Translations under genes and position numbers: made by a program
Shown here: one piece after another, positions 1 through 64,000 of the stretch
Layout: each line of letters opens with the position of its first letter
Position numbering within the stretch: the first letter of the stretch is position 1
Assembly: GCA_026398615.1 (NCBI GenBank)
Contig: JAPLSN010000019.1
Location: 1-64,000 of the forward strand
Direction: 5' to 3'
DNA from: Spirochaetota bacterium
Lineage (GTDB): Bacteria; Spirochaetota; Spirochaetia; Treponematales; UBA12059
DNA: 64,000 nucleotides
Notes under the pieces: model-generated
Seen by the model: only the letters and a program-made list of their open reading frames with translations
Databases searched by the model: none
What the model was told of the DNA's origin: nothing

Positions 1-40
1 CGACCTTCGCCTTGAAATCCTTGTCGTAGCGCTTTCTCAT
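1..40 (-). mobile_element. IS3-family transposase OrfA, first 13 codons only
   Basis: Reading leftward from 40, the frame begins MRKRYDKDFKAKV and runs off the window edge. This is the usual opening of the helix-turn-helix OrfA subunit of IS3-family (IS2/IS150-like) transposases. An AGGAGG-type ribosome binding site lies about 10 bases upstream (near 51-60). The patch between here and the recombinase probably holds the left inverted repeat of the element, but I cannot fix its end. Too little is visible to name the IS. Confidence 0.55.
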
Positions 41-70
41 GGTGAAACTCTACTCCTCCTTCTTTGCTTT

Positions 71-466
71 CTACAAGAAGGGATCGTCCACCTTATTCAG
101 CCCTCCCAAGCTGTCCGATTTCTTGGGCTCAGTATAATTCGCCAAATCCTTGCTAATCCCACTTACAATCAGCGTTACTTTATGTTCAATAAGTAAGGCA
201 AAAAAAGAAAGTGATTCAATAGCATTCCGCCCGATTCGTTTTTCATCACGGCAGTAAACTTTTTGAACTTTGCCTTGAATAATATCTTGCTTTAATCGGG
301 TATAGTCTTTCCGATCAGGTCGAGAGCCAGACAATTTATCTTGGTAAAGCGATACATCTTCACCAATGCTTTTCGCATAGGCTTCGGCGGCGGCGATCTG
401 CGATGGGGTAGATTCTCCATCGCCTTGCATCTGTTTACTTGATACACGAATATATGCGGCAATCAT
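71..466 (-). pseudogene. Serine recombinase (resolvase/invertase), truncated after the catalytic domain
   Basis: The N-terminus MIAAYIRVSSKQ carries the YxRVSS motif with the nucleophilic serine of the resolvase/invertase family. The RxD..R and CRDEKRIGRN stretches fit the rest of the catalytic domain. Full-length members have at least 180 residues plus a DNA-binding tail; this frame stops at 131, and its last 15 or so residues look unrelated to the family. The DNA is markedly AT-richer than everything to its right, so it was imported. An IS3-type element begins just downstream on the same strand, and insertion of that element probably cut off the 3' half (inference). Confidence 0.7.
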
Positions 467-484
467 ACCGCATAGTATATCACA

Positions 485-1591
485 TTATATGTTTTTTTGA
501 AACCTAAAGAAGATGACGTCGCCGTCCTGGACGACGTACTCGCGGCCTTCCTGCCTGAGCTTGCCGGCGGCCTTGATCGCGTGCTCGGAGCCCAGGGCTT
601 CGAGATCGGCGAAGCGGTACACTTCCGCCTTGATGAAGCCTTTTTCGAAATCGGTGTGGATGACCCCGGCGGCGACCGGCGCCTTGTCACCCGCCTTGAT
701 GGTCCAGGCCCGGCATTCGTCCTCGCCCGCCGTGAAGAAGGTGCGCAGGCCCAGGAAGCGGTACGCCGCGTGGATGAGGGCGGAAAGGCCGGACTCATGG
801 AGTCCGAGCTCGGAGAGGAAATCGCGCTTTTCCTCCTCGCTCTCCAGGTCGGCGAGTTCGGCTTCGAACTTGCCGCAGATGACGACGCATTCCGCGCCCT
901 CCGCGAGCGCCAGCTTCCGCACGGCGTCGACGTGGGCGCTGCCGTCCTTCACCCCGGCTTCGTCAGCGTTGCAGACGTAGATCTCGCGCTTCATCGTGAT
1001 GAGGAAGGAACGCTTCACCGCCTCGGCTTCCTCGGCGTCGAGCTCCACCGAGCGGGCCGGCCTGCCCTCCTGAAGCGCGGGTCTGATCTTCGCGTAGGCC
1101 GCGAGTTCCTTGCCGGCTTCCTTCTTCCGGGCGGGATCCTTGATATCCTTCTGGAGCTTTTCGGCCCGCTTGTCCACGGTTTCGAGGTCGGCCAACGCGA
1201 GCTCGATGTGGAGCGTCTCGATGTCGCTCGCCGGGTCCACGCGGTCGGACACGTGCGGCACGTCGGGATCCTCGAAACAGCGCACGACATGCACGAGGAC
1301 CGCGGCGTCGCGGATGTGCACGAGCAATCCGTTGGTGGCGCCCTCGCGCCTGGACGCAGCCGAGGCGAGCCCCGCGATGTCGACGAATTCGACCGTGGCG
1401 GGCACCTTGCGCTCTGGCTTGAACATCTCCGTCAGCTTGTCCAGGCGGGCGTCCGGCACGGCGACGATGCCCAGGTTCGGGTTCCTGGCCGAGGAAAAGT
1501 TGGAGGTTTCGGCCTTGACGCGCGTGAGGGCGGTGAAGATGGTGGTCTTGCCCACCGTGGGCAGGCCGACGATTCCGCAGTTCAATGGCAT
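485..1591 (-). CDS. ychF: YchF/OLA1-type ribosome-associated GTPase/ATPase
   Basis: A 368-residue protein, close to the family's usual 363-365. The P-loop GLPTVGKTT lies at residues 9-17, followed by the switch region DIAGLA and a C-terminal TGS domain ending in EYVVQDGDVIFFRF. YchF binds ribosomes and hydrolyses ATP or GTP; it is a stress and translation regulator in the cytosol. No Shine-Dalgarno is seen: the -10 element ends 6 bases before the ATG, so the transcript may be leaderless. The last three codons (KNI) replace the usual N-V ending and come from the AT-rich insertion that abuts the gene, so the 3' end was rebuilt by that insertion. Confidence 0.95.
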   Translation of the reverse strand: MPLNCGIVGLPTVGKTTIFTALTRVKAETSNFSSARNPNLGIVAVPDARLDKLTEMFKPERKVPATVEFVDIAGLASAASRREGATNGLLVHIRDAAVLVHVVRCFEDPDVPHVSDRVDPASDIETLHIELALADLETVDKRAEKLQKDIKDPARKKEAGKELAAYAKIRPALQEGRPARSVELDAEEAEAVKRSFLITMKREIYVCNADEAGVKDGSAHVDAVRKLALAEGAECVVICGKFEAELADLESEEEKRDFLSELGLHESGLSALIHAAYRFLGLRTFFTAGEDECRAWTIKAGDKAPVAAGVIHTDFEKGFIKAEVYRFADLEALGSEHAIKAAGKLRQEGREYVVQDGDVIFFRFQKNI

Positions 1592-1597
1592 GAGCCT

Positions 1598-1627
1598 ACT
1601 CTATCGGCGAGGGCGGCGGGGGGTCAA
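1598..1627 (-). promoter_or_regulatory. ychF promoter, probably leaderless
   Basis: On the minus strand TTGACC (1627-1622), 18 bases, then TAGAGT (1603-1598). Only 6 bases separate the -10 element from the ATG at 1591, so transcription would start at or next to the start codon. Confidence 0.5.
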
Positions 1628-1703
1628 TGGGCTTGAGGGGAATCTGGCTACCACCTTTGCCCACCCCCTGACCGGCTTGAAAGTCTTCCACCACCACGGC
1701 GAG

Positions 1704-1731
1704 AAGACAGAAGACAGAAGACAGAAGACAG
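1704..1731. repeat. 7-bp tandem repeat, four exact copies of AAGACAG
   Basis: AAGACAG is repeated exactly four times (1704-1731), followed by a degenerate fifth copy AAGGTAG (1732-1738) and a stray AGAAGACAGAA near 1745. It lies between ychF and the 3' end of the caspase gene. Slippage would change the copy number without touching a gene. Confidence 0.9.
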
Positions 1732-1788
1732 AAGGTAGGATCAAGAAGACAGAATCAAGAATATTCCTCCTGACTTCTTCCCCCTTCG

Positions 1789-4323
1789 TTAAAAAGCCCG
1801 CACCGCCCGAACCCGGCTGTCGCTGCCCATGAGGTAGTTGCCGTAGTTGCCCTGGCCGCCGTCGCTGAAATCCTGTTCCCAGGCGACGTCGTAGCCGTAG
1901 TCGTTCCTCGAGGAGCTCCAATACCAAGCAGACCCAAAAACACCACGGCCGGCTTTGTGCAAATTCACGTACATCGCGTCGAGCTCGTCCCTGGAGGGCA
2001 GGAACCAGTCGGAGAAGCCATTGATCGAGAGGTTCTTGCAAAGGGTGGCGGCATAGTTCCCGGCTCCCTGCGCGGCGATGATGGCCTGCGTGTTGGCCCT
2101 GCCCGTACCGACCGCGGTGCCGGTCTTTATGTCGAGGTCGTTGCCGTTGTGCCACTGGATGCCGGCGCTCTGGTCGCTCGGCGCCGCCTCAAGGTAGCGC
2201 CAGCCGTCGCTCGCGCTGCCCTTGTCGTGGAAGATCAAGCCCCCGGCGGGCCCGGTGTCCCCGACCTTCCATGCAGGTTTGGACGCGCTGATGGCCGTGG
2301 TCTTGCCCGCGTCGACCCTTGCCTGCACGCTAAAGACCTTGGCATTGCGATCCGCCCAGCGCACTTCAAGTCCGTGGGTCCCTTCCGGCAGCTTGAGGGT
2401 CAGTGGCGTGGTCCCAGCCTTCTTCCCGTCGATGAACACCTCTCCCGCCCCGTCCTTGGCCCCGGCGCTGACCGCCAGGCTCCCCGCTGCCTGCGTCGGC
2501 TTGGCGCGCTTGCCGGCCGCGAAGTACGCGGCCCGCTGGGCGGGGCTGGCTTCGACGACCGCTTCGTCCGTCGTCAGGTTCATCACCCGCACCGCGCGGA
2601 TGTCCACGCCGTAGCGCGCCCTGGCCGCGTCCCGGGTGATGCCCCAGTCCACCTCCGCCGCCAGCGCGGACGCCTTGACCGCCGCGTCCACGCCCCGTAT
2701 CGCCGCCGCAGGGTCGGCCGCCGCGCCCAGTTCCGCCACCACGGCCACCGGGAACATCGGGACGGCCGGGTCGGCGCTCGACACCGTGAACGGCCAGGTG
2801 CGGGCGTTGCGGTCGAAGGTCCCGATGGCCAGCTTCACGGCGCTCCCCCGCAGGGCCCACACCTTGGTCTGCAGCGTGGCCAGCGTCCCGTCGTACTGCT
2901 TCCTAATGGCCGCGGTCTGGCCGACACGCTGCGACTCGGCGTCCGAGCGCAGCGCGGCCAGCTCGCCCTGTCGCCTGCCCTGCAGGTCGGCCTTTTCCTT
3001 CGCGATGCGGGCATTGAACTCGGGGTCGGTCTCCGTGATGTCCGGCTGCTGTCCGGAGAGGGAGGCCAGCTGCCTGTCCCAGCCCGCGTTGCACGCGTCC
3101 AGGCTCTTCTGCAGCGCGGCGGCGTACTGGCCGTCCACCTCCTTGAGCACCGCCTCCAGCCGCTCCACCGTCTCGATGAGCACGTCCGGGTTGTCTCTGG
3201 CAGCGGCCTGGGCCAGCTTCTCCAGCTCGGCGCGGCGGGTCGCGGCCAGGTTGGATAGGTCGTTCCGGATCTTGGCGGAGGCGGCCTGGGCGGCGGCGCG
3301 CTCGGCGGCGAGAGCGGCCGCCGACTCGGCGGCGGCCTTTTGCTTGGCTGCCTCACGGGCGAGATTCTCTGACTCGAGGGCCTTGGCCTGCTGGAGAGCC
3401 TGCTGCCGCTGCTCCTCGACCTGGAGCTTCTGGCGGGCCTGGGCGTCGTTCGACGCGGCGATCTGCCGCTGAAGCTCTGCGAGCTTCGTATCCAGGCCGG
3501 CGAGCTCGGTTCTGGACCTGTCGAGGGCGGCCTGGGCCCGGGCGGCCGCCTGGGCCGGGTCGACGAAGAAGAAGGGTTCCTTCATCCCGTCGTCCACGCG
3601 GGGGTTCTGCTTGTTGGCGGTTACCGCGGCCACCTCGGCCTTGACGTTCCTCATCATGGCGGTCAGCTCGAGCCCCGGCTCCTTCAGCTGCTTGATGAGG
3701 GCGCCGGAGAAGACCCCGTTCCGCCCCTCCCCGTCCTGGGCCACGTCGCCCGGGCTCGTCGCGTAGACGATGAGGGAGTTCAGGGTCTTGGGCGTGGCGA
3801 CGACCGCGAGGCCGCGGGTCCCCGAGCGGCTTGCGCCGGGGAAGGGATTGTCGCGGCAGGAATCCAGGAAGACCAGGACGGTGCGGACGCCCGTCGCCTC
3901 CATCTTGCCCACCACCGCGTCCACCGCGACCGCCTTGGACCTGACGGAGGCGGCGTCGTCGATGCGGGGGCTCACCGGGATGAGGTAGTTCATGCCCTCC
4001 ACGGCCACGCCGTGACCGGCGAAGTAGAAGAGCCCGGTATCGGCTCCCTTGAGTTTGGCGGAGAAGTCGTTCACCGCCTTTTCGAGGACATCGAGGGCGG
4101 CGTCCTTGACGAGGTAGACCTCGAAGCCACTCTCCTTCAGGGCCGCCGCCACGTCCTCGGCGTCGTTGGGCGGGTTCTTCAGGGGATTGGCCTGGTAGGC
4201 GCCATTGCCGACGACGAGGGCCACGCGCCTAGCGGGGGCCTGGGCGAAGGCGGCCACCGCGGCCAGGGAGAGCGCAGCGGCAAGAAGGGTGGTTCGAAGA
4301 AGGGAGAGAGCGGTTTTCGGCAT
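1789..4323 (-). CDS. Secreted caspase-like protease (orthocaspase) with coiled coil, PEGA and DUF1566 domains
   Basis: An 844-residue protein. A signal peptide (about 1-28, ending AFAQA) is followed by a caspase-fold peptidase C14 domain at about 32-255. The catalytic dyad is visible as His104 in YFAGHGV and Cys156 in LDSCRDNPF. Residues 260-420 are Ala/Gln/Glu/Lys-rich and should form a long coiled coil. A PEGA-type beta domain (GEVFIDGKKAG...) lies near 625-675. The C-terminus, about 690-844, is a DUF1566/Lcl domain (GLIFHDKG, WYWSSS, RVRAVR) of C-type-lectin fold. It probably acts in the periplasm or at the surface; substrates are unknown. The start has GAGGT seven bases upstream and a consensus promoter. 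A second caspase gene of different design lies at 32813. Confidence 0.88.
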   Translation of the reverse strand: MPKTALSLLRTTLLAAALSLAAVAAFAQAPARRVALVVGNGAYQANPLKNPPNDAEDVAAALKESGFEVYLVKDAALDVLEKAVNDFSAKLKGADTGLFYFAGHGVAVEGMNYLIPVSPRIDDAASVRSKAVAVDAVVGKMEATGVRTVLVFLDSCRDNPFPGASRSGTRGLAVVATPKTLNSLIVYATSPGDVAQDGEGRNGVFSGALIKQLKEPGLELTAMMRNVKAEVAAVTANKQNPRVDDGMKEPFFFVDPAQAAARAQAALDRSRTELAGLDTKLAELQRQIAASNDAQARQKLQVEEQRQQALQQAKALESENLAREAAKQKAAAESAAALAAERAAAQAASAKIRNDLSNLAATRRAELEKLAQAAARDNPDVLIETVERLEAVLKEVDGQYAAALQKSLDACNAGWDRQLASLSGQQPDITETDPEFNARIAKEKADLQGRRQGELAALRSDAESQRVGQTAAIRKQYDGTLATLQTKVWALRGSAVKLAIGTFDRNARTWPFTVSSADPAVPMFPVAVVAELGAAADPAAAIRGVDAAVKASALAAEVDWGITRDAARARYGVDIRAVRVMNLTTDEAVVEASPAQRAAYFAAGKRAKPTQAAGSLAVSAGAKDGAGEVFIDGKKAGTTPLTLKLPEGTHGLEVRWADRNAKVFSVQARVDAGKTTAISASKPAWKVGDTGPAGGLIFHDKGSASDGWRYLEAAPSDQSAGIQWHNGNDLDIKTGTAVGTGRANTQAIIAAQGAGNYAATLCKNLSINGFSDWFLPSRDELDAMYVNLHKAGRGVFGSAWYWSSSRNDYGYDVAWEQDFSDGGQGNYGNYLMGSDSRVRAVRAF

Positions 4324-4361
4324 GCTGGCACCTCGTTTTTCGATGGACCTGCTGTCTTGTG

Positions 4362-4389
4362 ACTATACTGAACTACTATACCTTGTCAA
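4362..4389 (-). promoter_or_regulatory. Promoter of the caspase/DUF1566 gene
   Basis: On the minus strand TTGACA (4389-4384), 16 bases, then TATAGT (4367-4362), about 40 bases before the ATG at 4323. The spacer contains a second TATAGT, so the hexamer occurs twice in direct repeat. The 16-base spacing is the same as in the promoter of the second caspase operon (39224-39251). Confidence 0.65.
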
Positions 4390-4413
4390 ACCGACGCCTC
4401 GCCCCACCTGTCC

Positions 4414-4442
4414 TTGACGAAAAAGGCAGCAAGGGCTATGTT
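4414..4442 (+). promoter_or_regulatory. vapBC promoter
   Basis: TTGACG (4414-4419), 17 bases, TATGTT (4437-4442). It reads toward the antitoxin start at 4462 and diverges from the caspase promoter. Confidence 0.5.
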
Positions 4443-4471
4443 TGATTCAAGGATGCGATTCATGAGTCAAA
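4441..4471 (+). promoter_or_regulatory. Candidate VapB/VapBC operator
   Basis: Imperfect inverted repeat TTTGATTCA (4441-4449) and TGAGTCAAA (4463-4471), one mismatch, 13 bases apart. The hexamer GATTCA also repeats directly at 4444 and 4457. It overlaps the end of the -10 element and the start codon. That position would let a ribbon-helix-helix antitoxin repress its own operon, which is how VapBC pairs usually work. Binding is inferred. Confidence 0.4.
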
Positions 4472-4710
4472 TTTCGCTTCGCGACCTTGCCCCCGCGGTC
4501 GAGGCCCATCTGCGGGAACGAGCCAGGATAGAAGGCCGCTCGCTGAGCAGGATCGCCTCGGAGATCCTCACCAAAGCCGCGGGCCTCGGCGAAAGCGGCA
4601 AGAAACGCGACCTTTCCCGTTTCGCGGGGACATGGAGCCACGAAGATGCCACCGAGTTCGAAGCGACCCAAGGCCCCTTTTCCGCGATCGACGAGGAACT
4701 ATGGACCTGA
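4462..4710 (+). CDS. Antitoxin, ribbon-helix-helix type (VapB/FitA-like)
   Basis: An 82-residue protein beginning MSQISLRDL. The opening beta strand followed by LREARARIEGRS-type helices is typical of FitA/VapB antitoxins, in which residues 1-40 form the DNA-binding ribbon-helix-helix dimer and the acidic, Trp-containing tail (about 60-82) wraps the toxin. I chose ATG 4462 rather than the in-frame upstream starts because AAGG sits about 10 bases before it and because the upstream codons overlap the promoter. It overlaps the toxin gene by 10 bases, so the two are translationally coupled. Confidence 0.72.
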   Translation: MSQISLRDLAPAVEAHLRERARIEGRSLSRIASEILTKAAGLGESGKKRDLSRFAGTWSHEDATEFEATQGPFSAIDEELWT

Positions 4711-5096
4711 GGCTCGTCCTGGACACGAACGCATACGTCGCCTTGCGAATAGGCGACACTTCCGCGCTCGCGACACTCGAGTCGGCGGATTTCATCGGCC
4801 TTCCGGCGATCGTCCTGGGCGAACTCTATGCGGGCTTCCTGGCCGGCTCCAGGGCGGAGCGGAATATCAGGGAACTCGACGGCTTCCTGGCCACGGCGGG
4901 CGTGGAGATTCTGCGCCTGGGACGGGCCGAGGCCGAGCGCTACGGCGCCCTCGTCAAGGCCCTTCGGGAAAAGGGAACGCCCATCCCCACGAACGATATC
5001 TGGCTCGCGGCCTGCGCGCTCTGCGCCAACGCCCGCATCATGACGGCGGATCGGCATTTCTCCTTGGTCCCGGGACTCGTCGCGATGGCCTGGTAG
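4701..5096 (+). CDS. vapC: Toxin ribonuclease, PIN domain (VapC)
   Basis: A 131-residue PIN-domain protein of typical VapC length. The four acidic metal-binding residues are all present: Asp8 (LDTNAYV), Glu41 (GELYAG), Asp99 (TNDIWLA) and Asp117 (TADRHF). VapC toxins cut tRNA or rRNA with Mg2+ and are neutralised by the cognate antitoxin encoded just upstream. The start at 4701 lies inside the antitoxin gene (10-base overlap), the usual arrangement for this module. The RNA target cannot be told from sequence. Confidence 0.88.
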   Translation: MDLRLVLDTNAYVALRIGDTSALATLESADFIGLPAIVLGELYAGFLAGSRAERNIRELDGFLATAGVEILRLGRAEAERYGALVKALREKGTPIPTNDIWLAACALCANARIMTADRHFSLVPGLVAMAW

Positions 5097-5163
5097 GAAG
5101 GCCTTCACATATCTCCGCGAGGGGCGGCCATCCGCGATGCCATGGGTGGATCGACAACGGACC

Positions 5164-5337
5164 TCAATCTCGGGTTCGTTTGCCTGTCGTCATCGTCCCC
5201 CTGATCCCCTTTTTGAGCATCTCGACCAGCGCCGCCATCTTCTCGAAATCAAGCGTATCGATGGTGTCGCGGGCCATGTGGTAATTCGGGTTCCTGACAA
5301 AGGCGGTGTCCGCCCCCTTGGCCAATGGAGGATCGGA
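5164..5337 (-). pseudogene. C-terminal relic of an M28-family aminopeptidase
   Basis: The 57 codons between the TAG that ends the VanY-like gene (5338-5340) and a TGA at 5164-5166 are open and read SDPPLAKG...FVRNPNYHMARDT, then DTLDFEKMAALVEML. This is the last part of zinc aminopeptidases of family M28, where the equivalent SDH..PF and YHxxxDTxDTLDxE elements carry metal-linked residues. There is no upstream part and no start codon, so it is a relic. It is in the same frame as the VanY-like gene, right after its stop codon. Confidence 0.6.
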
Positions 5338-6189
5338 CTACCGGAACCGCGACCGGGCCAGGAGCTCCCCCTGCCCTTCGAAATACCGGGCCATGAGCCT
5401 CTGGCTGTCGCCGAACCAGGCACGCTGGACGTCGCAGGCTTCGGTCCCGAGGTAGAGGTAGTGCCAGGGTTCCCAGCGCATGCCCGTGAGCGTTTCGGCC
5501 CCCGCCGGATACGACAGCGAAAAGCCGTGCTCCCGCGCGTGGGCGGCCAGCCACCTGCCTTCGGGCGTCGCGGCGAACGCGGGCCCGATCCCGGCGAAAT
5601 CCACCGCGGTGCCGAGCTGGTGCTGGCTCAAGCCCGGCTTCATGGAGTAGGTGGCCACCCTGTCCGCATCGGCCCGGGAAAGGTAGCGCCCATGGAGGCT
5701 TTCCTGGTAGTCGCGCGATCTCCAGGCCGACGAGACGCGCAGGTCGATGCCGTCCTGCCGGGCGGCGTTCGCCATGGACAGGAGCGCCGCCAGTGCGGGT
5801 GCCCTGAGGGACAGGTCCGGCCGGTCGCCGAGGATGCCGCCGGCCGGGAACGACCGGAGATCATCAGGTGCCCAGTCCCCGAGGCCCTTCGATGGCCAGG
5901 CCCGCTCGATGCAGTCCCGACGTTCGCGCAGCAGGGGCTTGCAATCCTCCAGGAACAATCGCGGGTCAGTTTCGATAGCGGCGGCGAGCGTCCGGGGCAG
6001 CCCCTCCACGATCCGCGGCAGGTCCCGTCCGAAGAGCCAGTAGTCCGGGTGGAGCATCGTCCGCGAATCGGTCACGGTAGCCTCGCTCCGGCAGGAAGAA
6101 GCGAGCAGGCACGAGACGGCGAGCAGCAACGAACCGGCGAGACGAGACGAGTCGAGGTATGCAGAGACGACGGTACGGGCTGTCATCAT
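5338..6189 (-). CDS. D-alanyl-D-alanine carboxypeptidase, VanY/M15B family, probable lipoprotein
   Basis: 283 residues from ATG 6189 (in-frame ATGs at 6222 and 6195 are also possible; none has a clear ribosome binding site). A hydrophobic segment ending LLASSC looks like a lipoprotein signal with Cys33 as the anchor. The M15B zinc site is seen in SQHQLGTAVDF (His and Asp ligands) and in the C-terminal WEPWHY (catalytic Glu and third His ligand). It would trim D-Ala from peptidoglycan stem peptides in the periplasm. It is directly followed in frame by the relic of an M28 peptidase, which suggests that the gene's 3' end sits at a recombination joint. Confidence 0.85.
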   Translation of the reverse strand: MMTARTVVSAYLDSSRLAGSLLLAVSCLLASSCRSEATVTDSRTMLHPDYWLFGRDLPRIVEGLPRTLAAAIETDPRLFLEDCKPLLRERRDCIERAWPSKGLGDWAPDDLRSFPAGGILGDRPDLSLRAPALAALLSMANAARQDGIDLRVSSAWRSRDYQESLHGRYLSRADADRVATYSMKPGLSQHQLGTAVDFAGIGPAFAATPEGRWLAAHAREHGFSLSYPAGAETLTGMRWEPWHYLYLGTEACDVQRAWFGDSQRLMARYFEGQGELLARSRFR

Positions 6190-6482
6190 GTCCATCAAAG
6201 CGATTTTTTCGCCCGAGTGCAAGGTTTTTCCGGTCCGTCCTTCCAGACAAGATCGCAGAAAATGTCATTCGATAAATAAATCCCCTTTACGGATGCCCGG
6301 AACCGTAGTACCTTTATTTTGGTTCTGCCCCCGGCATCAGGCTCGGGCGGACAATGCGCCAATCCCAGGGCTTCCGGCCGCACACGCTATTTTCAGCCGG
6401 AAATGCTGGCCGTTTCCGACCCGAAGGCGTGTACGGCAGCCACACGGAACCCTGCCGGGTTCCGGAACAGGAGACGACAACC

Positions 6483-7757
6483 ATGATCAACCTCGAATCC
6501 CTCTATTCGGCGAACGCCAGGAACATGAAGAAATCCGTCATCCGCGAGCTGCTCAAGCTGATCCAGCAACCCGAGATCATCTCCTTCGCCGGCGGCCTTC
6601 CCGCCCCTGACACCTTCCCCGTCGAAGACCTCCGGAAAGCCGCGGACGTCGTCTTCACGAAACATGCGACGAAAGCCCTGCAGTACGGCACCACCGAGGG
6701 CGACGACGATCTCAAGGCCGAGCTCATCAAGTTCGAGGAGCGGCAGGGGCTCAAGCTCGGCAAGGACAACGTCCTCATCACGAGCGCCAGCCAGCAGGCC
6801 CTCGACATGATCCCGAAGATCTTTCTCGATCCCGGCGACTATGTCATCGCGGGCCGCCCGACCTATGTCGGCGCCATCCAGGCCATCCAGTCCTACCAGG
6901 GCAGGATGCTCGGCATCCCCTTCAGCCCCGAAAACGACGGTTTCGACATGGTGGAGCTGGAGAAGCGCCACGAGCGCGCCGTACGCGACGGCAAGCGGAT
7001 GAAGTACATCTACGTGATCCCCGATTTCCAGAATCCCTCGGGGATCTGCTGGAGCGTCGAAAAGCGCCAGGCCCTGCTCCGTTTCGCCTATCGGCACGAC
7101 TACATCATCGTCGAGGATTCCCCCTACAGGGAAATCCGCTTCATCGGCGAGAACGTCCCGTCCATCTACCAGCTCGACCAGCAGGGAGAGAACCGCGGGA
7201 TCGTCATCAACCTGAAAACCTTCTCCAAGATCCTGGCACCGGGAGTCCGCATCGGCTGGATCATCGCTAGCCCGGTGCTCATCGGCAAGCTCGTCACCGC
7301 GAAGCAGGCCATGGATCTCTGCACGAACGTCTTCGCCCAGAAATGGCTGGCCGAGTACCTGAAGACCGGCAAGATCTACGAGCTGATCGGAAAGACCTGC
7401 GACCTGTACCGCTCGAAGCGCAACCACATGGTGGAGATGCTGGAAAAGTACCTGCCCAAGCGTTGGGACCTGACATGGACCAAGCCAGAGGGCGGCCTCT
7501 TCCTCTGGATAGCGCTTCCCCACTACATCGACACCGATCAGATGATCCACAAAGCCATTGCCCGGAATGTGGCCTACGTCGTGGGCTCGGCTTTCTACTT
7601 CGACGAACCCGAAAAGAACGCCATGCGCATCAACTTCTCCTTCGCCTCGGTCGAGCAGATCGAGGAAGGCGTCAAGCGGCTCGCGGCCGTCATCGTGAAG
7701 GAGATCGAACTCCACGAATCAGGCCCCAGGGGCCAGACTTCGCCTGAAGGACTCTGA
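6483..7757 (+). CDS. PLP-dependent aminotransferase, class I/II (2-aminoadipate/aromatic aminotransferase-like)
   Basis: 424 residues from ATG 6483, chosen because AGGAG lies 10 bases upstream. Fold-type I marks are clear: Asn184 in FQNPSG, Asp212 in EDSPY (pyridine nitrogen), and the Schiff-base Lys249 in TFSKILAPGVRIGW. The closest families are the LysN/2-aminoadipate and valine/aromatic aminotransferases, the catalytic half of MocR regulators without the DNA-binding domain. Substrate unknown. The first frame upstream is longer but overlaps non-coding sequence. It stands alone, with no operon partner. Confidence 0.88.
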   Translation: MINLESLYSANARNMKKSVIRELLKLIQQPEIISFAGGLPAPDTFPVEDLRKAADVVFTKHATKALQYGTTEGDDDLKAELIKFEERQGLKLGKDNVLITSASQQALDMIPKIFLDPGDYVIAGRPTYVGAIQAIQSYQGRMLGIPFSPENDGFDMVELEKRHERAVRDGKRMKYIYVIPDFQNPSGICWSVEKRQALLRFAYRHDYIIVEDSPYREIRFIGENVPSIYQLDQQGENRGIVINLKTFSKILAPGVRIGWIIASPVLIGKLVTAKQAMDLCTNVFAQKWLAEYLKTGKIYELIGKTCDLYRSKRNHMVEMLEKYLPKRWDLTWTKPEGGLFLWIALPHYIDTDQMIHKAIARNVAYVVGSAFYFDEPEKNAMRINFSFASVEQIEEGVKRLAAVIVKEIELHESGPRGQTSPEGL

Positions 7758-7841
7758 TCGTTCCTTCCATTTCGCAATTATTCGCCCCGCCGCGCCGTGG
7801 GACGTTTCTTTGACCTTTCGGCCCCGGAACGATGCTGCGAC

Positions 7842-7870
7842 TTGATATCCTTGCCGGCTATTGCTATCTT
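7842..7870 (+). promoter_or_regulatory. Promoter of the LolCDE/Mac-like export operon
   Basis: TTGATA (7842-7847), 17 bases, TATCTT (7865-7870). It gives a leader of about 150 bases before the ATP-binding subunit at 8030; I see no known riboswitch in that leader. Confidence 0.5.
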
Positions 7871-8029
7871 TTCCCACGATATGGCTCGCTCCACGGTCCG
7901 ATGACCGCGGGACGGACCAAACTATCGCGGCGTGAAGCTACCGCTGCCCCGGAAGGGGACTGGCGCGACCGGCGCTCACTTGAGGCCGGACAAGCGGGCG
8001 GAAGCGCGTCGGCGAAACAAGGAGCTACC

Positions 8030-8767
8030 ATGGGTATCGTGGAACTGAAGGACGTCCGCAAGGTCTACCCGCTCGGGAAAGTGGAAGTGGAGGCGGTCAA
8101 GGGCGTTTCGTTCTGCATAGAGAAGGGAGACTTCATCTCCATCGCCGGACCCTCCGGATCGGGCAAGACGACCATCCTGAACATGATCGGGCTCATCGAT
8201 CACGCCACGGCCGGCGAAGTGCACATCGACGGCAAGCCGACTGCCGGGCTCAAGGACCGCGAACTCACCCGGATGCGGCACGAGGTCCTGGGCTTCATCT
8301 TCCAGTCCTTCAACCTCATCCCTGTCCTCAACGTGTGGGAGAACATCGAGTTCCCCCTCCTCCTCGGCAAGACCCGGATCACGAAGGCCGAAAAGAACGA
8401 CTGGATCGACTGGCTCATCGCGGAAGTGGGGCTGGTCGAATGGAAGCGGCACAAGCCGAACGAGCTCTCCGGGGGCCAGCGCCAGCGCGTGGCCATCGCG
8501 CGCGCCCTCGTCACCAAGCCGCAGATCGTGCTGGCCGACGAGCCCACCGCCAACCTGGATTCCGCCACGGGCGAGCAGATCATCGAGCTCATGAAGAAGA
8601 TCAACCGCGAGCTCGAGACGACCTTCATCTTCTCGACCCACGACGCCAAGATCGTCAACATCGCGGACCACATCATACGCCTCCGCGACGGCCTCGTGAC
8701 CGAAAACGTACGGAGGGGGGAGGACGTCGCCGAGGCGTGCGCCCCGGCGAATACGGCGGGGGACTGA
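8030..8767 (+). CDS. ABC transporter ATP-binding protein, LolD/MacB-like
   Basis: 245 residues. Walker A is GPSGSGKTT (about residues 41-49), the Q-loop is FIFQSFN, the signature is ELSGGQRQRVAIA, Walker B is IVLADEPTANLD and the H-loop is STHD. The family (LolD, MacB N-domain, FtsE) powers FtsX-type permeases that move lipoproteins or other substrates out of the inner membrane rather than import solutes. ATG 8030 has AAGGAG six bases upstream. It heads a five-gene operon with gaps of 1-14 bases. Confidence 0.92.
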   Translation: MGIVELKDVRKVYPLGKVEVEAVKGVSFCIEKGDFISIAGPSGSGKTTILNMIGLIDHATAGEVHIDGKPTAGLKDRELTRMRHEVLGFIFQSFNLIPVLNVWENIEFPLLLGKTRITKAEKNDWIDWLIAEVGLVEWKRHKPNELSGGQRQRVAIARALVTKPQIVLADEPTANLDSATGEQIIELMKKINRELETTFIFSTHDAKIVNIADHIIRLRDGLVTENVRRGEDVAEACAPANTAGD

Positions 8768-8768
8768 C

Positions 8769-10274
8769 ATGCCGGTCGTCGTCAGGATGGCCTTCAGGAA
8801 CATCTGGGAGCACAAGGCCAAGAGCCTCATCGTGGGCACGCTCCTTGCCCTCGGCGTCATCATCCTCATCGTGGGGAACGCCTTCATGGACGCCGCCAGG
8901 GAAGGCATCCAGAAATCCTTCATCGCCAACTACACCGGCGACGTCTTCATCTCGGGAAAGGTGGAATCCCCCGTTTCGCTCTTCGGCGTCCAGTCGATGG
9001 GCGGACTCGAGGACACGCCGAACATCCCCGAATTCGAACGCGTCTGGGAGTACGCGAAGGGCCTGCCCGGCATCACGAGCGCCACGAGCATGGCCAGCGG
9101 CTTCGGCATCCTGGCGCAGGACGAGGATGCCACGATCGGGGACACCGAGGCGGACGACAACCGACGCGATGCCTTCCTCTTCCTCTTCGGCGTGGAAAGC
9201 GATACCTACTGGAGACTCTTCGACCAGGTGGACGTCGTGCGGGGCAGGCGCCTGGGCCCGGGCGAAACCGGCATCATGCTCCAGGAAGACCGCATGGAAA
9301 AGATATCGAAGTACCTGAAGCACGACGTCAAGGTCGGCGACCCGATCCTGATCCAGGGCATCTCCAATTCAGGCTTCAGGATCAGGGAACTCACGGTCGT
9401 CGGCACCTTCAGGTCCCGCTCCGAGGGCGCCGGCCCCGAGCAGCTCAGTTACGTCGACATCAATTCGCTGCGGCTCCTCTCCGGCATGACCGTCGGCGCG
9501 GCCGAGGATATCGACCTTTCCTACGCTCAGACCTCGATGCTGTCGACCACCGACGCCGATTCGCTCTTCGGCGGGGACATGATCGACAGCGGCGCGGCGG
9601 CGGCCTCCACGGGGCGCATCCGGGAATCCAGCCTCGAGGGGATACTGGGCGACACCAGCGAGCGGGAACGCCTCAACCAGGCCGACTACGGGGCGTGGCA
9701 CTTCATCCTGCTGCGAACGGCCGGGCCGGCCGACACCAAGGCGGCCATCGCGTCGCTCAACGGCTACTTCGCCCGGGAGAAGGTCGACGCGGTGGCGGGC
9801 GACTGGCAGAAGGCCTCTGGCCCCTACGGGCAGTCGGTGGACATCCTGCGCGTGATCTTCAGCATCGCGGTGATCATGCTCGCCGTCGTGTCCGTCATCA
9901 TCATCATGAACACGCTCGTCATCTCGGTGATCGAGCGGACCGGCGAGATCGGCACGATGCGGGCGATCGGGGCGGGCCGCGGATTCGTGCGGAAGCTCTT
10001 CGCGACGGAGACCATCGTGCTGTCCTTCATCTTCGGCGTGGTCGGGATCGTCCTGTCCTTCGTCATCGTGTGGATACTGAGGCTCCTCGACATCAAGGCC
10101 GGGAGCCAGTTCCTGGTCATCCTCTTCGGCGGCAAAACCCTGAGCCCCATCATCGGGGCGGGCTCCGTGATCGGTTCGCTGGCGCTCATCCTGGCCGTCG
10201 GCTACCTCGCGCATTTCTATCCCGTGTCGGTCGCGCTCAAGATCCAGCCCGTCCGCGCCATGCAGAACGAGTGA
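8769..10274 (+). CDS. ABC transporter permease, FtsX/LolC-E type
   Basis: 501 residues. One N-terminal membrane helix (about 18-40) is followed by a large periplasmic MacB-core domain, then three helices in the last 150 residues, including VIIIMNTLVISVIERTGEIGTMRAIGA, the coupling segment typical of FtsX permeases. It starts one base after the ATPase stop. With the second permease it forms a heterodimer (inference from the tandem arrangement), as LolC and LolE do. Confidence 0.88.
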   Translation: MPVVVRMAFRNIWEHKAKSLIVGTLLALGVIILIVGNAFMDAAREGIQKSFIANYTGDVFISGKVESPVSLFGVQSMGGLEDTPNIPEFERVWEYAKGLPGITSATSMASGFGILAQDEDATIGDTEADDNRRDAFLFLFGVESDTYWRLFDQVDVVRGRRLGPGETGIMLQEDRMEKISKYLKHDVKVGDPILIQGISNSGFRIRELTVVGTFRSRSEGAGPEQLSYVDINSLRLLSGMTVGAAEDIDLSYAQTSMLSTTDADSLFGGDMIDSGAAAASTGRIRESSLEGILGDTSERERLNQADYGAWHFILLRTAGPADTKAAIASLNGYFAREKVDAVAGDWQKASGPYGQSVDILRVIFSIAVIMLAVVSVIIIMNTLVISVIERTGEIGTMRAIGAGRGFVRKLFATETIVLSFIFGVVGIVLSFVIVWILRLLDIKAGSQFLVILFGGKTLSPIIGAGSVIGSLALILAVGYLAHFYPVSVALKIQPVRAMQNE

Positions 10275-10284
10275 GGGACAAGCC

Positions 10285-11610
10285 ATGAAAACCATCGCCA
10301 ACATCGCGTTCAGGAATCTGAGCCGCCAGAAAAAGCGGAGCGTGCTTCTCGGGGCCGCGATCGCCTTCGGCGTCATGATCGTCACGCTCATCAACGGGTT
10401 CGCCGGCGCCTTCGTCTCCAACGTGTCGGATAACTTCTCCTACCTCCTCGCGGGGCACGTCTTCGTGAGCGGCGTCGAAAAGACCGGCGCCAAGCTGGAC
10501 AAGGAGATAGAGGTCATCCGCGACGACGCCGTCCTCACGGCGGCCCTCAAGGACGCCGGCGTTCCCGCGAAATACGTGACGCGCCGCAGCGACTTCGACG
10601 GGTCCCTCATCTTCGAGGGCAAGAAAGTCTTCCACAGCATCGCGGGAACGGACCTGGCCAACGAGCGCTTCCTCAGGGACCGGCTCGTGCTCAAGGAAGG
10701 CTCGTGGGACAACATGAAGGACCCGCGGGCAATCGTCCTTTCGGACAAGATCGCCGGGAAGCTCAACGTCCAGGTCGGGGACCGTATCCTGGTTTCCCTC
10801 AAGACCGCGGCGGGCCAGAACAACGCCGGGGAATTCGTCCTCGCGGGCATCAGCTTCGACACCGGCATCCTGGGCTCGCTCATGGGCTACGCGAACATCG
10901 CGTACGTCAACGAGCTGCTCGGGCTGGCGAGCGGCGAGTACATGACCATGGGCATCATGCTCGACGACATTTCGCGCACGGAACGCTCCGCGACCGCGCT
11001 CTACGACCGGATGAAAGCCAGCCTCCAGCTCTTTGACCGCGGGGTCAAGGACGAAAAGGGGGCCACGACGCCGTTCATGGCCATGATGAGGAAGCAGAAC
11101 CGCGAGCAGTGGAACGGGGTCAAGTACCGGGTGTTCACGCTCAACGACATACTGGCCCAGGTCCAGCAGATCGTGGACGCCATCAACATCGCGGCGTTCG
11201 TGATCCTCGTCGTCCTCTTCTTCATCGTCATGGTCGGCATCACCAACACCTTCCGCATGGTCATGTACGAGCGCATCCGCGAGATCGGCACGATGCGCGC
11301 GGTCGGGGTGCAGCGCGGCGAGATCCGCAGCATGTTCCTCTACGAGGCGCTCTTCCTGGCCATCGGCGGGGCGCTCGCGGGCATCGTCCTGGCCCTCGTC
11401 GCCATGGCCGTCATCTCGTTCTTCAACCTGGGCATGGATTCGCCGCTGTTCATCATCCTCAAGAACGGTCACCTTTCCTTCCGCGTGCCGCCCTTCCAGG
11501 CCGTCGGCAATGTCCTCGTCATCGCGGTCCTGACCCTCGCGGCGGCCTTCTTCCCGGCGCGCAACGCCGCCCGTCTGGATCCCGCGGTGGCGCTCAGGAC
11601 CCTCAAATAG
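10285..11610 (+). CDS. ABC transporter permease, FtsX/LolC-E type (second subunit)
   Basis: 441 residues with the same plan as its neighbour: an N-terminal helix (about 20-42), a periplasmic domain, and three C-terminal helices with the MYERIREIGTMRAVG coupling motif. The start has GAGGGA about 10 bases upstream. Its proximity to a LolA-like protein and an outer-membrane protein suggests envelope lipid, lipoprotein or protein trafficking. Confidence 0.88.
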   Translation: MKTIANIAFRNLSRQKKRSVLLGAAIAFGVMIVTLINGFAGAFVSNVSDNFSYLLAGHVFVSGVEKTGAKLDKEIEVIRDDAVLTAALKDAGVPAKYVTRRSDFDGSLIFEGKKVFHSIAGTDLANERFLRDRLVLKEGSWDNMKDPRAIVLSDKIAGKLNVQVGDRILVSLKTAAGQNNAGEFVLAGISFDTGILGSLMGYANIAYVNELLGLASGEYMTMGIMLDDISRTERSATALYDRMKASLQLFDRGVKDEKGATTPFMAMMRKQNREQWNGVKYRVFTLNDILAQVQQIVDAINIAAFVILVVLFFIVMVGITNTFRMVMYERIREIGTMRAVGVQRGEIRSMFLYEALFLAIGGALAGIVLALVAMAVISFFNLGMDSPLFIILKNGHLSFRVPPFQAVGNVLVIAVLTLAAAFFPARNAARLDPAVALRTLK

Positions 11611-11620
11611 GAGCATCAGC

Positions 11621-12370
11621 ATGAAGCGTTTCTTCGCGGCCCTCGCCCTCGCGGCGCTGGCCATAGCGCCGGTTTTTTCACAGGCGCCCGACGTCAGCAA
11701 GATCCTCAGGGAACTCGACGACATGGGCGATTTTTCCGGACGGGATTTTTCCGCCGTCTACACGATCGTCTCCCAGAAACCGGGGGAGAAGGAGACGGTG
11801 ACGCAGGCGCGCATGTTCCGTCGCGACGGCAGGAAGCAGTTCGTCCTCCTCATCGTCATGCCCGAGGTCAACAAGGGTCAGGGCTACCTGCGCGAAGACG
11901 ACAACGTCTGGTTCTACGACTCGGGCAGCCGGAAGTTCTCGCATTCGTCCATCAAGGAAAACATCCAGAATTCGGAAGCCAAGAACTCCGACCTCACGAA
12001 GCGATCGCTTCTCGACGACTACGGCGTCGCCGCCACCACGGAGGGCACGATCGGCAAGTATCCCGTGTGGGTCATCGACCTCAAGGCGAAAAACACCGAG
12101 GTATCGTACGAGCGCATGAAGCTCCACGTCCGCAAGGACCAGAACATGATTCTCAAGGAAGAGGATTTCTCGGTCTCCGGCCGGCTCATGCGCACCACCC
12201 TCTTCCCGAAGTACGCCGACGTGGGCGGCAAGCTCATCCCCTCGCAGATCCTCATCATCGACGAGCTCAACCCGGGGGAAAAGAGCCAGCTCACGCTGAC
12301 GGAACAGTCCGTGGCCGCGTTGCCCGATTCGGTCTTCACCAAGGCCTTCCTCGAGAAAGTCAACAAGTAG
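11621..12370 (+). CDS. Outer-membrane lipoprotein-sorting (LolA-like) periplasmic protein
   Basis: 249 residues with a signal peptide (about 1-20, ending PVFSQA). The beta-rich body with MFRRDGRKQFVLLIVMP and GYLREDDNVWFYDSGSRKF matches the LolA/LolB-like family called outer membrane lipoprotein-sorting protein, which forms an open half-barrel that carries acyl chains. It is placed after two FtsX permeases and before an outer-membrane barrel, so it probably ferries the exported lipid or lipoprotein. AGGAG precedes the ATG. Confidence 0.82.
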   Translation: MKRFFAALALAALAIAPVFSQAPDVSKILRELDDMGDFSGRDFSAVYTIVSQKPGEKETVTQARMFRRDGRKQFVLLIVMPEVNKGQGYLREDDNVWFYDSGSRKFSHSSIKENIQNSEAKNSDLTKRSLLDDYGVAATTEGTIGKYPVWVIDLKAKNTEVSYERMKLHVRKDQNMILKEEDFSVSGRLMRTTLFPKYADVGGKLIPSQILIIDELNPGEKSQLTLTEQSVAALPDSVFTKAFLEKVNK

Positions 12371-12380
12371 GACCCAAGCG

Positions 12381-13739
12381 ATGAAACACGAAGAAATTCT
12401 TGCAGTGGCGCTGGTCCTGGCCTTCCCCGGCGCGCCGGCCTTCGCCCAGACCTCCTTGATCACCGACGAGGATGCACTGTTCGGCGGCGACGAGGTCGTG
12501 CAATCGGCTCCCGCCGCGACCGAAGGTTCGGCGACCGCCGCGCTCACGAAGTCGGAAACGGTGCTGATAGGCGGCAGCTTCACCGGTTCCGTATCCGCGG
12601 AAAACGCCTGGAGCGATCCGTGGAACGACGGCTTCGATCCCTCCGACGCCGACGATTCCGCCATGACGACGACGCTCTCGGGCCTCGTCTTCTTCGACGC
12701 GCGCCCCGACGGGGACTTCCGCGTGTACGGGTCGGTCAAGACCGAATGGCCCTTCGAGGAGACGACCTCGGAGGACAGTTCCGTCCCCAACACCCAGGTC
12801 TTCGAGTTCTTCTCCGACTGGTCCTGGAACGACGGGGTCTTCTTCCGCTTCGGGAAGAGCACCGTGAAGTGGGGCGTCGGCTATTTCTGGAGCCCCGCCG
12901 ACGTCATCAACCTCAAGGCCATCGACATCATGGACCCCACCGCCCAGCGCGAAGGTCCGGTGTCCTTCAAGGCGAACTTTCCCGTCCCCGGCACCCAGAA
13001 CAACCTGTACGCCTACGCGATCTGCGACGAGGCCACGATGAACGCGGCGGACACGGCCGTGGCAGCCAAGGCCGAGTTTCTCCTGGGAAACTACGAATTC
13101 GGCTTCGGCGGCTTCTACAAGCGCCACCATCCCGAACGCGGCATGCTCACGGTCACGGGTCCGCTCCTGAACCTGGACCTCTTCGGGGAAGCGAGCCTTT
13201 CCCGTGGCAGCGACAAGCAGTTCGTGACGAAGGTGACCGACGCGACGCTCGCCGGCATTGAAACCAAGATCTACAGCGACCGCTTTTTCCTGTCGGCCAC
13301 GGCCGGCGCCAGCTACATGAATGACGATCTCAAGCTGACCGTGCTGGCGCAGTACTTCTACAACGGCGAGGGCTACGACGACGCCGACCGGGAGGCGCGC
13401 ATCGACGAGGCCCTCGCGTACGATAATGGCGGATCTTCCTTCAACGACTTCCTCAAGTTCCTCATCGCCAATTCGGGCAAGCACTATGCGGCGTTCAGTT
13501 TCACGCGCACCGAGCTGTTCACCGTGGACCTGAGCGCCTCCGTGTTCGTCATGGCCAATCTCTCCGACCTCTCCGCCTACGTGAAGCCCTCGCTCACCTG
13601 GACGCCCTTGGACCACATGAGCTTCACGGTGGACGCGGCCTTCGCGTTCGGCATGGAGAACTCCGAGTACCTGGTGATCCACGGCGGCCCCGCCGTCATC
13701 CTGGGCGTTTCGGCCACGCTGGGAACCGGTTCCTTCTGA
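12381..13739 (+). CDS. Outer-membrane beta-barrel protein of the export operon
   Basis: 452 residues. A signal peptide ends near PAFAQ (about residue 23). The body is made of alternating hydrophobic/polar strands (FRVYGSVKTEW, VFFRFGKSTVKW, KHYAAFSFTRTELF) and the chain ends GTGSF. A C-terminal Phe is the usual barrel-assembly signal. I do not recognise a specific family. It is the last gene of the operon and is followed by a strong terminator, so it is likely the outer-membrane partner of the transporter. Confidence 0.68.
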   Translation: MKHEEILAVALVLAFPGAPAFAQTSLITDEDALFGGDEVVQSAPAATEGSATAALTKSETVLIGGSFTGSVSAENAWSDPWNDGFDPSDADDSAMTTTLSGLVFFDARPDGDFRVYGSVKTEWPFEETTSEDSSVPNTQVFEFFSDWSWNDGVFFRFGKSTVKWGVGYFWSPADVINLKAIDIMDPTAQREGPVSFKANFPVPGTQNNLYAYAICDEATMNAADTAVAAKAEFLLGNYEFGFGGFYKRHHPERGMLTVTGPLLNLDLFGEASLSRGSDKQFVTKVTDATLAGIETKIYSDRFFLSATAGASYMNDDLKLTVLAQYFYNGEGYDDADREARIDEALAYDNGGSSFNDFLKFLIANSGKHYAAFSFTRTELFTVDLSASVFVMANLSDLSAYVKPSLTWTPLDHMSFTVDAAFAFGMENSEYLVIHGGPAVILGVSATLGTGSF

Positions 13740-13769
13740 AAAGCGCGCTCCAGCCATCCTGAAAAAAAC

Positions 13770-13809
13770 GGCGCGGTAAAGGGTTCCTCCTTCGCCGCGC
13801 CATTTTTTC
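13770..13809. terminator. Bidirectional rho-independent terminator
   Basis: Stem GGCGCGG (13770-13776) with CCGCGCC (13795-13801), followed by ATTTTTT on the plus strand and preceded by GAAAAAAAC, which gives a T-run on the minus strand. It can end both the export operon and the convergent WHy-domain gene. Confidence 0.85.
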
Positions 13810-13847
13810 ACCCGATGGACGGGGGCGAAAAACATCCCCATCGATCC

Positions 13848-14840
13848 TCACTTCAAGCTGAAATTGCCCTGTTCGTCGAAGCTGACGGGGATAGGCTCTT
13901 TCCGGATTTCGTCGGGCAGCTTGATGCTCGCCTTGCCGATGACACCGAAAGTGCCCGAACGGTCGGCGAAGAGCGCCCTGACCGCCTTGGAGAGCTTTTT
14001 CGCGCTGAAGGTATTGCTCACCGTGATGAGCGTGCGGCCGGCCTGCTTCACGACGCTCGAGCTGTCGCCGACCACCAGGCTTTCGCCGTTCACGAAGAGT
14101 TCGTAACCGAGCGAGTCGAATCCCAGGGGACCTTTCGCTTCGTTCCTCACTTCGATCGTGAAGGTGACGGTGAGCGGCACGTCGAGCTCCGCGGGGTCGA
14201 TGACGTCGGCCGGGTCGGCCTTCCTGCCGGCCAGCATGTTCTTGATGACGCCGAGGGCCTTGCCGGAATCGACTTTCCTTCCGGCTCTCGCGAGGGCGGC
14301 CGTGATCTGCTCCTGCGTGGGCGGCTTCACCTGGAAATCGAGGAGAGCCACCGAGGGCTTGATGGCGGGGACCTTCTTCGAAAGCTTGTAGGTGAAGGTG
14401 ACGTCGGACGGCGCCCCCGGCATCTTCGGTATCGGGATGACGAGGGTCGCGTCGATGGTCGTGGCGAGCCATTCCTTCGTCGCGTATTCCTTGACGACCT
14501 TGATGATGTCGGCGTACGCGAGCTTCACCGTGAACGTGTTCGCCTTTTCGCCCTTGGCCTTCACCGTGAAACCGCCCCTGGACTTGGCCGTGAACACCTT
14601 CGTCCCCTCCACCGAGAAGACGATGGTCATGCCGTCGAACTTCAATTCGAGCGGATAGGGGTTCTTCACGGCGAGCTCGAAGAGGAAGGTGACGTCCCGG
14701 AGGGTCAGCGCCTCCACTTCGAAGCGGCGCAGTTCGGCGGTCGGCTTGGGGAAACCTGCCGCGGCAGCCTGCCCCGCGGACAGCGCAAGGAGAACGAGGG
14801 CCGCTACGAGCGCCGCGGTTCTCCGGTCGATGCGATCCAT
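13848..14840 (-). CDS. Secreted LEA-type-2 / WHy-domain protein
   Basis: 330 residues. I chose ATG 14840 because GGAGG ends five bases before it; longer starts lack one. A signal peptide (about 1-27, ending QAAAA) leads into two copies of a beta-sandwich LEA14/WHy fold. The first, about 30-140, contains the family sentence FELAVKNPYPLELKFDG; the second, about 225-330, contains TFTIEVRNEAKGPLGFD. WHy domains are linked to desiccation, salt or membrane stress, but no enzymatic role is known. It converges with the export operon and diverges from the flavodiiron gene. Confidence 0.78.
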   Translation of the reverse strand: MDRIDRRTAALVAALVLLALSAGQAAAAGFPKPTAELRRFEVEALTLRDVTFLFELAVKNPYPLELKFDGMTIVFSVEGTKVFTAKSRGGFTVKAKGEKANTFTVKLAYADIIKVVKEYATKEWLATTIDATLVIPIPKMPGAPSDVTFTYKLSKKVPAIKPSVALLDFQVKPPTQEQITAALARAGRKVDSGKALGVIKNMLAGRKADPADVIDPAELDVPLTVTFTIEVRNEAKGPLGFDSLGYELFVNGESLVVGDSSSVVKQAGRTLITVSNTFSAKKLSKAVRALFADRSGTFGVIGKASIKLPDEIRKEPIPVSFDEQGNFSLK

Positions 14841-14908
14841 GCAGTCCTCCATGTCCGCGCGCGGACCCGATCCGTTCCGTTGCCCATCGACCGCGCGCTT
14901 CGCTTTCC

Positions 14909-14974
14909 AGTATAGCGAAAACCGGCTGGCATTTACAGACCGCACTACCATCGCGGCGGGAAACCGGCTATACT
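14909..14974. promoter_or_regulatory. Divergent promoter region, WHy gene and flavodiiron gene
   Basis: TATACT occurs on both strands, at 14914-14909 (minus, toward the WHy gene) and 14969-14974 (plus, toward 15037), each preceded by CCGG-rich sequence. The -35 elements are weak, so activator dependence is possible (inference). Confidence 0.35.
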
Positions 14975-15036
14975 CGGTCGGGGACGCACGGCTGCCTGAA
15001 GGCTGCCCACATCATGCGCCCCGCAGAGGACACGAC

Positions 15037-16251
15037 ATGAAAGCCATCCCGATCACGAACGACATCTTCATGCTGCATGCCGACATGGTGACGACCGATC
15101 TCTTCGAGGGCATCTGGCCCATCCCGGAAGGCGTTTCCCTCAACTCCTACCTCGTGAAGGGCGACAGGATCGCCCTCGTCGACCTCGTCCGCGACTGGTG
15201 CGACGCGCCGGCCCGGTTCGGGGAAGAACTCGCCCAGGCGGGCGTCGCGTTTCCCGACATCGATTACCTCGTGCTCAACCACATGGAGCCGGACCACACC
15301 GGATGGCTCGGGCAGTTCAGGGAATTGAACCCCCGCGCCGAGATCCTCGCCACGGCGAAGGCGGTCGAGCTCATCAGGAATTTCTACGGGATCACGGATG
15401 GCGTGCGCGCCGTCAAATCCGGCGAGCTCCTTGATCTCGGCGGCGGGAAGGTCCTGCGCTTCGAGGAAACCCCGAACGTCCACTGGCCCGAGACCATGAT
15501 GAGCTTCGAAACCGGGTCCGGCGTGCTCTTTTCCTGCGACGCTTTCGGGAGCTACGGCAAGTTGGGCGAACGCGTGTTCGACGACGAATACTCCGCCGAC
15601 GAGCACGCCTTCTTCGAGCGGGAAAGCCTGCGCTACTACGCCAACATCGTGGCGTCTTTCAGCCTTTTCGTGAAGCGCGCCGTGCAGAAACTGGAAGCCC
15701 TTGACATCAAGGTCGTGGCGCCGAGCCACGGCATCGTCTGGCGCAAGGATCCGCGCGCCATCATCGACCGCTACGTGAAGTACGCCGCCTACATGGACGG
15801 CCCCCAGGAAAAGGAGATCTGCGTCGTCTGGGGCTCGATGTACGGCAACACCGAGCGGGGACTCGCGGCCGTGCTCGACGGCATCGACAGCGAGAAGGTT
15901 CCCCACTCGATCCACCGCGTCCCCAACGAGGACGCGTCGTACGTCCTCGCCGACGCCTACAGGAGCTCCGGCATCGTCCTGGCCATGCCCACCTACGAAT
16001 ACCGGATGTTCCCCCCCATGGCGTACATCCTGGACCTGTTCGAGCGCAAGCACGTCTGGAACCGGAAGGCTTTCCGCCTGGGCAGTTTCGGCTGGGTCGG
16101 CGGCGCGAAGAAGGAATATGAAGAAAAGATAGCACCACTCAAGTGGGACTGCCTCGAGCCCGCCGAATGGCCAGGCGCTCCCGGCGACGGGACGCTCTCC
16201 CTCCTCTTCGAGCGCGGCCGCGAACTGGCAAGGCGCGTCAGGAAGGGCTGA
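15037..16251 (+). CDS. fprA: Flavodiiron protein (FprA/ROO-type O2 or NO reductase)
   Basis: 404 residues. The N-terminal metallo-beta-lactamase-fold domain carries the diiron ligands: His82, Glu84, Asp86, His87 (HMEPDH), His149 (NVHWPE), Asp168 and His231 (APSHG). From about 260 to the end there is a flavodoxin domain with the FMN phosphate loop WGSMYGNTE. There is no C-terminal rubredoxin, so a separate electron donor is needed. The enzyme reduces O2 to water or NO to N2O in the cytosol of anaerobes. AGAGGA lies nine bases before ATG 15037. The next gene, a lipase, follows after five bases and may be co-transcribed. Confidence 0.93.
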   Translation: MKAIPITNDIFMLHADMVTTDLFEGIWPIPEGVSLNSYLVKGDRIALVDLVRDWCDAPARFGEELAQAGVAFPDIDYLVLNHMEPDHTGWLGQFRELNPRAEILATAKAVELIRNFYGITDGVRAVKSGELLDLGGGKVLRFEETPNVHWPETMMSFETGSGVLFSCDAFGSYGKLGERVFDDEYSADEHAFFERESLRYYANIVASFSLFVKRAVQKLEALDIKVVAPSHGIVWRKDPRAIIDRYVKYAAYMDGPQEKEICVVWGSMYGNTERGLAAVLDGIDSEKVPHSIHRVPNEDASYVLADAYRSSGIVLAMPTYEYRMFPPMAYILDLFERKHVWNRKAFRLGSFGWVGGAKKEYEEKIAPLKWDCLEPAEWPGAPGDGTLSLLFERGRELARRVRKG

Positions 16252-16256
16252 AAGGC

Positions 16257-17417
16257 ATGGGGAACAAACCCGTCCGCACGGTCTCGGCCAACACGCGGGT
16301 ATCGGGGATACTCGTCCCCCCCTACCCCTTTTACTCCTACTTCGAGGACGCCGACGGTTTCCCCTTCGATCCGCACGCGCAGGGAATGCCCGCCTGCAAC
16401 GCCTGGCGGCTCGCCGAGGCCTCCCAGCTCGCGTACGAGCGGCCCAACCTCGTGAGGTCCGCCTGCCTCCTGGCCGGCTTCGACGACGTGGCGTACTTCG
16501 AGAACGGTTCGACGCAATGCTACCTGGCGGTATCGGGGATGGTGGTGCCCGGTTCGGGTTTTTCGCTCGTGCGGAGCATACGGGGCCGGGAGCGCGTCAT
16601 CAGGGCGCCGGCGCTGGGACGGAAGCCGTCGATCCTTCCCGCGCCCGGCCGGGCCCCCTTCGCGATCCTCGCCTTCCGGGGGACGGCCGTTTCGGATTCT
16701 GACCGCTTCCTGGACATCATGGCCGACGTCACGGTGGACCGCGTTCCCTTCGGGAACGGCCACGCCCACAAGGGATTCCTGCACGCGCTCAATTCCGTCT
16801 GGAAGGGAAAACCGTCGCCGCTCGGCGTCCCGTGGGCGTACTCGAACGGACTCGGGTTCGCGCTGGAGCGGCTCTTCGCCGCCAAGCCGGGACTCAGGCT
16901 CTTCATCATGGGCCATTCGCTCGGCGGGGCGCTCGCGACGCTCGCGGCGGCGCTGGAACCCAGGTGCGCCGCTCTCTGCACCTTCGGATCCCCGATGGCG
17001 GCCGACGCGGCGGCCTTGAGCGCCCCGTCGGCGCCCTGCTACCGCTACACCAACGGCAACGACCCGGTCCCGGGCCTGCCGCCGCCCGTCCTCATGGAAA
17101 AGCTGTTCGGGTACCATTACGACCACGCGGGGACGCATTGCCGCATCCACGGCGACGGTTCTTTCTCCGTCGACCCACCCGGGTCCGGCAGCCAGGACGC
17201 CCTCGGCCTCCTGGCCGCCAACGTAAAAGACGCGTTGGCCGAACTCGGAGAGCGCATGTCCCTGCCGAATGCCGTCAGGTCGGCCCTGCGGGCGGCGACC
17301 GGCGCGGTCCGTCGAGGACGCACCCCCTTCGTGGACGACCTGAACGACCACGCGTCCATCACCTACATAGAGCGCCTGAAACGGATGGCCGCCCTGGAGC
17401 GCGGATCAATGCGCTAG
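16257..17417 (+). CDS. Class 3 (Rhizomucor-type) lipase-family hydrolase
   Basis: 386 residues, alpha/beta hydrolase fold. The nucleophile is Ser221 in MGHSLGG, the acid is probably Asp269 in TNGNDPVPGLPP, and the His is 287 or 290 in GYHYDHAG, the order known for lipase_3 proteins. LAFRGTAVSDSD contributes the oxyanion side. There is no clear signal peptide, so it may be cytosolic. It starts five bases after the flavodiiron stop, with AAAGG just before the ATG. Substrate unknown. Confidence 0.82.
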   Translation: MGNKPVRTVSANTRVSGILVPPYPFYSYFEDADGFPFDPHAQGMPACNAWRLAEASQLAYERPNLVRSACLLAGFDDVAYFENGSTQCYLAVSGMVVPGSGFSLVRSIRGRERVIRAPALGRKPSILPAPGRAPFAILAFRGTAVSDSDRFLDIMADVTVDRVPFGNGHAHKGFLHALNSVWKGKPSPLGVPWAYSNGLGFALERLFAAKPGLRLFIMGHSLGGALATLAAALEPRCAALCTFGSPMAADAAALSAPSAPCYRYTNGNDPVPGLPPPVLMEKLFGYHYDHAGTHCRIHGDGSFSVDPPGSGSQDALGLLAANVKDALAELGERMSLPNAVRSALRAATGAVRRGRTPFVDDLNDHASITYIERLKRMAALERGSMR

Positions 17418-17447
17418 AGCCGGCCATGGATCCGCCGTTCACGGGAA

Positions 17448-17603
17448 TCAGCCCTCTTTCTTCGGCTTGAGGATTTCGAACGCCTTGATGATGAGGTAGA
17501 ATATGAAGAGGGTCGCGAAGACCCCGGTCATGCCGCCGATCGTCACCGCGACGGCCTGCGCAAAGGGGCCGGAAGCGGCAAGCGAAAGTATGAGATCGTC
17601 CAT
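17448..17603 (-). CDS. Small membrane subunit, OadG-like, of a Na+-pumping decarboxylase
   Basis: A 51-residue protein that begins MDDLILSLAAS and ends FEILKPKKEG, with one central membrane helix (about 17-42, GGMTGVFATLFIFYLIIK) and a short basic tail. This size and layout fit the gamma (OadG) anchor subunit of oxaloacetate or methylmalonyl-CoA decarboxylases. It lies nine bases after the beta subunit. AGGGGGAGA precedes the ATG. Sequence alone is too short to be certain, and the context carries the call. Confidence 0.62.
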   Translation of the reverse strand: MDDLILSLAASGPFAQAVAVTIGGMTGVFATLFIFYLIIKAFEILKPKKEG

Positions 17604-17612
17604 CTTCTCCCC

Positions 17613-18752
17613 CTATTTCACGAAGAGCGGCACGAGCGCGAGCACGAGGCCGCCCGCGACGATCGATCCGATCTGGCCGGACACGTTGGCGCTCACGGCC
17701 TGCATGAGGATGATGTTGCCTTTCTCCTCCTCGGCCGCCATCTTCTGGATCACCCTCGCCGACATCGGGAAGGCCGATATGCCGCACGCGCCGATCATCG
17801 GGTTGAGCCGCTTCTCCTCAGGCAGGAAGAGGTTGATCAGCTTGGCGAAGAGCACGCCGCCGGCGGTGTCGAAGACGAAAGCCACGATGCCGAGCAGCAT
17901 GATGAGGAGCGTCGACTTGAGGAAGACCGGGTCGAGGAGCTGGTCGGCCCGCATCGTGGAACCGATGGTGAGCCCGAGGAAAAGGGTCACGATGTTGGCG
18001 AGCTCGTTCTGGGCGGCCCTGGAAAGCCTGTCCACCACGCCGGATTCCCGCAGGAGGTTGCCGAACATGAGGGTCCCGACGAGCGGCACGGAAATCGGGG
18101 CGACGAAGCCCGCGATCATCGTCACGAAGATCGGGAAGCCGATGAGGAGGGCTTTCGGGGCCTTTTCCTCGTGGTAGACCATCTTGATCTTCCGCTCCCT
18201 CCTCGTGGTCAGAATGCGGATGATGGGAGGCTGGATGATGGGGACGAGCGACATGTAGGAGTAGGCCACGACCGTGATCGGCCCGAGCAGAGCCTTGGCG
18301 AACTTGTTGGCGACGTAGATGGCCGTCGGGCCGTCGGCCGCGCCGATGATGCCGATGGCGCTCGCCGTCTTGAGGTCGAAGCCCATGAGGACCGCCAGGA
18401 GGATGGTCGCGAAGATTCCGAACTGCGCCGCGGCGCCGAAGAAGATCATGAACGGGTTCTTGAAGAGCGGCCCGAAATCGATCATGGCGCCGATCCCGAT
18501 GAAGATGAGGAGCGGGAATAGCTCGTTGGCGATGCCTGCCTGGTAGAGCGTCGAAAGCAATCCGGGGGCGCCATCATGTTCCACGATCACCGACAGCGGC
18601 AGGTTCGCGATGATGATGCCGAAGCCGATCGGCAGGAGCAGCACGGGTTCGTACTGGAATTTCACGGCGAGAAAGATGAGGATCCCGCCGATCGCGTACA
18701 TGATGAAATGCATATACGATACGGACGTGAAACCGATGAACAATTGTTCCAT
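17613..18752 (-). CDS. oadB: Na+-transporting carboxylic-acid decarboxylase beta subunit
   Basis: 379 residues with about ten membrane helices. The conserved GIIGAADGPTAIYVA contains Asp140, the likely Na+ site, and ACGISAFPMSARV is the second re-entrant motif of OadB/MmdB/GcdB. The subunit decarboxylates carboxybiotin on the partner and exports Na+. No alpha (carboxyltransferase) or biotin carrier gene is in the window, so the substrate (oxaloacetate, methylmalonyl-CoA or glutaconyl-CoA) cannot be told. ATG 18752 has AGAGGG upstream, and the gene has its own promoter. Confidence 0.9.
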   Translation of the reverse strand: MEQLFIGFTSVSYMHFIMYAIGGILIFLAVKFQYEPVLLLPIGFGIIIANLPLSVIVEHDGAPGLLSTLYQAGIANELFPLLIFIGIGAMIDFGPLFKNPFMIFFGAAAQFGIFATILLAVLMGFDLKTASAIGIIGAADGPTAIYVANKFAKALLGPITVVAYSYMSLVPIIQPPIIRILTTRRERKIKMVYHEEKAPKALLIGFPIFVTMIAGFVAPISVPLVGTLMFGNLLRESGVVDRLSRAAQNELANIVTLFLGLTIGSTMRADQLLDPVFLKSTLLIMLLGIVAFVFDTAGGVLFAKLINLFLPEEKRLNPMIGACGISAFPMSARVIQKMAAEEEKGNIILMQAVSANVSGQIGSIVAGGLVLALVPLFVK

Positions 18753-18786
18753 GAGCATACCCTCTCGAAGCCGTCTCGATAGGGTC

Positions 18787-18815
18787 ATTATATACCGGAA
18801 ATCCGCGGGGAGCAA
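18787..18815 (-). promoter_or_regulatory. oadB promoter
   Basis: On the minus strand TTGCTC (18815-18810), 17 bases, TATAAT (18792-18787), then a leader of about 30 bases to ATG 18752. It uncouples the decarboxylase genes from the ECF/coaX operon upstream. Confidence 0.6.
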
Positions 18816-18830
18816 GTCCCGAACGGTTGG

Positions 18831-18874
18831 CGGGGCCGCCCGGAAAGGCTCTTTCGCCTTTCCGGGCGGCCCCG
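18831..18874. repeat. Perfect 18-bp inverted repeat (strong hairpin) next to the coaX stop
   Basis: CGGGGCCGCCCGGAAAGG (18831-18848) is perfectly complementary to 18857-18874, with an 8-base loop. The right arm ends one base from the coaX stop codon at 18875-18877. There is no T-run, so it may be an RNA 3'-end stabiliser, an unusual terminator or a small dispersed repeat. Confidence 0.85.
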
Positions 18875-19655
18875 TCAGGGATTGCGTATCGCGATTGCCG
18901 CCAGGCCGTCCAGCACGAGTTCGGGTTGGAAACGTCCGAACCCGCAGGCTTGCATGATACCGTTCCCGATGGCATCGCCCGTGCCGATCACCTCGGACTC
19001 CTCGCCGAGTTCCTCGCGCTGGAGCTCGACCAGCCGCGAGACGAGCCCGCCGTAGCCGAGCAGGATGCCCGCCTGGACCGCCTGCGCGGTCGTGCGGCCG
19101 ATGGCCCGCCCGGGCGGTTCGAGGCGGACGTCGGGTATCCGCGGTCTCGACGCCCGGGGCGATGGCCGCACCCATGAATTCGCCCAGGGAGTTCACGGAC
19201 GAGAAGGTGACCGCGGAGCCGAAGTCCACGATGACGCAGGCTTTCGGCGCGCCGTCGCGGGCCATAAGCTCGCGGGCGGCCACCGCCGCGCAGATGAGGT
19301 CGCTGCCGACTTCGGAAGGGATTTCCGTCCGGATCTTCACGCCCGTCCGCACGCCGGGCCCCACGGTGCCAGGAACGAGGCCGAAAGCCGAACGCACGGC
19401 GTCGCCCAGCCTGGGCGCGAGGGCCGGAACGACGCAGGAAATCCATACCGCTTCGATTCCGGCGCCGCGGACGCCGCCCGGACTGCCCGAGGCCTTCAAT
19501 GCTCCCGCGTCCGACGCGATGTCCCTGAAAAGCATCGCGTACTCGTCGGCCGTGCGCTCGAAGAAAGCGCCCAGTTTCCGGACGGTCCGCCACGTCCTCC
19601 CGTCGCGTATGCCCACCGTGACGGTCCGGTTGCGGGCGTCGATCGCGAGGAGCAC
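18875..19655 (-). pseudogene. coaX: Type III pantothenate kinase, frameshifted and internally deleted
   Basis: From GTG 19655 the frame reads LLAIDARNRTVTVGI (normally IDxGNT), then VVPALAPRLG, PGVRTGVKI, and VDFGSAVTFSSV, all type III PanK segments. After GAAIAPGVET the frame is lost. The rest of the family (IPDVRLEPPGRAIGRTTAQAVQAG, then VIGTGDAIG and LVLDGLAAIAIRNP) continues in another frame to 18875. About 13 residues that normally lie between APG and LP are missing, so an out-of-frame deletion near 19130-19150 is the likely cause. The phosphate-binding DxGNT is also degenerate (DARNR). It is either a pseudogene or carries a sequencing error plus divergence. The neighbouring ECF S component makes a pantothenate salvage context. 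Confidence 0.75.
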
Positions 19656-19659
19656 GGCG

Positions 19660-20232
19660 TCAGCCTTCCTTCGATACGCGTGAAACGCCGCCCTTCGATG
19701 CAATGCCCTTCCAGGCGGTCACCACGGCGGTCGTGAGCACGGCGGCCACCACCGCCTCGATCAGGCCGTTGGAAAGCACGATACCCGCGGCTGCCGGCAG
19801 GGGCAGTGCCTTGAGCGCGACGAGGGCGCCGAGCACGAGGACGGAGTTCGTGAGGCTGCCGACCACCCCCGCCAGCGGGAGCGAGATCGCTGGCAGTTTC
19901 CCCCTGAACGGGGCGTAGACGGCCCATGCCGCGACGCCGACCAGGATTCGCGGCGCCACCGACACCAGCGGGTTGACGAAGAACACGTCCCCGGGGCCAT
20001 TGGGCGCGGTTGCGGCCTGGATGAGGCTCGTGACTCCGAAGATGAGTCCGATGGCCCCGCCCACCAGCGGTCCCTCGATGACGGCCCCGATGATGACGGG
20101 AACGTGCATGACAGTGAGGGAAATGCCCTGGATCCAGCTGATGAAGCCGAGCTTCGTGAGGAAAAGTACGATCGACACGGCGCCGAGCGCGCCCGCGATG
20201 ACGATCTTGCGGACCGGAACGGTCTCTTTCAT
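19660..20232 (-). CDS. ECF transporter substrate-binding (S) component, possibly pantothenate
   Basis: 190 residues, six predicted membrane helices, with the N-terminal KIVIAGALGAVSIVLF helix and a small-residue pattern that S components use to dock on EcfT. S components decide the vitamin taken up. Lying four bases before a pantothenate kinase gene suggests pantothenate (PanT-like), but the sequence itself does not prove it. It is the third gene of the ecfA-ecfT-S-coaX operon. Confidence 0.8.
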   Translation of the reverse strand: MKETVPVRKIVIAGALGAVSIVLFLTKLGFISWIQGISLTVMHVPVIIGAVIEGPLVGGAIGLIFGVTSLIQAATAPNGPGDVFFVNPLVSVAPRILVGVAAWAVYAPFRGKLPAISLPLAGVVGSLTNSVLVLGALVALKALPLPAAAGIVLSNGLIEAVVAAVLTTAVVTAWKGIASKGGVSRVSKEG

Positions 20233-20280
20233 GGAACTACCTCCCGCGCGCCCCTTCGCGGCAACGCGCCTTTCCTGATT

Positions 20281-21114
20281 TCAGCGGAAGCGGATCCCGA
20301 CGAAGGTCCCCGCGACCCCGAGGGCCGCCACGGACAAGCGCACGAGGATTTCGCCTTCCGCCATTTTAAAGGTCGCATAACGCGTCCTGTTGGCACCGGA
20401 ATAGCGGCGCGACTCCATCGCCTCGACGAGGATCTCCGCGCGCTCGAGCGCCCTGACGACGACTGGAACGAAGAGCGGCGCGTATGCCCTCGCCTTCCTG
20501 ATCGGACCTGAGCCCGAAGCCCCGAAATCCCCGCCTCGCGAAGCCTGCGCCCTGACGATGGCTTCCAGTTCCCCGGCGATGATCGGTACGAAGCGGAAGG
20601 ACATGGCCACCGCCAGGGCGAGGGCATGCGCCGGGAAGCCGATACGCGCGAGCGGGGCGAAGAAATCCTCGATCCCGTACGCCGTTTCGCGTTCCGTCGT
20701 CACCGAGGTGAACAGCGCGATGACGGCCATGAGGGCCACCATCCGAGCTGAGGTCATGGCCGCCAGCCGGACTTCCATCGCCGTCACGACGACGGGTCCC
20801 GCGGAGAGGAGCTTCGCCGAAGCGTCCCCCGGCCAGGCGAAGACGACCTGGAGGACGGCCGTGAAGACGAGGATGGGTATCGCGGGCTTCACGCCGCGGA
20901 GAAGGAAGCCGACGGGGATCCGGGCGGCGAGCGATACGGCGAGCGCTGCCGCGAACGAAAGCGCGACGCCCGGCCAGGATACGGATGCCAATATCGGCAC
21001 GGCGAGGGCGAGCAGGCCGAGGTACTTCGTGATCGGCGTGAGGGCGTGGACGGGCGATCGCGTATCCATGTACTGGCCGATCGACACGTTCCTGAAAAAC
21101 TCGATGCTCTTCAT
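20281..21114 (-). CDS. ecfT: ECF transporter transmembrane protein EcfT
   Basis: 277 residues from ATG 21114, which overlaps the EcfA stop by four bases (ATGA). It has about five membrane helices, and between them two coupling helices with Arg-containing motifs, QASRGGDFG and MESRRYSG, the places where EcfT contacts the ATPases. It scaffolds the S component and the ATPase pair in the cytoplasmic membrane. Confidence 0.88.
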   Translation of the reverse strand: MKSIEFFRNVSIGQYMDTRSPVHALTPITKYLGLLALAVPILASVSWPGVALSFAAALAVSLAARIPVGFLLRGVKPAIPILVFTAVLQVVFAWPGDASAKLLSAGPVVVTAMEVRLAAMTSARMVALMAVIALFTSVTTERETAYGIEDFFAPLARIGFPAHALALAVAMSFRFVPIIAGELEAIVRAQASRGGDFGASGSGPIRKARAYAPLFVPVVVRALERAEILVEAMESRRYSGANRTRYATFKMAEGEILVRLSVAALGVAGTFVGIRFR

Positions 21115-22835
21115 GTGGCCGCCCCCCGCCCGGCGCGGGCGAGCGCGGCGCCGACACCCCCGGCGTCGAGGGGCCTGTCCTCGGACCTCAGGCCCGCGTC
21201 CGAAAGCGCCGAGCGCAGCTCGCAGGCGAAGGGGCGTCCGATGCCCCATGCCTGGTCGTAGAGCCCGTAGAAAATTCCTTCTGGAGGCGCTACCGCGACG
21301 AGTTCACCGTTCCAGACGACGCCCACGAGGTCGGCCCTGGCGGCTTCCTCCATTGAATGCGTGGCAAAGACCACGGTCCTGCCCTTCTTCGCGAAGGCGA
21401 GTATGGAAGCGAAGACCGTGCGCTTCGTGACCGGGTCGAGGGAGCTCGTCGGTTCGTCGAGAAGCAGGGCGTCGGGATCCATGGCGAAGACGCCGGCCAG
21501 GGCCAGCTTGCGCTTTTCGCCACCGGACAGTGACGCGGACCGCCGGTCACGATACCGGTCCCATGGAAGCCCGAACTCGTCCATGGCCCGCTTCGCCGCG
21601 GCGACGAGGACCGCCCCGCGCAAACCCATGTTCCGGGGACCGAAGGCGACGTCGTCGCCGGCGTAGAATTCGAAAAGGGCCGATTCCGGACGCTGGACCG
21701 AAAACGGCGCCCTCATGCGGAGCGCGCGCAGGTCGGTCCCGCGGGCGGCGGTATCGAGCCCGAAGGACCGTACGGTTCCCAGGGAGGGCGATGCGAGGGC
21801 GTTCAACAGCTGGAGTATGGTCGACTTTCCGGATCCCGTTTCGCCGACCAGGGCCACCACCGATCCCGCCGGGATCGATAGCGATACTCCCGAGAGGGCT
21901 TTCCGCTCGTTGACGGTGCCCCTGAGATAGGAAAAAAAGACGCCGGAAAGTACGAACGCCGGATCTGAGACGGGCAACGCGATCCGCACCCGGTCCGGTT
22001 CCGCCGCGCCCGAGGCCCCGGCGCCGACGATTTTCCCCGCGATGCGGGAGGCAAGGGCTTCGGGCGTCTCGCCCGGAACCGGGACGAGCCCCGCGGCCAG
22101 GGCGCAGGAGGCGGACTCCGGGAGTGCAAGGCCCCATTGTCCGAGCTCGCCGCGCGCGAAGAGCTCGGCGGGGCTTCCGTCGAAGGCGACGCGGCCTCGG
22201 TCGAGGACGATGGCGCGGGACGCGCGAGCGGCTTCGTCCATGTCGTGCGTCACGTGCACGATCGTCACGCCGCGGGACGAAAGGGCGTCCATGAGGTCGA
22301 GCACGGTCGAGCGGCCGCGCGGATCGAGCATGGCCGTGGCTTCGTCGAAGGCGACAAGCGAGGGCGACATGGCCAGGGCGCCCGCGACGGCAAGGCGCTG
22401 CTGCTGGCCGGCCGACAGGAAGTGCGGATGCCTGAAGCGTTCTCCCTCGAGCCCCACGGCGCGCAGGGCGTCAGTCACGCGGATCGCGATCTCTTCGCGA
22501 GGGAGCCCGAGGTTTTCGGGACCGAAGGCCACGTCCTCCTCGACGACGGACGATACGATCTGGTCCGCGGGCGACTGGAAGACGAGAGATACTTCCGAAC
22601 GGATGCGGCCGAGGCTTTCCTGATTGCGCGTATCGAGGCCGCGGACGGCGACGCTGCCGCCAGTCGGGAGCCTGAGCCCGTTGAGAAGGCGCACGAGGGT
22701 GCTTTTGCCTGACCCGTTCGCCCCGACGATGACGAGGTATTCGCCTTCCTCGATGTCGAAGGACAGCGAATCGACGGCGGGATTTTCCTGGCCATCGTAC
22801 GTGAACGAGACGTCGCGAAACCTTACCAAGGGCAT
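21111..22835 (-). CDS. ecfA: Fused double ATPase of an ECF transporter (EcfA-EcfA')
   Basis: 574 residues with two complete ABC domains in one chain. Domain 1: Walker A GANGSGKST (38-46), signature LSAGQQQRLA (140-149), Walker B VAFDEAT. Domain 2: Walker A GETGSGKST (331-339), signature SLSGGEKRKLA, Walker B LLLDEPTSSLDP. The domain-1 signature has Ala for the usual Gly. Most ECF systems use two separate genes; fused forms exist (YkoD type). ATG 22835 is preceded by GGGAGG, and that ribosome binding site can be closed by a hairpin. It is the first gene of the operon. Confidence 0.9.
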   Translation of the reverse strand: MPLVRFRDVSFTYDGQENPAVDSLSFDIEEGEYLVIVGANGSGKSTLVRLLNGLRLPTGGSVAVRGLDTRNQESLGRIRSEVSLVFQSPADQIVSSVVEEDVAFGPENLGLPREEIAIRVTDALRAVGLEGERFRHPHFLSAGQQQRLAVAGALAMSPSLVAFDEATAMLDPRGRSTVLDLMDALSSRGVTIVHVTHDMDEAARASRAIVLDRGRVAFDGSPAELFARGELGQWGLALPESASCALAAGLVPVPGETPEALASRIAGKIVGAGASGAAEPDRVRIALPVSDPAFVLSGVFFSYLRGTVNERKALSGVSLSIPAGSVVALVGETGSGKSTILQLLNALASPSLGTVRSFGLDTAARGTDLRALRMRAPFSVQRPESALFEFYAGDDVAFGPRNMGLRGAVLVAAAKRAMDEFGLPWDRYRDRRSASLSGGEKRKLALAGVFAMDPDALLLDEPTSSLDPVTKRTVFASILAFAKKGRTVVFATHSMEEAARADLVGVVWNGELVAVAPPEGIFYGLYDQAWGIGRPFACELRSALSDAGLRSEDRPLDAGGVGAALARAGRGAAT

Positions 22836-22977
22836 GGAGCCTCCCGTGGCGCGGGAGGACGGTTGGCGGGCATCATGATCACCTCTCGTCTCGGCCTCGG
22901 GAGTCGGCGTGCGCGGTGATGTCGCGTCCGTCGCCGCGAACACCGGCATGGCCGGTGCCCGCGAAGGTCCAAGCGTC
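22836..22977 (-). promoter_or_regulatory. Structured leader of the ECF operon with a ribosome-binding-site hairpin
   Basis: A leader of about 140 bases lies between the promoter and ATG 22835. Next to the start codon CCTCCCG (22858-22852 on the minus strand) pairs perfectly with CGGGAGG (22846-22840) across a 5-base loop, and the second arm is the ribosome binding site. Further upstream CACCGGC-CAT-GCCGGTG forms a second hairpin. Such a layout suits translational control by a ligand, protein or temperature. I do not match it to a known riboswitch. Confidence 0.5.
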
Positions 22978-22983
22978 AGGTCG

Positions 22984-23012
22984 AATCTAGACATCACGCC
23001 GTAAAATGTCAA
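22984..23012 (-). promoter_or_regulatory. Promoter of the ECF transporter operon
   Basis: On the minus strand TTGACA (23012-23007), 17 bases, TAGATT (22989-22984). A consensus -35 element and optimal spacing. Confidence 0.65.
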
Positions 23013-23110
23013 GAAGGGAAACGCGAAAATGCCGAGGCCTTTTCAGGAACAATCGGGTATCAAGATCGGCTCCATTCCCATTTTCGATTCCACGGGGTAA
23101 AATCCTGGCG

Positions 23111-23815
23111 ATGCCCGCCAGCGACCGGAGCCGAAATGACGAAAAATACGCTTGTCCCCTCTGTCGGGCCGACGCGCCCGTCATCGAAGCGAAAGACAAA
23201 TCCTATTCGCGCTGTGCACGCTGCGGTCTCATCGCCCTCCTGCCCGGCTTTCGTCCCGGGCCCGAGACGGAACGCGCACGCTACCTGCTCCACCGCAATT
23301 CACCCGGGGACCCGGGTTTCCTCCGCTTCCTCGGGACGTTCGTGGACGCCCTGCTTCCCCATGTACCGCCTGGGGCTTCAGTTCTGGATTACGGCTCCGG
23401 GCCCGACCCCGTCCTGGCGGGACTCTTCGAAGCGCGCGGGTTTGCGGTGACGGCCTGGGACCCGTTCTTCGCGCCCGGAGACCCCGCCGCGAACGCTCCC
23501 TACGACCTGGTCATCGCGCACGAGACGGCAGAGCACTTTTTTTCCCCGGGGGACGAATTCAGGCGCATCGCGTCCCTCGTGAAGCCCTCGGGGACGGTCG
23601 CGGTACGCACGAAGCTCGCCCCGGAGGGAAAGGAAGCCTTCGCGCGCTGGTGGTACCGGGAAGATTCCACGCATGTTTCGTTTTACACGGAGCGTTCCCT
23701 GCCCTGGGTGGCCGCCATCCTCGGAGCCGGATCCTTCGCGCTGGCGGGCGGCGACACTGTCATCTTCCGGTTGGGAAGAGCGGATTCAGCCACGAGTCTT
23801 TCAACGACCCGTTAG
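23111..23815 (+). CDS. Class I SAM-dependent methyltransferase with N-terminal zinc ribbon
   Basis: 234 residues. Two CxxC pairs at the start (CPLC and CARC) form a small zinc ribbon like those of methyltransferase_23-type proteins. The Rossmann SAM motif SVLDYGSGP follows near 95-105, then DLVIAHETAEHF, where the methyltransferase post-I motifs lie. Substrate unknown. There is no ribosome binding site: TAAAAT ends seven bases before the ATG (TTCCCA at 23075, 17-base spacer), so the mRNA may be leaderless. Its stop overlaps the stop of the convergent crystallin gene by four bases. Confidence 0.82.
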   Translation: MPASDRSRNDEKYACPLCRADAPVIEAKDKSYSRCARCGLIALLPGFRPGPETERARYLLHRNSPGDPGFLRFLGTFVDALLPHVPPGASVLDYGSGPDPVLAGLFEARGFAVTAWDPFFAPGDPAANAPYDLVIAHETAEHFFSPGDEFRRIASLVKPSGTVAVRTKLAPEGKEAFARWWYREDSTHVSFYTERSLPWVAAILGAGSFALAGGDTVIFRLGRADSATSLSTTR

Positions 23816-24351
23816 AGTCTGGAGGACAGGTCCACCACGAATTTCAGCGCTTCGAGCGGCGACACGGTGGTGGCGAGAACGGAGGAGATCTTGTCGTTCC
23901 AATCGCTTTTGGCCAGGCGGATCTTCGAAAGGTCGGGCTTGGAGGCTCCCTTCCCGCCGATGATCCAGAGACGGTGACCCTGGAACCCGCCGCGCTGGGC
24001 GCACAGGACGACGGAAACCGCCTCGCCGATCTGCACGCTGGAAATGCAGTCATCGATGCCGTTGTCCCGCAGCGAGAGGTCGTACACCAACGGGTTGTAG
24101 ACGTTCGACAGCTTGAAGGACCTTCCGGAATACATAACGTGCTCGAAAAAAGTCGTGGCATAAGCGTCGGGAGAAGGATCGCCGGAATCCGTCCTGCGGA
24201 GATTCCCCGTGAACTTGTTGTAGGCCTTCATGAGGGGCGTGGCGAAGTAGCGCTCGATTTCCCTCGGATCGTCGAGCTCGTGGATGATGTAGTCCGTGTC
24301 CGGTGAGAAATAGCCGTCCTTGTCGATGTTACCGTGTACGATGATATCCAT
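23812..24351 (-). CDS. Microbial beta/gamma-crystallin domain protein
   Basis: 179 residues. From about residue 65 there are two Greek-key units. Each has the aromatic corner (FFEHVMYSGRSFKL at 68-81; VVLCAQRGGFQGHRLWI near 114-130) and a perfect calcium clamp of the form [ND][ND]xx[ST]S, namely DDCISS (100-105) and NDKISS (152-157). This is the signature of Ca2+-binding beta/gamma-crystallins. The first 60 residues are of unknown type and there is no signal peptide. Role unknown; family members act in stress, sporulation or as inhibitors. GAGGAAGGGG and a strong promoter lie upstream. Confidence 0.72.
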   Translation of the reverse strand: MDIIVHGNIDKDGYFSPDTDYIIHELDDPREIERYFATPLMKAYNKFTGNLRRTDSGDPSPDAYATTFFEHVMYSGRSFKLSNVYNPLVYDLSLRDNGIDDCISSVQIGEAVSVVLCAQRGGFQGHRLWIIGGKGASKPDLSKIRLAKSDWNDKISSVLATTVSPLEALKFVVDLSSRL

Positions 24352-24383
24352 GGCGCCCCTTCCTCGTCCGAAATGATCATGCC

Positions 24384-24412
24384 ATTATAGACCGGATCCG
24401 CCCCGCGCTCAA
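24384..24412 (-). promoter_or_regulatory. Promoter of the beta/gamma-crystallin gene
   Basis: On the minus strand TTGAGC (24412-24407), 17 bases, consensus TATAAT (24389-24384). The -35 element overlaps the last codon of the upstream VOC-family gene. Confidence 0.65.
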
Positions 24413-24795
24413 GCCAAGGCAGGCTTATCGCCGGCCGGTTCCTGCACGAAACCCAGCTCTAACCCGTTGCAGTCCCTGGCACCCAACAACGAGACGCCCC
24501 CGCTGCTCCTGACCGGTCCGTACGCGATCTCGACGCCGAGCCCGGCGAGCTTCGAGCGGACCGCGTCGATATCGTCCACCCTGAACCCGAGAGAGACGCC
24601 GGAGCCAGAAAAAAAGCCCGCGCTGTCATCCTTGATGAATTCCACCGATCCGCCGTGGCCGTCGCCCATGAAGGCGATATCCATGCCGGGACGGGGCGAA
24701 AACCTGCGCCCGACCGTGAACCCGAGGACGGTTTCGTAGAAACGGATCGAAGCGTCCACGTCACGGACGTGGAGGGTGATGAAGGAAATTTTCAT
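24409..24795 (-). CDS. Glyoxalase/bleomycin-resistance (VOC) family protein
   Basis: 128 residues from ATG 24795 (AAAGGAT eight bases upstream). It has two beta-alpha-beta-beta-beta units: HVRDVDASIRFYETVLGF opens the first, and GLELGFVQ near the end carries the C-terminal Glu that is a metal ligand in glyoxalase-I-type enzymes. Substrate cannot be told. It sits five bases after the flagellar chaperone gene, on the same strand, and may be read with it. Confidence 0.8.
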   Translation of the reverse strand: MKISFITLHVRDVDASIRFYETVLGFTVGRRFSPRPGMDIAFMGDGHGGSVEFIKDDSAGFFSGSGVSLGFRVDDIDAVRSKLAGLGVEIAYGPVRSSGGVSLLGARDCNGLELGFVQEPAGDKPALA

Positions 24796-24800
24796 GGTTA

Positions 24801-25268
24801 TTATCCTTTGATGTCGATCATGGTCGGCTCGTCGGCATCGGCGTAGACGCTCCGTTTCTTGGCGAAGGGATTCCGCACCGACTTGATCTCTTCGCGGATC
24901 ATGTCCATGCGCTGGCGGAGCAGGAGGCGGTTTTCCTCGTTGCGCCTGACGATCTCGCACCGGAGGTCCTCGAGGGCGGTCTTGATCTCGGGGATGTCGT
25001 GGGCTCCCGCATGGGGATAGGCTTCCCGGTAGAGGTCCTCGAGCGGGTCGATGGCTTTCTGGAAGGTGAAGATCTCGGAAACGATGGAGCGTTCGAGCTC
25101 GACGTGGGATACGAGGGCATCCACGTCGCCTTTTTCTATGTCGGACCGCTCGTGGCCGGCGATCGCCAGGTAGCGGGCGAATTTCTCGCGCTGGGCGAGC
25201 AGCAGCTCCCGGAACCTGCGCAGGATCGCTTTCCGTTCCTCCAGCACGTCCGCCGGGATATCGGCCAT
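24801..25268 (-). CDS. FlgN-like flagellar export chaperone
   Basis: 155 residues, almost all helical and charged, with long heptad-like stretches (EERKAILRRFRELLLAQREKF; MDMIREEIKSVRN). Length, composition and its place right after fliS match FlgN-type chaperones, which keep hook-filament junction proteins unfolded for export. FlgN sequences are very divergent, so the call rests mainly on context. Confidence 0.6.
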   Translation of the reverse strand: MADIPADVLEERKAILRRFRELLLAQREKFARYLAIAGHERSDIEKGDVDALVSHVELERSIVSEIFTFQKAIDPLEDLYREAYPHAGAHDIPEIKTALEDLRCEIVRRNEENRLLLRQRMDMIREEIKSVRNPFAKKRSVYADADEPTMIDIKG

Positions 25269-25284
25269 GCAGCCACCCCGCCCG

Positions 25285-25713
25285 TCAGCCGGCGATGTTG
25301 ACGTCGCCCGAGGCTTCGCGGCCGGTCGCGTGAACGGCCGCGACGGCCCACGCGCCGCGGAGCTCTTCGAGCATCGTGCGGACCGAGTGGATCCTCGCTG
25401 CGGCTTTTTGTATGTTGGCTTCGAGCAGTTCGCGGTTGAAGTACATGTAGAGCGCGAAGAGGTTCTGGGCGATCTCGCCGCCGGCTTCGAAATCCAGGGA
25501 CGCCACGAGTTCGGTGATGATGTCCTGGGTCTTCGTCATGGACCGGTTGAAAGCCTCGATATTCTGCGGGTTCTTCTTGAGATCCTTGTGCAGGTAGTCG
25601 ACGGCAAGGTCGCATTGCTTGATCGCTTCCGCGTAGAGCATCACGACAATCTGTCCGGGGCTGGCGGTCCTCACGCGGGTTTCGCGGTACGCGCCCAACG
25701 GGTTCTGGGTCAT
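25285..25713 (-). CDS. fliS: Flagellin export chaperone FliS
   Basis: 142 residues from ATG 25713 (GAAGGGAGGGG upstream). The N-terminal YRETRVRTASPGQIVVMLYAEA is the hallmark of FliS (consensus Y..t.V.TASP..Li.mLYegai), followed by the four-helix bundle. FliS binds the C-terminus of flagellin in the cytosol and prevents early polymerisation. No flagellin gene is in the window, but this places the organism among flagellated bacteria. Confidence 0.92.
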   Translation of the reverse strand: MTQNPLGAYRETRVRTASPGQIVVMLYAEAIKQCDLAVDYLHKDLKKNPQNIEAFNRSMTKTQDIITELVASLDFEAGGEIAQNLFALYMYFNRELLEANIQKAAARIHSVRTMLEELRGAWAVAAVHATGREASGDVNIAG

Positions 25714-25817
25714 TCTGGTCCCCTCCCTTCGATCTTCTTCGATTGTCGGCGTCCGTTGCGGCTGCTTGAGCGTTTTTTCCGGGTTTCCTGGAAGGCCGCG
25801 GCGCGACTCGGGACGGT

Positions 25818-26315
25818 TCACGCGCCGCCCAGAAGCTTTCCGTCAGTCACCCAGGTCTCGATTCGCTGGTACGCGTCGTTGATTCGGGCGGCGGTTTCCG
25901 TCGCGCGCTTCTGCCGTTCGGGGGAGTCGCCGTGGCGGTCCGGGTGATGTTCCTTGAGCAGGCGCTTGTAGGCGGCCTTGACCTCGGCGAAGGGAACGCC
26001 GTAACGCAGGCCGAGAATCTTGTAATCTTCCAAAATCCTCGCGGGAGGCCCAGAGGGACCGTTCCGGCGGCGATTCGCCCCGTTCCTCGCCGCTTCCTCC
26101 GCCTTTCGGCGCGCTTCCCGCCCGCGTTCGAGCTTTTCTCGGGCATCGCGGTCCCCGGCCAGGTCCGCTTCGAGTTCGGCCATGGCGTCGTCGAGGTCGG
26201 GATCGCCCGAAGGCGGGATTCCACCCCGGGCCGATGAAGTGGAGTCCCTGCGGTCGGAATCGCCCGAGATGAAGGACTTCAGCAGGGTTTCTATTCGGTC
26301 GAAAAGAGGATCCAC
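25818..26315 (-). CDS. J-domain (DnaJ-like) co-chaperone with C-terminal J domain
   Basis: 165 residues from GTG 26315, chosen because GAGG lies six bases upstream; the frame stays open further upstream through the likely promoter, so the start is tentative. Residues 1-95 are a linker rich in Asp, Arg and Glu. The J domain is at the end (about 100-160: DYKILGLRYGVPFAEVKAAYK, HPD in EHHPDRHGD). J domains stimulate Hsp70 (DnaK) ATPase. Its place next to fliS and flgN hints at a link with flagellar assembly, which is only contextual. Confidence 0.75.
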   Translation of the reverse strand: MDPLFDRIETLLKSFISGDSDRRDSTSSARGGIPPSGDPDLDDAMAELEADLAGDRDAREKLERGREARRKAEEAARNGANRRRNGPSGPPARILEDYKILGLRYGVPFAEVKAAYKRLLKEHHPDRHGDSPERQKRATETAARINDAYQRIETWVTDGKLLGGA

Positions 26316-26427
26316 GTACGCCTCGTATGTCGCTGGATGCACGATGCGGTCAGGTTCCGGCGTGAAGGAACGCGCGAAACCCGTCCCGGGAAGATGCCAA
26401 GGGTTCCGTTCCGAAACCCGATATGAT

Positions 26428-26456
26428 AATCTACCCCATGTGATACCGAAGATCAA
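26428..26456 (-). promoter_or_regulatory. Promoter of the J-domain/fliS/flgN genes
   Basis: On the minus strand TTGATC (26456-26451), 17 bases, TAGATT (26433-26428). It leaves a leader of about 105 bases to GTG 26315. Confidence 0.45.
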
Positions 26457-26486
26457 GCTTGGCGGGTTTTCATCTCGGCTGCCCGC

Positions 26487-26516
26487 TTCCACTCGGGCGG
26501 CGTGAGCCTGTATACT
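26487..26516 (+). promoter_or_regulatory. psuK promoter, probably leaderless
   Basis: TTCCAC (26487-26492), 18 bases, TATACT (26511-26516). Six bases separate the -10 element from ATG 26523, and no ribosome binding site is visible. Confidence 0.45.
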
Positions 26517-26522
26517 GCCGTC

Positions 26523-27467
26523 ATGCCGACCCTCATCGCCGTGATCGGCGGCCTCAACCTCGACATCCAGGCTTCCTGTTCCCTGCCCTTCGTCCCCCGG
26601 GACTCCAACCCCGGCAGGGCGGACTCGGTGCCGGGAGGGGTGGGCAGGAACATCGCGGAGAACCTCGTCCGCCTCGGGAACCCGGTCGAACTCGTGTCCG
26701 TGGCCGGGAGCGATCCCGACTCGGACCGCCTCGTCGAAGCCTGCACGGCGGCGGGGATCGGGACCTCGGGCATCCGGAGGCTGGCGGGAGAAAGCTGTTC
26801 CCGCTACCTGTGCCTGCTGGACTCGGACGGTACGCTCGTCGGGGCCGTGGCTGCCATGTCGATCTTCGACCGTTTCGGCCCCGAGGTCGTCGACGCCGCC
26901 GAGGCGATGCTGGACGCCGCCGCCTTCCTGGTCGTCGACGCCAATCCCTGCCGCGAGACCATCGAACGCCTCGCGACGCGCTGGGGTGGCAAACCCATCC
27001 TGTTCGACCCGGTTTCGGCCGCCAAGGCCGGGAAAGCCGGGTTCGCATTGGGGCGGTTCGCCATGATCAAGCCGAACCGGGCGGAGGCGACCGCCCTGAC
27101 CGGGGTGGCCACGGACACCGACGACGGCATCCGCAAGGCTGCCTCCGCGCTCAGGGTTAAGGGAGTCCGCGAAGTGTACCTTTCCCTGGGTTCCCGGGGT
27201 ATTTACTGGGATGACGGGCGCGAAAGCGGCCTCGCGTCGCCGCCTGCGGACGCGCCACCCGCGGTGAACGTTTCCGGGTCGGGCGACGCGGCGGCCGCGG
27301 CCCTCGCGTGGGCATCGCTTTCCGGGGCCGGCCCCCGCGACAGGGCGGCCTGCGCCCTGGCAGCTGCGATGCTCACGGCCGGGGCGAGGACTGCCGTTTC
27401 GCCCTACATCGACCCAGAAACCATCATGAAGCTCTTGAAAGGAGTCATCCATGCACCGTTATCTTGA
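26523..27467 (+). CDS. psuK: PfkB-family kinase, probable pseudouridine kinase
   Basis: 314 residues of ribokinase fold. N-terminal motif VIGGLNLDIQA, then PGGVGRNIAENLVRLG; the catalytic Asp is in NVSGSGDAAAA, where the usual GAGD reads GSGD. It would phosphorylate pseudouridine to its 5'-phosphate. The assignment comes from the 17-base overlap with psuG, the classic psuK-psuG pair for pseudouridine catabolism. A GTG 21 bases upstream is possible, but it lies in the promoter. Confidence 0.82.
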   Translation: MPTLIAVIGGLNLDIQASCSLPFVPRDSNPGRADSVPGGVGRNIAENLVRLGNPVELVSVAGSDPDSDRLVEACTAAGIGTSGIRRLAGESCSRYLCLLDSDGTLVGAVAAMSIFDRFGPEVVDAAEAMLDAAAFLVVDANPCRETIERLATRWGGKPILFDPVSAAKAGKAGFALGRFAMIKPNRAEATALTGVATDTDDGIRKAASALRVKGVREVYLSLGSRGIYWDDGRESGLASPPADAPPAVNVSGSGDAAAAALAWASLSGAGPRDRAACALAAAMLTAGARTAVSPYIDPETIMKLLKGVIHAPLS

Positions 27468-28368
27468 CGTATCCCCCGAGGTTGCCGAGGCGCTCGCGTC
27501 CGGCAAGGCCGTCGTCGCCCTGGAATCCACGATCATCTCCCACGGGATGCCGTACCCGCAGAACGTGGAGACGGCCTTCCGCGTCGAGAAGGTCGTCCGT
27601 GACGCGGGCGCCGTGCCCGCGACCATCGCGATCATGGGCGGACGCCTCAAGGTCGGCCTCGACGCGGAGGCGGTCCGGTCCCTCGGGAAGAAGGGTCGCG
27701 ACGCCGTCAAGGTCAGCCGCCGCGACATCGCGTGGACCATCGCGAACCGCCTCGACGGGGCTACCACCGTGGCCGCGACGATGATCCTCGCCGCGATGGC
27801 GGGCGTCCGCGTCTTCGCGACTGGCGGCATCGGCGGCGTGCACCGCGGGGCCGAACGGACCATGGACATTTCCGCCGACCTCGAGGAACTGGCCGCGACC
27901 GACGTGGCGGTGGTCTGCGCCGGCGCCAAGAGCATCCTCGACCTTTCGAAAACCCTCGAGTACCTGGAAACGCGGGGCGTCCCGGTGATCGGCTTCAGGA
28001 CGCGGGAATTCCCCGCCTTCTACACGAGCCGCTCCGGCATGACGCTCGAGATGCGCGCCGAGGAACCGGCCGACATCGCCCGCTTCCTCCGGGCCAAGCG
28101 CGACCTGGGCCTTTCGGGGGGCGTCGTGATCGCCAACCCCATCCCTCCTGAGTTCGAGATGGAAGCCTCGGTCATCGGTTCGGCCATCGACAGGGCCGTG
28201 GCCGAAGCCGAGGCGCAGGGAATCCGGGGCAAGGAGACGACCCCCTTCCTCCTCGCGCGGGTCAAGGAGCTGACCGGCGGCGAGAGCCTCGAATCCAACA
28301 TCGCGCTCGTGCTCAACAACGCAAAGCTGGCCGCGATGGTCGCCGTGGAGCTGGCTTCGCTCGCGTAG
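27451..28368 (+). CDS. psuG: Pseudouridine-5'-phosphate glycosidase
   Basis: 305 residues, the usual length. Family motifs: VALESTIISHGMPYPQN (contains the catalytic Glu), KVSRRDIAW (catalytic Lys), GATTVAATM, VFATGGIGGVHRGAE, and SLESNIALVLNNA. It splits the C-C glycosidic bond of pseudouridine 5'-phosphate to uracil and ribose 5-phosphate, a homotrimeric Mn2+-dependent enzyme in the cytosol. AAAGGAG precedes the ATG. It is translationally coupled to psuK and followed by a GC-rich hairpin. Confidence 0.95.
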   Translation: MHRYLDVSPEVAEALASGKAVVALESTIISHGMPYPQNVETAFRVEKVVRDAGAVPATIAIMGGRLKVGLDAEAVRSLGKKGRDAVKVSRRDIAWTIANRLDGATTVAATMILAAMAGVRVFATGGIGGVHRGAERTMDISADLEELAATDVAVVCAGAKSILDLSKTLEYLETRGVPVIGFRTREFPAFYTSRSGMTLEMRAEEPADIARFLRAKRDLGLSGGVVIANPIPPEFEMEASVIGSAIDRAVAEAEAQGIRGKETTPFLLARVKELTGGESLESNIALVLNNAKLAAMVAVELASLA

Positions 28369-28394
28369 GGCCCGCATCGAGGCGACGCGGGCCC
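28368..28394 (+). terminator. GC-rich hairpin after psuG
   Basis: GGGCCCGC (28368-28375) pairs perfectly with GCGGGCCC (28387-28394) across 11 bases and starts on the last base of the psuG stop codon. The tail is only CGGTTT, so termination would be weak or Rho-assisted. Confidence 0.5.
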
Positions 28395-28425
28395 CGGTTT
28401 CGGCCCGCCCTTCCCGCCTTCGAGC

Positions 28426-28454
28426 TTTTCACTGCCGGCCATGTGTGCTAGGAT
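28426..28454 (+). promoter_or_regulatory. parE promoter with flanking 10-bp direct repeat
   Basis: TTTTCA (28426-28431), 17 bases, TAGGAT (28449-28454), with nine bases to ATG 28464. GCCGGCCATG occurs at 28434-28443 and again at 28457-28466, so identical 10-mers bracket the -10 element and include the start codon. Confidence 0.4.
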
Positions 28455-28463
28455 TCGCCGGCC

Positions 28464-30275
28464 ATGGCAAAGATGAACCCCCACGATTACGACGAATCCA
28501 AGATCAAGACGCTCTCGTCGCTCGAGCACATCCGCCTCAGGACGGGCATGTACATCGGCCGCCTCGGCGACGGCTCCAACCCGGACGACGGCATCTACGT
28601 GCTCACCAAGGAAGTGATCGACAACGCCATCGACGAGTACATCATGGGCTACGGCGAACGCGTGGTCGTCGAGATCCACGACGGCGTCGTGACGGTCAGG
28701 GACCGGGGACGGGGCATCCCGCTCGGCAAGGTGATCGAGTGCGTTTCCGTCATCAACACGGGCGCCAAGTACAACGACGAAGTGTTCCAGTTCTCCGTGG
28801 GCCTCAACGGCGTCGGCACGAAGGCGGTCAACGCGCTTTCCAGGCATTTCCGCGTGGTCTCGTACCGCGAAGGCAAATTCTTCGAAGCCCGGTTCGAGCG
28901 CGGCGTCCTCGTCTCCCGGAACGAGGGAGCGGCGGGCAGGGAAAAGAACGGCCTCCTCGTCGAATTCGAACCCGACCGCGAGATCTTCGGCGATTTCGCC
29001 TTCAACTTGGAGTTCGCCGAAAAGCGGATGTGGAACTACGCCTACCTCAATTCCGGGCTCACCGTGGTCCTGAACGGTCGCGAGTTCGCCTCGAACAACG
29101 GGCTCCACGATCTCCTCTATTCCGAGACCGGCGACGACACCCTCTACGACATCGGGTACTGCCGCGGCGACAAGATCGAATTCGCCTTCACGCACACCAA
29201 CAACTACGGCGAGGAGCTCTTCAGCTTCGTCAACGGCCAGCACACCGCGGACGGCGGCACGCACCTCTCCGCGTTCCGCGAGGGTTTCCTCAAGGCCGTC
29301 AACGAATTCTACCAGGCGCAGTACCGGGGCGAGGACATCCGCGAGGGCATCGCCGCGGCGGTGGCCATCAAGCTGCAGAACCCGCTCTTCGAAAGCCAGA
29401 CGAAGAACAAGCTCGGGAACACCGAGATCAGGCCCTGGATCATGCAGGAAGTGAAACGCGGCGTCGACGAATTCCTGCGCCGCAATCCGGCGGCGCAGAA
29501 GCGCCTCCAGGAAAAAATCGTCTCGAACGAAAAACTCCGCACCGAGCTCAACATCGTCAAGAAGGAAGCCAAGGACGCCGCGAAGAAGATCGAGCTCAAG
29601 ATCCCGAACCTGCGGGACTGCAAGTACCACTACGGCGACGGCGACAAGGGCGACCTCTCGACGATCTTCCTCACGGAGGGCCAGTCGGCCGCCGGCTCCA
29701 TGGTGAGCTCGCGCGACGTGTACACGCAGGCCATCTTCAGCCTCCGCGGGAAGCCCGAGAACATGTTCGGGAAGAAGCGCACGGCGATCTACAGGAACGA
29801 GGAACTCTACAACATGATGATGGCCCTCGGCATCGAGAACGACGTCGAGAACATCCGTTACGGAAGGATCGTGCTCGCCACCGACGCCGACTACGACGGC
29901 TTCCACATCCGCAACCTCCTGCTCACCTTCTTCCTGGCCTTCTTCGAGGAGCTCGTGACGCAGGGCCGCGTCTTCATCCTGGAAACTCCGATTTTCCGCG
30001 TGCGGGACAAGAAGACCACGCTCTACTGCTACAGCGCCCGCGAGCGGGACGAAGCGGTCACGGAACTCGGGAAAAACGCGGAGGTCACGCGCTTCAAGGG
30101 CTTGGGCGAGATCAGCCCGGGCGAATTCGGTCAGTTCATCGCCGAGGACATGAGGCTCGTCAAGGTGGACGTCCAGACCCTCAAGACCGTGCCGGAAGTC
30201 CTCGAATTCTACATGGGCAAGAACACGCCGGACCGCCGCGAATACATCATGCAGAACCTGATCAACGACCTCTGA
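28464..30275 (+). CDS. parE: Type IIA DNA topoisomerase subunit B (topoisomerase IV ParE-like)
   Basis: 603 residues, clearly shorter than gyrase B and without its C-terminal insert. GHKL ATPase motifs: KEVIDNAIDEY, RDRGRGIPLG and GLNGVGTKAVNAL. The Toprim domain has LTEGQSAAGS (first Glu; the usual EGDSA has Gln here) and the metal pair in DADYDG. Together with ParC it decatenates or relaxes DNA using ATP. It starts without a ribosome binding site close to its -10 element. The subunit A gene follows after 40 bases. Confidence 0.9.
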   Translation: MAKMNPHDYDESKIKTLSSLEHIRLRTGMYIGRLGDGSNPDDGIYVLTKEVIDNAIDEYIMGYGERVVVEIHDGVVTVRDRGRGIPLGKVIECVSVINTGAKYNDEVFQFSVGLNGVGTKAVNALSRHFRVVSYREGKFFEARFERGVLVSRNEGAAGREKNGLLVEFEPDREIFGDFAFNLEFAEKRMWNYAYLNSGLTVVLNGREFASNNGLHDLLYSETGDDTLYDIGYCRGDKIEFAFTHTNNYGEELFSFVNGQHTADGGTHLSAFREGFLKAVNEFYQAQYRGEDIREGIAAAVAIKLQNPLFESQTKNKLGNTEIRPWIMQEVKRGVDEFLRRNPAAQKRLQEKIVSNEKLRTELNIVKKEAKDAAKKIELKIPNLRDCKYHYGDGDKGDLSTIFLTEGQSAAGSMVSSRDVYTQAIFSLRGKPENMFGKKRTAIYRNEELYNMMMALGIENDVENIRYGRIVLATDADYDGFHIRNLLLTFFLAFFEELVTQGRVFILETPIFRVRDKKTTLYCYSARERDEAVTELGKNAEVTRFKGLGEISPGEFGQFIAEDMRLVKVDVQTLKTVPEVLEFYMGKNTPDRREYIMQNLINDL

Positions 30276-30315
30276 ATTCCGGCGGCGACGTCAACGAACA
30301 GACTGAGGGAGCGAC

Positions 30316-32496
30316 ATGGCGTACGTCAAGAAGATTTTCAACGAAAACTTCCTCTACTACGCGTCGTATGTCATCAAGGACCGCGCGATACCCGACCTGG
30401 AAGACGGACTCAAGCCCGTCCAGCGGCGGATACTGCACTCCCTGTTCGAGATGGACGACGGCAAGTTCCACAAGGTGGCGAACGTCGTCGGCTACTGCAT
30501 GAAGTACCATCCGCACGGCGACGCGTCCATCTACTCGGCGCTGGTCGTCCTCGCGAACAAGGAACTCTTCATCGACAAGCAGGGCAACTACGGCAACCTG
30601 TATACCGGCGACGAGGCGTCGGCCGCCCGCTACATCGAGTGCCGGGCCACGGCGCTGGCCAGGGATGTCCTGTACAACCCGAAGATCACGGAATACGCCG
30701 ACTCCTATGACGGCCGCAACCGTGAACCCGTGGCCTTCCCCGCCAAGCTCCCCGTGGTCCTCCTCACCGGTGCCGACGGCATCGCCGTCGGGATGAGCAC
30801 GAAGATACTTCCCCACAACCCGGTCGAAGTCCTCAGGGCCGAAATAGCCTGCCTCCAGGGCAAGCGCTTCAGGCTCGATCCGGACTTCCACACGGGCGGG
30901 CTCGCGGACGTGTCGGAGTACGATGACGGGAACGGGAAAGTCCGGGTCCGGGCCAGGCTCGACTTTTCCGATCCCAAGCGCATCGTCGTCCGAGAACTGC
31001 CCTTCGGCTCCACCACCGAAAGCCTCATCGGAAGCGTGGAAGCCGCGGCGAAGTCGGGCAGGCTCAAGATCGCCTCCATCTCGGACTTCACCACCGAAAA
31101 CGTCGAGATCGAGATCCGGCTCCAGCGCGGCGTCTACGCCCGGGAGGTAGAGGACGCGCTCTACGCATTCACCGAGTGCGAACAGGCCATATCGTGCAAC
31201 TGCCTCGTCATCAAGGACGGCATCCCCGTCATCATGGATGCGACGTCCATCGTCCAGCACCACGCGACCCGCCTCCTCGCGGTCCTCAAGGCCGAGCTCC
31301 AGCTCGAGGAACGCGAACTCCTCGACGAAATCTACGCCCGCACCCTCGAACGCATCTTCATCGAGGAACGCGTGTACAAGGCCATCGAGAGCAGGAAAAC
31401 CCAGGAAACCGTGTACAGGGCGGTGATCGACGGACTCAAGCCCTTCGCGAAGGAAATCAGGCGCGAAGTGAGCGCGGACGACGTCGAGCGCCTACTCAAG
31501 ATCCCCATCCGCAGGATATCGCTCTATGACATCGACAAGGCCAGGAACGAGATGCAGCGGCTCGCGGCCAGGCTCAAGGAAGCGCGGCACCACCTCGCCC
31601 GCCTCGTCGAGTACGGCATCGGGTTCCTCGAAGGCATCATCAAGCGCCTCGAAAAGGACTGGACGCGGAAAACGGAAATTTCCGGCTTCCACCGCATCGA
31701 CGTGAAGGAAGTCGCAAAGCGCGACATCGCCCTGCGCTACGACGGACAGACCGGCTACCTCGGCACCTCGGTCTCCACCGGCGACCAGCTTTTCACGGTT
31801 TCACCCTACGACAAGGTCCTCTATATCCGCAGGAACGGCATCTACTCGGTGTCGCCGGCACCGGAGCGCCTGTACGTCGACCAGGAACTGCTCTACTGCG
31901 CCATCGCGGAAAAAGAATCGCTCTCGGATATCCCCTTCACGATCATCTACCGCGACGGGACGAACGGCTATCCCTTCATCAAGCGCTGCCGCATCGAGGC
32001 GTGGATCATGAACAAGGATTACCAGCTCGTGCCGGACGGCTCGCAGATCCTGTTCTTCACGACCGCGCCATCCTTCGCCTTCAGGGTCAAGTATGCTGTC
32101 AGGCCGCGTCAACGGGTCAAGGAAGAGCGATTTTCCTCCAAGGACTTCGAGGAAAAGGGACTCAAGGCGAATGGTGTGCGTCTTGCCGTCAAGGAAGCCC
32201 TCCGTGTCGAATCCGACGCCCTCCAGCCGAGACCGGGAAGGCGCTCCGAACCGGAACTGCCGCTGGAGCCGGGCAACCGTGAAACGACATCAAGCGACAC
32301 ATCGGCCCGCCCGCTGAAAGCCGCGCCGCCTTCGATAGCCGCAGCCCCGGGCAAAACCGCCGGGAAGAAAAAGGTCAAATCCGCAAAAGGCGGGCTCCTC
32401 GCCGCCGCCACACGGAAGAAGTCGAAAATGTCGAAAATCAACGCCGCTGCAGCCAAAAAGATGAAAAACCCCGCCCCGAAGAAAGATTCCCGATGA
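30316..32496 (+). CDS. parC: Type IIA DNA topoisomerase subunit A (topoisomerase IV ParC-like)
   Basis: 726 residues. The winged-helix region has KPVQRRIL and YHPHGDAS, and the catalytic Tyr106 is in ARYIECR. A coiled coil near 430-470 is followed by a shortened C-terminal domain without obvious GyrA boxes, then a low-complexity tail (about 640-726) rich in Lys, Ala, Ser and Pro, like a histone-H1 tail. The quinolone pocket differs from E. coli ParC: Ala70 and Ser74 stand where Ser80 and Glu84 lie. GAGGGAG precedes the ATG. It pairs with the ParE gene upstream. Confidence 0.88.
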   Translation: MAYVKKIFNENFLYYASYVIKDRAIPDLEDGLKPVQRRILHSLFEMDDGKFHKVANVVGYCMKYHPHGDASIYSALVVLANKELFIDKQGNYGNLYTGDEASAARYIECRATALARDVLYNPKITEYADSYDGRNREPVAFPAKLPVVLLTGADGIAVGMSTKILPHNPVEVLRAEIACLQGKRFRLDPDFHTGGLADVSEYDDGNGKVRVRARLDFSDPKRIVVRELPFGSTTESLIGSVEAAAKSGRLKIASISDFTTENVEIEIRLQRGVYAREVEDALYAFTECEQAISCNCLVIKDGIPVIMDATSIVQHHATRLLAVLKAELQLEERELLDEIYARTLERIFIEERVYKAIESRKTQETVYRAVIDGLKPFAKEIRREVSADDVERLLKIPIRRISLYDIDKARNEMQRLAARLKEARHHLARLVEYGIGFLEGIIKRLEKDWTRKTEISGFHRIDVKEVAKRDIALRYDGQTGYLGTSVSTGDQLFTVSPYDKVLYIRRNGIYSVSPAPERLYVDQELLYCAIAEKESLSDIPFTIIYRDGTNGYPFIKRCRIEAWIMNKDYQLVPDGSQILFFTTAPSFAFRVKYAVRPRQRVKEERFSSKDFEEKGLKANGVRLAVKEALRVESDALQPRPGRRSEPELPLEPGNRETTSSDTSARPLKAAPPSIAAAPGKTAGKKKVKSAKGGLLAAATRKKSKMSKINAAAAKKMKNPAPKKDSR

Positions 32497-32534
32497 GGGG
32501 ACCAGTTCGACCGCAGCCATATCAGATCCCGATA

Positions 32535-32563
32535 TTGACAAAACGAACGATCATCGGTAATCT
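32535..32563 (+). promoter_or_regulatory. tRNA-Asn promoter
   Basis: Consensus TTGACA (32535-32540), 17 bases, TAATCT (32558-32563), 24 bases before the mature tRNA. Confidence 0.7.
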
Positions 32564-32587
32564 TCCAATACTTTCGCAGGAAAGCGA

Positions 32588-32660
32588 TCCCCTGTAGCTC
32601 AGCTGGCAGAGCAAGTGGCTGTTAACCACTGGGTCCGTGGTTCGAATCCGCGCGGGGGAG
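32588..32660 (+). tRNA. tRNA-Asn, anticodon GTT
   Basis: The cloverleaf folds completely: acceptor TCCCCTG with CGGGGGA, D arm GCTC/GAGC, anticodon arm AGTGG-CTGTTAA-CCACT with anticodon GTT, and T arm CGTGG-TTCGAAT-CCGCG. The discriminator base is G, and CCA is not encoded (GCA follows). A terminator hairpin comes eight bases later. Confidence 0.95.
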
Positions 32661-32667
32661 CAAAAAA

Positions 32668-32702
32668 GACGCGATCACCACCAGGTGGTCGCGTCTTTTT
32701 TT
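32668..32702 (+). terminator. Rho-independent terminator of tRNA-Asn
   Basis: Stem GACGCGATCACC (32668-32679) with GGTGGTCGCGTC (32684-32695), with one G-T pair and loop ACCA, followed by seven Ts. Confidence 0.92.
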
Positions 32703-32711
32703 CAATGTCGA

Positions 32712-32730
32712 CCCCGCGCGGATTCGAACC
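32712..32730 (-). repeat. Inverted 19-bp copy of the tRNA-Asn T-arm and acceptor strand
   Basis: Read on the minus strand, 32730-32712 is identical to 32639-32657 inside the tRNA (GGTTCGAATCCGCGCGGGG). No other tRNA parts surround it. Copies of a tRNA 3' segment near the gene are typical of attachment-site scars left by integrative elements, here in inverted orientation. Confidence 0.75.
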
Positions 32731-32812
32731 GGAGGGGCTGCCGACCAACGGGAGGAAAAGCGCGCATGGAAGCGCGCGTCAGGCCCCGAGGGCGGCCCTG
32801 GAAACGGTCGTC

Positions 32813-34645
32813 TCAGTCGCCGCGGATGGCGACCCGGAACCCGAGATCTTCCTCCCCGGTGGAAACCGGAGCGAAGGAACTGTAATCAGCGGCAAAATAT
32901 TTCGGCTTCGCCAGACGCCAGCTCCCGCCGGCCGTGGCTGCCAGGAGCGCCACCCCGTCTCCGGCCTTCTTCTGGTCCGCGCACCACTCGCGGACGTTTC
33001 CGGCCATGTGCGCGGCGCCGTCGAGGGTCATGTCCATCAGGAAGAACTGCTCCTGCACCGGTCCCTTCTCGCCGATGATGGGCAGGGCACCCGGTGCCTC
33101 GGAATCCGCGCCCTGGCAGTTGTGGGGATCCCACTCGTCGCCCCAGGGATACACGGTACCCAGCCTTGCCCCCGCCGCGTTGCGCCATTGCGCCACCGTG
33201 GGCAGGACGATGTCGGTGCCGGTCTTCTTCGCCAACCACTTCACGTACGCCATGCAGTCGTCCCAGGTGACATGGATCACCGGATACCAGGCATAGGCGG
33301 GCTTGTAGTACTGCTGCCAGCTGCCCTGGGCGGCGTAGCCGGACTGCTGCACGAAGTCCGCAAACTGGCCGAAGGTGACTTCGGAAGCGCCAATCCAGAA
33401 GCCGGGCACGCCCTCCGAGCCCTGCACATGCACGAAGGCGGTACCGCGCAGATCGCGGGGATCCCGGTCGCTGTGGATCACGAGGTTGACCACGTCGGTG
33501 CGGTAGCCATTCCTGATCAGGACTTCCTTCTTGAGCATGCCATAGGCGTGCACGATTTCCAGGAAATGCGCCCCGGCGGGCAGCTCCTCGATCGTCAGCC
33601 GCGTTCCCCCGGCGATGCTCATGTACGGAGCGCCGTCCAGCAGGATCCGTCCTTCCACGTTGGAGTAGACCTGCGCCGAGCCCGATCCCGGCTCCTTCGG
33701 CGCCGCGATCGCCTCGCTCCTGGTGTCCGTGTCGATGCTCGCGCTGTAGGTGGAGAGCGCTAGATCCCCGAAACTCTCCCCCTGGAACGAAGTGTAGGGC
33801 CGTTGCTTCAATCCCAGACCCAGCGCGTAGCTGGACACGGCATCCTCCACGAAGCCCGAAAGCTCGCGGAAGGTCACGATGCCGTCGCGGTTGCCGTACT
33901 GGTAGTCCGCCTTGCCCTTGATACCTTCCAGCAGAAACCGGGTGAAAACGCCGTAGGCCGAGTCGCGGTCCTCGTAGCTGAACCAGCCGGTCCTCGTGGC
34001 GTAGAAGACGGCAGCCACCTCCGCCCGCTCGTAACGTTCCGCCCGGATCTTCGCGCTCCCCATGCCCCGGCTGGCGCTCCGGGAAACCGTTTCGCGGCAG
34101 GCGTCGATCACCAGCAGGGACTTGCGGACCTGGATGCGGGCGAGCCAGTCCAGGATTTCCCTCAGCGCGAGACCCGAGGCGAACGGCTCGCGGTTGCTGG
34201 TGTCGGCCACGATGAGGTAGCTTTCGCCCTTTTCGTCGGCGATGCCATGTCCCGAGAAGGAAACGACCACCAGATCGTTCGGGGTAATGAAAGCCTCAAG
34301 GTACTTCAGCTTCCCCCGTATGTTCGCGAGCCGGGGGTAATTGCGCTGCGCGTCGAAGCGCGGGTCGATGTCGTCGGTCATCACCGTCACGGAATCGAAC
34401 TGCCCTACGGACTTCAGGGCTTCCCCGAGTCCCGTGGCGTCGCTGCGCGCCTTCTCGAGATCGTTGAACTCGGCGTCCTCGTAGTTGTTGATGCCGATGC
34501 AGATCGCGTAGCGTTTGCCCGCGTTGCCGCTCATCTCCTTGATGGCGTCGGTGCGGCGGACCAAGGTCAGCCCGCGGCTCGCCCCCTGCGCGCCCAAGTC
34601 CAGGACCGCGCACAGGAGAACAAAAACCGAAATCGCGCGTCTCAT
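32813..34645 (-). CDS. Secreted caspase-like protease with C-terminal formylglycine-generating-enzyme (SUMF1) domain
   Basis: 610 residues. A signal peptide (about 1-20) leads to a caspase-fold C14 domain (about 42-290) with the dyad His133 (SFSGHGI) and Cys183 (VIDACRE). A PEGA-like region lies near 330-385. From about 405 to the end is a SUMF1/FGE-sulfatase domain (FWIGASEVTFGQF, WDDCMAYVKWL, LPTVAQWRNAA, GNVREWC, LGFRVA) of C-type-lectin fold. It is probably a periplasmic or surface sensor-protease; the FGE part is more likely binding or structural than a true sulfatase activator. It is the last gene of a three-gene operon, eight bases after the CsgG-like gene. Confidence 0.87.
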   Translation of the reverse strand: MRRAISVFVLLCAVLDLGAQGASRGLTLVRRTDAIKEMSGNAGKRYAICIGINNYEDAEFNDLEKARSDATGLGEALKSVGQFDSVTVMTDDIDPRFDAQRNYPRLANIRGKLKYLEAFITPNDLVVVSFSGHGIADEKGESYLIVADTSNREPFASGLALREILDWLARIQVRKSLLVIDACRETVSRSASRGMGSAKIRAERYERAEVAAVFYATRTGWFSYEDRDSAYGVFTRFLLEGIKGKADYQYGNRDGIVTFRELSGFVEDAVSSYALGLGLKQRPYTSFQGESFGDLALSTYSASIDTDTRSEAIAAPKEPGSGSAQVYSNVEGRILLDGAPYMSIAGGTRLTIEELPAGAHFLEIVHAYGMLKKEVLIRNGYRTDVVNLVIHSDRDPRDLRGTAFVHVQGSEGVPGFWIGASEVTFGQFADFVQQSGYAAQGSWQQYYKPAYAWYPVIHVTWDDCMAYVKWLAKKTGTDIVLPTVAQWRNAAGARLGTVYPWGDEWDPHNCQGADSEAPGALPIIGEKGPVQEQFFLMDMTLDGAAHMAGNVREWCADQKKAGDGVALLAATAGGSWRLAKPKYFAADYSSFAPVSTGEEDLGFRVAIRGD

Positions 34646-34652
34646 CGCTGGC

Positions 34653-36959
34653 TCAGAGCGGCCAAAGGTAGCCGACTATCAGCGAGAAGCTGTTGTTGGT
34701 TGCCGAGTAATCGTAACCACCGATGTAGATGTCATGGCCCGTGGACCAATCGATCATGTAGCCCAGACGCAGGTACACCCCGCTGCCCTTGGCAGGGTCC
34801 ACGAAGGCGGCCCCGGCTCCCACGGTGAAACCGGTGCCCACCCCGAGGTCGAAGAGGAATGCGAGGCTGCTCGATGGCCCGCGTGCGACCAGGTTCACGG
34901 TCCCCGCGGCGCCGAAAACGAACTGATCGGAGGTCTGAAAGTGCAGGAGCGCGCCGGCTCCAATGCCCAGCGAGGGGGACAGGTTCCACAATATGGCGGC
35001 GTTCATGGGAATGTCGATGCCGGAAGAAACCTCCTCTTGGGCATATCCCACATCCGCATAGTAGGAGAGACTGCCATACCCCATGCCGATACCGGCCTGG
35101 AGCAGGGTTTTCGACGCTGGTTTCCCTTGGGAGGCCGTGCTGCCCGGCGGTTGCGCATTGGCCATGGCCTGTGTCTTGGTGACCGCGGTGGGTGGTTTGG
35201 CATGCGCTGCCGAGGTCGGGGCAGCCTGCACCTTCTGTGCCGGTTTCTGCTTGAGTGCCTCCTGGTTCAGGTCGATGATCACCACCGTATCCCGTGAAGG
35301 CTCGAGATCCGGCTTTTTGAACGAGCGCGTGAAGATGATGCCGCCATCAACTTCGCCGGAGACCGATGGGCGGTACAGGAACATGAAAGTGTAGCTGACG
35401 TCGGGCAACGCGTCCCAATCCGCCTGGCTGTACTCGCTCTCGATCGTGAGCTTCTCCTTGTCGCGCCAATACATCCAGTTGCTGTTGAGCGTGTCGTCGA
35501 TCTTGAGCAATGCCTGGGATTCGAAACCGGGGTTGAACAGGAAGCTCACCTTGGTCTTGCGCGGCGCTTCCAGCGCCTTCTTCTCCTGCAGCCTGAAGTC
35601 GGCGATGGCGATGCTCACGTCCTTCTGGGTGTGCAGGTCGACGCGGTAGGGGCTGCTGCGGACAAACAAGCGGGAAGATACCCGCCACCACCCGGTGATG
35701 GCGCTCGCACCCGACGACGGCTGTGCCGTGGCCGTGACTTCGTACCCCGAGATCTGGATATTCCCGATCACGATATCATTCGAGGCGGGCCGGAACACGG
35801 CTTTGACCGCCTCGTCCTTCGTGTGCCTCAGCTTGTCGGGCCATGTCATGTAGACCAGCGGCTCCTCGCCGTTGGAGATCTCGACGGTAAACCCCGGCGG
35901 CGGGTTGGACGATACGCCGATCTCCCACCAGTATTGCTCGCGCTGCTTCTCGGGCACCGCTTCGAACCGGTAGGAGTCGGTGGGGAGCACACCTTTTATG
36001 GTGATGGTACCCCTTTCGCTCTCCAGGTGCTGCTTCTCGATGGTGATATGGTAAATGTCACGGGGCGCCAGGGTGAAGGGGATGGTCTTTATCTGCTGGG
36101 TGACGCTGTTGTACACGGAGATCACGTACTGGCCCGGCAGGGCCCAGTAGAAGGTTTCCTTGGCCACCATCCGCTTGTGCGAGTCGTCCGAGTCGGCGAC
36201 GGTGGCGTCATCCTTCCTGATCTGCCGGGATTGCCAGAAGAACAGGAGGGACTTCTCCTCCGGAGATTCGGAGACCTCCGCGCTCTCCTTGATGACGAAT
36301 TGCGCGCAATGGCTGTTCAGGATGTCCCTCATGATGAGCTGGGCGATCCGCGCACAGGCGGCCGGCAGGTCGCGAAGGTCGCTGTCCACCACCTCCGAGT
36401 AGGAGTACAGCTCTTCCGCGCGCTTCGTGTTGAGCACGCGCACGTTGAAGCCGATGGCATCCCTCTGCTTTTCCCCGGAGCCGATTCTGGTTTCATAGAC
36501 GTTTCCGAGAACCAGGTAGTCGAGATCGGTAAAGGCATAGGCCCCGACACTCTTGGTATAGAGGTCGCGGGTGGTGAAATTGTTGTTCTGCAGGGCCAGC
36601 TCCACGTACTTCTTGTCGAAGATCTTGAAGATCGGCGGGAAATACCTCCGCAGCTCGGTCGCGGCCTGTGCCGAGCCGGCCAGCCCCGGGTTCTCCTTGT
36701 TGTACTCGGGTGCACCGAGATACTTGTCGCGGGGAGTTTCTACCTGCGGCGCCGCATTCTGCTGCACGAGTACCGTGAGCAGCGCCTGGCTGATGAGCTG
36801 GCCGTAGAAGGTCTTGGTTGCCTCGTTCTCGGCCGCGCTCATGGAAACCTCGAAATCCATCACCGCCAGGGTGGGTGGCTGCAGAAAGGTGAAATCCTGC
36901 GTGCTCGCCGGAAGGACGAACGCGAGTGCGAGGGCGACGATGAGTAGTACGCGCTTCAT
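34653..36959 (-). CDS. CsgG/LpoB-like envelope protein with C-terminal beta-barrel domain
   Basis: 768 residues with a signal peptide (about 1-20, PASTQ). The N-terminal part (about 28-215: TLAVMDFEVS, YLVLGNVYETRIG, AARIAQLIMRDIL) resembles the CsgG/TolB-N/LpoB fold used by curli secretion and penicillin-binding-protein activators. The middle is beta-rich and unassigned. After a Pro/Ala/Gln linker (about 575-620), the last 150 residues are alternating strands (MGYGSLSYYADVGYA, VYLRLGYMIDW) ending VGYLWPL, like a small outer-membrane barrel. It sits between a lipoprotein gene and a caspase/FGE gene with gaps of 19 and 7 bases. Confidence 0.6.
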   Translation of the reverse strand: MKRVLLIVALALAFVLPASTQDFTFLQPPTLAVMDFEVSMSAAENEATKTFYGQLISQALLTVLVQQNAAPQVETPRDKYLGAPEYNKENPGLAGSAQAATELRRYFPPIFKIFDKKYVELALQNNNFTTRDLYTKSVGAYAFTDLDYLVLGNVYETRIGSGEKQRDAIGFNVRVLNTKRAEELYSYSEVVDSDLRDLPAACARIAQLIMRDILNSHCAQFVIKESAEVSESPEEKSLLFFWQSRQIRKDDATVADSDDSHKRMVAKETFYWALPGQYVISVYNSVTQQIKTIPFTLAPRDIYHITIEKQHLESERGTITIKGVLPTDSYRFEAVPEKQREQYWWEIGVSSNPPPGFTVEISNGEEPLVYMTWPDKLRHTKDEAVKAVFRPASNDIVIGNIQISGYEVTATAQPSSGASAITGWWRVSSRLFVRSSPYRVDLHTQKDVSIAIADFRLQEKKALEAPRKTKVSFLFNPGFESQALLKIDDTLNSNWMYWRDKEKLTIESEYSQADWDALPDVSYTFMFLYRPSVSGEVDGGIIFTRSFKKPDLEPSRDTVVIIDLNQEALKQKPAQKVQAAPTSAAHAKPPTAVTKTQAMANAQPPGSTASQGKPASKTLLQAGIGMGYGSLSYYADVGYAQEEVSSGIDIPMNAAILWNLSPSLGIGAGALLHFQTSDQFVFGAAGTVNLVARGPSSSLAFLFDLGVGTGFTVGAGAAFVDPAKGSGVYLRLGYMIDWSTGHDIYIGGYDYSATNNSFSLIVGYLWPL

Positions 36960-36978
36960 GTCCCGTACCTCCTTACGC

Positions 36979-39153
36979 CTACTTGAGGGCGAAATCCTGC
37001 TTGTACTCGTAATCGCCCGAGATGACGTTGACCACGGACACCTGGAGCGAATCCGGCTCGTAGCTCACCAGGGGGAAGTACCGCGCCAGAAGACTTCCGG
37101 CCGGAGTCTTGATGTGTCTCGACGCGGGCGTCGAGGTTTCCATCAGGGAGAAATACACGATCTTGTCGATGTTGTAGTAGGTCTTGATCGCCGCACCCCA
37201 CTGCGAGAGGAGCAGGGGCGAGAGGTACAGGAACTCCTCCGATGCGTCCTTCGGGGCGCTCGCCTTGCGGATGAGGTAGCGCGAGTACAGGGATTCCAGC
37301 TTCTCATTGGGCGCCGCATTCCCGGCCATGAGCGCCGTGCCCAGGCCGTCTTCGAACCACGTCTGCATCAGGTTGATCGCCATGGCGAGGTTCCACTCCT
37401 CCGCCGGCGTCAGGGTCTTGGGAGCCTCGGTCTTCCCGGCAAAGCCGGCAGGCTTTGCCGCAGCCTTGGCGTCATCGGTCTTGCCGAAAGTGCGCAGCAC
37501 CTCGTAGGCGTCGTAGCATGACCTCATGACGTAATCCGGGACATAGTCCGGGGCGCCCGGGGTACCCCCCTTGAGCAGGCGCGTGAGCATGAAGCTCTCG
37601 GCCGGCGCCTTGTCGCCGATGTAGTCATTGGCGATCTCCATGCGCCGATTGATCAGGACCATATTGGTGGAGTCGTTGATCACCGCCAGGTCGCGCAGGG
37701 CGCTCGCCAGCGCCGTGAAGGATTTCGTCCGCTCGTAGCAGCGATACAGCACGTTCTGTTCCAGCTCGCTGTCGACACCGAGGGTGAGGAAATCGCTCAG
37801 CACGACCTTGCCGCTGGCCGCCATGTCCACGACCTTCACGTAGATCCCGAGAATCCTGGAGCTGAGCTCGAGGTCCTTGTCGCCCTGGAGCAGCTGAACG
37901 CCCTGTATCTTCTTCCAGAGCACGCGGTAGCCGATCATGTAGCGCGCGCCGTAGTAGTTCTGGAACTCCGCGTAGTCCCCGCTCAGGAGCGGATTGACGT
38001 AGTGCACGGCGTGCGCCACCTGCCAGGGTTCCTTGTACTGGCGCTTGAACAGCTTCTCCATCACGTTCACGCCCGAGATCGAGCTGAAAAGCTCCTGCAG
38101 GGCGTTTTCCACGGCGAAGTCTTCGCGGGTAACGGGGTAGGTGCCGAAGACCGGGATATCGTCGATCTTCACGAACACGGCGTTCATCGGCATCTTCACG
38201 CCCTGGTCCCGCAGCGTCCGCGAAAAGGCGTCCCGCTGTGCGCCGGCCACCTGCGGCGGTAGCGTCAGGCGCAGCGTGCCGAGGAAGGGTACCTTCTGCC
38301 TGGGGAAGTCCTTGGAGCTCATCGTCTTCGTGCCGTTCCAGAGCACGCGGCCGCCGCGCGCCACGTCCACCAGGCGGAAGGAGAGATTGAACCCGATGTA
38401 TTCGGTTTCTGCCGATATGACGTTGTCCACCGAGTACATGAGCAACTTCTGCACGGGCTTATTCGCGTCCTGGAGCTCTTTCCAGGTCGCGAACCTCAGC
38501 ACGCTCGTGCCGAAGACGAGCTTGCCGGCCTGATGATCTTTCAACGCGTCATCGCTGATAGCCGGCGACTGAAGACGCTCGAAACCTTTACCCTTCTTCA
38601 GCACCGCGGCGAGCATCCCGCTTTCCAGGGAGTCGATGAAATACGGGTTGCGCCGGGAGAACTCGGCGACGTCAAACGTCTCGACCCCGGAATAACCGAC
38701 GCCGGCCAGGATCCTGCCCAAGAGCAGCTCATCGTACTTTTCGCCATCGGTTTTCAGGATATAGACCTTCCTGGCCGCATCCAGCCTGAAGATGGCATTG
38801 AGAAGCGCGACTTCGCGGCTCTCGCCGACCAAGACCCCGGCCGGGGGCTTGAACAGGTTCCGCGCCCCGGGCCTGATCCTGCCCTCGAAGACGTCCTGGG
38901 GAATCTCGAGCGGTGTCGGCACGAAGCGCCATCCGTCGCTACCCTTGAACGATCTGACGGGCACGAGGAGGATCCGGTCGCCGCGCTCGACGTACTGGTC
39001 GGCGACGGGCTGCAGCGCCTCCTGGCCCATGCGGTAGACATCGGAGGTGTTGATCCCGATCGGCTTTTCGGGTTCCTTGCGCGGGCTGCTTCCGCATCCT
39101 GAGAAAATGCCCAGCAGGATGACCACGATGGCGATACGGCAATATGTTCGCAT
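36979..39153 (-). CDS. Large lipoprotein of unknown function
   Basis: 724 residues. The N-terminus MRTYCRIAIVVILLGIFSGC is a clear lipoprotein signal with lipobox FSGC (Cys20). I recognise no domain in the rest. It is mixed alpha/beta, with repeated segments of the type VLKTDGEKYDELLLGRILAGVG that recall the nucleotide-free CsgG/TolB-like fold, and an Ala/Lys linker near 560-580. It is the first gene of the operon with the CsgG-like barrel protein and the caspase/FGE protein, behind a near-consensus promoter, so it should be an envelope partner of both. Confidence 0.6.
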   Translation of the reverse strand: MRTYCRIAIVVILLGIFSGCGSSPRKEPEKPIGINTSDVYRMGQEALQPVADQYVERGDRILLVPVRSFKGSDGWRFVPTPLEIPQDVFEGRIRPGARNLFKPPAGVLVGESREVALLNAIFRLDAARKVYILKTDGEKYDELLLGRILAGVGYSGVETFDVAEFSRRNPYFIDSLESGMLAAVLKKGKGFERLQSPAISDDALKDHQAGKLVFGTSVLRFATWKELQDANKPVQKLLMYSVDNVISAETEYIGFNLSFRLVDVARGGRVLWNGTKTMSSKDFPRQKVPFLGTLRLTLPPQVAGAQRDAFSRTLRDQGVKMPMNAVFVKIDDIPVFGTYPVTREDFAVENALQELFSSISGVNVMEKLFKRQYKEPWQVAHAVHYVNPLLSGDYAEFQNYYGARYMIGYRVLWKKIQGVQLLQGDKDLELSSRILGIYVKVVDMAASGKVVLSDFLTLGVDSELEQNVLYRCYERTKSFTALASALRDLAVINDSTNMVLINRRMEIANDYIGDKAPAESFMLTRLLKGGTPGAPDYVPDYVMRSCYDAYEVLRTFGKTDDAKAAAKPAGFAGKTEAPKTLTPAEEWNLAMAINLMQTWFEDGLGTALMAGNAAPNEKLESLYSRYLIRKASAPKDASEEFLYLSPLLLSQWGAAIKTYYNIDKIVYFSLMETSTPASRHIKTPAGSLLARYFPLVSYEPDSLQVSVVNVISGDYEYKQDFALK

Positions 39154-39223
39154 TGAGCCCTCCTTCGCGGCCCCGCCTGACGGTGGGGGGCAAAACGAGA
39201 CAGATCGCGATTCGTATCACTTC

Positions 39224-39251
39224 AGTATAGGACCGGGGAAAAGGATGTCAA
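39224..39251 (-). promoter_or_regulatory. Promoter of the lipoprotein-CsgG-caspase operon
   Basis: On the minus strand consensus TTGACA (39251-39246), 16 bases, TATACT (39229-39224). The start codon is about 70 bases downstream. Same -35 and spacer length as the first caspase gene's promoter. Confidence 0.72.
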
Positions 39252-39268
39252 GTTGTCTTGACCCCGGC

Positions 39269-39530
39269 TCAGGGTACGGTCACTTGCCGGGTTTCGAATT
39301 CTTCACTGATCTCCCTGGCCGTGATCTTGCCGGCACAGCGCACGGCCACCTCGTCCCTCAACGCCCGGGCGGGCCGCGGCTACCGCCTGATTCGCGCCCT
39401 TGCCGCCTACCGCGACGCCGTACGGCAGCGCGGTAGGCGTTTCTCCCTTGTCGGGCAGGCGTGCCAGAACGCAGCCGAGATCTTGATTGAGGCTTCCGAC
39501 TGCCGCGATCGCGCCGTCGCCATTATTCAT
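39269..39530 (-). pseudogene. Ribokinase-like (PfkB) gene fragment
   Basis: From ATG 39530 the frame reads IAAVGSLNQDLGCVLARLP, GETP, and VGGKGANQAVAAAR, the first 45 or so residues of ribokinase (consensus VVGSxNxD, PGGKGANQAVAAARLG). It then departs from the family. A second frame, from about 39365 to a TGA at 39269-39271, reads DEVAVRCAGKITAREISEE, which I cannot assign. The middle and C-terminal parts of the kinase, including the GAGD site, are absent. It follows the second ADP-ribosylglycohydrolase gene by eight bases, so it was once the distal gene of that operon. Confidence 0.65.
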
Positions 39531-39538
39531 GCTCAAGA

Positions 39539-41677
39539 TCAGCGTCCTTCGGACAATTCCTCGACTTCAATCCGGCCGAACAGGCATCTGCCCCGTCGTG
39601 TCCTGCAGAATCCGTACATGCCGTTCCCGAAGCTGCCGTCGACAATGTCGAAGATCGCGCTGCCGCCTGCACTGACTCTCAGGCGCTGCCCCACAGCCTC
39701 GACGGCAAGAACGTATGTTCCTCCTGCATGCCAGGCGAAAGGCTTTTCCTCGACCACTGCCAGCCCATGGTCGTTCCTGAGGAAGGCGATCCTCCCGGGC
39801 GACGCGAGGACGACGGCATAGCCCATCATGGCTCCCTTTGCCCTGAACAGGATGCCGTGTCCATCTCCGGCGAGAGGCGTTACCGTCGTCGAAAACCTGA
39901 TGTCCCTGGAGTAGTAATTGCCGGCATAGAATTCAGCGCGCCCCACGCTCATCCCGAGAAGCGAATCGCCTTCGAGGTTCCAGAAACCGCGGTTAGCGAC
40001 GCCGGGCGTTATGGTCGCGAATTCCGCGCGCTGTTTCGCGAAATCGACGGCATATCTGGCTTTTCCCGTCACGGAGAAATCCTTGATGAATATCTTCCCC
40101 AGGCAACGTTCATCCGTGAGAACTTCCACCTTGATGCCGATTTCATCGATCGAAGCGCCATCGGTGTCGGGCAGGACATATTCGATATCGGTCCAGATCC
40201 CCGGCGCGAGTTCGAAGGCCGCACCTTCAAGAATCCTTTTTCCGTGCGTTTCCCGCGCGTAGGGGATGACGGCGAGAGGCGAGCCGCCCCAGCGCTCGCA
40301 GTTGACGCGCATTTTCATCGTCTGGCCCGGATGGACCAACGGGGAAAACGCCGGCGAGTAGCGCTCATCGTCGAAATCCTCGCGTCTGTAGAAGGGTTTG
40401 AAAAAAACGCCCGACCCCGAGCCGCGGGGCAGGCGGTCCACGAGGATCTCGAGCGCGCCCCCCGATTCCAGGCGGACATTCTTCAGGGTAAGCGCATTGG
40501 AATCGGTCCTGAAGCCATGCGTCGAGCCGGAAAGGGTGAAATCGAAATGGAGCTCGCGGTATCCGGTCGAAGCTTCAAGATATGCTTCCAGTCCTGCGCG
40601 ATCCGACTTTTCGGCTTCCGTTTCGGTGCCGGACTCGTGATTGAAGCGGAGGCCGAGAAGGGCCATCTGCTTCGAAAATGTCGGCAGATCGACGATGTTC
40701 AGGGAGCCGGCGATGCTCGAACAGGCGAAGAAATCATTCATCGGCAGTCGGTAGCGATCGGCTACACCCTCGAGCCCTCCGGCGACGCCGATGATCGTAC
40801 CGACATTCCCCGCGTTGCAATCGGTGTCCCAGCCGCACATCGTCGCGATCTCGACGGTCCGGGACAGGTCGCCCTCTCCGTAGAGAAGGGACAGGATGCA
40901 CACGCCCGCGTTGGGAATGATGTGGCAGACGCCCGGATAGCGGTCGTAGCCGAATCCGGCCGTGAGGTAATCCATGCAGGCACGGAAATCCGATGGATTC
41001 CCCCGGTGAAATTCGATGACGGCCCTCACGACCCGGGCGTATTCCGAATCGGCCGGAATCACCGACTGGGCCGCGTCCAGTATCGCCGCGACATCGTCCG
41101 TCTCGAATGCCCTGGAGATCGCGGCCGCGATGAAGCGCCCGCCGTACAGTCCGTTCCCGTCATGGGATACGCTCGCGGCCATGCCGCCATAGTACGCGGC
41201 CTTTCCGACGTCGGCCGGGAAAACGAGTCCCCATGTGTCGACGAAAATCTGGCCGCCGATCTGTTCCGCGATAGCCGCCCCGTTCGTCGCCATGGAACCC
41301 GATTCGGGAGCTTCCATGCCCGAGGCGAGATTGAGGTAAGCAGTGTGTTCGGTGCTCCTGCCGTATCCGCCCCACCAGTGAAAGCCTTTTTCCTCACGTG
41401 TGTAATTGAGAAAGGCTTTCCCGATATCCGCGGCCGTTATGTCCCCGTCCTTGCCGTAATCGACAAGCGCGCGGATGAAAAACGCCGGACCGTTGAAATC
41501 GTCGTCGGCGGCGAACAACCTGTAATCCCTGACGTAGGAGCTGATTTCACCGTAAGTCTTTCTTATCCTTTCATAGGTCCAGACAGTCGGCTCGACCGGC
41601 GCCCCGATCCTTATTCCGATGCATTTTCCCAGTACGCCTGCGTAGAGTTTTTCAAGATAATTCCGCGGGATGGGCAT
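39539..41677 (-). CDS. ADP-ribosylglycohydrolase-fold protein with large C-terminal beta domains
   Basis: 712 residues from ATG 41677 (GGAG six bases upstream). Residues 1-345 have the ARH fold: the C-terminal metal motif CGWDTDCNAGNVGT is intact (Asp284, Asp286), but the N-terminal TDDT motif is replaced by ADDDFNG (58-60). About 370-712 is beta-sandwich sequence ending in a LamG/glycoside-hydrolase-associated type module (GILFRAKGAMMGYAVVL, FAWHAGGTYVLAVEAVG), probably binding carbohydrate. ARH enzymes cleave N- or O-glycosidic bonds of ADP-ribose and related glycosides. It is the last intact gene of the LacI-controlled locus and lacks a signal peptide. Confidence 0.78.
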   Translation of the reverse strand: MPIPRNYLEKLYAGVLGKCIGIRIGAPVEPTVWTYERIRKTYGEISSYVRDYRLFAADDDFNGPAFFIRALVDYGKDGDITAADIGKAFLNYTREEKGFHWWGGYGRSTEHTAYLNLASGMEAPESGSMATNGAAIAEQIGGQIFVDTWGLVFPADVGKAAYYGGMAASVSHDGNGLYGGRFIAAAISRAFETDDVAAILDAAQSVIPADSEYARVVRAVIEFHRGNPSDFRACMDYLTAGFGYDRYPGVCHIIPNAGVCILSLLYGEGDLSRTVEIATMCGWDTDCNAGNVGTIIGVAGGLEGVADRYRLPMNDFFACSSIAGSLNIVDLPTFSKQMALLGLRFNHESGTETEAEKSDRAGLEAYLEASTGYRELHFDFTLSGSTHGFRTDSNALTLKNVRLESGGALEILVDRLPRGSGSGVFFKPFYRREDFDDERYSPAFSPLVHPGQTMKMRVNCERWGGSPLAVIPYARETHGKRILEGAAFELAPGIWTDIEYVLPDTDGASIDEIGIKVEVLTDERCLGKIFIKDFSVTGKARYAVDFAKQRAEFATITPGVANRGFWNLEGDSLLGMSVGRAEFYAGNYYSRDIRFSTTVTPLAGDGHGILFRAKGAMMGYAVVLASPGRIAFLRNDHGLAVVEEKPFAWHAGGTYVLAVEAVGQRLRVSAGGSAIFDIVDGSFGNGMYGFCRTRRGRCLFGRIEVEELSEGR

Positions 41678-41703
41678 GGTACGCTCCGTATTCATGATCG
41701 GAA

Positions 41704-41738
41704 AAGGCGCCGGGGACTTCGTCCGTCTCCGGCGCCTT
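41704..41738 (-). terminator. Intercistronic hairpin after the solute-binding-protein gene
   Basis: A perfect 10-bp stem, AAGGCGCCGG (41704-41713) with 41729-41738, and on the minus strand a short TTTTCC tail. It lies between the binding protein and the ARH gene, and would reduce read-through and stabilise the upstream message, as is common behind ABC binding-protein genes. Confidence 0.65.
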
Positions 41739-41752
41739 GCTGGAAAAAGTAC

Positions 41753-43162
41753 CTATTTCAGGATCTTGTTGGCGTACTCCGTGACCTTGTCGCCGCCCGC
41801 GGCATACCAGGCTTTGGTGAAATCGGCGAATTTGTCCATTCCGTATTCCCCGGAGATGAACTTGAAGGACCATTCCTTGTAGACGTTGCTGCAGGCATCC
41901 CACGCGGGAGCGAGGTCCTTGGGAACGACGAAATTGATGTCCTCGACTGTGGCGTATTTCACCGCCATCGCGAGCGATTCGCGTCCGCCCTTGCCGAGCA
42001 CGTCGACGGGACCCTTCCAGCCCACGACCTCGCTGAAACGCGGATACCAGCTGCCGAATTTTTCGGTGAGGACGATCTTTCCGTCCTTCTTGACGTAGTG
42101 GACGCCCTCGACGCCGAGGCGGTCGAGCAGCTGACCTTCATTGGAGGCCATGAAGTCGAGCAGTTTCCAGGCGAGGTCCTTGTTCTTGGAAAAAGCCGAA
42201 ATGGCGTAGCCTCGCGATTCCTTGGAAACGTCCACGGTGAAACCCTGGGCGATACCCTTGGCCGGCGGGCAGATCACGAGATACTCGTTGCCTTTCCCGG
42301 CCTTGGCCATCTTGGTCTCATAGATGTCGGTGACGAGCCCCGGAGTGCCGACCACCATTCCGATCCTGGCGGTGTAGAGCTTGTCTTCCATGCCGTCCCA
42401 TTTGGTCGTGATGTAGTCCTTGTCGAGGATGCCTTCCTTGTAGAGCTTCTGGTAGAACGCGAGCTTGTTCTTCTCGAACTCGCTCACCTTGCTGTAGACG
42501 AATTTGCCCGACGCGTCCTTGAGCCAGGTCGTGGTGAGACCGAAGGCGTGGTTGAAAAGGAAATCGATGCGGGCCGTGTTACCCGTATCGGTCAGGCCGA
42601 TGGAATCGATCTTGCCATTGCCGTCGTAGTCGCTCGTGACGAATTTCTTGAGCATGGCGTAATAATCATCGACGGTGTTGGGTATTTTCCCGCCCCACTT
42701 GGCGAACCAGTCGCTCCTGATGGCCGGAGTATTGAGGCGTGGCGGTGCAAGCCAGACGATGAAGGGATAGTTCTGGAGCCGCTTGACGTTGAAAGGAAGC
42801 ATGGCCTTCCTGAACCACTCGGATTTTTCCACATAGGGCCTGAGATCGGCGAGCATGCCCTGGTTGGAGATAGCCTCGTCATTGCCCTGGAAATAGATGA
42901 TGTCCGGGATATCACCCGAGAGCAGCATGAGGTTGAGCTTTTCCGGATAGCTTCCTTCAGGCGCGTTGAGAAGGGTGATCTTGATGTCCAGGCCGGTTTT
43001 CGCCCTGAACGCCTTCTGGATATTCGCGATGTGGGTGAGATTGTCCGGGTCGGTCGGATAGAAATCCTTCGAGATGACGCGGATTTCCGGTACCTTCGCC
43101 TGCGAAAAGGCCGGAACGAGAATCGCGAGAATCGCGATCACGAGCACAAACACTTTCTTCAT
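41753..43162 (-). CDS. Extracellular solute-binding protein, family 1 (LplA/YtcQ-like)
   Basis: 469 residues. Signal peptide about 1-21 (AILVPAFSQA) with no lipobox Cys. The mature part opens IRVISKDFYPTDPDN and contains GDIPDIIYFQGND, LWKLLDFMASNEGQ and YATVEDINF, typical of the large CUT1-type binding proteins of the LplA/YtcQ group that serve polysaccharide or oligosaccharide permeases LplB/LplC. It delivers substrate to the two permeases encoded upstream. No ATPase gene is nearby; this group often borrows a shared MsmX-type ATPase. Confidence 0.85.
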   Translation of the reverse strand: MKKVFVLVIAILAILVPAFSQAKVPEIRVISKDFYPTDPDNLTHIANIQKAFRAKTGLDIKITLLNAPEGSYPEKLNLMLLSGDIPDIIYFQGNDEAISNQGMLADLRPYVEKSEWFRKAMLPFNVKRLQNYPFIVWLAPPRLNTPAIRSDWFAKWGGKIPNTVDDYYAMLKKFVTSDYDGNGKIDSIGLTDTGNTARIDFLFNHAFGLTTTWLKDASGKFVYSKVSEFEKNKLAFYQKLYKEGILDKDYITTKWDGMEDKLYTARIGMVVGTPGLVTDIYETKMAKAGKGNEYLVICPPAKGIAQGFTVDVSKESRGYAISAFSKNKDLAWKLLDFMASNEGQLLDRLGVEGVHYVKKDGKIVLTEKFGSWYPRFSEVVGWKGPVDVLGKGGRESLAMAVKYATVEDINFVVPKDLAPAWDACSNVYKEWSFKFISGEYGMDKFADFTKAWYAAGGDKVTEYANKILK

Positions 43163-43180
43163 GGGAACCTCCTTGAAGAC

Positions 43181-44089
43181 TTATTCCTTGACCGCTCCCG
43201 AAAGAGCGCCCTTGGAGAAAAACCTGAGCAATATTGGATACAGGAGCAGGATCGGCAGGATCGCGAGGACGATGACGCCGGCCTTGAGCGCCTTCATGTC
43301 GACCTGGGCCGCGCCGACGTCATACTTGAGGTAATTGAGCGCCCCGATGAAGGAAGCCTTGTCGCCCGAAACGACCAGTTCGCGCAGGACGACCTGCAGC
43401 GGCCATTTGTCGGGATTGGTGAGATAGATCATCGCGCGGAAATATTCGTTCCAGTGAAAGACGCAATAGAAAAGCGAGACTGTCGCGACACCGGCCTTGC
43501 TGACCGGAAGAACGATGCTGACCAGGGTTCTCCATTCCGATACTCCGTCCATTTTACCGGCCTCGATGAGTGAAAGAGGGACCTCTTCGAAGAACCGCAT
43601 CATGATTATGAGGTAATACGCGTTGACTGCCTTGTACAGGATTACCGACAGGTAGGTATTGAGCAGGTGCAGGTCCTTCATGAGAAGGAAATCCGGGATC
43701 AGTCCGCCTTCGAAAATCATCGTGATGATGATGAAAACCATGAAAAAACCCTTCCCCGGAAGTTTGGGCCTGGAAAGCGCGTAGGCCGCGAGGCAGGTGA
43801 GCACCATGTTGATGATGACTCCCGCGACGGTGATATAGAGGCTGTTGACAAGCCCCAACATCACCTTGGGTATCTGCAGCAGTGTCAGGTAGGTCGCGAA
43901 CGACGGATCGTGCGGAATCACGGAAAGACCGTCGGCGGCCGCGATTTTCGCGGGGCCGGTCAACGAGACCACGACGATATTGTAGAGCGGGAAAAAGGTC
44001 ACGAAGGCGAGCAGCGCAAGAAGGCCGTAATTGACCATGCCGGCGATTCCGGCCCGCCGCGAAAGGGGCGATCCGCGGGATTTGCGCAT
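43181..44089 (-). CDS. Carbohydrate ABC transporter permease, LplC/YtcP type
   Basis: 302 residues from ATG 44089, which overlaps the stop of the other permease (TAATG) and has GGGGG seven bases before it. Six membrane helices, with the EAA loop LIEAGKMDGVSEWRTLVSIVLPVSKAG near 200-225. It forms a heterodimer with the upstream permease. Confidence 0.88.
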   Translation of the reverse strand: MRKSRGSPLSRRAGIAGMVNYGLLALLAFVTFFPLYNIVVVSLTGPAKIAAADGLSVIPHDPSFATYLTLLQIPKVMLGLVNSLYITVAGVIINMVLTCLAAYALSRPKLPGKGFFMVFIIITMIFEGGLIPDFLLMKDLHLLNTYLSVILYKAVNAYYLIIMMRFFEEVPLSLIEAGKMDGVSEWRTLVSIVLPVSKAGVATVSLFYCVFHWNEYFRAMIYLTNPDKWPLQVVLRELVVSGDKASFIGALNYLKYDVGAAQVDMKALKAGVIVLAILPILLLYPILLRFFSKGALSGAVKE

Positions 44090-45003
44090 TACCATACCCC
44101 CTTGCCGGTCAGCCGCTTCGATCCGAAATGAGTCCCGAAAATGAGGAACAGGCCGATAACTCCCTTGAAAAGGCCGGCCGCCGTGGCGTAGGAAAATTCC
44201 CCGTTCTGCAGACCGAGGCGGTAAACGTAAGTGTCGAGGATGTCGACCCTGGAGAGAACGGCGTCGTTCATCATGTTGAAGACCTGGTCGAAGCCGGCAT
44301 TCATGAAAAAGCCCAGATTGAGGATGAATACGGTGATTATGGTGGGCATGATCGCCGGTATCGTGATCGAGAAAATCCTGCGGAAGGTGCCCGCCCCGTC
44401 CATGACCGCCGCTTCGAAAACATCGGGATTGATGCGGTTTATCGCGGCGATGAACAAGAGAGAGTCCCAGCCGATACTGCGCCACATTTCGGAAAACACG
44501 AACACCCAGCGGATGCTCGTTCCCTGCGTCAGGAATGGAAACGCCTTGCCCCCGAAAAACACGATGATCCGGTTCACGGCGCCCTGGTCCAGGGAGAGCA
44601 GATTCAGGAAAATTCCCGAAATGACCACCCAGGACAGAAAGTGCGGAAGATAGATCACCGACTGGACGACCCTGGCGAACTTTCTGGACCTGATTTCCGC
44701 CAGCATGAGGGCTAGGATTATCGGCATCGGGAAATTGATGAAAATCTTCATCGCGGAAATGATGAGGGTGTTCGCGATCACCGCGCCGAAGGCAGGCGAG
44801 CTGAAAAGAGTCCTGAAATGCTTGAGTCCGACCCATGTGTGCTTGCCGATGAAGGAAAAATCCATGAATGCGAGCCGCGCGCCCCACATCGGGACATAGC
44901 AGAACACGGTCAGGTAAACCAGGGCGGGAATCAGCATCAGGTACAGGGGAAAATAGCGGCTCAAGGACCGCAAGAAGGCATTCGGTCTCGATGCATCGCT
45001 CAT
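44089..45003 (-). CDS. Carbohydrate ABC transporter permease, LplB/YteP type
   Basis: 304 residues from ATG 45003, chosen over the in-frame ATG at 45015 because GGAGG lies between them, five bases before 45003. Six helices; the EAA loop FEAAVMDGAGTFRRIFSITIPAIMP is near 205-230. The start overlaps the citrate-synthase-like gene's stop by four bases (ATGA), which ties transport and enzyme genes into one transcript. Confidence 0.88.
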   Translation of the reverse strand: MSDASRPNAFLRSLSRYFPLYLMLIPALVYLTVFCYVPMWGARLAFMDFSFIGKHTWVGLKHFRTLFSSPAFGAVIANTLIISAMKIFINFPMPIILALMLAEIRSRKFARVVQSVIYLPHFLSWVVISGIFLNLLSLDQGAVNRIIVFFGGKAFPFLTQGTSIRWVFVFSEMWRSIGWDSLLFIAAINRINPDVFEAAVMDGAGTFRRIFSITIPAIMPTIITVFILNLGFFMNAGFDQVFNMMNDAVLSRVDILDTYVYRLGLQNGEFSYATAAGLFKGVIGLFLIFGTHFGSKRLTGKGVW

Positions 45004-45809
45004 TCGGTCCTCCATTCGCGGTCATCGGGACCGACATAACTCTCTTTCGCGGGAACGGATTTCACATAAGCGAGCGGATGTGCGCTTTCAAGCTCTTCGA
45101 GCACCTGGGCGCAGAGGCCGAGACTGCGGCCTATGATGAAAAACGGCTGTATCCTGTTCCAGGGCAGCCCCATGTCCGAAAGAATCGCCGCATGGGCCCC
45201 GTCCACGTTGAGGACGAGACGCTTCCCCTTCCGGGTTTCGAGGCGCGCTTCGAGAACCCGGGCGAGAGCGGAATGCTTACCGGAGAGCCCGAGCTCGGAG
45301 GCCATCGAAAGGAGGCACGTGGCGCGCGGGTCTTCGTCCTTGTAGACGCGGTGGCCGTAGCCGGGGAGATTGCGGCCGGCCGATGCGGCGCCTGAGGCCC
45401 TTGCCGCCCCGGGACCCAGGACGTCAGAGAGTATTTTTTCGGCCATGACGGCGGGATCGGAAGATCCGGAGAGGACTCCATCCTGAAGCAATCTCGCGCA
45501 GGCCTCGCCGGCGCCGCCATGGTTGGTTCCTATGCTGGCGATTCCGGCAGCGACGGCAGTAGCCAGGGGAACGCCGCAGCTCGCGCTTGCCCGCGCGACA
45601 TGGGCCGACGGAGCGTTTATCCCGTGATCCGCGCAGCTGACGAGAATGGCATCGGTCATTTTCGCCTGCGCTGGTGTCGGCCTCCGGCCCGCCAGCAGAA
45701 GGAACACGCACTCGGCGAAGGAAGCGTGACGCATGAGGTCGGTCAGGGCATATCCCGAGAGGGTGAGGCCTTCGTCCGTGCTCCTTGAAATCGAGGTTTC
45801 GATCGTCAT
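45000..45809 (-). CDS. Short citrate-synthase-fold enzyme, citryl-CoA lyase-like
   Basis: 269 residues, much shorter than citrate synthase (about 370-430) but close to stand-alone citryl-CoA lyases. The three catalytic residues are all present: His97 in GTNHGGAGEA, His153 in GYGHRVYK and Asp203 in NVDGAHA. Such short proteins split citryl-CoA (or a homologue) into acetyl-CoA and oxaloacetate. Its operon partners are the two subunits of an acyl-CoA synthetase, which together would mimic ATP-citrate lyase or a related pathway. True substrate unknown. Confidence 0.72.
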   Translation of the reverse strand: MTIETSISRSTDEGLTLSGYALTDLMRHASFAECVFLLLAGRRPTPAQAKMTDAILVSCADHGINAPSAHVARASASCGVPLATAVAAGIASIGTNHGGAGEACARLLQDGVLSGSSDPAVMAEKILSDVLGPGAARASGAASAGRNLPGYGHRVYKDEDPRATCLLSMASELGLSGKHSALARVLEARLETRKGKRLVLNVDGAHAAILSDMGLPWNRIQPFFIIGRSLGLCAQVLEELESAHPLAYVKSVPAKESYVGPDDREWRTE

Positions 45810-46465
45810 TCCGGTCTGCCTTCGGCCCTGAAATCGAGGGCCATGAGGGCTCCGCTCTCCGGATCGGACACCAGCGGATTGATGTCCACGGACGCGATCC
45901 GTTCCTTGTTTTCGACGATCAGTGCGCCCAGGGCGACGAGGCAGGAAGCGAGGGTGCCGGGATCGACGGCGGCCGATCCCCGTACCGGGCCGAGCAGCGG
46001 GACCGCCGCGTTGCGCGCGATGAAGGCGAGCGCCTGGGCGCCGTTGAAGGGAGCGGCCAGGAAATCGACGCCGCCGAGAACATCGACGAGGATTCCTCCG
46101 GGACCGAAAGCGACGAGCGGCCCGAACTGCGGATCGACGAGCGCGCCAAGAATCAGTTCCCTGGCCGACAGGATCATCGGCTGTACGAGGATTCCTTCGT
46201 ATTCCTCGCCTTCGGCGAGCTGCGCGAGCATATCGCGGCAGGCGGTCCCGATCGCCTCGTGATCCTTCAGGCCGAGCCTCACGAAGCCTTTGTCGGATTT
46301 GTGGCTATGCATGGAGGATATCAGCTTGACGGCACAGGCCTTGCCGGAGCCTGTCATGCGATCCGAAGCTCCGACAGCCTCTTCCACCGTGCCGGCGAGG
46401 ATTCCGGGTGCTGTCGGGATCCCGTATCCCGCAAGGAGGTCACGGGTTTCACGATAGGAAAGCAT
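45806..46465 (-). CDS. ADP-forming acyl-CoA synthetase, ATP-grasp (beta) subunit
   Basis: 219 residues from ATG 46465 (GAGGTGGGC just upstream). ATP-grasp signs: VKLISSMHSHKSD (normally VKIxSPDIxHKSD), ILVQPMI, FGPGGILVDVLGG and DINPLV. This matches the small beta subunit (about 230 residues) of archaeal-type ADP-forming acetyl-CoA synthetases. It overlaps the alpha-subunit gene by 17 bases and the lyase gene by four. Confidence 0.82.
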   Translation of the reverse strand: MLSYRETRDLLAGYGIPTAPGILAGTVEEAVGASDRMTGSGKACAVKLISSMHSHKSDKGFVRLGLKDHEAIGTACRDMLAQLAEGEEYEGILVQPMILSARELILGALVDPQFGPLVAFGPGGILVDVLGGVDFLAAPFNGAQALAFIARNAAVPLLGPVRGSAAVDPGTLASCLVALGALIVENKERIASVDINPLVSDPESGALMALDFRAEGRPE

Positions 46466-47888
46466 GCCCACCTCGCTGACCAGCCAGGAATGACCTGCGG
46501 AATTCACAATAATGGATCAGGCGCGCGATTGCCCGGATCGCGTCGCCGGGCTGGAAAAAAACGGGAATGCCCGCGGAAACCAGAAGGTCGATGGCAGAAA
46601 CCCCGGAGCTGCCGTCGGCGCATGACGCCGCGGTATTTCCTACCCAGACCACGACCACCGGCTTGCCCGATTCGTTCCGCACCGCGATGATGGCTCGCGC
46701 CGTATCGGTCTCGACCGGCCTCCGCGGGCTTTTGGCGAAGAGGAGGCCGATACAGTCGATTTCATCCGACTCGATGAACGGGAGCATCGAGTCGCGGATG
46801 ACGGAGCCCCGCATGGAATCACCCCGCAGATCGACGGGATTGAGGATGGGCTGGTATCCGGGGAGCATGTCATGATCCCTCAGCCGGCTGCACAGCGTTT
46901 CGGGGAAAGGCGGCGGCTCGATGCCCGCCATCGTGGCATGGTCGCCCGTCAGAGAACCGAGGCCGCCGGACTGCGTGATCCAGGCGATACGCCGGCTTGA
47001 AGCCGCGCCGCGGCTATCGGCAAGCAGGGAAACTGAAACCATGTCGTCGATATCGTCGACAAGAATGGCTCCGTATTGCCTGCAGACGGCCTCGAATACC
47101 CTGGCTCCGCCGGCAGCGGCCGCGGTATGGGTCGCGGCGAGCTTGATCCCGGCATCGGTCCGGCCCGCTTTGATGAGGACTACGGGTTTGCCTGCAGCGA
47201 GATTCAACTCGAGGGCGTGGATGAAAGCGCGGCCATCCTTGATGCTTTCCATGAAAGCCACCGCGACGGTGGTGCCCGGATCGGCAGCGAAAGACGCGAG
47301 CAGGTCTTCCGCGGTGATGTCCACCTGGTTGCCCACCGATACCAGATAGCGCATTCCCGCTCCCCGGGCCGCGAAGGAACCGTGCAGGGCCATCATGAGG
47401 GCGCCGCTCTGCGAGACGAAGGAAATGCCGCCGGAGCCGCAGGTTCCTGCAAGCCGCGTCGCCGTGATCCTCTTTGGGATATTGGCGAAACCGGCGCAAT
47501 TCGGCCCCAGTATCAGGATTTTCCCCGCGAAAGACTCGAGTTCTTTCTGGAAGGCCGAACCTTCCTCTCCTGCTTCCGCGAAGCCCGACGTTATGATGAC
47601 TGCCGCGGGAACACCCGCCGCGACGCAGTCGGCCAGAACCGACTTCACGTAGCGGCGATCGACGGTGATTATCGCCAGATCGGGGACGTTCGGAAGATCG
47701 CCGACCGATTTGAAACAGGCATGTCCGAAAACCGAGTCCCTGTTGGGATTGACCGGGAAAACCTCGACATCCGACGCCGCGAGACTCGTGAAGATCCCCG
47801 AAGGATAGACTCCCGACTCCGACGCGCCGATATGGGCGACGGATCGGGGGTTGAGCATGGTCTCTAGGGCGGCGGATCTGTCGGTCAT
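46449..47888 (-). CDS. ADP-forming acyl-CoA synthetase, CoA-binding (alpha) subunit
   Basis: 479 residues, the usual alpha length. CoA-binding Rossmann start SVAHIGASE, then the two succinyl-CoA-ligase-like domains: LGPNCAGFANI, FVSQSGALMM and the phosphohistidine region THTAAAAGG with His254. The enzyme interconverts acyl-CoA, ADP and Pi with acid, ATP and CoA; the acid is unknown. It starts four bases inside the end of the ARH gene (ATGA). Confidence 0.85.
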   Translation of the reverse strand: MTDRSAALETMLNPRSVAHIGASESGVYPSGIFTSLAASDVEVFPVNPNRDSVFGHACFKSVGDLPNVPDLAIITVDRRYVKSVLADCVAAGVPAAVIITSGFAEAGEEGSAFQKELESFAGKILILGPNCAGFANIPKRITATRLAGTCGSGGISFVSQSGALMMALHGSFAARGAGMRYLVSVGNQVDITAEDLLASFAADPGTTVAVAFMESIKDGRAFIHALELNLAAGKPVVLIKAGRTDAGIKLAATHTAAAAGGARVFEAVCRQYGAILVDDIDDMVSVSLLADSRGAASSRRIAWITQSGGLGSLTGDHATMAGIEPPPFPETLCSRLRDHDMLPGYQPILNPVDLRGDSMRGSVIRDSMLPFIESDEIDCIGLLFAKSPRRPVETDTARAIIAVRNESGKPVVVVWVGNTAASCADGSSGVSAIDLLVSAGIPVFFQPGDAIRAIARLIHYCEFRRSFLAGQRGGHAFLS

Positions 47889-48880
47889 CGCCAGGCTCCG
47901 CAGGACAGGGCGACAAGTTGGTCGGCAAGATCGAGCAGATCCCAGTCCTTGCTGAATTCGAGACAGACGCCGGAAGCGTGCCGGATCTGTCCGACCCATT
48001 TCGCTGGAATTGCATCGATGCCGTGAAGGGCGCCCGAAAGCGAGCAGACAAGGCCCGAGATGGTGTCGGCGTCGCGGCCGAAGTTGGCGCTCCAGAGCAG
48101 GCCACGCCTGAAATCGCCGCCGGTCAACCTGAAAATGGCATAGACCTGGGGGATCGCCTCGGCGGCCGTCGCGTGCTCGGGCGTCCAGAGTTCCGCGTGG
48201 AGGTCCTCGAACGCGACTTCGATATCCGGCTTTTCGTCGCAGATGCGCATCGCGATGCCCATGGCGCGCGCCATCCATGAATCCTTGGGAAGGACTTTCA
48301 TCCCCGCTTCGATGATTTCCCCGACGGTGCCGTTCGCCATCGCCACGGCAACGCTCGCCGCCACGGCCTGGGCCGCCCAGATGCCGTCCCTGTCGTGGCT
48401 GATGCAGGCGTCGATCGCCGCGAGCCTTGCCGCGCCCTCGGGATCCCCGGCCCTGAAAATGCCTACCGGGCTTATCCGCATGGCCGCTCCGTCGTCGGTG
48501 TTCATGACGTTGTATTTCCCGGATTCAGGCGGCATGAGACCGCGTCCGATATTCTCGATCGCGCCATAGAGAGGCCGACCCGCGCGCTTTTTCGCCCCGC
48601 CTCGGTCGAGAATGTACTTTTTCCACGCCGCGCAGACATCGTCCGGGGAAGGCTCGCCCGAGTTGTCGAGGAGACAGCAGGCGGTCAGGATGCCGAATTC
48701 GGTGTCATCCGTGCTTTTGGCGTCGGGATACATGTTCGTGATGACTCCGTACCTGGAGCGGTATTCCTGGCTGCGGCCGGTGTCGCCCATCGCGTCCCCG
48801 ACGCCGAGCCCCGCCAGGCAGCCGCGCGCCTTCGACTCGTACAGCTTCCTGTCGGCCAGCAGTTCGCTTCTCGGGATCAT
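47885..48880 (-). CDS. ADP-ribosylglycohydrolase family protein, intact metal site
   Basis: 331 residues. Both Mg2+ motifs of the ARH/DraG family are present: STDDTEFG (57-60) and GRDADTISGL (Asp270, Asp272). The family removes ADP-ribose from proteins or small molecules and includes crystallin-like and YegU-type enzymes found in sugar and nucleoside catabolic operons with PfkB kinases. In this locus (LacI regulator, sugar importer, ribokinase relic) the substrate is more likely an imported glycoside than a modified protein. It follows the LacI gene after three bases. Confidence 0.88.
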   Translation of the reverse strand: MIPRSELLADRKLYESKARGCLAGLGVGDAMGDTGRSQEYRSRYGVITNMYPDAKSTDDTEFGILTACCLLDNSGEPSPDDVCAAWKKYILDRGGAKKRAGRPLYGAIENIGRGLMPPESGKYNVMNTDDGAAMRISPVGIFRAGDPEGAARLAAIDACISHDRDGIWAAQAVAASVAVAMANGTVGEIIEAGMKVLPKDSWMARAMGIAMRICDEKPDIEVAFEDLHAELWTPEHATAAEAIPQVYAIFRLTGGDFRRGLLWSANFGRDADTISGLVCSLSGALHGIDAIPAKWVGQIRHASGVCLEFSKDWDLLDLADQLVALSCGAWR

Positions 48881-48883
48881 GGG

Positions 48884-49906
48884 TCAATTCCTTATTTCGA
48901 CGACGCTGTCGCGGATGACCAGCGTGCCGGGATAGAGATGCTTTTCGGGAGTCCGCGAAGGATCCCCGATCCTTTTCATCAGAAGCTCCGCCGCCTTCTT
49001 GCCCATCTCGGCACGGGGCTTGCGGATGGTGGTGAGTGCCGGCCAGGTCAGGGCTGCGATGGGGATGTCGTCCATCCCGATTACGGAAATGTCCCTGCCC
49101 GGCTCGACTCCCCGCGCCCGCAGGGTGTTCTGCAGGGAAATCGCGAGGATGTCGTTTCCGCAGAGCACGGCGCTGATCCTGTCCTTCCAGCCCGGCACCG
49201 CGAGGATATCGCCTGCAAGCCTCTCGCCCCCTTCCGCCGAGAGGTGTGCCGTGAACACGAGGTCCGGATCCTTCGCCAGCCCTTTGGCTTCCATGAAGTC
49301 CGTGTAGGCGGTGAACCGCCGGGAAAGGAAACGTTCGCTTCCGGTTTCGCTCGTAACCACGGCGATGCGGCGGTGTCCCGCGTCGTAAAGGTATTGGAGA
49401 GCCAGCGTGGCCGCCTGGTACGTCGCTGTCCCGACGGTGTCGATCTGCGTGAGTTCGCTGCGCTCTCCGACAAGCACCGCCGGGATTCCCGCTTCAAGGA
49501 TAAGGTCGATATCGTCCGTGACGCTGTTGATTATCAGTCCGTCGAAGCGTCCCGTCCGGAACAGTCTGAGATAGGAGAGTTCCCGTTCCTCGCTCCAGTC
49601 CGTATTCCCTACCACGACGGAATATCCCTCCGGTTCGAGCCTGTCCTGCACGGCGCGCACGATTTCCGACCAGAAGGGGTTGGCGATGTCGGGGACAACC
49701 AGGAGCGCGAGGTATGACTTCGAGTTCCGCAGGCCGGCCGCGAAGGTATTGCGCGTGTACCCGAGCTCGCTGATGGCGGCGTTGACGGCGTCCTTGGCCT
49801 TCCTGCTCACGGACCCGCCCGTGTCCGAGATCACGCGCGATACGGTGCTTTTGGAGACGCCTGCGAGACGGCCGACCTCATAGATGTCCAGTTTTGGCTT
49901 TTTCAT
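48884..49906 (-). CDS. LacI-family transcriptional regulator
   Basis: 340 residues. Helix-turn-helix at 8-27 (EVGRLAGVSKSTVSRVIS), hinge helix near 50-58 (RNTFAAGLRN), then a periplasmic-binding-protein-like sensor domain (LVVPDIANPFWSEIVRAVQ, IGMDDIPIAALTWPALTTI). It is the first gene of the locus it should control. A perfect 14-bp palindrome with central CG lies five bases before its ATG, which points to autoregulation and repression of the whole catabolic operon. The ligand is probably the sugar taken up by the linked importer. Confidence 0.92.
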   Translation of the reverse strand: MKKPKLDIYEVGRLAGVSKSTVSRVISDTGGSVSRKAKDAVNAAISELGYTRNTFAAGLRNSKSYLALLVVPDIANPFWSEIVRAVQDRLEPEGYSVVVGNTDWSEERELSYLRLFRTGRFDGLIINSVTDDIDLILEAGIPAVLVGERSELTQIDTVGTATYQAATLALQYLYDAGHRRIAVVTSETGSERFLSRRFTAYTDFMEAKGLAKDPDLVFTAHLSAEGGERLAGDILAVPGWKDRISAVLCGNDILAISLQNTLRARGVEPGRDISVIGMDDIPIAALTWPALTTIRKPRAEMGKKAAELLMKRIGDPSRTPEKHLYPGTLVIRDSVVEIRN

Positions 49907-49910
49907 AAAA

Positions 49911-49924
49911 TGGGAACGTTCCCA
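49911..49924. promoter_or_regulatory. LacI-type operator
   Basis: TGGGAACGTTCCCA, a perfect palindrome with the central CpG typical of LacI-family sites. It overlaps the expected transcription start of the promoter at 49931-49959. Confidence 0.75.
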
Positions 49925-49930
49925 ATAAGG

Positions 49931-49959
49931 ACAGTACCATGATTACGGTGATTCCGCAA
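49931..49959 (-). promoter_or_regulatory. Promoter of the LacI-controlled catabolic operon
   Basis: On the minus strand TTGCGG (49959-49954), 17 bases, TACTGT (49936-49931). The operator lies six bases downstream of the -10 element. Confidence 0.5.
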
Positions 49960-50228
49960 GAAGAAAAGTTTTTTATTTCATCGGACAGACGCCCGCAATG
50001 GCGCGGTCAAGGAGGGACCTCATCCTCGAGATCATGGAGCGTACTCGAGTTCCCGGGGGGCGTGCGCCCGGTTCTTGCGTAGCCGTGTCGGCCGCTTTTC
50101 CGTCATGCCGAATGCAGTCCAGAGCCCCCGGTGAACGAAACGTTGAATGCCGTCCCGACGACGGACACGCATCACCTGACCGTGGAATGACGCTGCCGCC
50201 CTGCTTCCGTGGTTCAACATGCTTTTGC
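49960..50228. other. Intergenic stretch between two divergent operons
   Basis: Between the lacI promoter and the promoter of the ROK-kinase operon I see no convincing gene, RNA or terminator. Its base composition is close to that of the coding DNA, so it may hold a decayed gene, but no family motif can be read in any frame. Confidence 0.5.
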
Positions 50229-50257
50229 TTGCCAGAGTCAGGCGATTCGACTACAAC
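50229..50257 (+). promoter_or_regulatory. Promoter of the ROK-SIS-HAD-PfkB operon, probably leaderless
   Basis: TTGCCA (50229-50234), 17 bases, TACAAC (50252-50257). Six bases separate it from ATG 50264, and there is no ribosome binding site. Confidence 0.5.
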
Positions 50258-50263
50258 TAGCCC

Positions 50264-51205
50264 ATGGACAGCGTACTCGCCGTCGACCTCGGCGGCACCA
50301 AGACCGCAGTTGGCGTAGTCTCTTCCGCGGGTCTCGTCCTCGCGAGGGAAACCATTCCAACGCCGCTCGGCGATCCGACAACCCTCATCGCCGCCATCGT
50401 TGCCCTGGCGCGCAGCGTGCTCCATCGCGCAGGACCCGTCCGCGCCATGGGCATGTCCCTCCCGGGCATCGTCGACCGGGCCGCCGGCAGCCTCCGCGCG
50501 TCCCCCTCCTCGGGCTGGACGAACGTGCCCTTCGCGCGCATGGCGGGCGAGGCTCTCTGTCTCCCCGTCCGGGCGGACAACGACGTGAACGCCTGCGCCT
50601 GGGCGGAAGCATGCTTCGGGGCCGGCCGCGGGCTCGACTGTTTCTTCTGGCTCCAGGTCAGCACGGGCATCGGCGGGGCCGTGGTCGCGGGCGGCCGCGT
50701 GCTTGACGGCGCGCATTCCATGGCGGGCGAGATCGGCCATCTCGTCGTCAATCCCGGGGGCGCGACCTGCGGCTGCGGGCACCGCGGCTGCCTCGAGGCC
50801 GAGGCAGCGGGACCCGCGTGGCGGCGCAAGGCGCTCCTGCGGCTCGACGGACTCACCCCGGGAGCCGGTGGTTTCCTCGTCAGCCTCTCGCGCGGGGAAG
50901 TGGACGCGAAGACCGTGGCAGCGGGCGCGCGCGCAGGCGATCCCCTCTGCCGCGAAGTCGTCCGCGAAGTCGGTTCGATGATCGCGCGCGGAATCGCGGC
51001 AGTTACCAACATCCTCGACCCCCAGGCCATTTTCGTCGGAGGGGGTGTCGCCGCCGCACTGGATCTCCTTCAGCCTTTCATCGTGGAAGAATCCGCGAGC
51101 CTTGTCTTCGCGGCCTCGGGTCGTTCCTCCCTGTTCCGGTCCAGTTCCCTCGGCTACGACGCTGCACTCGTCGGAGCCGCCGCACTCGCCCTTCACCCTG
51201 TCTGA
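50264..51205 (+). CDS. ROK-family sugar kinase
   Basis: 313 residues without a DNA-binding domain, so an enzyme. The ATP phosphate loop is VDLGGTKTAVG (7-17) and the active-site Asp is in RADNDVNACAW. The ROK zinc motif is GEIGHLVV...CGCGHRGCLE. It phosphorylates a hexose or N-acetyl-hexosamine; the sugar is unknown. It opens a five-gene operon (17-base gap to the next gene, then overlaps) of sugar-phosphate enzymes. Confidence 0.88.
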   Translation: MDSVLAVDLGGTKTAVGVVSSAGLVLARETIPTPLGDPTTLIAAIVALARSVLHRAGPVRAMGMSLPGIVDRAAGSLRASPSSGWTNVPFARMAGEALCLPVRADNDVNACAWAEACFGAGRGLDCFFWLQVSTGIGGAVVAGGRVLDGAHSMAGEIGHLVVNPGGATCGCGHRGCLEAEAAGPAWRRKALLRLDGLTPGAGGFLVSLSRGEVDAKTVAAGARAGDPLCREVVREVGSMIARGIAAVTNILDPQAIFVGGGVAAALDLLQPFIVEESASLVFAASGRSSLFRSSSLGYDAALVGAAALALHPV

Positions 51206-51222
51206 AGCCAAGGAAGGTTTCC

Positions 51223-51822
51223 ATGCAAAGGGATTTCACCGCCGACATCGAATCCTATTTCACAAGGCTCAAGGCAACCCTCGATCGCATATCGCGCGAA
51301 GAGCTCAACGCTTTCATGAACCTGCTGCTGGATGCGCTCGAAGCCGGCAGGTACGTCTTCATCATGGGCAACGGCGGCTCGGGCGCTACCGCCTCCCATT
51401 TCGCCGTGGATTTCAACAAGGGGCTTTCCTATCAGAAAGCCCGGCGTTTCCGCTTCATCTGCCTGAACGACAATGCTCCCACCCTCACCGCCTATGCGAA
51501 CGACGTGGGCTACGACGAGGTGTTCGTCGAACCCTTGCGCAACTTCCTCGGCTCAGGCGATCTGGTTATCGGGATATCCGGTACGGGAAATTCACGCAAC
51601 GTCCTCAAGGCTATCGAGTTCGCCAAGGCAAAAGGCGCAGTGACGGTGGGCTTGACCGGTTACGACGGCGGGGCGCTCAGGGCACTCGCGCGCCACTGCG
51701 TCCACATCCCGATCGCGGACATGCAGGTGACCGAGGACCTCCACATGGTGGTGGACCACCTGATTTACGCCGTCCTCGGGAAAGCCCTTCCCGCCGAAAG
51801 CCCGGGTGCGGATCGTGGCTGA
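51223..51822 (+). CDS. SIS-domain sugar-phosphate isomerase, GmhA-like
   Basis: 199 residues. SIS core: FIMGNGGSGATASHFAVDF (phosphate loop), LNDNAPTLTAYANDVGYDEVF, GISGTGNSRNV, and TEDLHMVVDHLI with the metal/catalytic Glu and His of sedoheptulose-7-phosphate isomerase. AAGGAAGG precedes the ATG. GmhA turns sedoheptulose 7-phosphate into D-glycero-D-manno-heptose 7-phosphate; here the exact sugar is inferred from the neighbours. Confidence 0.82.
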   Translation: MQRDFTADIESYFTRLKATLDRISREELNAFMNLLLDALEAGRYVFIMGNGGSGATASHFAVDFNKGLSYQKARRFRFICLNDNAPTLTAYANDVGYDEVFVEPLRNFLGSGDLVIGISGTGNSRNVLKAIEFAKAKGAVTVGLTGYDGGALRALARHCVHIPIADMQVTEDLHMVVDHLIYAVLGKALPAESPGADRG

Positions 51823-52720
51823 ACGCGACTACAGCCGCGCCTGGCCGATGCCCGCAAGAACCAGTTTCATTCCCGGGACGTCCATCGAGCTGGTTCGGCC
51901 TCCCAGCCTGTCCGAGGCTCCCCGGCACGTCCTCTTCGACTTCGACGGCACCCTGAGCCTGATACGCGAGGGATGGATGGAGATCATGGTGCCCATGATG
52001 GTCCGCACCCTCGCTCCCTTCGCGCGGGCGGACGAGTCGGAAGAGTCGCTGCGCGCCCTCGTGGGGAATTTCGTCGCCGAGCTCACCGGCAAGCAGACGG
52101 TCTACCAGATGATCCGCCTGGCCCGGGAGGTGGAAGCCCGCGGGGGCAAGGCCGCCGATCCGCTGGACTACAAGGCGGAGTACCACGAGCTCCTGATGGC
52201 GCGCATCGCGAGCAGGAGGGAAGGCCTGGCGGCGGGCAGCGTCGCGCCCGCGAGCATGCTGGTTCCCGGTTCGCTCGAACTCCTCGCGCTCCTGCAGGGT
52301 CGCGGCGTCGCCATCTACATCGCGTCCGGCACGGATGAAAAATACGTGCTGGAGGAGGCCCGCCTCCTCGGCCTGGACGGATACGCGCCGGGCGCCATCT
52401 ACGGCGCCCGGGCCGACCACGCGAACTTCTCCAAGGAGCTCGTCATACGGCGCATACTCGGGGAGAACCGCGTCGAGGGGGCCTCGCTGCTCGCCTTCGG
52501 CGACGGCTACGTGGAGATCGCCGACTGCAAGGCCGCGGGAGGCACCGCGGTAGCGGTCGCCAGCGACGAGGCAGGACGCTCGGGCAAGCCTGACGCATGG
52601 AAACGCGAGCGGCTCATCGGAGCCGGCGCGGACATCGTCATCCCCGACTACGCCTGCGGACGCGCCCTCGTCGATTACCTTTGGTCAGGCGGCGGCGGGA
52701 TCGGCCCGGCTGGACCATGA
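51806..52720 (+). CDS. HAD-family phosphatase
   Basis: 304 residues from GTG 51806 (GTG 51815 is also possible; neither has a good ribosome binding site, as expected for coupling by the 17-base overlap). HAD motif I is LFDFDGTLS (Asp45, Asp47), motif II ASGT, motif III Lys near KELVIRR, and motif IV FGDGYVEI. The large helical cap (about 60-150) indicates a C1-cap enzyme for a small sugar phosphate. In a heptose-type route it could play the role of GmhB. Confidence 0.82.
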   Translation: MRIVAERDYSRAWPMPARTSFIPGTSIELVRPPSLSEAPRHVLFDFDGTLSLIREGWMEIMVPMMVRTLAPFARADESEESLRALVGNFVAELTGKQTVYQMIRLAREVEARGGKAADPLDYKAEYHELLMARIASRREGLAAGSVAPASMLVPGSLELLALLQGRGVAIYIASGTDEKYVLEEARLLGLDGYAPGAIYGARADHANFSKELVIRRILGENRVEGASLLAFGDGYVEIADCKAAGGTAVAVASDEAGRSGKPDAWKRERLIGAGADIVIPDYACGRALVDYLWSGGGGIGPAGP

Positions 52721-53772
52721 TCGACGCGTTGCGTGATTTCGATCGTCGCCGCCTTCGCGAACTCACCGACGCCTTCGGCTCGCTCAGGGTGGCCGTCCTG
52801 GGAGACTTTTTCCTCGACAAGTACATCGAGGTCGACCCCTCGCTCGCCGAAATATCCCTGGAAACCGGCAGGATCGCCCACCAGGCGGTCGCCGTCCGCC
52901 ACAGCCCGGGAGCGGCGGGAACCGTCGTCAACAACCTTGCCGCCCTGGGAACCGGTACGCTGCTCGCCCTGGGCTTTTCGGGCGATGACGGCGAGGGCTA
53001 CGAACTCCGCAAGGACCTCTCGATGCTCGGCGTGGATATCGTCCATCTTCATACCGATTCAGGGCGCAGAACCCCGACATACATGAAGCCGCGCGACATC
53101 GATCGCCCGGGCCTGGATGGCGAACACAGCCGGTACGACATGAAAAACCGCACGTCCACCCCGCCCGCGATCGAGGAAATCCTCATCGATTCCCTCGATG
53201 AGGTCCTGGGCAGGATCGACGTCCTCGTGGTGATGGACCAGGTCGAAGCCGAGGGCTGCGGCGCGGTCACACACCGGATCGTCAATGCCCTGGCCGGACG
53301 CCTTCCCCGATTTCCCGACCTCATCGCCTGGGCCGACTCGCGCCGCAGGATCATGTCCTTCAGGGGTCTCATGCTGAAGATGAACCAGTTCGAGATGGCC
53401 GGTGTGCACGATCCGCTGCCCGGAGCCCTGATTCCCGACGAGACCATCGCGGCAGGGTTGCCTTCGCTCGAGGCGAAAATCGGTGCCGGCGTATTCGTCA
53501 CCGTGGCCGATCGGGGTGTCTGGGTGGGCGGCACCCACCCCGTGCTCATCCCCGCGCTGCGCATCGACGGGCCGGTGGACCCCACCGGGGCAGGCGACTC
53601 CTTCACGGCGGGAACGGTGCTCGCGCTCGCCGCCGGGGCATCCCCCGCGGAGGCGGCGCTCGCGGGAAACCTCGTCGCGTCGGTTACCGTGCGCCAGCTC
53701 GGGACGACGGGAAGCGCCCGGCCCGAAGGACTCTTCGCTGCCCTCGACCTCTGGAAGGAGCAAAACCCATGA
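52717..53772 (+). CDS. PfkB-family carbohydrate kinase, HldE/RfaE kinase-domain-like
   Basis: 351 residues; ATG 52717 overlaps the HAD stop (ATGA). The opening VLGDFFLDKYIEVDP and the GAAGTVVNNLAALG motif resemble the kinase half of HldE (RfaE1), and the catalytic Asp is in VDPTGAGDSFTAG. HldE kinases make heptose 1,7-bisphosphate. There is no nucleotidyltransferase domain fused to it or nearby. Confidence 0.82.
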   Translation: MIDALRDFDRRRLRELTDAFGSLRVAVLGDFFLDKYIEVDPSLAEISLETGRIAHQAVAVRHSPGAAGTVVNNLAALGTGTLLALGFSGDDGEGYELRKDLSMLGVDIVHLHTDSGRRTPTYMKPRDIDRPGLDGEHSRYDMKNRTSTPPAIEEILIDSLDEVLGRIDVLVVMDQVEAEGCGAVTHRIVNALAGRLPRFPDLIAWADSRRRIMSFRGLMLKMNQFEMAGVHDPLPGALIPDETIAAGLPSLEAKIGAGVFVTVADRGVWVGGTHPVLIPALRIDGPVDPTGAGDSFTAGTVLALAAGASPAEAALAGNLVASVTVRQLGTTGSARPEGLFAALDLWKEQNP

Positions 53773-54896
53773 AGCGACTCTTCGACCGCGATTCAATATC
53801 GGTACTCCCCCTTTCCTGGCGCGTGAACAAGCTCGACGCACAGCGCGCGCTCGTCGATCCGGATTCGTACGCTGCGACACTTTCCCCGGAAGCCGCCGGG
53901 GATGTCGAGGCGGCAGCATCCGAGATCCGGGCTTCGCGCGGCCGCGGTGCTCCGGTCATCCTCGCTTTCGGCGCGCACTCGATCAAGAACGGCCTCTCCC
54001 GCGTCATGCGCCGCCTCATGGACGGCGGCTGGGTGACGCACTTCGCGACGAACGGAGCGGGCATAATCCACGACTGGGAATTCTCCTACCAGGGCCGGAC
54101 GGGAGAGGATGTCAGGCGCTATGTCGCCCAAGGCCAGTTCGGCATCTGGGAGGAAACGGGTGCCTTCATCAACATGGCCATCGCCGTCGGCGCCTGGCGC
54201 GGCCTGGGCTACGGCGAATCCGTGGGCGCCATGATAGCGGAGGACGGTCTGACCATACCGCCGGACTCCGAACTCGCCGCCGCGATGCGCGACGGAGCCG
54301 CCGGGGACGCGGACGAAGCGCTCATCCTTAAGGCGGCGGCGGCGGCCGACCTGCGGGCTCTCCTGCTTCGCGCGGGCATCGATCCCGGGTTCCTGCACAT
54401 CGATCACCCTTACAAGGAATATGGCCTCACCGCGGCCGCCTGGAAAGCCGGACTGCCATTTACCGTCCATCCCATGTTCGGCCACGACATCATCTACACC
54501 CATCCCCTGAACCGGGGCTCGCCGATCGGCAGGACGGCCGAACCGGATTTCCTTTCCTTCGTGGAATCGGTATCGCGCCTGGAAGGCGGGGTCTACCTTT
54601 CTGTCGGCTCGGCGGTGATGTCTCCGATGATCTTCGAGAAGGCGCTGTCGATGGCACGCAATGCAGCCCGTTCGGGCGGCGCGAAGATCGAGGATTTTTC
54701 CATCCATGTCGTGGATCTCGCGAAGTCAGCATGGGATTGGACTCAGGAAGACGAGCCGCCCCAGGACGATCCGGCCTACTACCTGCGTTTCTGCAAGACG
54801 TTCAGCCGCATGGGCGCAAGGATGAGCTACGCGAGCGCGGACAATCGCAGCTGGCTCGTCGCGCTTCTTCGCGCCATCGAACGTCGAGGCGCGTGA
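53769..54896 (+). CDS. Deoxyhypusine-synthase-like protein of unknown substrate
   Basis: 375 residues; the ATG overlaps the kinase stop by four bases. The segment GAHSIKNGLSRVMRRLMDG, then THFATNGAGIIHDWE and GQFGIWEETGAFIN follows the pattern of bacterial deoxyhypusine-synthase-family proteins (Rossmann-like NAD fold with a NGAxxIHD motif). Bacteria lack eIF5A, and these homologues have various or unknown roles. Its strict linkage to sugar-phosphate enzymes suggests an NAD-dependent step on a sugar or polyamine. The assignment comes from remembered motif patterns and needs a structure-based search. Confidence 0.5.
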   Translation: MKRLFDRDSISVLPLSWRVNKLDAQRALVDPDSYAATLSPEAAGDVEAAASEIRASRGRGAPVILAFGAHSIKNGLSRVMRRLMDGGWVTHFATNGAGIIHDWEFSYQGRTGEDVRRYVAQGQFGIWEETGAFINMAIAVGAWRGLGYGESVGAMIAEDGLTIPPDSELAAAMRDGAAGDADEALILKAAAAADLRALLLRAGIDPGFLHIDHPYKEYGLTAAAWKAGLPFTVHPMFGHDIIYTHPLNRGSPIGRTAEPDFLSFVESVSRLEGGVYLSVGSAVMSPMIFEKALSMARNAARSGGAKIEDFSIHVVDLAKSAWDWTQEDEPPQDDPAYYLRFCKTFSRMGARMSYASADNRSWLVALLRAIERRGA

Positions 54897-54899
54897 CCA

Positions 54900-55985
54900 T
54901 CATGCCAGTTGTATGGGCTGTCCCCTGGCCGCGGAAGCGTAGACGGCGTCGACGATTCGCATGAGTTTCAGCGCCTGGTCGGGTGTGTTGAGGGGAGCTT
55001 CCTTGCCCTCGATGGCGGCAACGAAATTCCGGGCGGATCGGAGCCTGCCCATGGATTCATCCTGGGGAAGGATCAGGGAGCGATTCACGTGCCGCCCGTG
55101 CTCCACGGTGAAAAGCTCGCAGCGGTCCACGCTCGTGGCGTCCAGGCCGTCGCGGCCGAACACGCGCTCGATGAGCCCACCCGCTTTCGTGCCCTGGAAA
55201 TTGACCGAAACCACCTCGCGCTCGGTCATCTCGGCCCAGGAACTGCGCAGGAAAAGGACCTGTCCCGTCTTGAAGCGCACGAAGCCGTGACAGGCGGACT
55301 CGACATCGGTGGCGCCGCCCGCGACGTCCGGTATGCCCCAGGGCCCCCTGAAGGCCCTGTCGTCGATGAAGTCACGGAAAGTCTGAGCGAGCACGAAGTC
55401 GGGCTCGGGATAGTCCATGAAGTAGATGGCAAGATCGAGCATATGTAGCAGGTCTATGACGGGACCTCCGCCCGACATTCCCTTTGTCGTGAACCATCCG
55501 CCGAAGCCGGGTATCCCGGAACGCCGGGCCCAGACGGCCTGCGCGGAATTGATTTTCCCCACCTCTCCGGAGCGGATATATTCCATGAGGGCATATGCCT
55601 CGGGGCGGGCGCGATTGTTGAAGTTGAATTGGAGAAGCTTCCCCGCTTTCCCGGCCTCGTCCACCATGGTCTGCGTTTCGACGGCATTCAGCGCGGGCGG
55701 CTTTTCACAGAAAACATGCTTCCCCGCCCGAAGCGCCTTCACGGCAATGGGCATGTGGAACCTGTTCGGCGTGATGATCGATACTGCGTCGATGTCCTTG
55801 CGCTTCGCAAGCATTTCATCTTCATCCGCGTAAGTTTCTTTCACGGAATACGTCTTCGATGCCTTGGCCCTGGCATCCGGAACCGGTTCCGCCAGGGCGA
55901 CGATCTCGGCTCCGCCCGAGCGGAATCCCGGTATGTGGTAGCGGGCCATCCCTCCAGCCCCGATGATTCCGATTTTCACGCTCAT
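54900..55985 (-). CDS. Gfo/Idh/MocA-family sugar oxidoreductase
   Basis: 361 residues from ATG 55985 (AAGGAG six bases upstream). N-terminal Rossmann GIIGAGGMARYH, then SIITPNRFH and the hallmark CEKPPA (Lys in EKP). The C-terminal beta sheet has GGGPVIDLLHMLDLA with the catalytic Asp/His region. It is NAD(P)-dependent and oxidises or epimerises a sugar or inositol. It is the last gene of the ribose-type ABC operon, separated from the binding protein by an inverted-repeat element, and converges with the DHS-like gene. Confidence 0.9.
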   Translation of the reverse strand: MSVKIGIIGAGGMARYHIPGFRSGGAEIVALAEPVPDARAKASKTYSVKETYADEDEMLAKRKDIDAVSIITPNRFHMPIAVKALRAGKHVFCEKPPALNAVETQTMVDEAGKAGKLLQFNFNNRARPEAYALMEYIRSGEVGKINSAQAVWARRSGIPGFGGWFTTKGMSGGGPVIDLLHMLDLAIYFMDYPEPDFVLAQTFRDFIDDRAFRGPWGIPDVAGGATDVESACHGFVRFKTGQVLFLRSSWAEMTEREVVSVNFQGTKAGGLIERVFGRDGLDATSVDRCELFTVEHGRHVNRSLILPQDESMGRLRSARNFVAAIEGKEAPLNTPDQALKLMRIVDAVYASAARGQPIQLA

Positions 55986-56017
55986 ACGCGGCTCCTTCGT
56001 AAAATAAAAGAGGGTCA

Positions 56018-56203
56018 GCCACCGAGGCGCAGAGGCACGGAGAGGAGAGGAAAGGAAAGGAACGCAGAAGGATACGGAAGGAACGGATCGAACGGATGGC
56101 CGGGAATCCTGCCGACTCGATCCAGCCACCCTCATCCCCGCTCCACTCCCTCATCCCTCCGTTCCCCCCCCCTTCTTCCTCCGTGTCTCCGTTCCTCCGT
56201 GGC
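56018..56203. repeat. 186-bp element with imperfect terminal inverted repeats, purine-rich left arm
   Basis: The 25 bases at 56018-56042 (GCCACCGAGGCGCAGAGGCA...) match the reverse complement of 56203-56179 (GCCACGGAGGAACGGAGACA...) at 20 of 25 positions. The inside continues as AGG/AAGG purine runs on the left and pyrimidine runs (a C-run at 56164-56172) on the right, so one strand can fold into a long imperfect hairpin. It contains no gene and sits between the Gfo/Idh gene and rbsB. It looks like a dispersed intergenic repeat or miniature mobile element. Confidence 0.7.
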
Positions 56204-56241
56204 AAACCCTTGAATGGCCGCCCGTTACGGGCGGCCCGGGA

Positions 56242-57216
56242 TCAGAAGGGAGCCTCGGGGACGTAGAAGTCCTTCGCGTTCGCCTTGGTCACGAGTTCCG
56301 AGGGAAGGATTATCCTGCGGGGAAGCGCGCGCACCTGGTAGATGTTCGGGTTGAGCTTCTCGCCCCTGACGCCGATGACCGCGTAGGAGATGGAGGTCGC
56401 GATGACCGAGGGGGAATAGGTGACGTCCGCCTTCACGAGCGGGTTCGAGTCGTCCATGATCCCCTTGATCACGTCCTTGAGGCATCCGCCGCCGAGGAAG
56501 AACTTGATGTCCTTGCGGCCGGATTCCTTGTAAGCCTGCATGGCCCCGAGCATCATGTCGTCGTCGGCGGTATAGACCGCGTCGATGGCCTTGTACTTCT
56601 GCAGGTAGTTTTCCATGACCGAGAGCGACTTCTGGCGGTTCCAGTCGCCGGGCTGGACATCGAGCAGGGTGATGTTCGGGTACTTCTTCACGACTTCCTT
56701 GATCGTGTCGGTCCGGATGGTGTCGATGGGACAGGGCGTGCCTGAGATGAGGAGGAGGTTGCCCTTGAAGCTCATCTGCTTGGCCAGCCACTCCATGCCC
56801 TTCCGTGTGTAGGCTTCGTCGTCGTTGGTGATGTAGATGTCGTAGATGCCTTCCTTGGACACTCCGCGGTCGAGGACGACCACGTATACGCCCTGGTTGA
56901 AGGCTTTCTCCACCACGCTGGTAACCGAGGTGTCATGCGGGAACACGACTATCGCGTCGACCTTCTTCACGAGGAGGTCCTCGATGTCGGACACCTGCTG
57001 GTTCACGTTGCCCGAGAACTTGAGCTCGATCTGGACGTTCTTGTCCCTCTTCTCCCAGTCGGTCTTGGCGCGCGTCGCCCACCAGTTCGCGTTGGCCATC
57101 CAGCCGTGGGTCGCGCTGGGCATGGACACGCCGACCTTGTAGACCTTCGTGGCTTGTGCGAATCCCAGGGACGCGACCATCGTCAGTACGAGGAAGGCCA
57201 CCAGTACTTTCTTCAT
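56242..57216 (-). CDS. rbsB: Sugar ABC transporter substrate-binding protein, RbsB-like
   Basis: 324 residues. Signal peptide about 1-20 (ASLGFAQA). Family 2/4 periplasmic-binding fold: YKVGVSMPSATHGWMANANWW, DAIVVFPHDTSVTSVVEKAF, VVLDRGVS, DAVYTADDDMMLGAMQAY. It binds a pentose- or inositol-type sugar for the RbsA/RbsC pair encoded just upstream. An unusual 120-base hairpin region precedes it. Confidence 0.88.
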   Translation of the reverse strand: MKKVLVAFLVLTMVASLGFAQATKVYKVGVSMPSATHGWMANANWWATRAKTDWEKRDKNVQIELKFSGNVNQQVSDIEDLLVKKVDAIVVFPHDTSVTSVVEKAFNQGVYVVVLDRGVSKEGIYDIYITNDDEAYTRKGMEWLAKQMSFKGNLLLISGTPCPIDTIRTDTIKEVVKKYPNITLLDVQPGDWNRQKSLSVMENYLQKYKAIDAVYTADDDMMLGAMQAYKESGRKDIKFFLGGGCLKDVIKGIMDDSNPLVKADVTYSPSVIATSISYAVIGVRGEKLNPNIYQVRALPRRIILPSELVTKANAKDFYVPEAPF

Positions 57217-57248
57217 TTAGAACCTCCGGAAAACCGAAAATGTCCTTC

Positions 57249-57301
57249 GCCCCTCCAGGGGCCGACCCTCGACGAGGGTTTTCTCCCGCCCCTTCCGGGG
57301 C
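57249..57301. repeat. Three tandem hairpins between rbsC and rbsB
   Basis: GCCCC-TCCA-GGGGC (57249-57262), ACCCTCG-A-CGAGGGT (57265-57279) and GCCCC-TTCC-GGGGC (57288-57301) follow each other, each perfectly paired. The first and third share the same stem. Placed 33-85 bases before the rbsB start, they may protect the rbsB message or mark a small repeat family. Confidence 0.7.
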
Positions 57302-57336
57302 ATATCCGCATCGCCCCCGCAAGGAGGCGTCGTGCG

Positions 57337-58332
57337 CTACTGTTTCTGCCTCTGTATGTACACCGAGGCGATGATCACCACGCCCTTGACCACACCCTGG
57401 AGATAGGGCGAAAGTCCGGCCATGTTGAGCATGTTCTGTATTATCTGGAGCATGAACACGCCGACCACGGTTCCCCAGATGGAACCGCGGCCGCCCGACA
57501 TCGCGGTGCCGCCGATGATCACGGCGGCAATCGCGTCGAGCTCGAAACCCAGACCGAAGTTGGGCGTGCTCACCGTGTTGAAGCGTGCGGCCAGGAGCAC
57601 GGCCGAGGCCGCGACCACGAGCCCGTTGATCGCGTAGGCCCAGAAGCGCACGGATCCGACGCGCACGGCGGAATACTGCGCGACCCTCGCGTTGGAACCG
57701 ACGGCGCAGAGATAGCGGCCATACCGCGTGTTGTCGAGCACGAATCCCAGGATCGTCGCGAGGACGAAAAGCGTCGCGACGGGCAGCGGCAGGGAGAGCA
57801 CGCCCACCCCGATGTCGAGCGAGAAAAGCTTCGCCATCCCGAGCTCGCCGAAGTTCTGGCTGTGCGAGGCGAATTCCCCGGCGTTCGCCATCTGCAGGCT
57901 CACGTAGCGGAAGATGGACATCGTGCCGAGCGTCACGATGAAGGGCACGATCTTGCCAAGCGTGATGAGAAGCCCGTTCAGCGCGCCGGCCAGCAACCCG
58001 ATCATCGCCATGACGACGATGCCGCCCGCGATGGCCAGGGTCTCGTTCCCGCCGGACGCCTGCAGGATCCAGTTCATGAAGAGCACGCCGCATGACGCGA
58101 CGAATGCCGCCATGGCGCCGACTGACAGGTCGATTCCGCCCGAGATGATGACCAGGGTCATGCCAAGCGCGATGATGCCCGCATACGAAGCCTGCCTCAT
58201 GACGTTGACCAGGTTCTCGATCTGGAGGAAGTAGGGCCGGCCTATGATCGCGGCCAGGATGAACAGGGTGCCCAGCGCGATGAGCGAACCGTATTTCTCG
58301 AGATCGATCTTCCCTGCTGCCGTCGCGTTCAC
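57337..58332 (-). CDS. rbsC: Sugar ABC transporter permease, RbsC-like
   Basis: 331 residues from GTG 58332 (GAGGAGG seven bases upstream; GTGA overlap with the RbsA stop). Eight to ten helices; IALGMTLVIISGGIDLSVGAM and GTAMSGGRGSIWGTVVGVFML are the two signatures of BPD_transp_2 permeases for ribose, xylose and related sugars. Confidence 0.9.
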   Translation of the reverse strand: MNATAAGKIDLEKYGSLIALGTLFILAAIIGRPYFLQIENLVNVMRQASYAGIIALGMTLVIISGGIDLSVGAMAAFVASCGVLFMNWILQASGGNETLAIAGGIVVMAMIGLLAGALNGLLITLGKIVPFIVTLGTMSIFRYVSLQMANAGEFASHSQNFGELGMAKLFSLDIGVGVLSLPLPVATLFVLATILGFVLDNTRYGRYLCAVGSNARVAQYSAVRVGSVRFWAYAINGLVVAASAVLLAARFNTVSTPNFGLGFELDAIAAVIIGGTAMSGGRGSIWGTVVGVFMLQIIQNMLNMAGLSPYLQGVVKGVVIIASVYIQRQKQ

Positions 58333-59852
58333 GATGCGGCCTCCTCGTGTACGCCGGTGGCGTAGAACATGATTTCCTCTTCGTCGATGCCGTCGCCCTC
58401 GAGGGTGCCGGCCACCTTGCCGTCGCGCATGACGACGACCCGGTTGCACATGCCGATGATCTCCTCGAGCTCCGAGGAGATGAAGATGCAGGAGATGCCC
58501 TTCCTGGCGAGGTCGTTGATGAAAAGGTAGATCTCGTGCTTGGCGGAGACGTCGACGCCCCGCGTGGGCTCGTCGACGATGAGTATCTCCGGCTCCGTGT
58601 CTATGGATTTCGCGAGGGAAACTTTCTGCTGGTTGCCTCCCGAGAGGTTCTCGAGCCGCTTGTCGAGGCTCTCGGTCTTGATATGGAACGAATCGACGTA
58701 GCCCTGCACCTTGCCCCGCTCGCGCTTCTTGTCGATGAGGCGGAAGAGGGAACGGCAGTAATCCGCGAGGGATACGAGGGTGACGTTGCGCGTAACCGTG
58801 AAGCCGGTGATGATGCCCGCGCCCTGGCGGTCTTCCGAGAGGTAGGATATGCCGGCGGCCACGGCGTCAGCGGGCTCGTCTATCGTCAGCTCCTTGCCGT
58901 CCTTCAGGATGCTGCCCGAGCTTTTCTTGCGAAGTCCCAGTATCGTCTCGGCGATTTCGGTGCGGCCGGCCCCCACGAGCCCCGCGAGTCCCAGGATCTC
59001 GCCCTTGCGGAGGCGGAAGGATATGTTCTCGACGACGCCTGGAACCGTGAGGCCGCGGACTTCGAACACCGTCTCTCCGTCCGGCTCGAACTTCGGGGGG
59101 AAGATGGATCCGAGTTCGCGGCCGACCATTTTCTGCGCCATCTCGAGGAAGGAAATCTCCGATGTCGGCCCGTCGTGGACGAGGTCGCCGTCGCGGAGGA
59201 TCACGACCCGGTCGCAGAGGGCTTTCACCTCCTTCAACTTGTGTGAAATGTAGACGATCGTCATTCCCCCGGTGCGGAGCTTCCTGACCAGCCTGAAGAG
59301 TATCTCTATCTCGTACTTGGTGAGCATGGTCGTGGGCTCGTCCATTATGAGAACCTGGGCTTCAAAGGCCAGCGCCTTGCAGATCTCGACCATCTGCTTC
59401 TCGGCCGCGCTCATGGCCTCTATCCGCGCCTCGGGGTCGATGGTCACGTTCAGCTGGGCAAGGAGGGAACGCGTGCGCTCCTTCATCGCAACCTTGTCCA
59501 GGAAGCCGGCCTTCGTGCGCAGTTCCGAGCCGAGGAAGACGTTGTTGTAGACCGGCAGGTCGCGGATGAGGTTGAACTCCTGCGGCACCAGGCTGATGCC
59601 CAGCGCACGCGCGTCTATCGGCGTCGCGATGCGCACCGTCTCGCCCCGCATGATGACGCGGCCCGAGGTCGGCTGGTAGATGCCGCTCATGATCTTCATG
59701 AGCGTGCTCTTGCCCGCCCCGTTCTCGCCGATGATCCCCAGGATCTCGCCTCGGCGGATGTCGAGGTCTATGTCCTTGAGCACCGGCACACCGCCGAAGT
59801 CCTTGTTGATGCGCTCGGCGCGCAGAATGGTCTCGCCCATCGCGTCGCTCAC
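58329..59852 (-). CDS. rbsA: Sugar ABC transporter ATPase, RbsA-like, two ABC domains
   Basis: 507 residues from GTG 59852, which overlaps the isomerase stop (GTGA); ATG 59840 is an alternative. Domain 1 has GENGAGKST and a degenerate signature (MSAAEKQMVEI) but an intact DEPTT; domain 2 lacks a clean Walker A (GLVGAGRTE) but has LSGGNQQKVSLAK and DEPTRGVD. This asymmetric pattern is normal for RbsA/XylG/MglA proteins, which energise CUT2 sugar importers. Confidence 0.92.
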   Translation of the reverse strand: MSDAMGETILRAERINKDFGGVPVLKDIDLDIRRGEILGIIGENGAGKSTLMKIMSGIYQPTSGRVIMRGETVRIATPIDARALGISLVPQEFNLIRDLPVYNNVFLGSELRTKAGFLDKVAMKERTRSLLAQLNVTIDPEARIEAMSAAEKQMVEICKALAFEAQVLIMDEPTTMLTKYEIEILFRLVRKLRTGGMTIVYISHKLKEVKALCDRVVILRDGDLVHDGPTSEISFLEMAQKMVGRELGSIFPPKFEPDGETVFEVRGLTVPGVVENISFRLRKGEILGLAGLVGAGRTEIAETILGLRKKSSGSILKDGKELTIDEPADAVAAGISYLSEDRQGAGIITGFTVTRNVTLVSLADYCRSLFRLIDKKRERGKVQGYVDSFHIKTESLDKRLENLSGGNQQKVSLAKSIDTEPEILIVDEPTRGVDVSAKHEIYLFINDLARKGISCIFISSELEEIIGMCNRVVVMRDGKVAGTLEGDGIDEEEIMFYATGVHEEAAS

Positions 59853-60742
59853 TTTTTCATCGCCGCGTCGAAAGCCAGGGCGGAGGGCGCGAAATCCAGA
59901 TCCCGCACCAGGGCGAGCGCCTCGCGCGCGCCGAACTCGCGATCCATGCCGACATCCTCCCATTCGACCGAGAGCGGGCCGGAATAACCCGCAGCGTTGA
60001 GCTCCCGGACGATCGCGTCGAAGTCCACGTCGCCGTGTCCGGGTGAAACGAAGTTCCAGCCGCGCCGCAGGTCGCCGAAGGGCAGGTGCGAGCCGAGTAT
60101 GCCCGCACGGCCATCGAGCCTGACCGCCACGTCCTTCATGTGCACGTGGTAGATCCTGTCGGCGAAGTCCCGGATGAACAGGTCGGGCTTGAAAGCTATC
60201 TCCGTCGGGTGCACTTCGAGGGCGAAACGCACCCCGCAGGCGTCGAATTCGTCGAAGATGGGCGTCCAGATCCGCACGACCTCGGCGTAGGCCTCCTCGA
60301 TCATCGCCTCCGTCGTCTGGGGAAAGGAGTACCACCAGCGCCAGATCGGCGAACCCATGAAGCAGGTGACTACCTTGCAGCCCATCGCCTTCGCGGCGCG
60401 GGCCGTCAGCTTCATCTCCTCGACAGCCCAGGCCTTGATTGCCTCGGGCTTTCCCTTGACTTCAGGCGGCGCGAATCCGTCCAGGCGCGGATCCCAAGGG
60501 TCGGCGACGCATTGTCCCGCCAGGTGGGCGGAGAGAGCCCATGCCTTGAGCCCGTACTTCGCGAGAAGGGCCTTCTTCGCCTCGACATACGAGGTATCGG
60601 TCGCGGCCTTGTGCACGTCCATGTGATCACCCCAGCAGGCTATCTCGATGCCGTCATAGCCGAATGAAGCCACCTTGGCGCAGAGCTCCTCGAAATGAAG
60701 GTCGGCCCACTGGCCGGAAACCAGGGTTATCGGGCGGGACAT
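59849..60742 (-). CDS. Sugar-phosphate isomerase/epimerase (xylose-isomerase-like TIM barrel)
   Basis: 297 residues from ATG 60742 (GAGGAGG upstream). AP-endonuclease-2-type TIM barrel with metal-ligand positions in ALEVHPTEI, HVHMKD, PGHGDVDF and SVEWED. The family includes inosose, tagatose and hydroxypyruvate isomerases. It overlaps rbsA by four bases and belongs to the sugar catabolic operon downstream of the dehydrogenase. Confidence 0.88.
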   Translation of the reverse strand: MSRPITLVSGQWADLHFEELCAKVASFGYDGIEIACWGDHMDVHKAATDTSYVEAKKALLAKYGLKAWALSAHLAGQCVADPWDPRLDGFAPPEVKGKPEAIKAWAVEEMKLTARAAKAMGCKVVTCFMGSPIWRWWYSFPQTTEAMIEEAYAEVVRIWTPIFDEFDACGVRFALEVHPTEIAFKPDLFIRDFADRIYHVHMKDVAVRLDGRAGILGSHLPFGDLRRGWNFVSPGHGDVDFDAIVRELNAAGYSGPLSVEWEDVGMDREFGAREALALVRDLDFAPSALAFDAAMKK

Positions 60743-60752
60743 CGCATCCTCC

Positions 60753-60977
60753 TCAAACATCGATCCGGGCGGAAATCTTTCGCGAGCTTTCGACGCAGGC
60801 GGCGACAAGGCGGAGCCCGGCGATGCCGGCGTCCTGGCCGGGACAGTCCAGGTCAACCCCATCGGGCGCGATGCCCGCCTTCGTTTTGGCGAGAGTGCCG
60901 GCGAAGGCCTTGTAGATGTCGCGGGAGAAGGCTCCGGCTCCGCCGCCCACCATGCCGTACCTGAGGATGGCGTTCAC
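60753..60977 (-). pseudogene. Gfo/Idh/MocA oxidoreductase with large in-frame internal deletion
   Basis: A 74-codon frame opens with the NAD-binding start of the family (ILRYGMVGGGAGAF) and passes directly to its extreme C-terminus (IYKAFAGTLAKTKAG, then DGVDLDCPGQDAGIAGLRLVAACVESSRK). About 300 middle residues, including the EKP motif and the whole catalytic sheet, are missing. The ATG overlaps the dehydrogenase stop (ATGA), so the remnant may still be translated and still couples the operon. Confidence 0.72.
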
Positions 60978-61963
60978 CGTTCGGTCCCGAACTCGATGAC
61001 GCCCTTGATGTATCCGCCCGTCCTGTCGAGCGCGGCGGCATAGAGTCCTTCCGCCTTGCCGAACGGCGCGACGTGGGTTACCAGACCCTCATTGCTGATG
61101 GCGCCCGCGGCCATGAGCGCGATCGCGCGCGGGAAGAGCTCGTCGAAGGATGGGTTCATCTGGGGTTGTATGTTGAGTATCCGCAGGCCGTCGACATGCC
61201 AACGCTCGAGATCGAACTCGTGCCGATGGTGGTGCCAGGCGAAATTCTCGATGATCGCGTAGGGTCTGGCCAGTTTGAAGGCCAGTTCGAGGGCCGGATC
61301 CGAGCCTGCGGTTTCGATGACGACATCGCAGGAGCGAATATGCCCCGCGGGGGATTCGCCCGGAACCGTCTGGACGAAATCCCATCCGCCCATGCCGCTG
61401 CCGGACTTCCTGGCCAGCTCCAGCCGCCTCCCGTCGGGCTCGAAGACGGTAACCTTTCCCGCGAGCGTGCGCCTCAGGGCTTGCAGCATGAGCATTCCCA
61501 TGTAGCCGGCTCCGACAAGGGCGACGGAATCGCCGGGCTGGATGCCCGAGTACATGATGCCGTTCACGACACAGGCGACCGGCTCGACGATCCACTTTTC
61601 CACGGGGATGGCGGAAGGCTCGGGCATGACCGAGACCTTGTTCCACGGACGGACGGCATGCCGGGCCATGAGGCCGCCGCCCCGCTCGTCGATCGGAAGT
61701 TCGTGGCAGGCAACGCGCTGGCCGATCTGGATGCCGCTGGCGAGGGAACCTCGCCGGATCACGCGGCCGATGCCTTCATGCCCGGCCCTGAAGGGGTAGG
61801 CATGAAATTGGCCGAACCCGCCCGAATAAGCGAGTATGTCCCAGCCACAGACGCCGCAGGCCTCCATCTCCACGAGCACTTCATGGGCTTCCGGTTCCGG
61901 GATCTCGACGCTTTTGATCTCGATATTTCGCTTGCCCAGATACCATAGAGCCTCGGTTTTCAT
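60974..61963 (-). CDS. Zinc-type alcohol/polyol dehydrogenase (MDR family)
   Basis: 329 residues. Catalytic-zinc region ACGVCGWDILAYSG and GHEGIGRV, and the third ligand area VEPVACVVNG; the NAD Rossmann loop is ALVGAGYMGMLML. The structural four-Cys zinc lobe is missing. It oxidises a sugar alcohol or sugar, as fits the first enzyme of the ribose-type sugar operon. A consensus promoter lies upstream, and a ROK repressor gene is transcribed the other way. Confidence 0.88.
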   Translation of the reverse strand: MKTEALWYLGKRNIEIKSVEIPEPEAHEVLVEMEACGVCGWDILAYSGGFGQFHAYPFRAGHEGIGRVIRRGSLASGIQIGQRVACHELPIDERGGGLMARHAVRPWNKVSVMPEPSAIPVEKWIVEPVACVVNGIMYSGIQPGDSVALVGAGYMGMLMLQALRRTLAGKVTVFEPDGRRLELARKSGSGMGGWDFVQTVPGESPAGHIRSCDVVIETAGSDPALELAFKLARPYAIIENFAWHHHRHEFDLERWHVDGLRILNIQPQMNPSFDELFPRAIALMAAGAISNEGLVTHVAPFGKAEGLYAAALDRTGGYIKGVIEFGTER

Positions 61964-61986
61964 ACAACCCCCCAGCGAAAATAAGT

Positions 61987-62013
61987 ATTATAAGGGATAT
62001 CGGATGTTGTCAA
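61987..62013 (-). promoter_or_regulatory. Promoter of the dehydrogenase-rbsACB operon
   Basis: On the minus strand TTGACA (62013-62008), 15 bases, TATAAT (61992-61987). Both hexamers are perfect; the spacer is two bases short, so regulation by a DNA-bending factor is possible. Confidence 0.65.
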
Positions 62014-62021
62014 TCATTTTT

Positions 62022-62036
62022 GTTCGTTTATCGAAC
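62022..62036. promoter_or_regulatory. Candidate ROK-repressor operator
   Basis: GTTCG-TTTAT-CGAAC, a perfect inverted repeat with AT-rich centre, nine bases upstream of the -35 element of the sugar operon. A half site TCGAAC recurs at 62074-62079 inside the spacer of the regulator's own promoter, which fits joint control of both directions. Confidence 0.5.
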
Positions 62037-62066
62037 GTTTTAATTCTCTGTCTCCAGTTTTTTATA

Positions 62067-62095
62067 TTGACGGTCGAACAATGCAGATCGATACT
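62067..62095 (+). promoter_or_regulatory. Promoter of the ROK regulator gene
   Basis: TTGACG (62067-62072), 17 bases, GATACT (62090-62095), about 70 bases before ATG 62174. Confidence 0.5.
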
Positions 62096-62173
62096 CTTCC
62101 ATATGATCCATCACCTTCCCACTGATGGCAACAATCGTGTATGTTTGCCTCCGACTTCGAGAAAGGCGCAACC

Positions 62174-63427
62174 ATGAACGAAACAGGCGGGGAAGCCCCT
62201 GCCAACGTATCCACGACAGCAGGAAGAATCTTCAAGATCATCCGGGACCATGGACCGCTCAACGGAACGGACATAGTCCGCCGCACGGGGCTCGCGAAAT
62301 CCACGGTTTCCGCCTACCTTGAACGACTCCTTGCCGTCGGACTGCTCCGCGATGAGATTCCCTCTGCCGGAAAGCGCCGCAGATTGAAAGTCGCGGAATC
62401 CGCCGGCTACGTGGTGGGAGTCGCGATGGGTCAGTCCCACCTCAACGTCGCCCTGTGCGACCTGGAAGCCGAAATCATCGATTCTGTGGGGGAGTCGGTT
62501 GACCTGGTGAAGGATCCGCCGGAAAAAATACTGGGCCTCGTCATCGCCTTCGCCAGGGAACTCGAAAAGAGGGCAGGACTCGGACCGTCGGCCCTCTTCG
62601 GCGTGGGGATAGGCCTCCCGAGCCCCGTGGATTACAGCGAGGGATTCCCGGTGAGCCCCCCCGTGATGCCCGGCTGGGACCGGTTTCCCGTGGCTTCGTT
62701 CCTTGCCCGGGAATTCACCTGCCCCGTGTTCGTCGACAACGACGTCAACGTGATGGCCCTCGCCGAGCGCGACAAGGGAGCCGCGGCGGGAGTCGCGGAC
62801 CGTAAGGGCAGTTTCATCCTCGTGAAAACGGGTACGGGCATCGGTGCCGGGCTCGTCATAGACGGGGAGATCTACCGCGGGGCCAAGGGCGCAGCCGGGG
62901 ATATCGGCCACATCGGCATAGACGGCGATTCGACCCCCTGTCGCTGCGGCAACACTGGCTGCCTCGAGGCGGTGGCCGGCGGCCGTGCCCTTGCCGCCCT
63001 TGCCGAGGCTGCCGCCCGATCGGGTCGGAGCGCCTTCCTGGCCGGAGAACTCGCAAGCGGCGCTGCGATGAGCCCCGCCATCATAGCCCGCGGAGCGGCT
63101 TCCGGCGACGAGGAATGCCTTCGCCTCCTCATCTCCTCGGGCGCCTGCGTCGGCGAAGTACTCGCCAAGCTCGTCAACTTCTTCAACCCCACCCTCATCG
63201 TCGTATCGGGAGGCCTGACCAGGCTCGGCGATCGCTTCATAGCCTCCATCAGGGAATCCATCTACCGCCGATCGACGCCGCTCGCCACCGCCGACCTCAT
63301 CGTGAAGGAGTCCGCCCTCCTCGAGAAGGGTGGAACGATGGGAGCTGCCATCCTCGTCCTGGATGAAGTTTTTTCCCACAGGAACGTCAGCAAGCTCATG
63401 AGGCGCTTCGACGATCAGTCCGGCTAG
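62174..63427 (+). CDS. ROK-family transcriptional repressor (XylR/NagC type)
   Basis: 417 residues from ATG 62174 (GAAAGG upstream). N-terminal winged helix about 15-75 (IFKIIRDHGPLNGTDIVRRTGLAKSTVSAYL), then the ROK sugar-binding domain with VDNDVNVMALAE, KTGTGIGAGLVIDG and the zinc site IGHIGI...CRCGNTGCLE. It should sense the sugar or its phosphate and repress the divergent dehydrogenase-rbsACB operon. Confidence 0.9.
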   Translation: MNETGGEAPANVSTTAGRIFKIIRDHGPLNGTDIVRRTGLAKSTVSAYLERLLAVGLLRDEIPSAGKRRRLKVAESAGYVVGVAMGQSHLNVALCDLEAEIIDSVGESVDLVKDPPEKILGLVIAFARELEKRAGLGPSALFGVGIGLPSPVDYSEGFPVSPPVMPGWDRFPVASFLAREFTCPVFVDNDVNVMALAERDKGAAAGVADRKGSFILVKTGTGIGAGLVIDGEIYRGAKGAAGDIGHIGIDGDSTPCRCGNTGCLEAVAGGRALAALAEAAARSGRSAFLAGELASGAAMSPAIIARGAASGDEECLRLLISSGACVGEVLAKLVNFFNPTLIVVSGGLTRLGDRFIASIRESIYRRSTPLATADLIVKESALLEKGGTMGAAILVLDEVFSHRNVSKLMRRFDDQSG

Positions 63428-63469
63428 AACGGAAATCGGGGCGCATCTCCCGTGAAACCGGGTGCGGTC

Positions 63470-64000
63470 CTATTCCTGCGGCGGCGGCCCGGCCACGGGC
63501 AATTCGATCGTGAAGAGCGTGCCTCCGCCGGGCGCGTCCGCGACGTTCAGGTTGCCCTTGTGCCTGGCGACGATGATGTCGTAGGAAATGCTGAGACCGA
63601 GTCCGGTTCCCTTTCCCGGTTCCTTGGTCGTGAAGAAGGGGTCGAATATCCTGTTCCTGATGGCTTCGGGGATGCCGGGGCCGTCGTCCCCGATCTCGAG
63701 GATCACGCGGTCGGCTTTTGCCGCCGTCCTGATGGTGATCATGCCTTTCCCCGGGCGCTTCTGCCCCTCTATGGCCTGGGCCGCGTTGACGAGGATGTTC
63801 AGGATGACTTGGTTGATCTCTCCGCCCTTGGCGCGCAGGGGCGGGAGCTCGCCCAGTTCCTTGCGCACCTCGGCGACGTACTTGATCTCGTTCCATGCGA
63901 CTGACAGGGTGCTTTCGATGCCGCCGTTGAGATCGTAGTGCTCGAATTCACCGGAACGGTCCTCGCGGGAAAAACTCTTCAGGTTCGCGACGATACCCAT
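63470..64000 (-). CDS. Sensor histidine kinase, C-terminal part
   Basis: The visible 176 residues begin MGIVANLKSFSRED, the end of a dimerisation helix, and contain the ATPase domain: N box NQVILNILVNAAQAI, G1 GDDGPGIP, F box IFDPFFTTK, G2 GTGLGLSI. The phospho-accepting His is upstream of this and off the window, so the ATG at 64000 is not the true start. This NtrB/PAS-type subclass has no receiver fused at the C-terminus. Confidence 0.88.
   Translation of the reverse strand: MGIVANLKSFSREDRSGEFEHYDLNGGIESTLSVAWNEIKYVAEVRKELGELPPLRAKGGEINQVILNILVNAAQAIEGQKRPGKGMITIRTAAKADRVILEIGDDGPGIPEAIRNRIFDPFFTTKEPGKGTGLGLSISYDIIVARHKGNLNVADAPGGGTLFTIELPVAGPPPQE

What the first reader, a model, noticed from the sequence alone, without database searches (positions are those of the whole stretch)
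32813..39153. Envelope module: lipoprotein, CsgG-like barrel protein and caspase-FGE protease in one operon
Three exported proteins (724, 768 and 610 residues) are encoded with 7-19 base gaps behind a TTGACA-16-TATACT promoter. The last joins a caspase with an intact His/Cys dyad to a C-type-lectin-fold FGE domain; the second has a CsgG/LpoB-like N-terminus and a terminal barrel. A secreted caspase tied to an outer-membrane assembly could be a surface sensing, export or self/non-self killing device.
Basis: partly seen in the sequence, partly recalled or inferred. Interest (0 to 1): 0.65.

Follow-up and report, generated by a model that had tools for sequence, protein, structure and literature searches.

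The report
Outer-membrane caspase with two conserved partners
A spirochaete operon exports a caspase-type protease together with two otherwise unknown envelope proteins, a lipoprotein and an outer-membrane barrel protein that both look like CsgG/LpoB-type assembly factors; the same three genes stay together in two other spirochaetes, one of them in another class, so they probably work as one unit at the outer membrane, although what that unit does is untested.

Summary
Three minus-strand genes (32813-34645, 34653-36959, 36979-39153) lie 7 and 19 bases apart behind a TTGACA-16-TATACT promoter, and each has an export signal as its only hydrophobic segment. Gene 3 is a caspase (intact His133/Cys183) joined to an FGE-fold domain without the FGE cysteine pair. 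Gene 2 has a CsgG-like N-terminus (profile-profile) and a C-terminal 8-strand outer-membrane barrel (OmpX-like, Z 14.5). The lipoprotein was found in no other genome searched; the barrel protein had one other, weak, barrel-only match. The trio caspases form their own clade. So it is a rare, co-inherited module. Anatomy suggests a periplasmic complex under the outer membrane, where a predicted Arg/Lys-specific caspase is held by CsgG/LpoB-like partners. Substrate and purpose are inferred, not shown. New variant of a known kind; moderate interest.

The parts
39224..39251 (-). sigma-70-type promoter TTGACA-16-TATACT of the operon
   Evidence: 11 of 12 consensus bases; sequence
36979..39153 (-). 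724-aa outer-membrane lipoprotein (lipobox LGIFSGC); residues about 295-460 have the LpoB/GNA1162/PelC/CsgG fold; residues 200-300 probably repeat it
   Evidence: no Pfam, NCBIfam or PDB sequence match
34653..36959 (-). 768-aa protein: signal peptide, CsgG-like domain (about 25-220), beta-rich middle (about 263-563), Pro/Ala/Lys linker (about 570-612), 8-strand outer-membrane barrel (613-768)
32813..34645 (-). 610-aa exported protease: signal peptide, C14 caspase 44-286 (His133, Asp181-Ala-Cys183), PEGA-like spacer (by eye), FGE-fold domain 412-606 without the FGE cysteine pair
32662..32701 (.). hairpin with A and T tracts on its two sides between tRNA-Asn and the caspase gene, likely two-way terminator
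32588..32661 (+). tRNA-Asn(GTT), next to parC; conserved neighbourhood in the family, the trio lies in the variable slot beyond it

Best explanation
The operon encodes a three-part, co-inherited protease complex at the periplasmic face of the outer membrane. The lipoprotein (anchored by its lipid) and the barrel protein (anchored by its 8-strand barrel) present CsgG/LpoB/PelC-type domains that build the scaffold. The caspase is exported, docks on that scaffold through its PEGA-like spacer and its non-catalytic FGE-fold domain, and cuts a target after Arg or Lys when the scaffold signals. A plausible target is the unstructured Lys-containing linker that joins the barrel to its periplasmic domains. 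Shown by computation: gene order, export signals, catalytic dyad, barrel, CsgG/LpoB-type folds, co-occurrence. Inferred: periplasmic side, physical complex, Arg/Lys specificity, regulated cleavage, target.
For: Linkage: lipoprotein in 2 of 149 relatives and 2 of 393 genomes of the phylum (own genome counted each time), 2 loci in the GTDB-wide scan; every case has the barrel gene 10-19 bases away and the trio caspase next or one small gene further. The barrel protein is found over its length only with it. The linkage survives inversion of the caspase gene in G211. Trio caspases form a clade, support 91/99, with the same order of relatedness as the partners. Catalytic SGHG and DACR kept in all three. 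The FGE tail GGSWRLAKPKYF lacks cysteine in all three. Barrel, CsgG-like domain, LpoB/PelC/CsgG fold. Orthocaspases cut after positively charged residues (PMC6426788, abstract); Asp at C-2 fits this (own knowledge of metacaspase and MALT1 S1 sites).
Against: No interaction, cleavage or localisation data. The two structure models are poor overall (mean pLDDT 44, three-sequence alignments), so only the barrel and one lipoprotein domain are reasonably firm. Only three examples are known. A shared operon does not prove a physical complex, and the linker sequence is not conserved as a cleavage site. FGE-fold caspases are common and may have other jobs.
Confidence: 0.45

Rival explanations
1. An export or assembly device: the CsgG/PelC-like proteins and the barrel form an outer-membrane secretion or assembly site, and the caspase matures or attaches the exported substrate, as the clan-CD peptidase PorU does in the type IX system, whose PorK/GldK lipoprotein also has an FGE fold.
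For: CsgG, PelC and LpoB are outer-membrane lipoproteins that serve export or synthesis machines, and their folds are the ones matched. The FGE domain matches PorK/GldK weakly (TIGR03525 27 bits; PorK structures).
Against: An 8-strand barrel is too narrow to pass a protein. No substrate gene, type IX C-terminal signal or motor lies in the operon. GldK score is far below its cut-off (27 of 350 bits). The caspase is C14, not C25.
Confidence: 0.25
2. A cell-suicide, anti-phage or rival-killing device in which the caspase is an effector unleashed at the envelope.
For: Patchy distribution, location in a variable slot beside a tRNA gene and a weak PADLOC 'caspase' match (35.8 bits, residues 45-204) are usual for defence genes.
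Against: All parts are exported, away from DNA-based triggers. No immunity gene, sensor ATPase, toxin or phage gene; none in viral contigs. The genome has nine C14 genes, most of those examined exported, which looks like envelope physiology.
Confidence: 0.12
3. Ordinary envelope upkeep: the partners tune peptidoglycan synthesis or outer-membrane attachment like LpoB, and the caspase is a housekeeping protease carried along by operon structure.
For: Best structural match of the lipoprotein domain is LpoB (Z 9.2); CsgG-domain proteins are widespread in the relatives (51 of 79 genomes).
Against: Housekeeping genes would not be missing from nearly all relatives; the caspase stays linked even after local inversion.
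Confidence: 0.15

Closest known systems
Prokaryotic metacaspase/orthocaspase joined to an FGE-sulfatase domain (Pfam C14 + PF03781; PMC3501461)
   Same: Same two-domain architecture; 33 of 671 prokaryotic metacaspases in that survey have it; intact His/Cys dyad; C14 operons with outer-membrane (OmpA) genes were noted there in 14 cases.
   Different: Here it is exported and locked to two specific partner families not found in that survey's text or in the papers searched.
CsgG / PelC / LpoB / GNA1162 / TolB-N fold of envelope lipoproteins
   Same: Fold of lipoprotein residues 295-460 and profile of the barrel protein's N-terminus; lipid anchor of the lipoprotein.
   Different: Below every Pfam/NCBIfam threshold; long proteins (724, 768 aa) with probable repeats, one of them joined to an 8-strand barrel; no curli, Pel or PBP1b genes alongside.
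OmpA/OmpX-type 8-strand outer-membrane barrels
   Same: Strand number, length and fold (OmpX Z 14.5, 1.7 A over 116 residues).
   Different: Barrel is C-terminal, behind about 590 residues of other domains; no sequence match.
Type IX secretion parts PorK/GldK and PorU
   Same: FGE-fold envelope protein and a clan-CD cysteine peptidase at the outer membrane (PorU from general knowledge).
   Different: One fused protein; C14 not C25; GldK score 27 against a cut-off of 350.

Membership tests
C14 caspase / orthocaspase | C14 domain over curated cut-off | tested here: met
   57.6 bits against 21.4
C14 caspase / orthocaspase | catalytic His and Cys | tested here: met
   SGHG His133 and DACR Cys183, kept in all three orthologues
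C14 caspase / orthocaspase | Arg/Lys-specific peptidase activity | not testable with these tools
   only the Asp two residues before Cys is seen
Formylglycine-generating enzyme | FGE-sulfatase fold over cut-off | tested here: met
   88.1 bits against 23.3
Formylglycine-generating enzyme | copper-binding cysteine pair after the GGS(W/Y) motif | tested here: not met
   GGSWRLAKPKYF... to the end has no Cys in any of three orthologues; position of the pair from general knowledge
CsgG family (PF03783) | Pfam score over cut-off | tested here: not met
   no match for either partner
CsgG family (PF03783) | distant profile relationship of the barrel protein's N-terminus | tested here: met
   hhalign 82-94% probability; shuffles at most 0.8%
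CsgG family (PF03783) | nonameric ring with a transmembrane beta-pore | not testable with these tools
   needs structure of the assembly
LpoB/PelC/GNA1162 lipoproteins | fold of the periplasmic domain | tested here: met
   lipoprotein 295-460: LpoB Z 9.2, then GNA1162, PelC, TolB, CsgG; model confidence is moderate
LpoB/PelC/GNA1162 lipoproteins | lipobox cysteine | tested here: met
   Cys20 invariant
OmpA/OmpX-type barrel | 8 amphipathic antiparallel strands | tested here: met
   strands 619-767, alternation, OmpX Z 14.5
Type IX secretion (GldK/PorK) | TIGR03525 over cut-off | tested here: not met
   27 of 350 bits
Diversity-generating retroelement target | second, template copy of the gene's 3' end | tested here: not met
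   no second copy in a 99%-complete genome
Known anti-phage caspase systems (PADLOC) | system partners present | tested here: not met
   only a partial caspase match; partners have none

The most novel reading that the evidence does not exclude
A new kind of outer-membrane signalling protease: a CsgG/LpoB-type scaffold made of a lipoprotein and a barrel protein that holds an exported caspase and fires it at the envelope, a periplasmic counterpart of a caspase-activating platform.
Probability: 0.2. Interest if true: 0.8.

Novelty: new variant of a known kind. Interest (0 to 1): 0.47.

Why it matters
Bacterial caspases with export signals and FGE-fold domains have been listed for years without a known envelope partner. 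Here is a set of two dedicated partners, conserved as a unit between two classes of spirochaetes, that says where the protease probably works (outer membrane, periplasmic side) and what it may be held by. That turns 'caspase of unknown role' into a testable three-protein system.

Tried and rejected
Diversity-generating retroelement: no template copy. Active formylglycine enzyme: cysteine pair absent. Idea that leptospiral relatives carry the caspase fused to a barrel, from their aromatic C-termini: rejected, the C-terminus is DUF5683 with hydrophobic helices. Named defence system: no. Mobile on plasmids or viruses: lipoprotein not found in either collection, though the viral scan reaches close relatives only. 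PDB sequence search with the lipoprotein profile found nothing, and with the barrel-protein profile only a chance-level match. CsgG-like domain of the barrel protein did not appear in its fold search, whose rows are filled by the barrel; this is no evidence against it. G174 barrel-only match (E 2e-5) is too weak and short to count as a relative. An OMP-like gene upstream of a related caspase in G199 (L046 5352-6104) has no Pfam match and was not counted as support.

Full report
What is there. The minus strand of the window carries three genes, 36979-39153 (724 aa), 34653-36959 (768 aa) and 32813-34645 (610 aa), with gaps of 19 and 7 bases. A promoter TTGACA-16-TATACT lies at 39251-39224, 11 of 12 consensus bases, with AAGGAGG before the first ATG. 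An inverted repeat GTCAAG-ACAA-CTTGAC overlaps the -35 box. The upstream gene in the same direction (ADP-ribosylglycohydrolase family, 39539-41695) is 385 bases away, and a hairpin stands between the caspase gene and tRNA-Asn, so the trio is an operon of its own. Each protein's only hydrophobic segment is N-terminal; the 724-aa protein has a lipobox whose cysteine is invariant among orthologues.

The caspase. Pfam gives C14 at 44-286 and an FGE-sulfatase domain at 412-606. SGHG (His133) and DACR (Cys183) are intact in all three orthologues. Asp two residues before Cys suggests cleavage after Arg or Lys (own knowledge; orthocaspases cleave after positively charged residues, PMC6426788 abstract). 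The FGE tail GGSWRLAKPKYFAADYSSF...GFRVAIRGD has no cysteine in any orthologue, so it is probably a binding module rather than an enzyme. The spacer between the two domains looks PEGA-like by eye; Pfam sees PEGA only in paralogues of the same genome. No template copy of the 3' end exists, so it is not a diversity-generating target.

The barrel protein. No Pfam family matches. Its AlphaFold model is poor overall (mean pLDDT 44) but residues 619-767 form eight strands at pLDDT about 65-80. VIA-align puts this region on OmpX (Z 14.5, 1.7 A, 116 residues), Ail, OmpA, NspA and OmpW. The N-terminus aligns with 21 spirochaete CsgG-domain proteins by hhalign at 82% (94% with slightly wider limits), covering AVMDFE, the 'DKKYVELAL' helix, 'DYLVLGNVYE' and 'VRVLNTKRAEEL' in order; 150 column shuffles reach at most score 18.6 against 42.6.

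The lipoprotein. No family or PDB sequence matches. Its model is also weak overall, but residues 295-460 match, in order, LpoB (Z 9.2), GNA1162, PelC, an LPHT-ring protein, TolB and CsgG. That the leading rows belong to one fold family makes this credible despite the weak model. Residues 200-300 resemble this domain (hhalign 28-67%), so the protein is probably a chain of such domains; a third repeat at the C-terminus is only suspected.

Is it a unit? The lipoprotein was sought in 149 relatives, 393 genomes of the phylum by profile and the GTDB-wide contigs by pattern. It occurs in three genomes: this one, G020 (same family, a Spirochaetes MAG, JAHIWG01) and G211 (another class, Spirochaetes MAG, JAGOCL01). 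The barrel protein occurs over its full length in the same three and nowhere else searched. In G020 order and strand are the same with 10-base gaps. In G211 lipoprotein and barrel genes are 13 bases apart, followed by a 155-aa lipoprotein gene and then the caspase gene on the opposite strand. Identities to the window proteins are 57/50/65% and 33/29/43%. The three caspases form a clade (91/99) apart from the leptospiral, G199 and other relatives tested. G+C around the trio is 67% in G020, 36% in G211 and 62-63% here, so it is old in each genome. Limits: the GTDB scan reaches only close relatives, 'nowhere else' applies to the genomes searched, and three cases are few.

Where it sits. parC followed by tRNA-Asn is kept in the family, but what lies beyond differs and none of the retrieved relatives has the trio there. 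A 19-base inverted copy of the tRNA 3' end lies at 32712-32730 and a similar arrangement is seen in G015. The trio therefore occupies a variable slot, and patchiness may come from transfer or loss.

How it most likely works. Both ends of an even-stranded barrel face the periplasm, so the CsgG-like part of the barrel protein should be periplasmic; a CsgG/LpoB-type lipoprotein and a soluble exported caspase fit the same compartment (inference). I propose a periplasmic scaffold at the outer membrane that holds the caspase and releases its activity on a signal, with the Pro/Ala/Lys linker ahead of the barrel as a candidate target. The side, the complex, the trigger and the target are not shown. 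The main rival is an export or assembly site with a processing protease, for which the type IX pair PorU/PorK is the nearest functional analogy but not kin by the tests run.

Compared with what is known. Caspase-FGE fusions and C14 operons with outer-membrane genes are known (PMC3501461). The papers searched gave no C14 operon with CsgG/LpoB-type genes; subscription journals are mostly missing from that library. I file it as a new variant of a known kind: an exported orthocaspase with dedicated outer-membrane partners.

Noticed in passing
window 1789-4323 (-): A second exported caspase in the same window: signal peptide, C14, PEGA, then an Lcl_C domain. Across the genome there are nine C14 genes, most of those examined with N-terminal signals, including two with WD40 propellers and one caspase-PEGA-FGE.
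   Followed up: partly
L047-L051, L053 (leptospira-like relatives G223, G307, G240): The caspases most similar in sequence outside the trio are exported caspase-DUF5683 proteins with a PGWGQYY motif and hydrophobic helices; at least two stand next to large lipoproteins with Lcl_C domains.
   Followed up: partly
window 32639-32657 and 32712-32730: Perfect 19-base inverted copy of the tRNA-Asn 3' end (GGTTCGAATCCGCGCGGGG) 54 bases downstream of it; a similar copy occurs at the same place in G015 (L145). Possibly a trace of insertions at this tRNA.
   Followed up: partly
window 39247-39262: Inverted repeat GTCAAGACAACTTGAC over the -35 box of the trio promoter; could be an operator.
   Followed up: no
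L045 4041-4508 (+): In G211 a small 155-aa lipoprotein gene overlaps the end of the barrel gene and stands between it and the inverted caspase; no family matched.
   Followed up: no
L046 5352-7957 (+): In G199 a caspase 47% identical to the trio's in the protease domain is preceded on the same strand, 119 bases away, by a 250-aa exported protein ending in aromatic residues that may be an outer-membrane barrel; it has no Pfam match.
   Followed up: partly

Follow-up and report, generated by a model that had tools for sequence, protein, structure and literature searches.

A GSU2086-family protein of deoxyhypusine synthase-like fold closes a recurrent five-gene operon, tentatively a sugar-phosphate module, in a Spirochaetota sugar-uptake locus

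The window analysed here, a stretch of 64,000 nucleotides at the start of contig JAPLSN010000019.1 from a Spirochaetota bacterium, contains five open reading frames in tandem on the forward strand, the content and order of which are observed directly. These are, from 5′ to 3′, a ROK-family sugar kinase (50264..51205, 313 aa; PF00480 E 2e-64), a SIS-domain GmhA-like sugar-phosphate isomerase (51223..51822, 199 aa; SIS_2 8.8e-17), a HAD phosphatase with a helical cap (51806..52720, 304 aa; PF00702 1.8e-10) whose GTG start was set mechanically and whose true start is uncertain, a PfkB-family kinase related to HldA and to domain I of HldE (52717..53772, 351 aa; PF00294 7.6e-23), and a GSU2086-family protein with a deoxyhypusine synthase (DHS)/ornithine cyclodeaminase (OCD) fold (53769..54896, 375 aa; NF052581 315.9 bits). 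ORF calling gave successive gaps of +17, -17, -4 and -4 bases, which bears out the near-continuous operon described in an earlier note on this DNA, and the Pfam matches agree with the families that it had assigned to the first four products.

Divergent from the operon lies a LacI-family regulator (48884..49906, reverse strand; PF00356 4.2e-15 together with a periplasmic-binding-like domain), next to a perfect palindrome, TGGGAACGTTCCCA (49911..49924, no strand), which is a candidate LacI operator. It is the sole copy in the 3.38-Mb genome when up to one mismatch is allowed, so that no second copy ties the reverse-strand genes to the same regulator, and it is absent from 147 of 148 loci. The single promoter posited earlier was not recovered, since a sigma-70 scan of 49700-55200 returned no match; what is visible instead is the divergent LacI gene and the palindrome.

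Flanked by LacI, the locus is a cluster for sugar uptake; its remaining genes are all on the reverse strand. Convergent with the operon is a Gfo/Idh/MocA oxidoreductase (54900..56135; PF01408 1.8e-26), which has copies of 69-71% identity beside the corresponding operon of L042 and L043. There follow the sugar-binding protein of a CUT2-type ABC transporter (56242..57216; PF13407 1.3e-41), a permease (57337..58449, a mechanical ORF of uncertain start) and a sugar ABC transporter ATPase (58329..59840), whose mechanical ORF extends to 60335 and whose start was estimated from homologues of 503-511 aa. In L039, L042 and L043, where the same core is found, homologues of the binding protein are 85-90% identical, those of the permease 77-78% and those of the ATPase 72-80%. 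A xylose-isomerase-like TIM barrel resembling IolE (59849..60862; PF01261 3.9e-34) scores far under the cut-off of TIGR04379 iolE (39.8 bits vs 290), and a zinc-type alcohol/polyol dehydrogenase (60974..61963; PF08240 1e-13) has IolM as its best NCBIfam model, at 89 bits for a cut-off of 450. The CUT2 transporter, Gfo/Idh and related genes are kept with the core in L039, L042, L043, L033 and on a Chloroflexota plasmid (L002), which is again a direct observation.

In the three middle genes, the earlier note had recognized the activities of ADP-heptose synthesis, and part of this stands. The best PDB matches of the SIS protein are phosphoheptose isomerases, while the family profile of the PfkB kinase finds heptose-7-phosphate kinase first (4e84, E 2.5e-29) and fructokinase next (5.2e-23); among solved proteins, isomerase and kinase are thus nearest to GmhA and HldA of the ADP-heptose pathway (GmhA, HldE, GmhB and HldD). 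However, both fall under the equivalog cut-offs, with 107 bits vs 209.45 for TIGR00441 gmhA and 98.5 bits vs 345 for TIGR02198, the HldE kinase domain, and no GmhB model is among the NCBIfam matches of the phosphatase at E <= 0.01. The latter is of another HAD type, its AlphaFold2 (AF2) model (pLDDT 90.8) having a helical cap and, as nearest folds, AlnB phosphatase, beta-phosphoglucomutase and similar capped HADs. The ROK kinase, which matches PF00480 with 218.4 bits for a cut-off of 22.9, has ROK glucokinase as its best NCBIfam model, below cut-off (182 bits vs 260). The nucleotidyltransferase, already noted as missing from the operon, is missing from the whole genome (99.08% complete), with no match to the HldC adenylyltransferase model TIGR02199, and there is no second GmhA in that genome. 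A biosynthetic route resembling that of ADP-heptose was therefore rejected for this host.

The last protein exceeds the curated NCBIfam cut-off of 250 bits for NF052581, ‘GSU2086 family protein’, a family that is uncharacterised in NCBIfam and whose model has 301 positions for the 375 residues found here. No Pfam family was matched. The AF2 prediction (pLDDT 93.1, pTM 0.91) superposes on the OCD domain of AgrE with a Z-score of 18.4 (220 residues, 3.3 Å, 18% identity) and on DHS with a Z-score of 17.3 (250 residues, 3.9 Å, 12% identity); Foldseek also retrieves the DHS fold (E 3.3e-6) and a profile comparison with DHS gave 94%. The likeness to DHS that the earlier note had proposed, and would have given up had no structural similarity emerged, is on this model real in fold and weak in sequence. 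The relation to the OCD domain of AgrE/ArgZ appears equally close, these being the best sequence-profile matches (E 4.7e-5) and having an H-D-x-E stretch in common with the GSU2086-type protein. In hhalign alignments Lys343, Arg347 and Asp358 are paired with a Lys, an Arg and an Asp that the OCD family keeps invariant; the alignments give no position for the catalytic lysine of DHS (Lys329 in the human enzyme). Of 69 GSU2086 family members, 65 have Lys at position 343; it is Asn in L034-L037, where neither kinase nor phosphatase is nearby. The window protein has the Rossmann-type domain fold of AgrE/ArgZ but not their LOR/SDH domain or a Pfam match, and a sugar context; it likewise has the fold of DHS but neither a PF01916 match nor the SWGK motif present in the DHS proteins compared.

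The gene set is not accidental. Within the phylum, 23 of 392 genomes have a protein above the GSU2086-family cut-off. The HAD subfamily (profile A7, E <= 1e-25) occurs in 17 of the 392, all of them among these 23 and none among the other 369 (hypergeometric P 4e-25, kinship between genomes being ignored). The tight co-occurrence of the two, usually together with PfkB, is directly observed. Nevertheless, six of the 23 lack the HAD gene; in G144 a PfkB-HAD fusion and the GSU2086-type gene lie on different contigs; and where the GSU2086-type gene stands alone, the HAD is elsewhere in the genome in 18 of 30 cases and was not seen in 12, these being MAGs of unknown completeness. A survey of neighbourhoods, such as the earlier note had called for, took in the window and 105 further loci (L001, L002 and L033-L135), 106 in all, or 105 after setting aside L129, which has no labelled GSU2086-type frame. 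PfkB and HAD are fused into one protein in 45 of these 105, Mariniphaga anaerophila (L106) being an example; the fusion goes beyond what that note had described, as do the sugar-uptake genes with LacI and a relation to ornithine cyclodeaminase no less close than that to DHS. Neighbours were labelled with profiles built from first-round clusters and with our own ORF picking, and further counts rest on 96 loci, L038, L042, L043, L046, L049, L050, L057, L103 and L115, mostly copies or near-copies of other rows, having been dropped (ten rows of the same kind were left out of the tree). The gene directly beside the GSU2086-type gene is HAD or PfkB in 57 of the 96, and HAD, PfkB, SIS and ROK all lie within eight ORFs in 19 of the 96. 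All these counts are lower bounds, since an overlapping frame displaced even the ROK gene of the window. The full set is also present in L043 and in L042/L057, the latter two from one genome, but these dropped out entirely because the frame picker merged ORFs.

Relatives are found in about ten phyla, with nearer kin over-represented because 80 of the loci are the best 80 of 576 relatives; two are in plasmid records and none was found on viral contigs. ROK and SIS genes are often adjacent, and frequent neighbours are LacI regulators, ABC or SSS transporters, alpha-mannosidases (GH38/GH92) and GlcNAc-2-epimerase-type genes. Pfam tallies of 77 unlabelled neighbours and of 21 neighbours of short LPS-type genes turned up no additional family represented more than twice. 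Contexts do vary, with hexuronate genes in L076, alaS-like or argJ genes beside the GSU2086-type gene in others (argJ in two genomes that lack the HAD) and, in a surface-sugar cluster of Solidesulfovibrio, a relative next to a cytidylyltransferase-PfkB protein and a SIS gene.

The explanation that we favour, tentatively and from sequence comparison, is that the five genes form a sugar-phosphate pathway module in a regulated uptake locus, outside ADP-heptose/LPS synthesis in this genome, with a redox-neutral GSU2086-type enzyme. In line with this, an excerpt of one study (PMC5585712) places GSU2086 of Geobacter sulfurreducens between hldE and gmhA, the three having Tn-seq defects of comparable size (-3.1, -3.2 and -3.7). 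Once imported, a sugar would be phosphorylated on the terminal carbon by the ROK kinase, the SIS enzyme would interconvert aldose and ketose phosphate in the manner of GmhA, the HldA-like PfkB enzyme would place a phosphate on C1 and the capped HAD would take off the terminal one, so that the phosphate would in effect be moved to C1. Both fold matches of the last protein are NAD enzymes, and the GSU2086-type protein, a putative holder of NAD with Lys343 in its active site, may oxidize and then re-reduce its substrate, most likely in an epimerisation or isomerisation of a manno-configured C6 or C7 sugar phosphate. The ‘manno’ part of this reading rests on relatives of the enzymes, because the host has no GlcNAc-2-epimerase-type gene and only a marginal GH38 match, and contexts vary. 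The succession of kinase and phosphatase is more suggestive of synthesis than of catabolism and fits awkwardly with an uptake locus.

Plain sugar catabolism, in which ROK and SIS would turn an imported hexose (e.g. mannose) into fructose 6-phosphate, PfkB would act as an unremarkable kinase of hexose phosphates and only side products would be left for the HAD and GSU2086-type proteins to trim, would fit the adjacency of ROK and SIS and the regulators, transporters, mannosidases and epimerase-type genes commonly nearby. It is nonetheless unlikely: the PfkB profile is nearest to HldA, six orders of magnitude in E-value ahead of fructokinase, and the tightest link is between HAD and GSU2086-type genes rather than between ROK and SIS, which makes both unlikely accessories.

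Since DHS oxidizes its substrate, cleaves it, links a fragment to lysine and re-reduces (according to an excerpt of PMC7226451), DHS-type chemistry on a sugar 1-phosphate can be envisaged, in which NAD would oxidize the ring, the phosphate would leave, a nucleophile would add and NADH would reduce the adduct to a glycoside or deoxy sugar. A sugar 1-phosphate is the predicted output of the module, with no nucleotidyltransferase after it, and Lys343 is kept in the types with kinase and phosphatase and replaced in those with neither nearby. However, similarity of fold does not settle chemistry and there is no known product or acceptor, which leaves this proposal improbable.

Supply of heptose for a surface glycan of ADP- or GDP-heptose type, for which a nucleotidyltransferase would be encoded elsewhere, draws on the position of GSU2086 between hldE and gmhA in Geobacter and on the Solidesulfovibrio cluster. 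Although gmhA- and hldE-type neighbours are common to GSU2085-2087 and the window, the latter has no adenylyltransferase, and a capped HAD, a ROK kinase and sugar-uptake genes replace the surface-sugar cluster. With no HldC domain or second GmhA in a 99%-complete genome, LacI and uptake genes on the flanks and a phosphatase unlike GmhB, this is very unlikely. That the last protein is an OCD-like amino-acid enzyme with sugar neighbours by chance would agree with AgrE/ArgZ being best by both profile and Z-score and with the argJ neighbour in two HAD-less genomes, but is exceedingly unlikely given that it lacks the N-terminal LOR/SDH domain of OCD proteins and that across many phyla the family is repeatedly accompanied by its sugar neighbours. 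Least probable of all is that polyamines are the substrates and the protein a genuine deoxyhypusine or homospermidine synthase, despite the DHS fold and a weak PF01916 match (E 6e-5) in one family member, because the host genome has no PF01916 match at E <= 0.001, the protein lacks any Pfam match and SWGK, and true PF01916 proteins occur separately in 11 of 392 phylum genomes, only two of which have the GSU2086-type gene. The sugar-polyamine conjugate once suggested was abandoned for this genome on the same PF01916 result, no polyamine gene being seen next to the operon.

Since the GSU2086 family is tied to a defined set of partners, including a kinase-phosphatase fusion, its chemistry could be tested with four or five proteins. 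If the protein does act on sugar phosphates, carbohydrates would join the polyamines and ornithine on which the fold relatives matched in this analysis act, and the part that GSU2086 plays in electrode growth of Geobacter would be explained. Were chemistry of DHS type to prove correct, it would amount to an NAD-driven, nucleotide-free route to glycosides or deoxy sugars that is widely distributed, in Spirochaetota, the PVC phyla, Bacteroidota and further groups. No paper on the module was found among open-licence PMC papers, a weak negative given that scope.

Five matches fell below the cut-off in the search for GSU2086-type proteins. Four were classified as ArgZ-like OCD proteins, L026 by Pfam and L027, L028 and L030 by alignment, and the fifth is in G256; PF21570 and the LOR/SDH region PF04455, neither of which matches the window protein, are both present in L026. 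L032, a second weak match in G224, is also an ArgZ-like OCD protein.

The five reading frames reported in an earlier note are present on the + strand at 50264-54896, with intergenic gaps of +17, -17, -4 and -4 bases. The first four products belong by Pfam to the ROK, SIS, HAD and PfkB families, while the fifth, for which no Pfam family was matched, is a 'GSU2086 family protein' (NCBIfam NF052581; 315.9 bits, cut-off 250) encoded by a single-copy gene in this genome (3.38 Mb, 43 contigs, 99.08% complete). The GSU2086-type gene, the HAD and their partners are a real module. A search of 392 genomes from the phylum with the GSU2086 model gives 23 that score above cut-off (28 at E <= 1e-5), and the operon-type HAD subfamily occurs in 17, every one among these 23. 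The HAD profile, built from HADs adjoining GSU2086-type genes, matched none of the 369 remaining genomes (P 4e-25 if genomes are taken as independent, kinship lowering the true support). The partner set likewise recurs in the neighbourhood survey that the note had proposed: in a set of loci cut down to 96, genes near the GSU2086-type gene encode HAD (57), PfkB (55), SIS (34), ROK (26), LacI (24), Gfo/Idh (23) and GlcNAc-2-epimerase-type proteins (22), the last type not being found in the window's genome, and HAD or PfkB directly adjoins it in 57.

PfkB and HAD are fused into one protein in 45/105 loci (checked by Pfam for L106). In a tree of 64 members the window groups with other loci having unfused kinase and phosphatase, and the fused or unfused state is clustered across the tree (0/200 shuffles as low), although it requires 16 changes. 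Where the GSU2086-type gene stands alone (30 genomes), the operon-type HAD lies on another stretch in 18; among 16 HAD regions examined (15 of these 18 genomes plus G144), some adjoin PfkB, SIS, ROK, LacI, transporters or GH38 (L156, L157, L161, L162). Genome G310 has both a short (L033) and a long (L054) GSU2086 type, its sole HAD copy adjoining the short one. Relatives of the last protein number 576 among 84,980 species' genomes, the best 80 coming from Spirochaetota, Planctomycetota, Kiritimatiellota, Lentisphaerota, Verrucomicrobiota, Bacteroidota, Hydrogenedentota, Calditrichota, Nitrospirota, Elusimicrobiota, KSB1 and one Bacillota MAG.

The suggestion that the last protein is deoxyhypusine synthase (DHS)-like holds at the level of the fold. 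Its AlphaFold2 model (pLDDT 93.1, pTM 0.91; input of 49 family members) has as top PDB matches in Foldseek the Pyrococcus horikoshii DHS and ArgZ/AgrE proteins. In VIA-align, the ornithine cyclodeaminase (OCD) domain of AgrE (Z 18.4, 220 residues, 3.3 Å, 18% identity) and P. horikoshii DHS (Z 17.3, 250 residues, 3.9 Å, 12% identity) appear close to equal as matches of this model. Together with family sequence profiles (ArgZ, E 4.7e-5; a DHS, 0.015), hhalign (94% against both the OCD and DHS families) and one family member, in G051, that reaches PF01916 (E 6e-5), this makes homology to both DHS and OCD likely. However, although it has the DHS fold, the protein is not a DHS family member, since PF01916 is matched neither by it nor elsewhere in the window's genome; bacterial DHS-like proteins of PF01916 occur in 11/392 genomes of the phylum (L136-L138, L141-L148). 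Under a permissive hhalign setting, Lys343, Arg347 and Asp358 align with Lys, Arg and Asp residues that five OCD proteins share without exception. Of 69 family members, 65 carry Lys at position 343 and four carry Asn (L034-L037), these four all being of the short type and with HAD and PfkB absent nearby; a profile search did not find the operon-type HAD in their genomes (G163, G147, G133, G075).

The note's heptose analogy is useful but does not extend to pathway membership. The PfkB family profile has heptose-7-phosphate kinase 4e84 as closest solved relative (E 2.5e-29), followed by a fructokinase (5.2e-23), and phosphoheptose isomerases are closest to the SIS protein, yet the two proteins score under the NCBIfam HldE and GmhA equivalog cut-offs, respectively. 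SIS proteins of loci with fused kinase-phosphatase mostly carry a His, Glu, Gln, His pattern, which we take to be the GmhA metal site; the window's SIS and its closer relatives have His, Asp, Glu, His. The modelled HAD, which carries a helical cap, is likest AlnB and beta-phosphoglucomutase, none of its structural matches bearing the name GmhB.

Relatives also occur among surface-sugar genes. In Geobacter (PMC5585712), GSU2086 is flanked, judging by locus numbers, by hldE (GSU2085) and gmhA (GSU2087), and insertions in GSU2085-GSU2087 cause similar electrode defects (-3.1, -3.2, -3.7). On a Solidesulfovibrio plasmid (L001), the GSU2086-like gene lies in a surface-sugar cluster, near pseudaminic-acid-type genes, flanked by SIS and a cytidylyltransferase-PfkB gene (12441-13967). 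The cytidylyltransferase domain comes first and PfkB second, the reverse of HldE, in which PfkB precedes the nucleotidyltransferase. Since surface-sugar and sugar-uptake contexts both combine a GSU2086-type protein with a GmhA-like isomerase and an HldA-like kinase, we infer a single chemistry, directed at manno-configured sugar phosphates, that one lineage uses for surface sugars and the other within loci for sugar uptake. The module appears to be a variant of heptose-type sugar-phosphate metabolism, widespread and centred on an uncharacterised NAD-fold family; no description of it was found in the openly licensed papers searched.

OCD is a redox-neutral NAD enzyme, and so is DHS, the other relative of the fold. 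DHS works through an oxidation by NAD, a cleavage, an imine bound to a lysine and a final re-reduction (PMC7226451). The simplest matching role for the GSU2086-type protein would be redox-neutral epimerisation or isomerisation, with an elimination or a transfer at C1 as the bolder alternative. The sugar-polyamine conjugate envisaged in the note is unsupported, and ADP-heptose is ruled out as product because HldC, the nucleotidyltransferase correctly noted as missing, is absent genome-wide and no second GmhA was found in the genome.

Beyond the operon, minus-strand genes encode Gfo/Idh, a CUT2-type ABC transporter, an IolE-like TIM barrel and an alcohol dehydrogenase. Transporter and core are kept together in L039, L042 and L043 (sugar-binding protein 85-90% identical), with a similar layout in L033 and the Chloroflexota plasmid L002. 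A LacI gene is divergent from the operon, with a 14-base perfect palindrome, unique in the genome, just before it and an ADP-ribosylglycohydrolase-family gene (47885-48880, - strand; PF03747, E 6.2e-46) directly downstream. The IolE-like gene (59849-60862, - strand) lacks, in frame, 32 residues that follow 'VHPTEIAF' in its 72%-identical L042 homologue, which could reflect either a genuine deletion or an error in the assembly. Frequent at other loci are alpha-mannosidases (GH38 and GH92), sodium symporters and MalEFG-type transporters; the GH38 match in the window's genome is marginal. In L076 (KSB1; 50-6635), uxaE, uxaC, KDG-kinase-like and 6PGD-type genes accompany GSU2086, PfkB-HAD and SIS, so that the module also occurs beside hexuronate genes. 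Two Spirochaetia genomes that lack the HAD have a GSU2086-like gene immediately after an argJ-type gene (L089 and L112, on the contigs of L046 and L038), an odd neighbour in view of the kinship to ornithine cyclodeaminase. Finally, a protein of ~880 aa, labelled alanyl-tRNA-synthetase-like from inspection of its sequence alone, is encoded near the GSU2086-like gene in five Hydrogenedentota-type loci (L069, L119, L121, L122 and L130).
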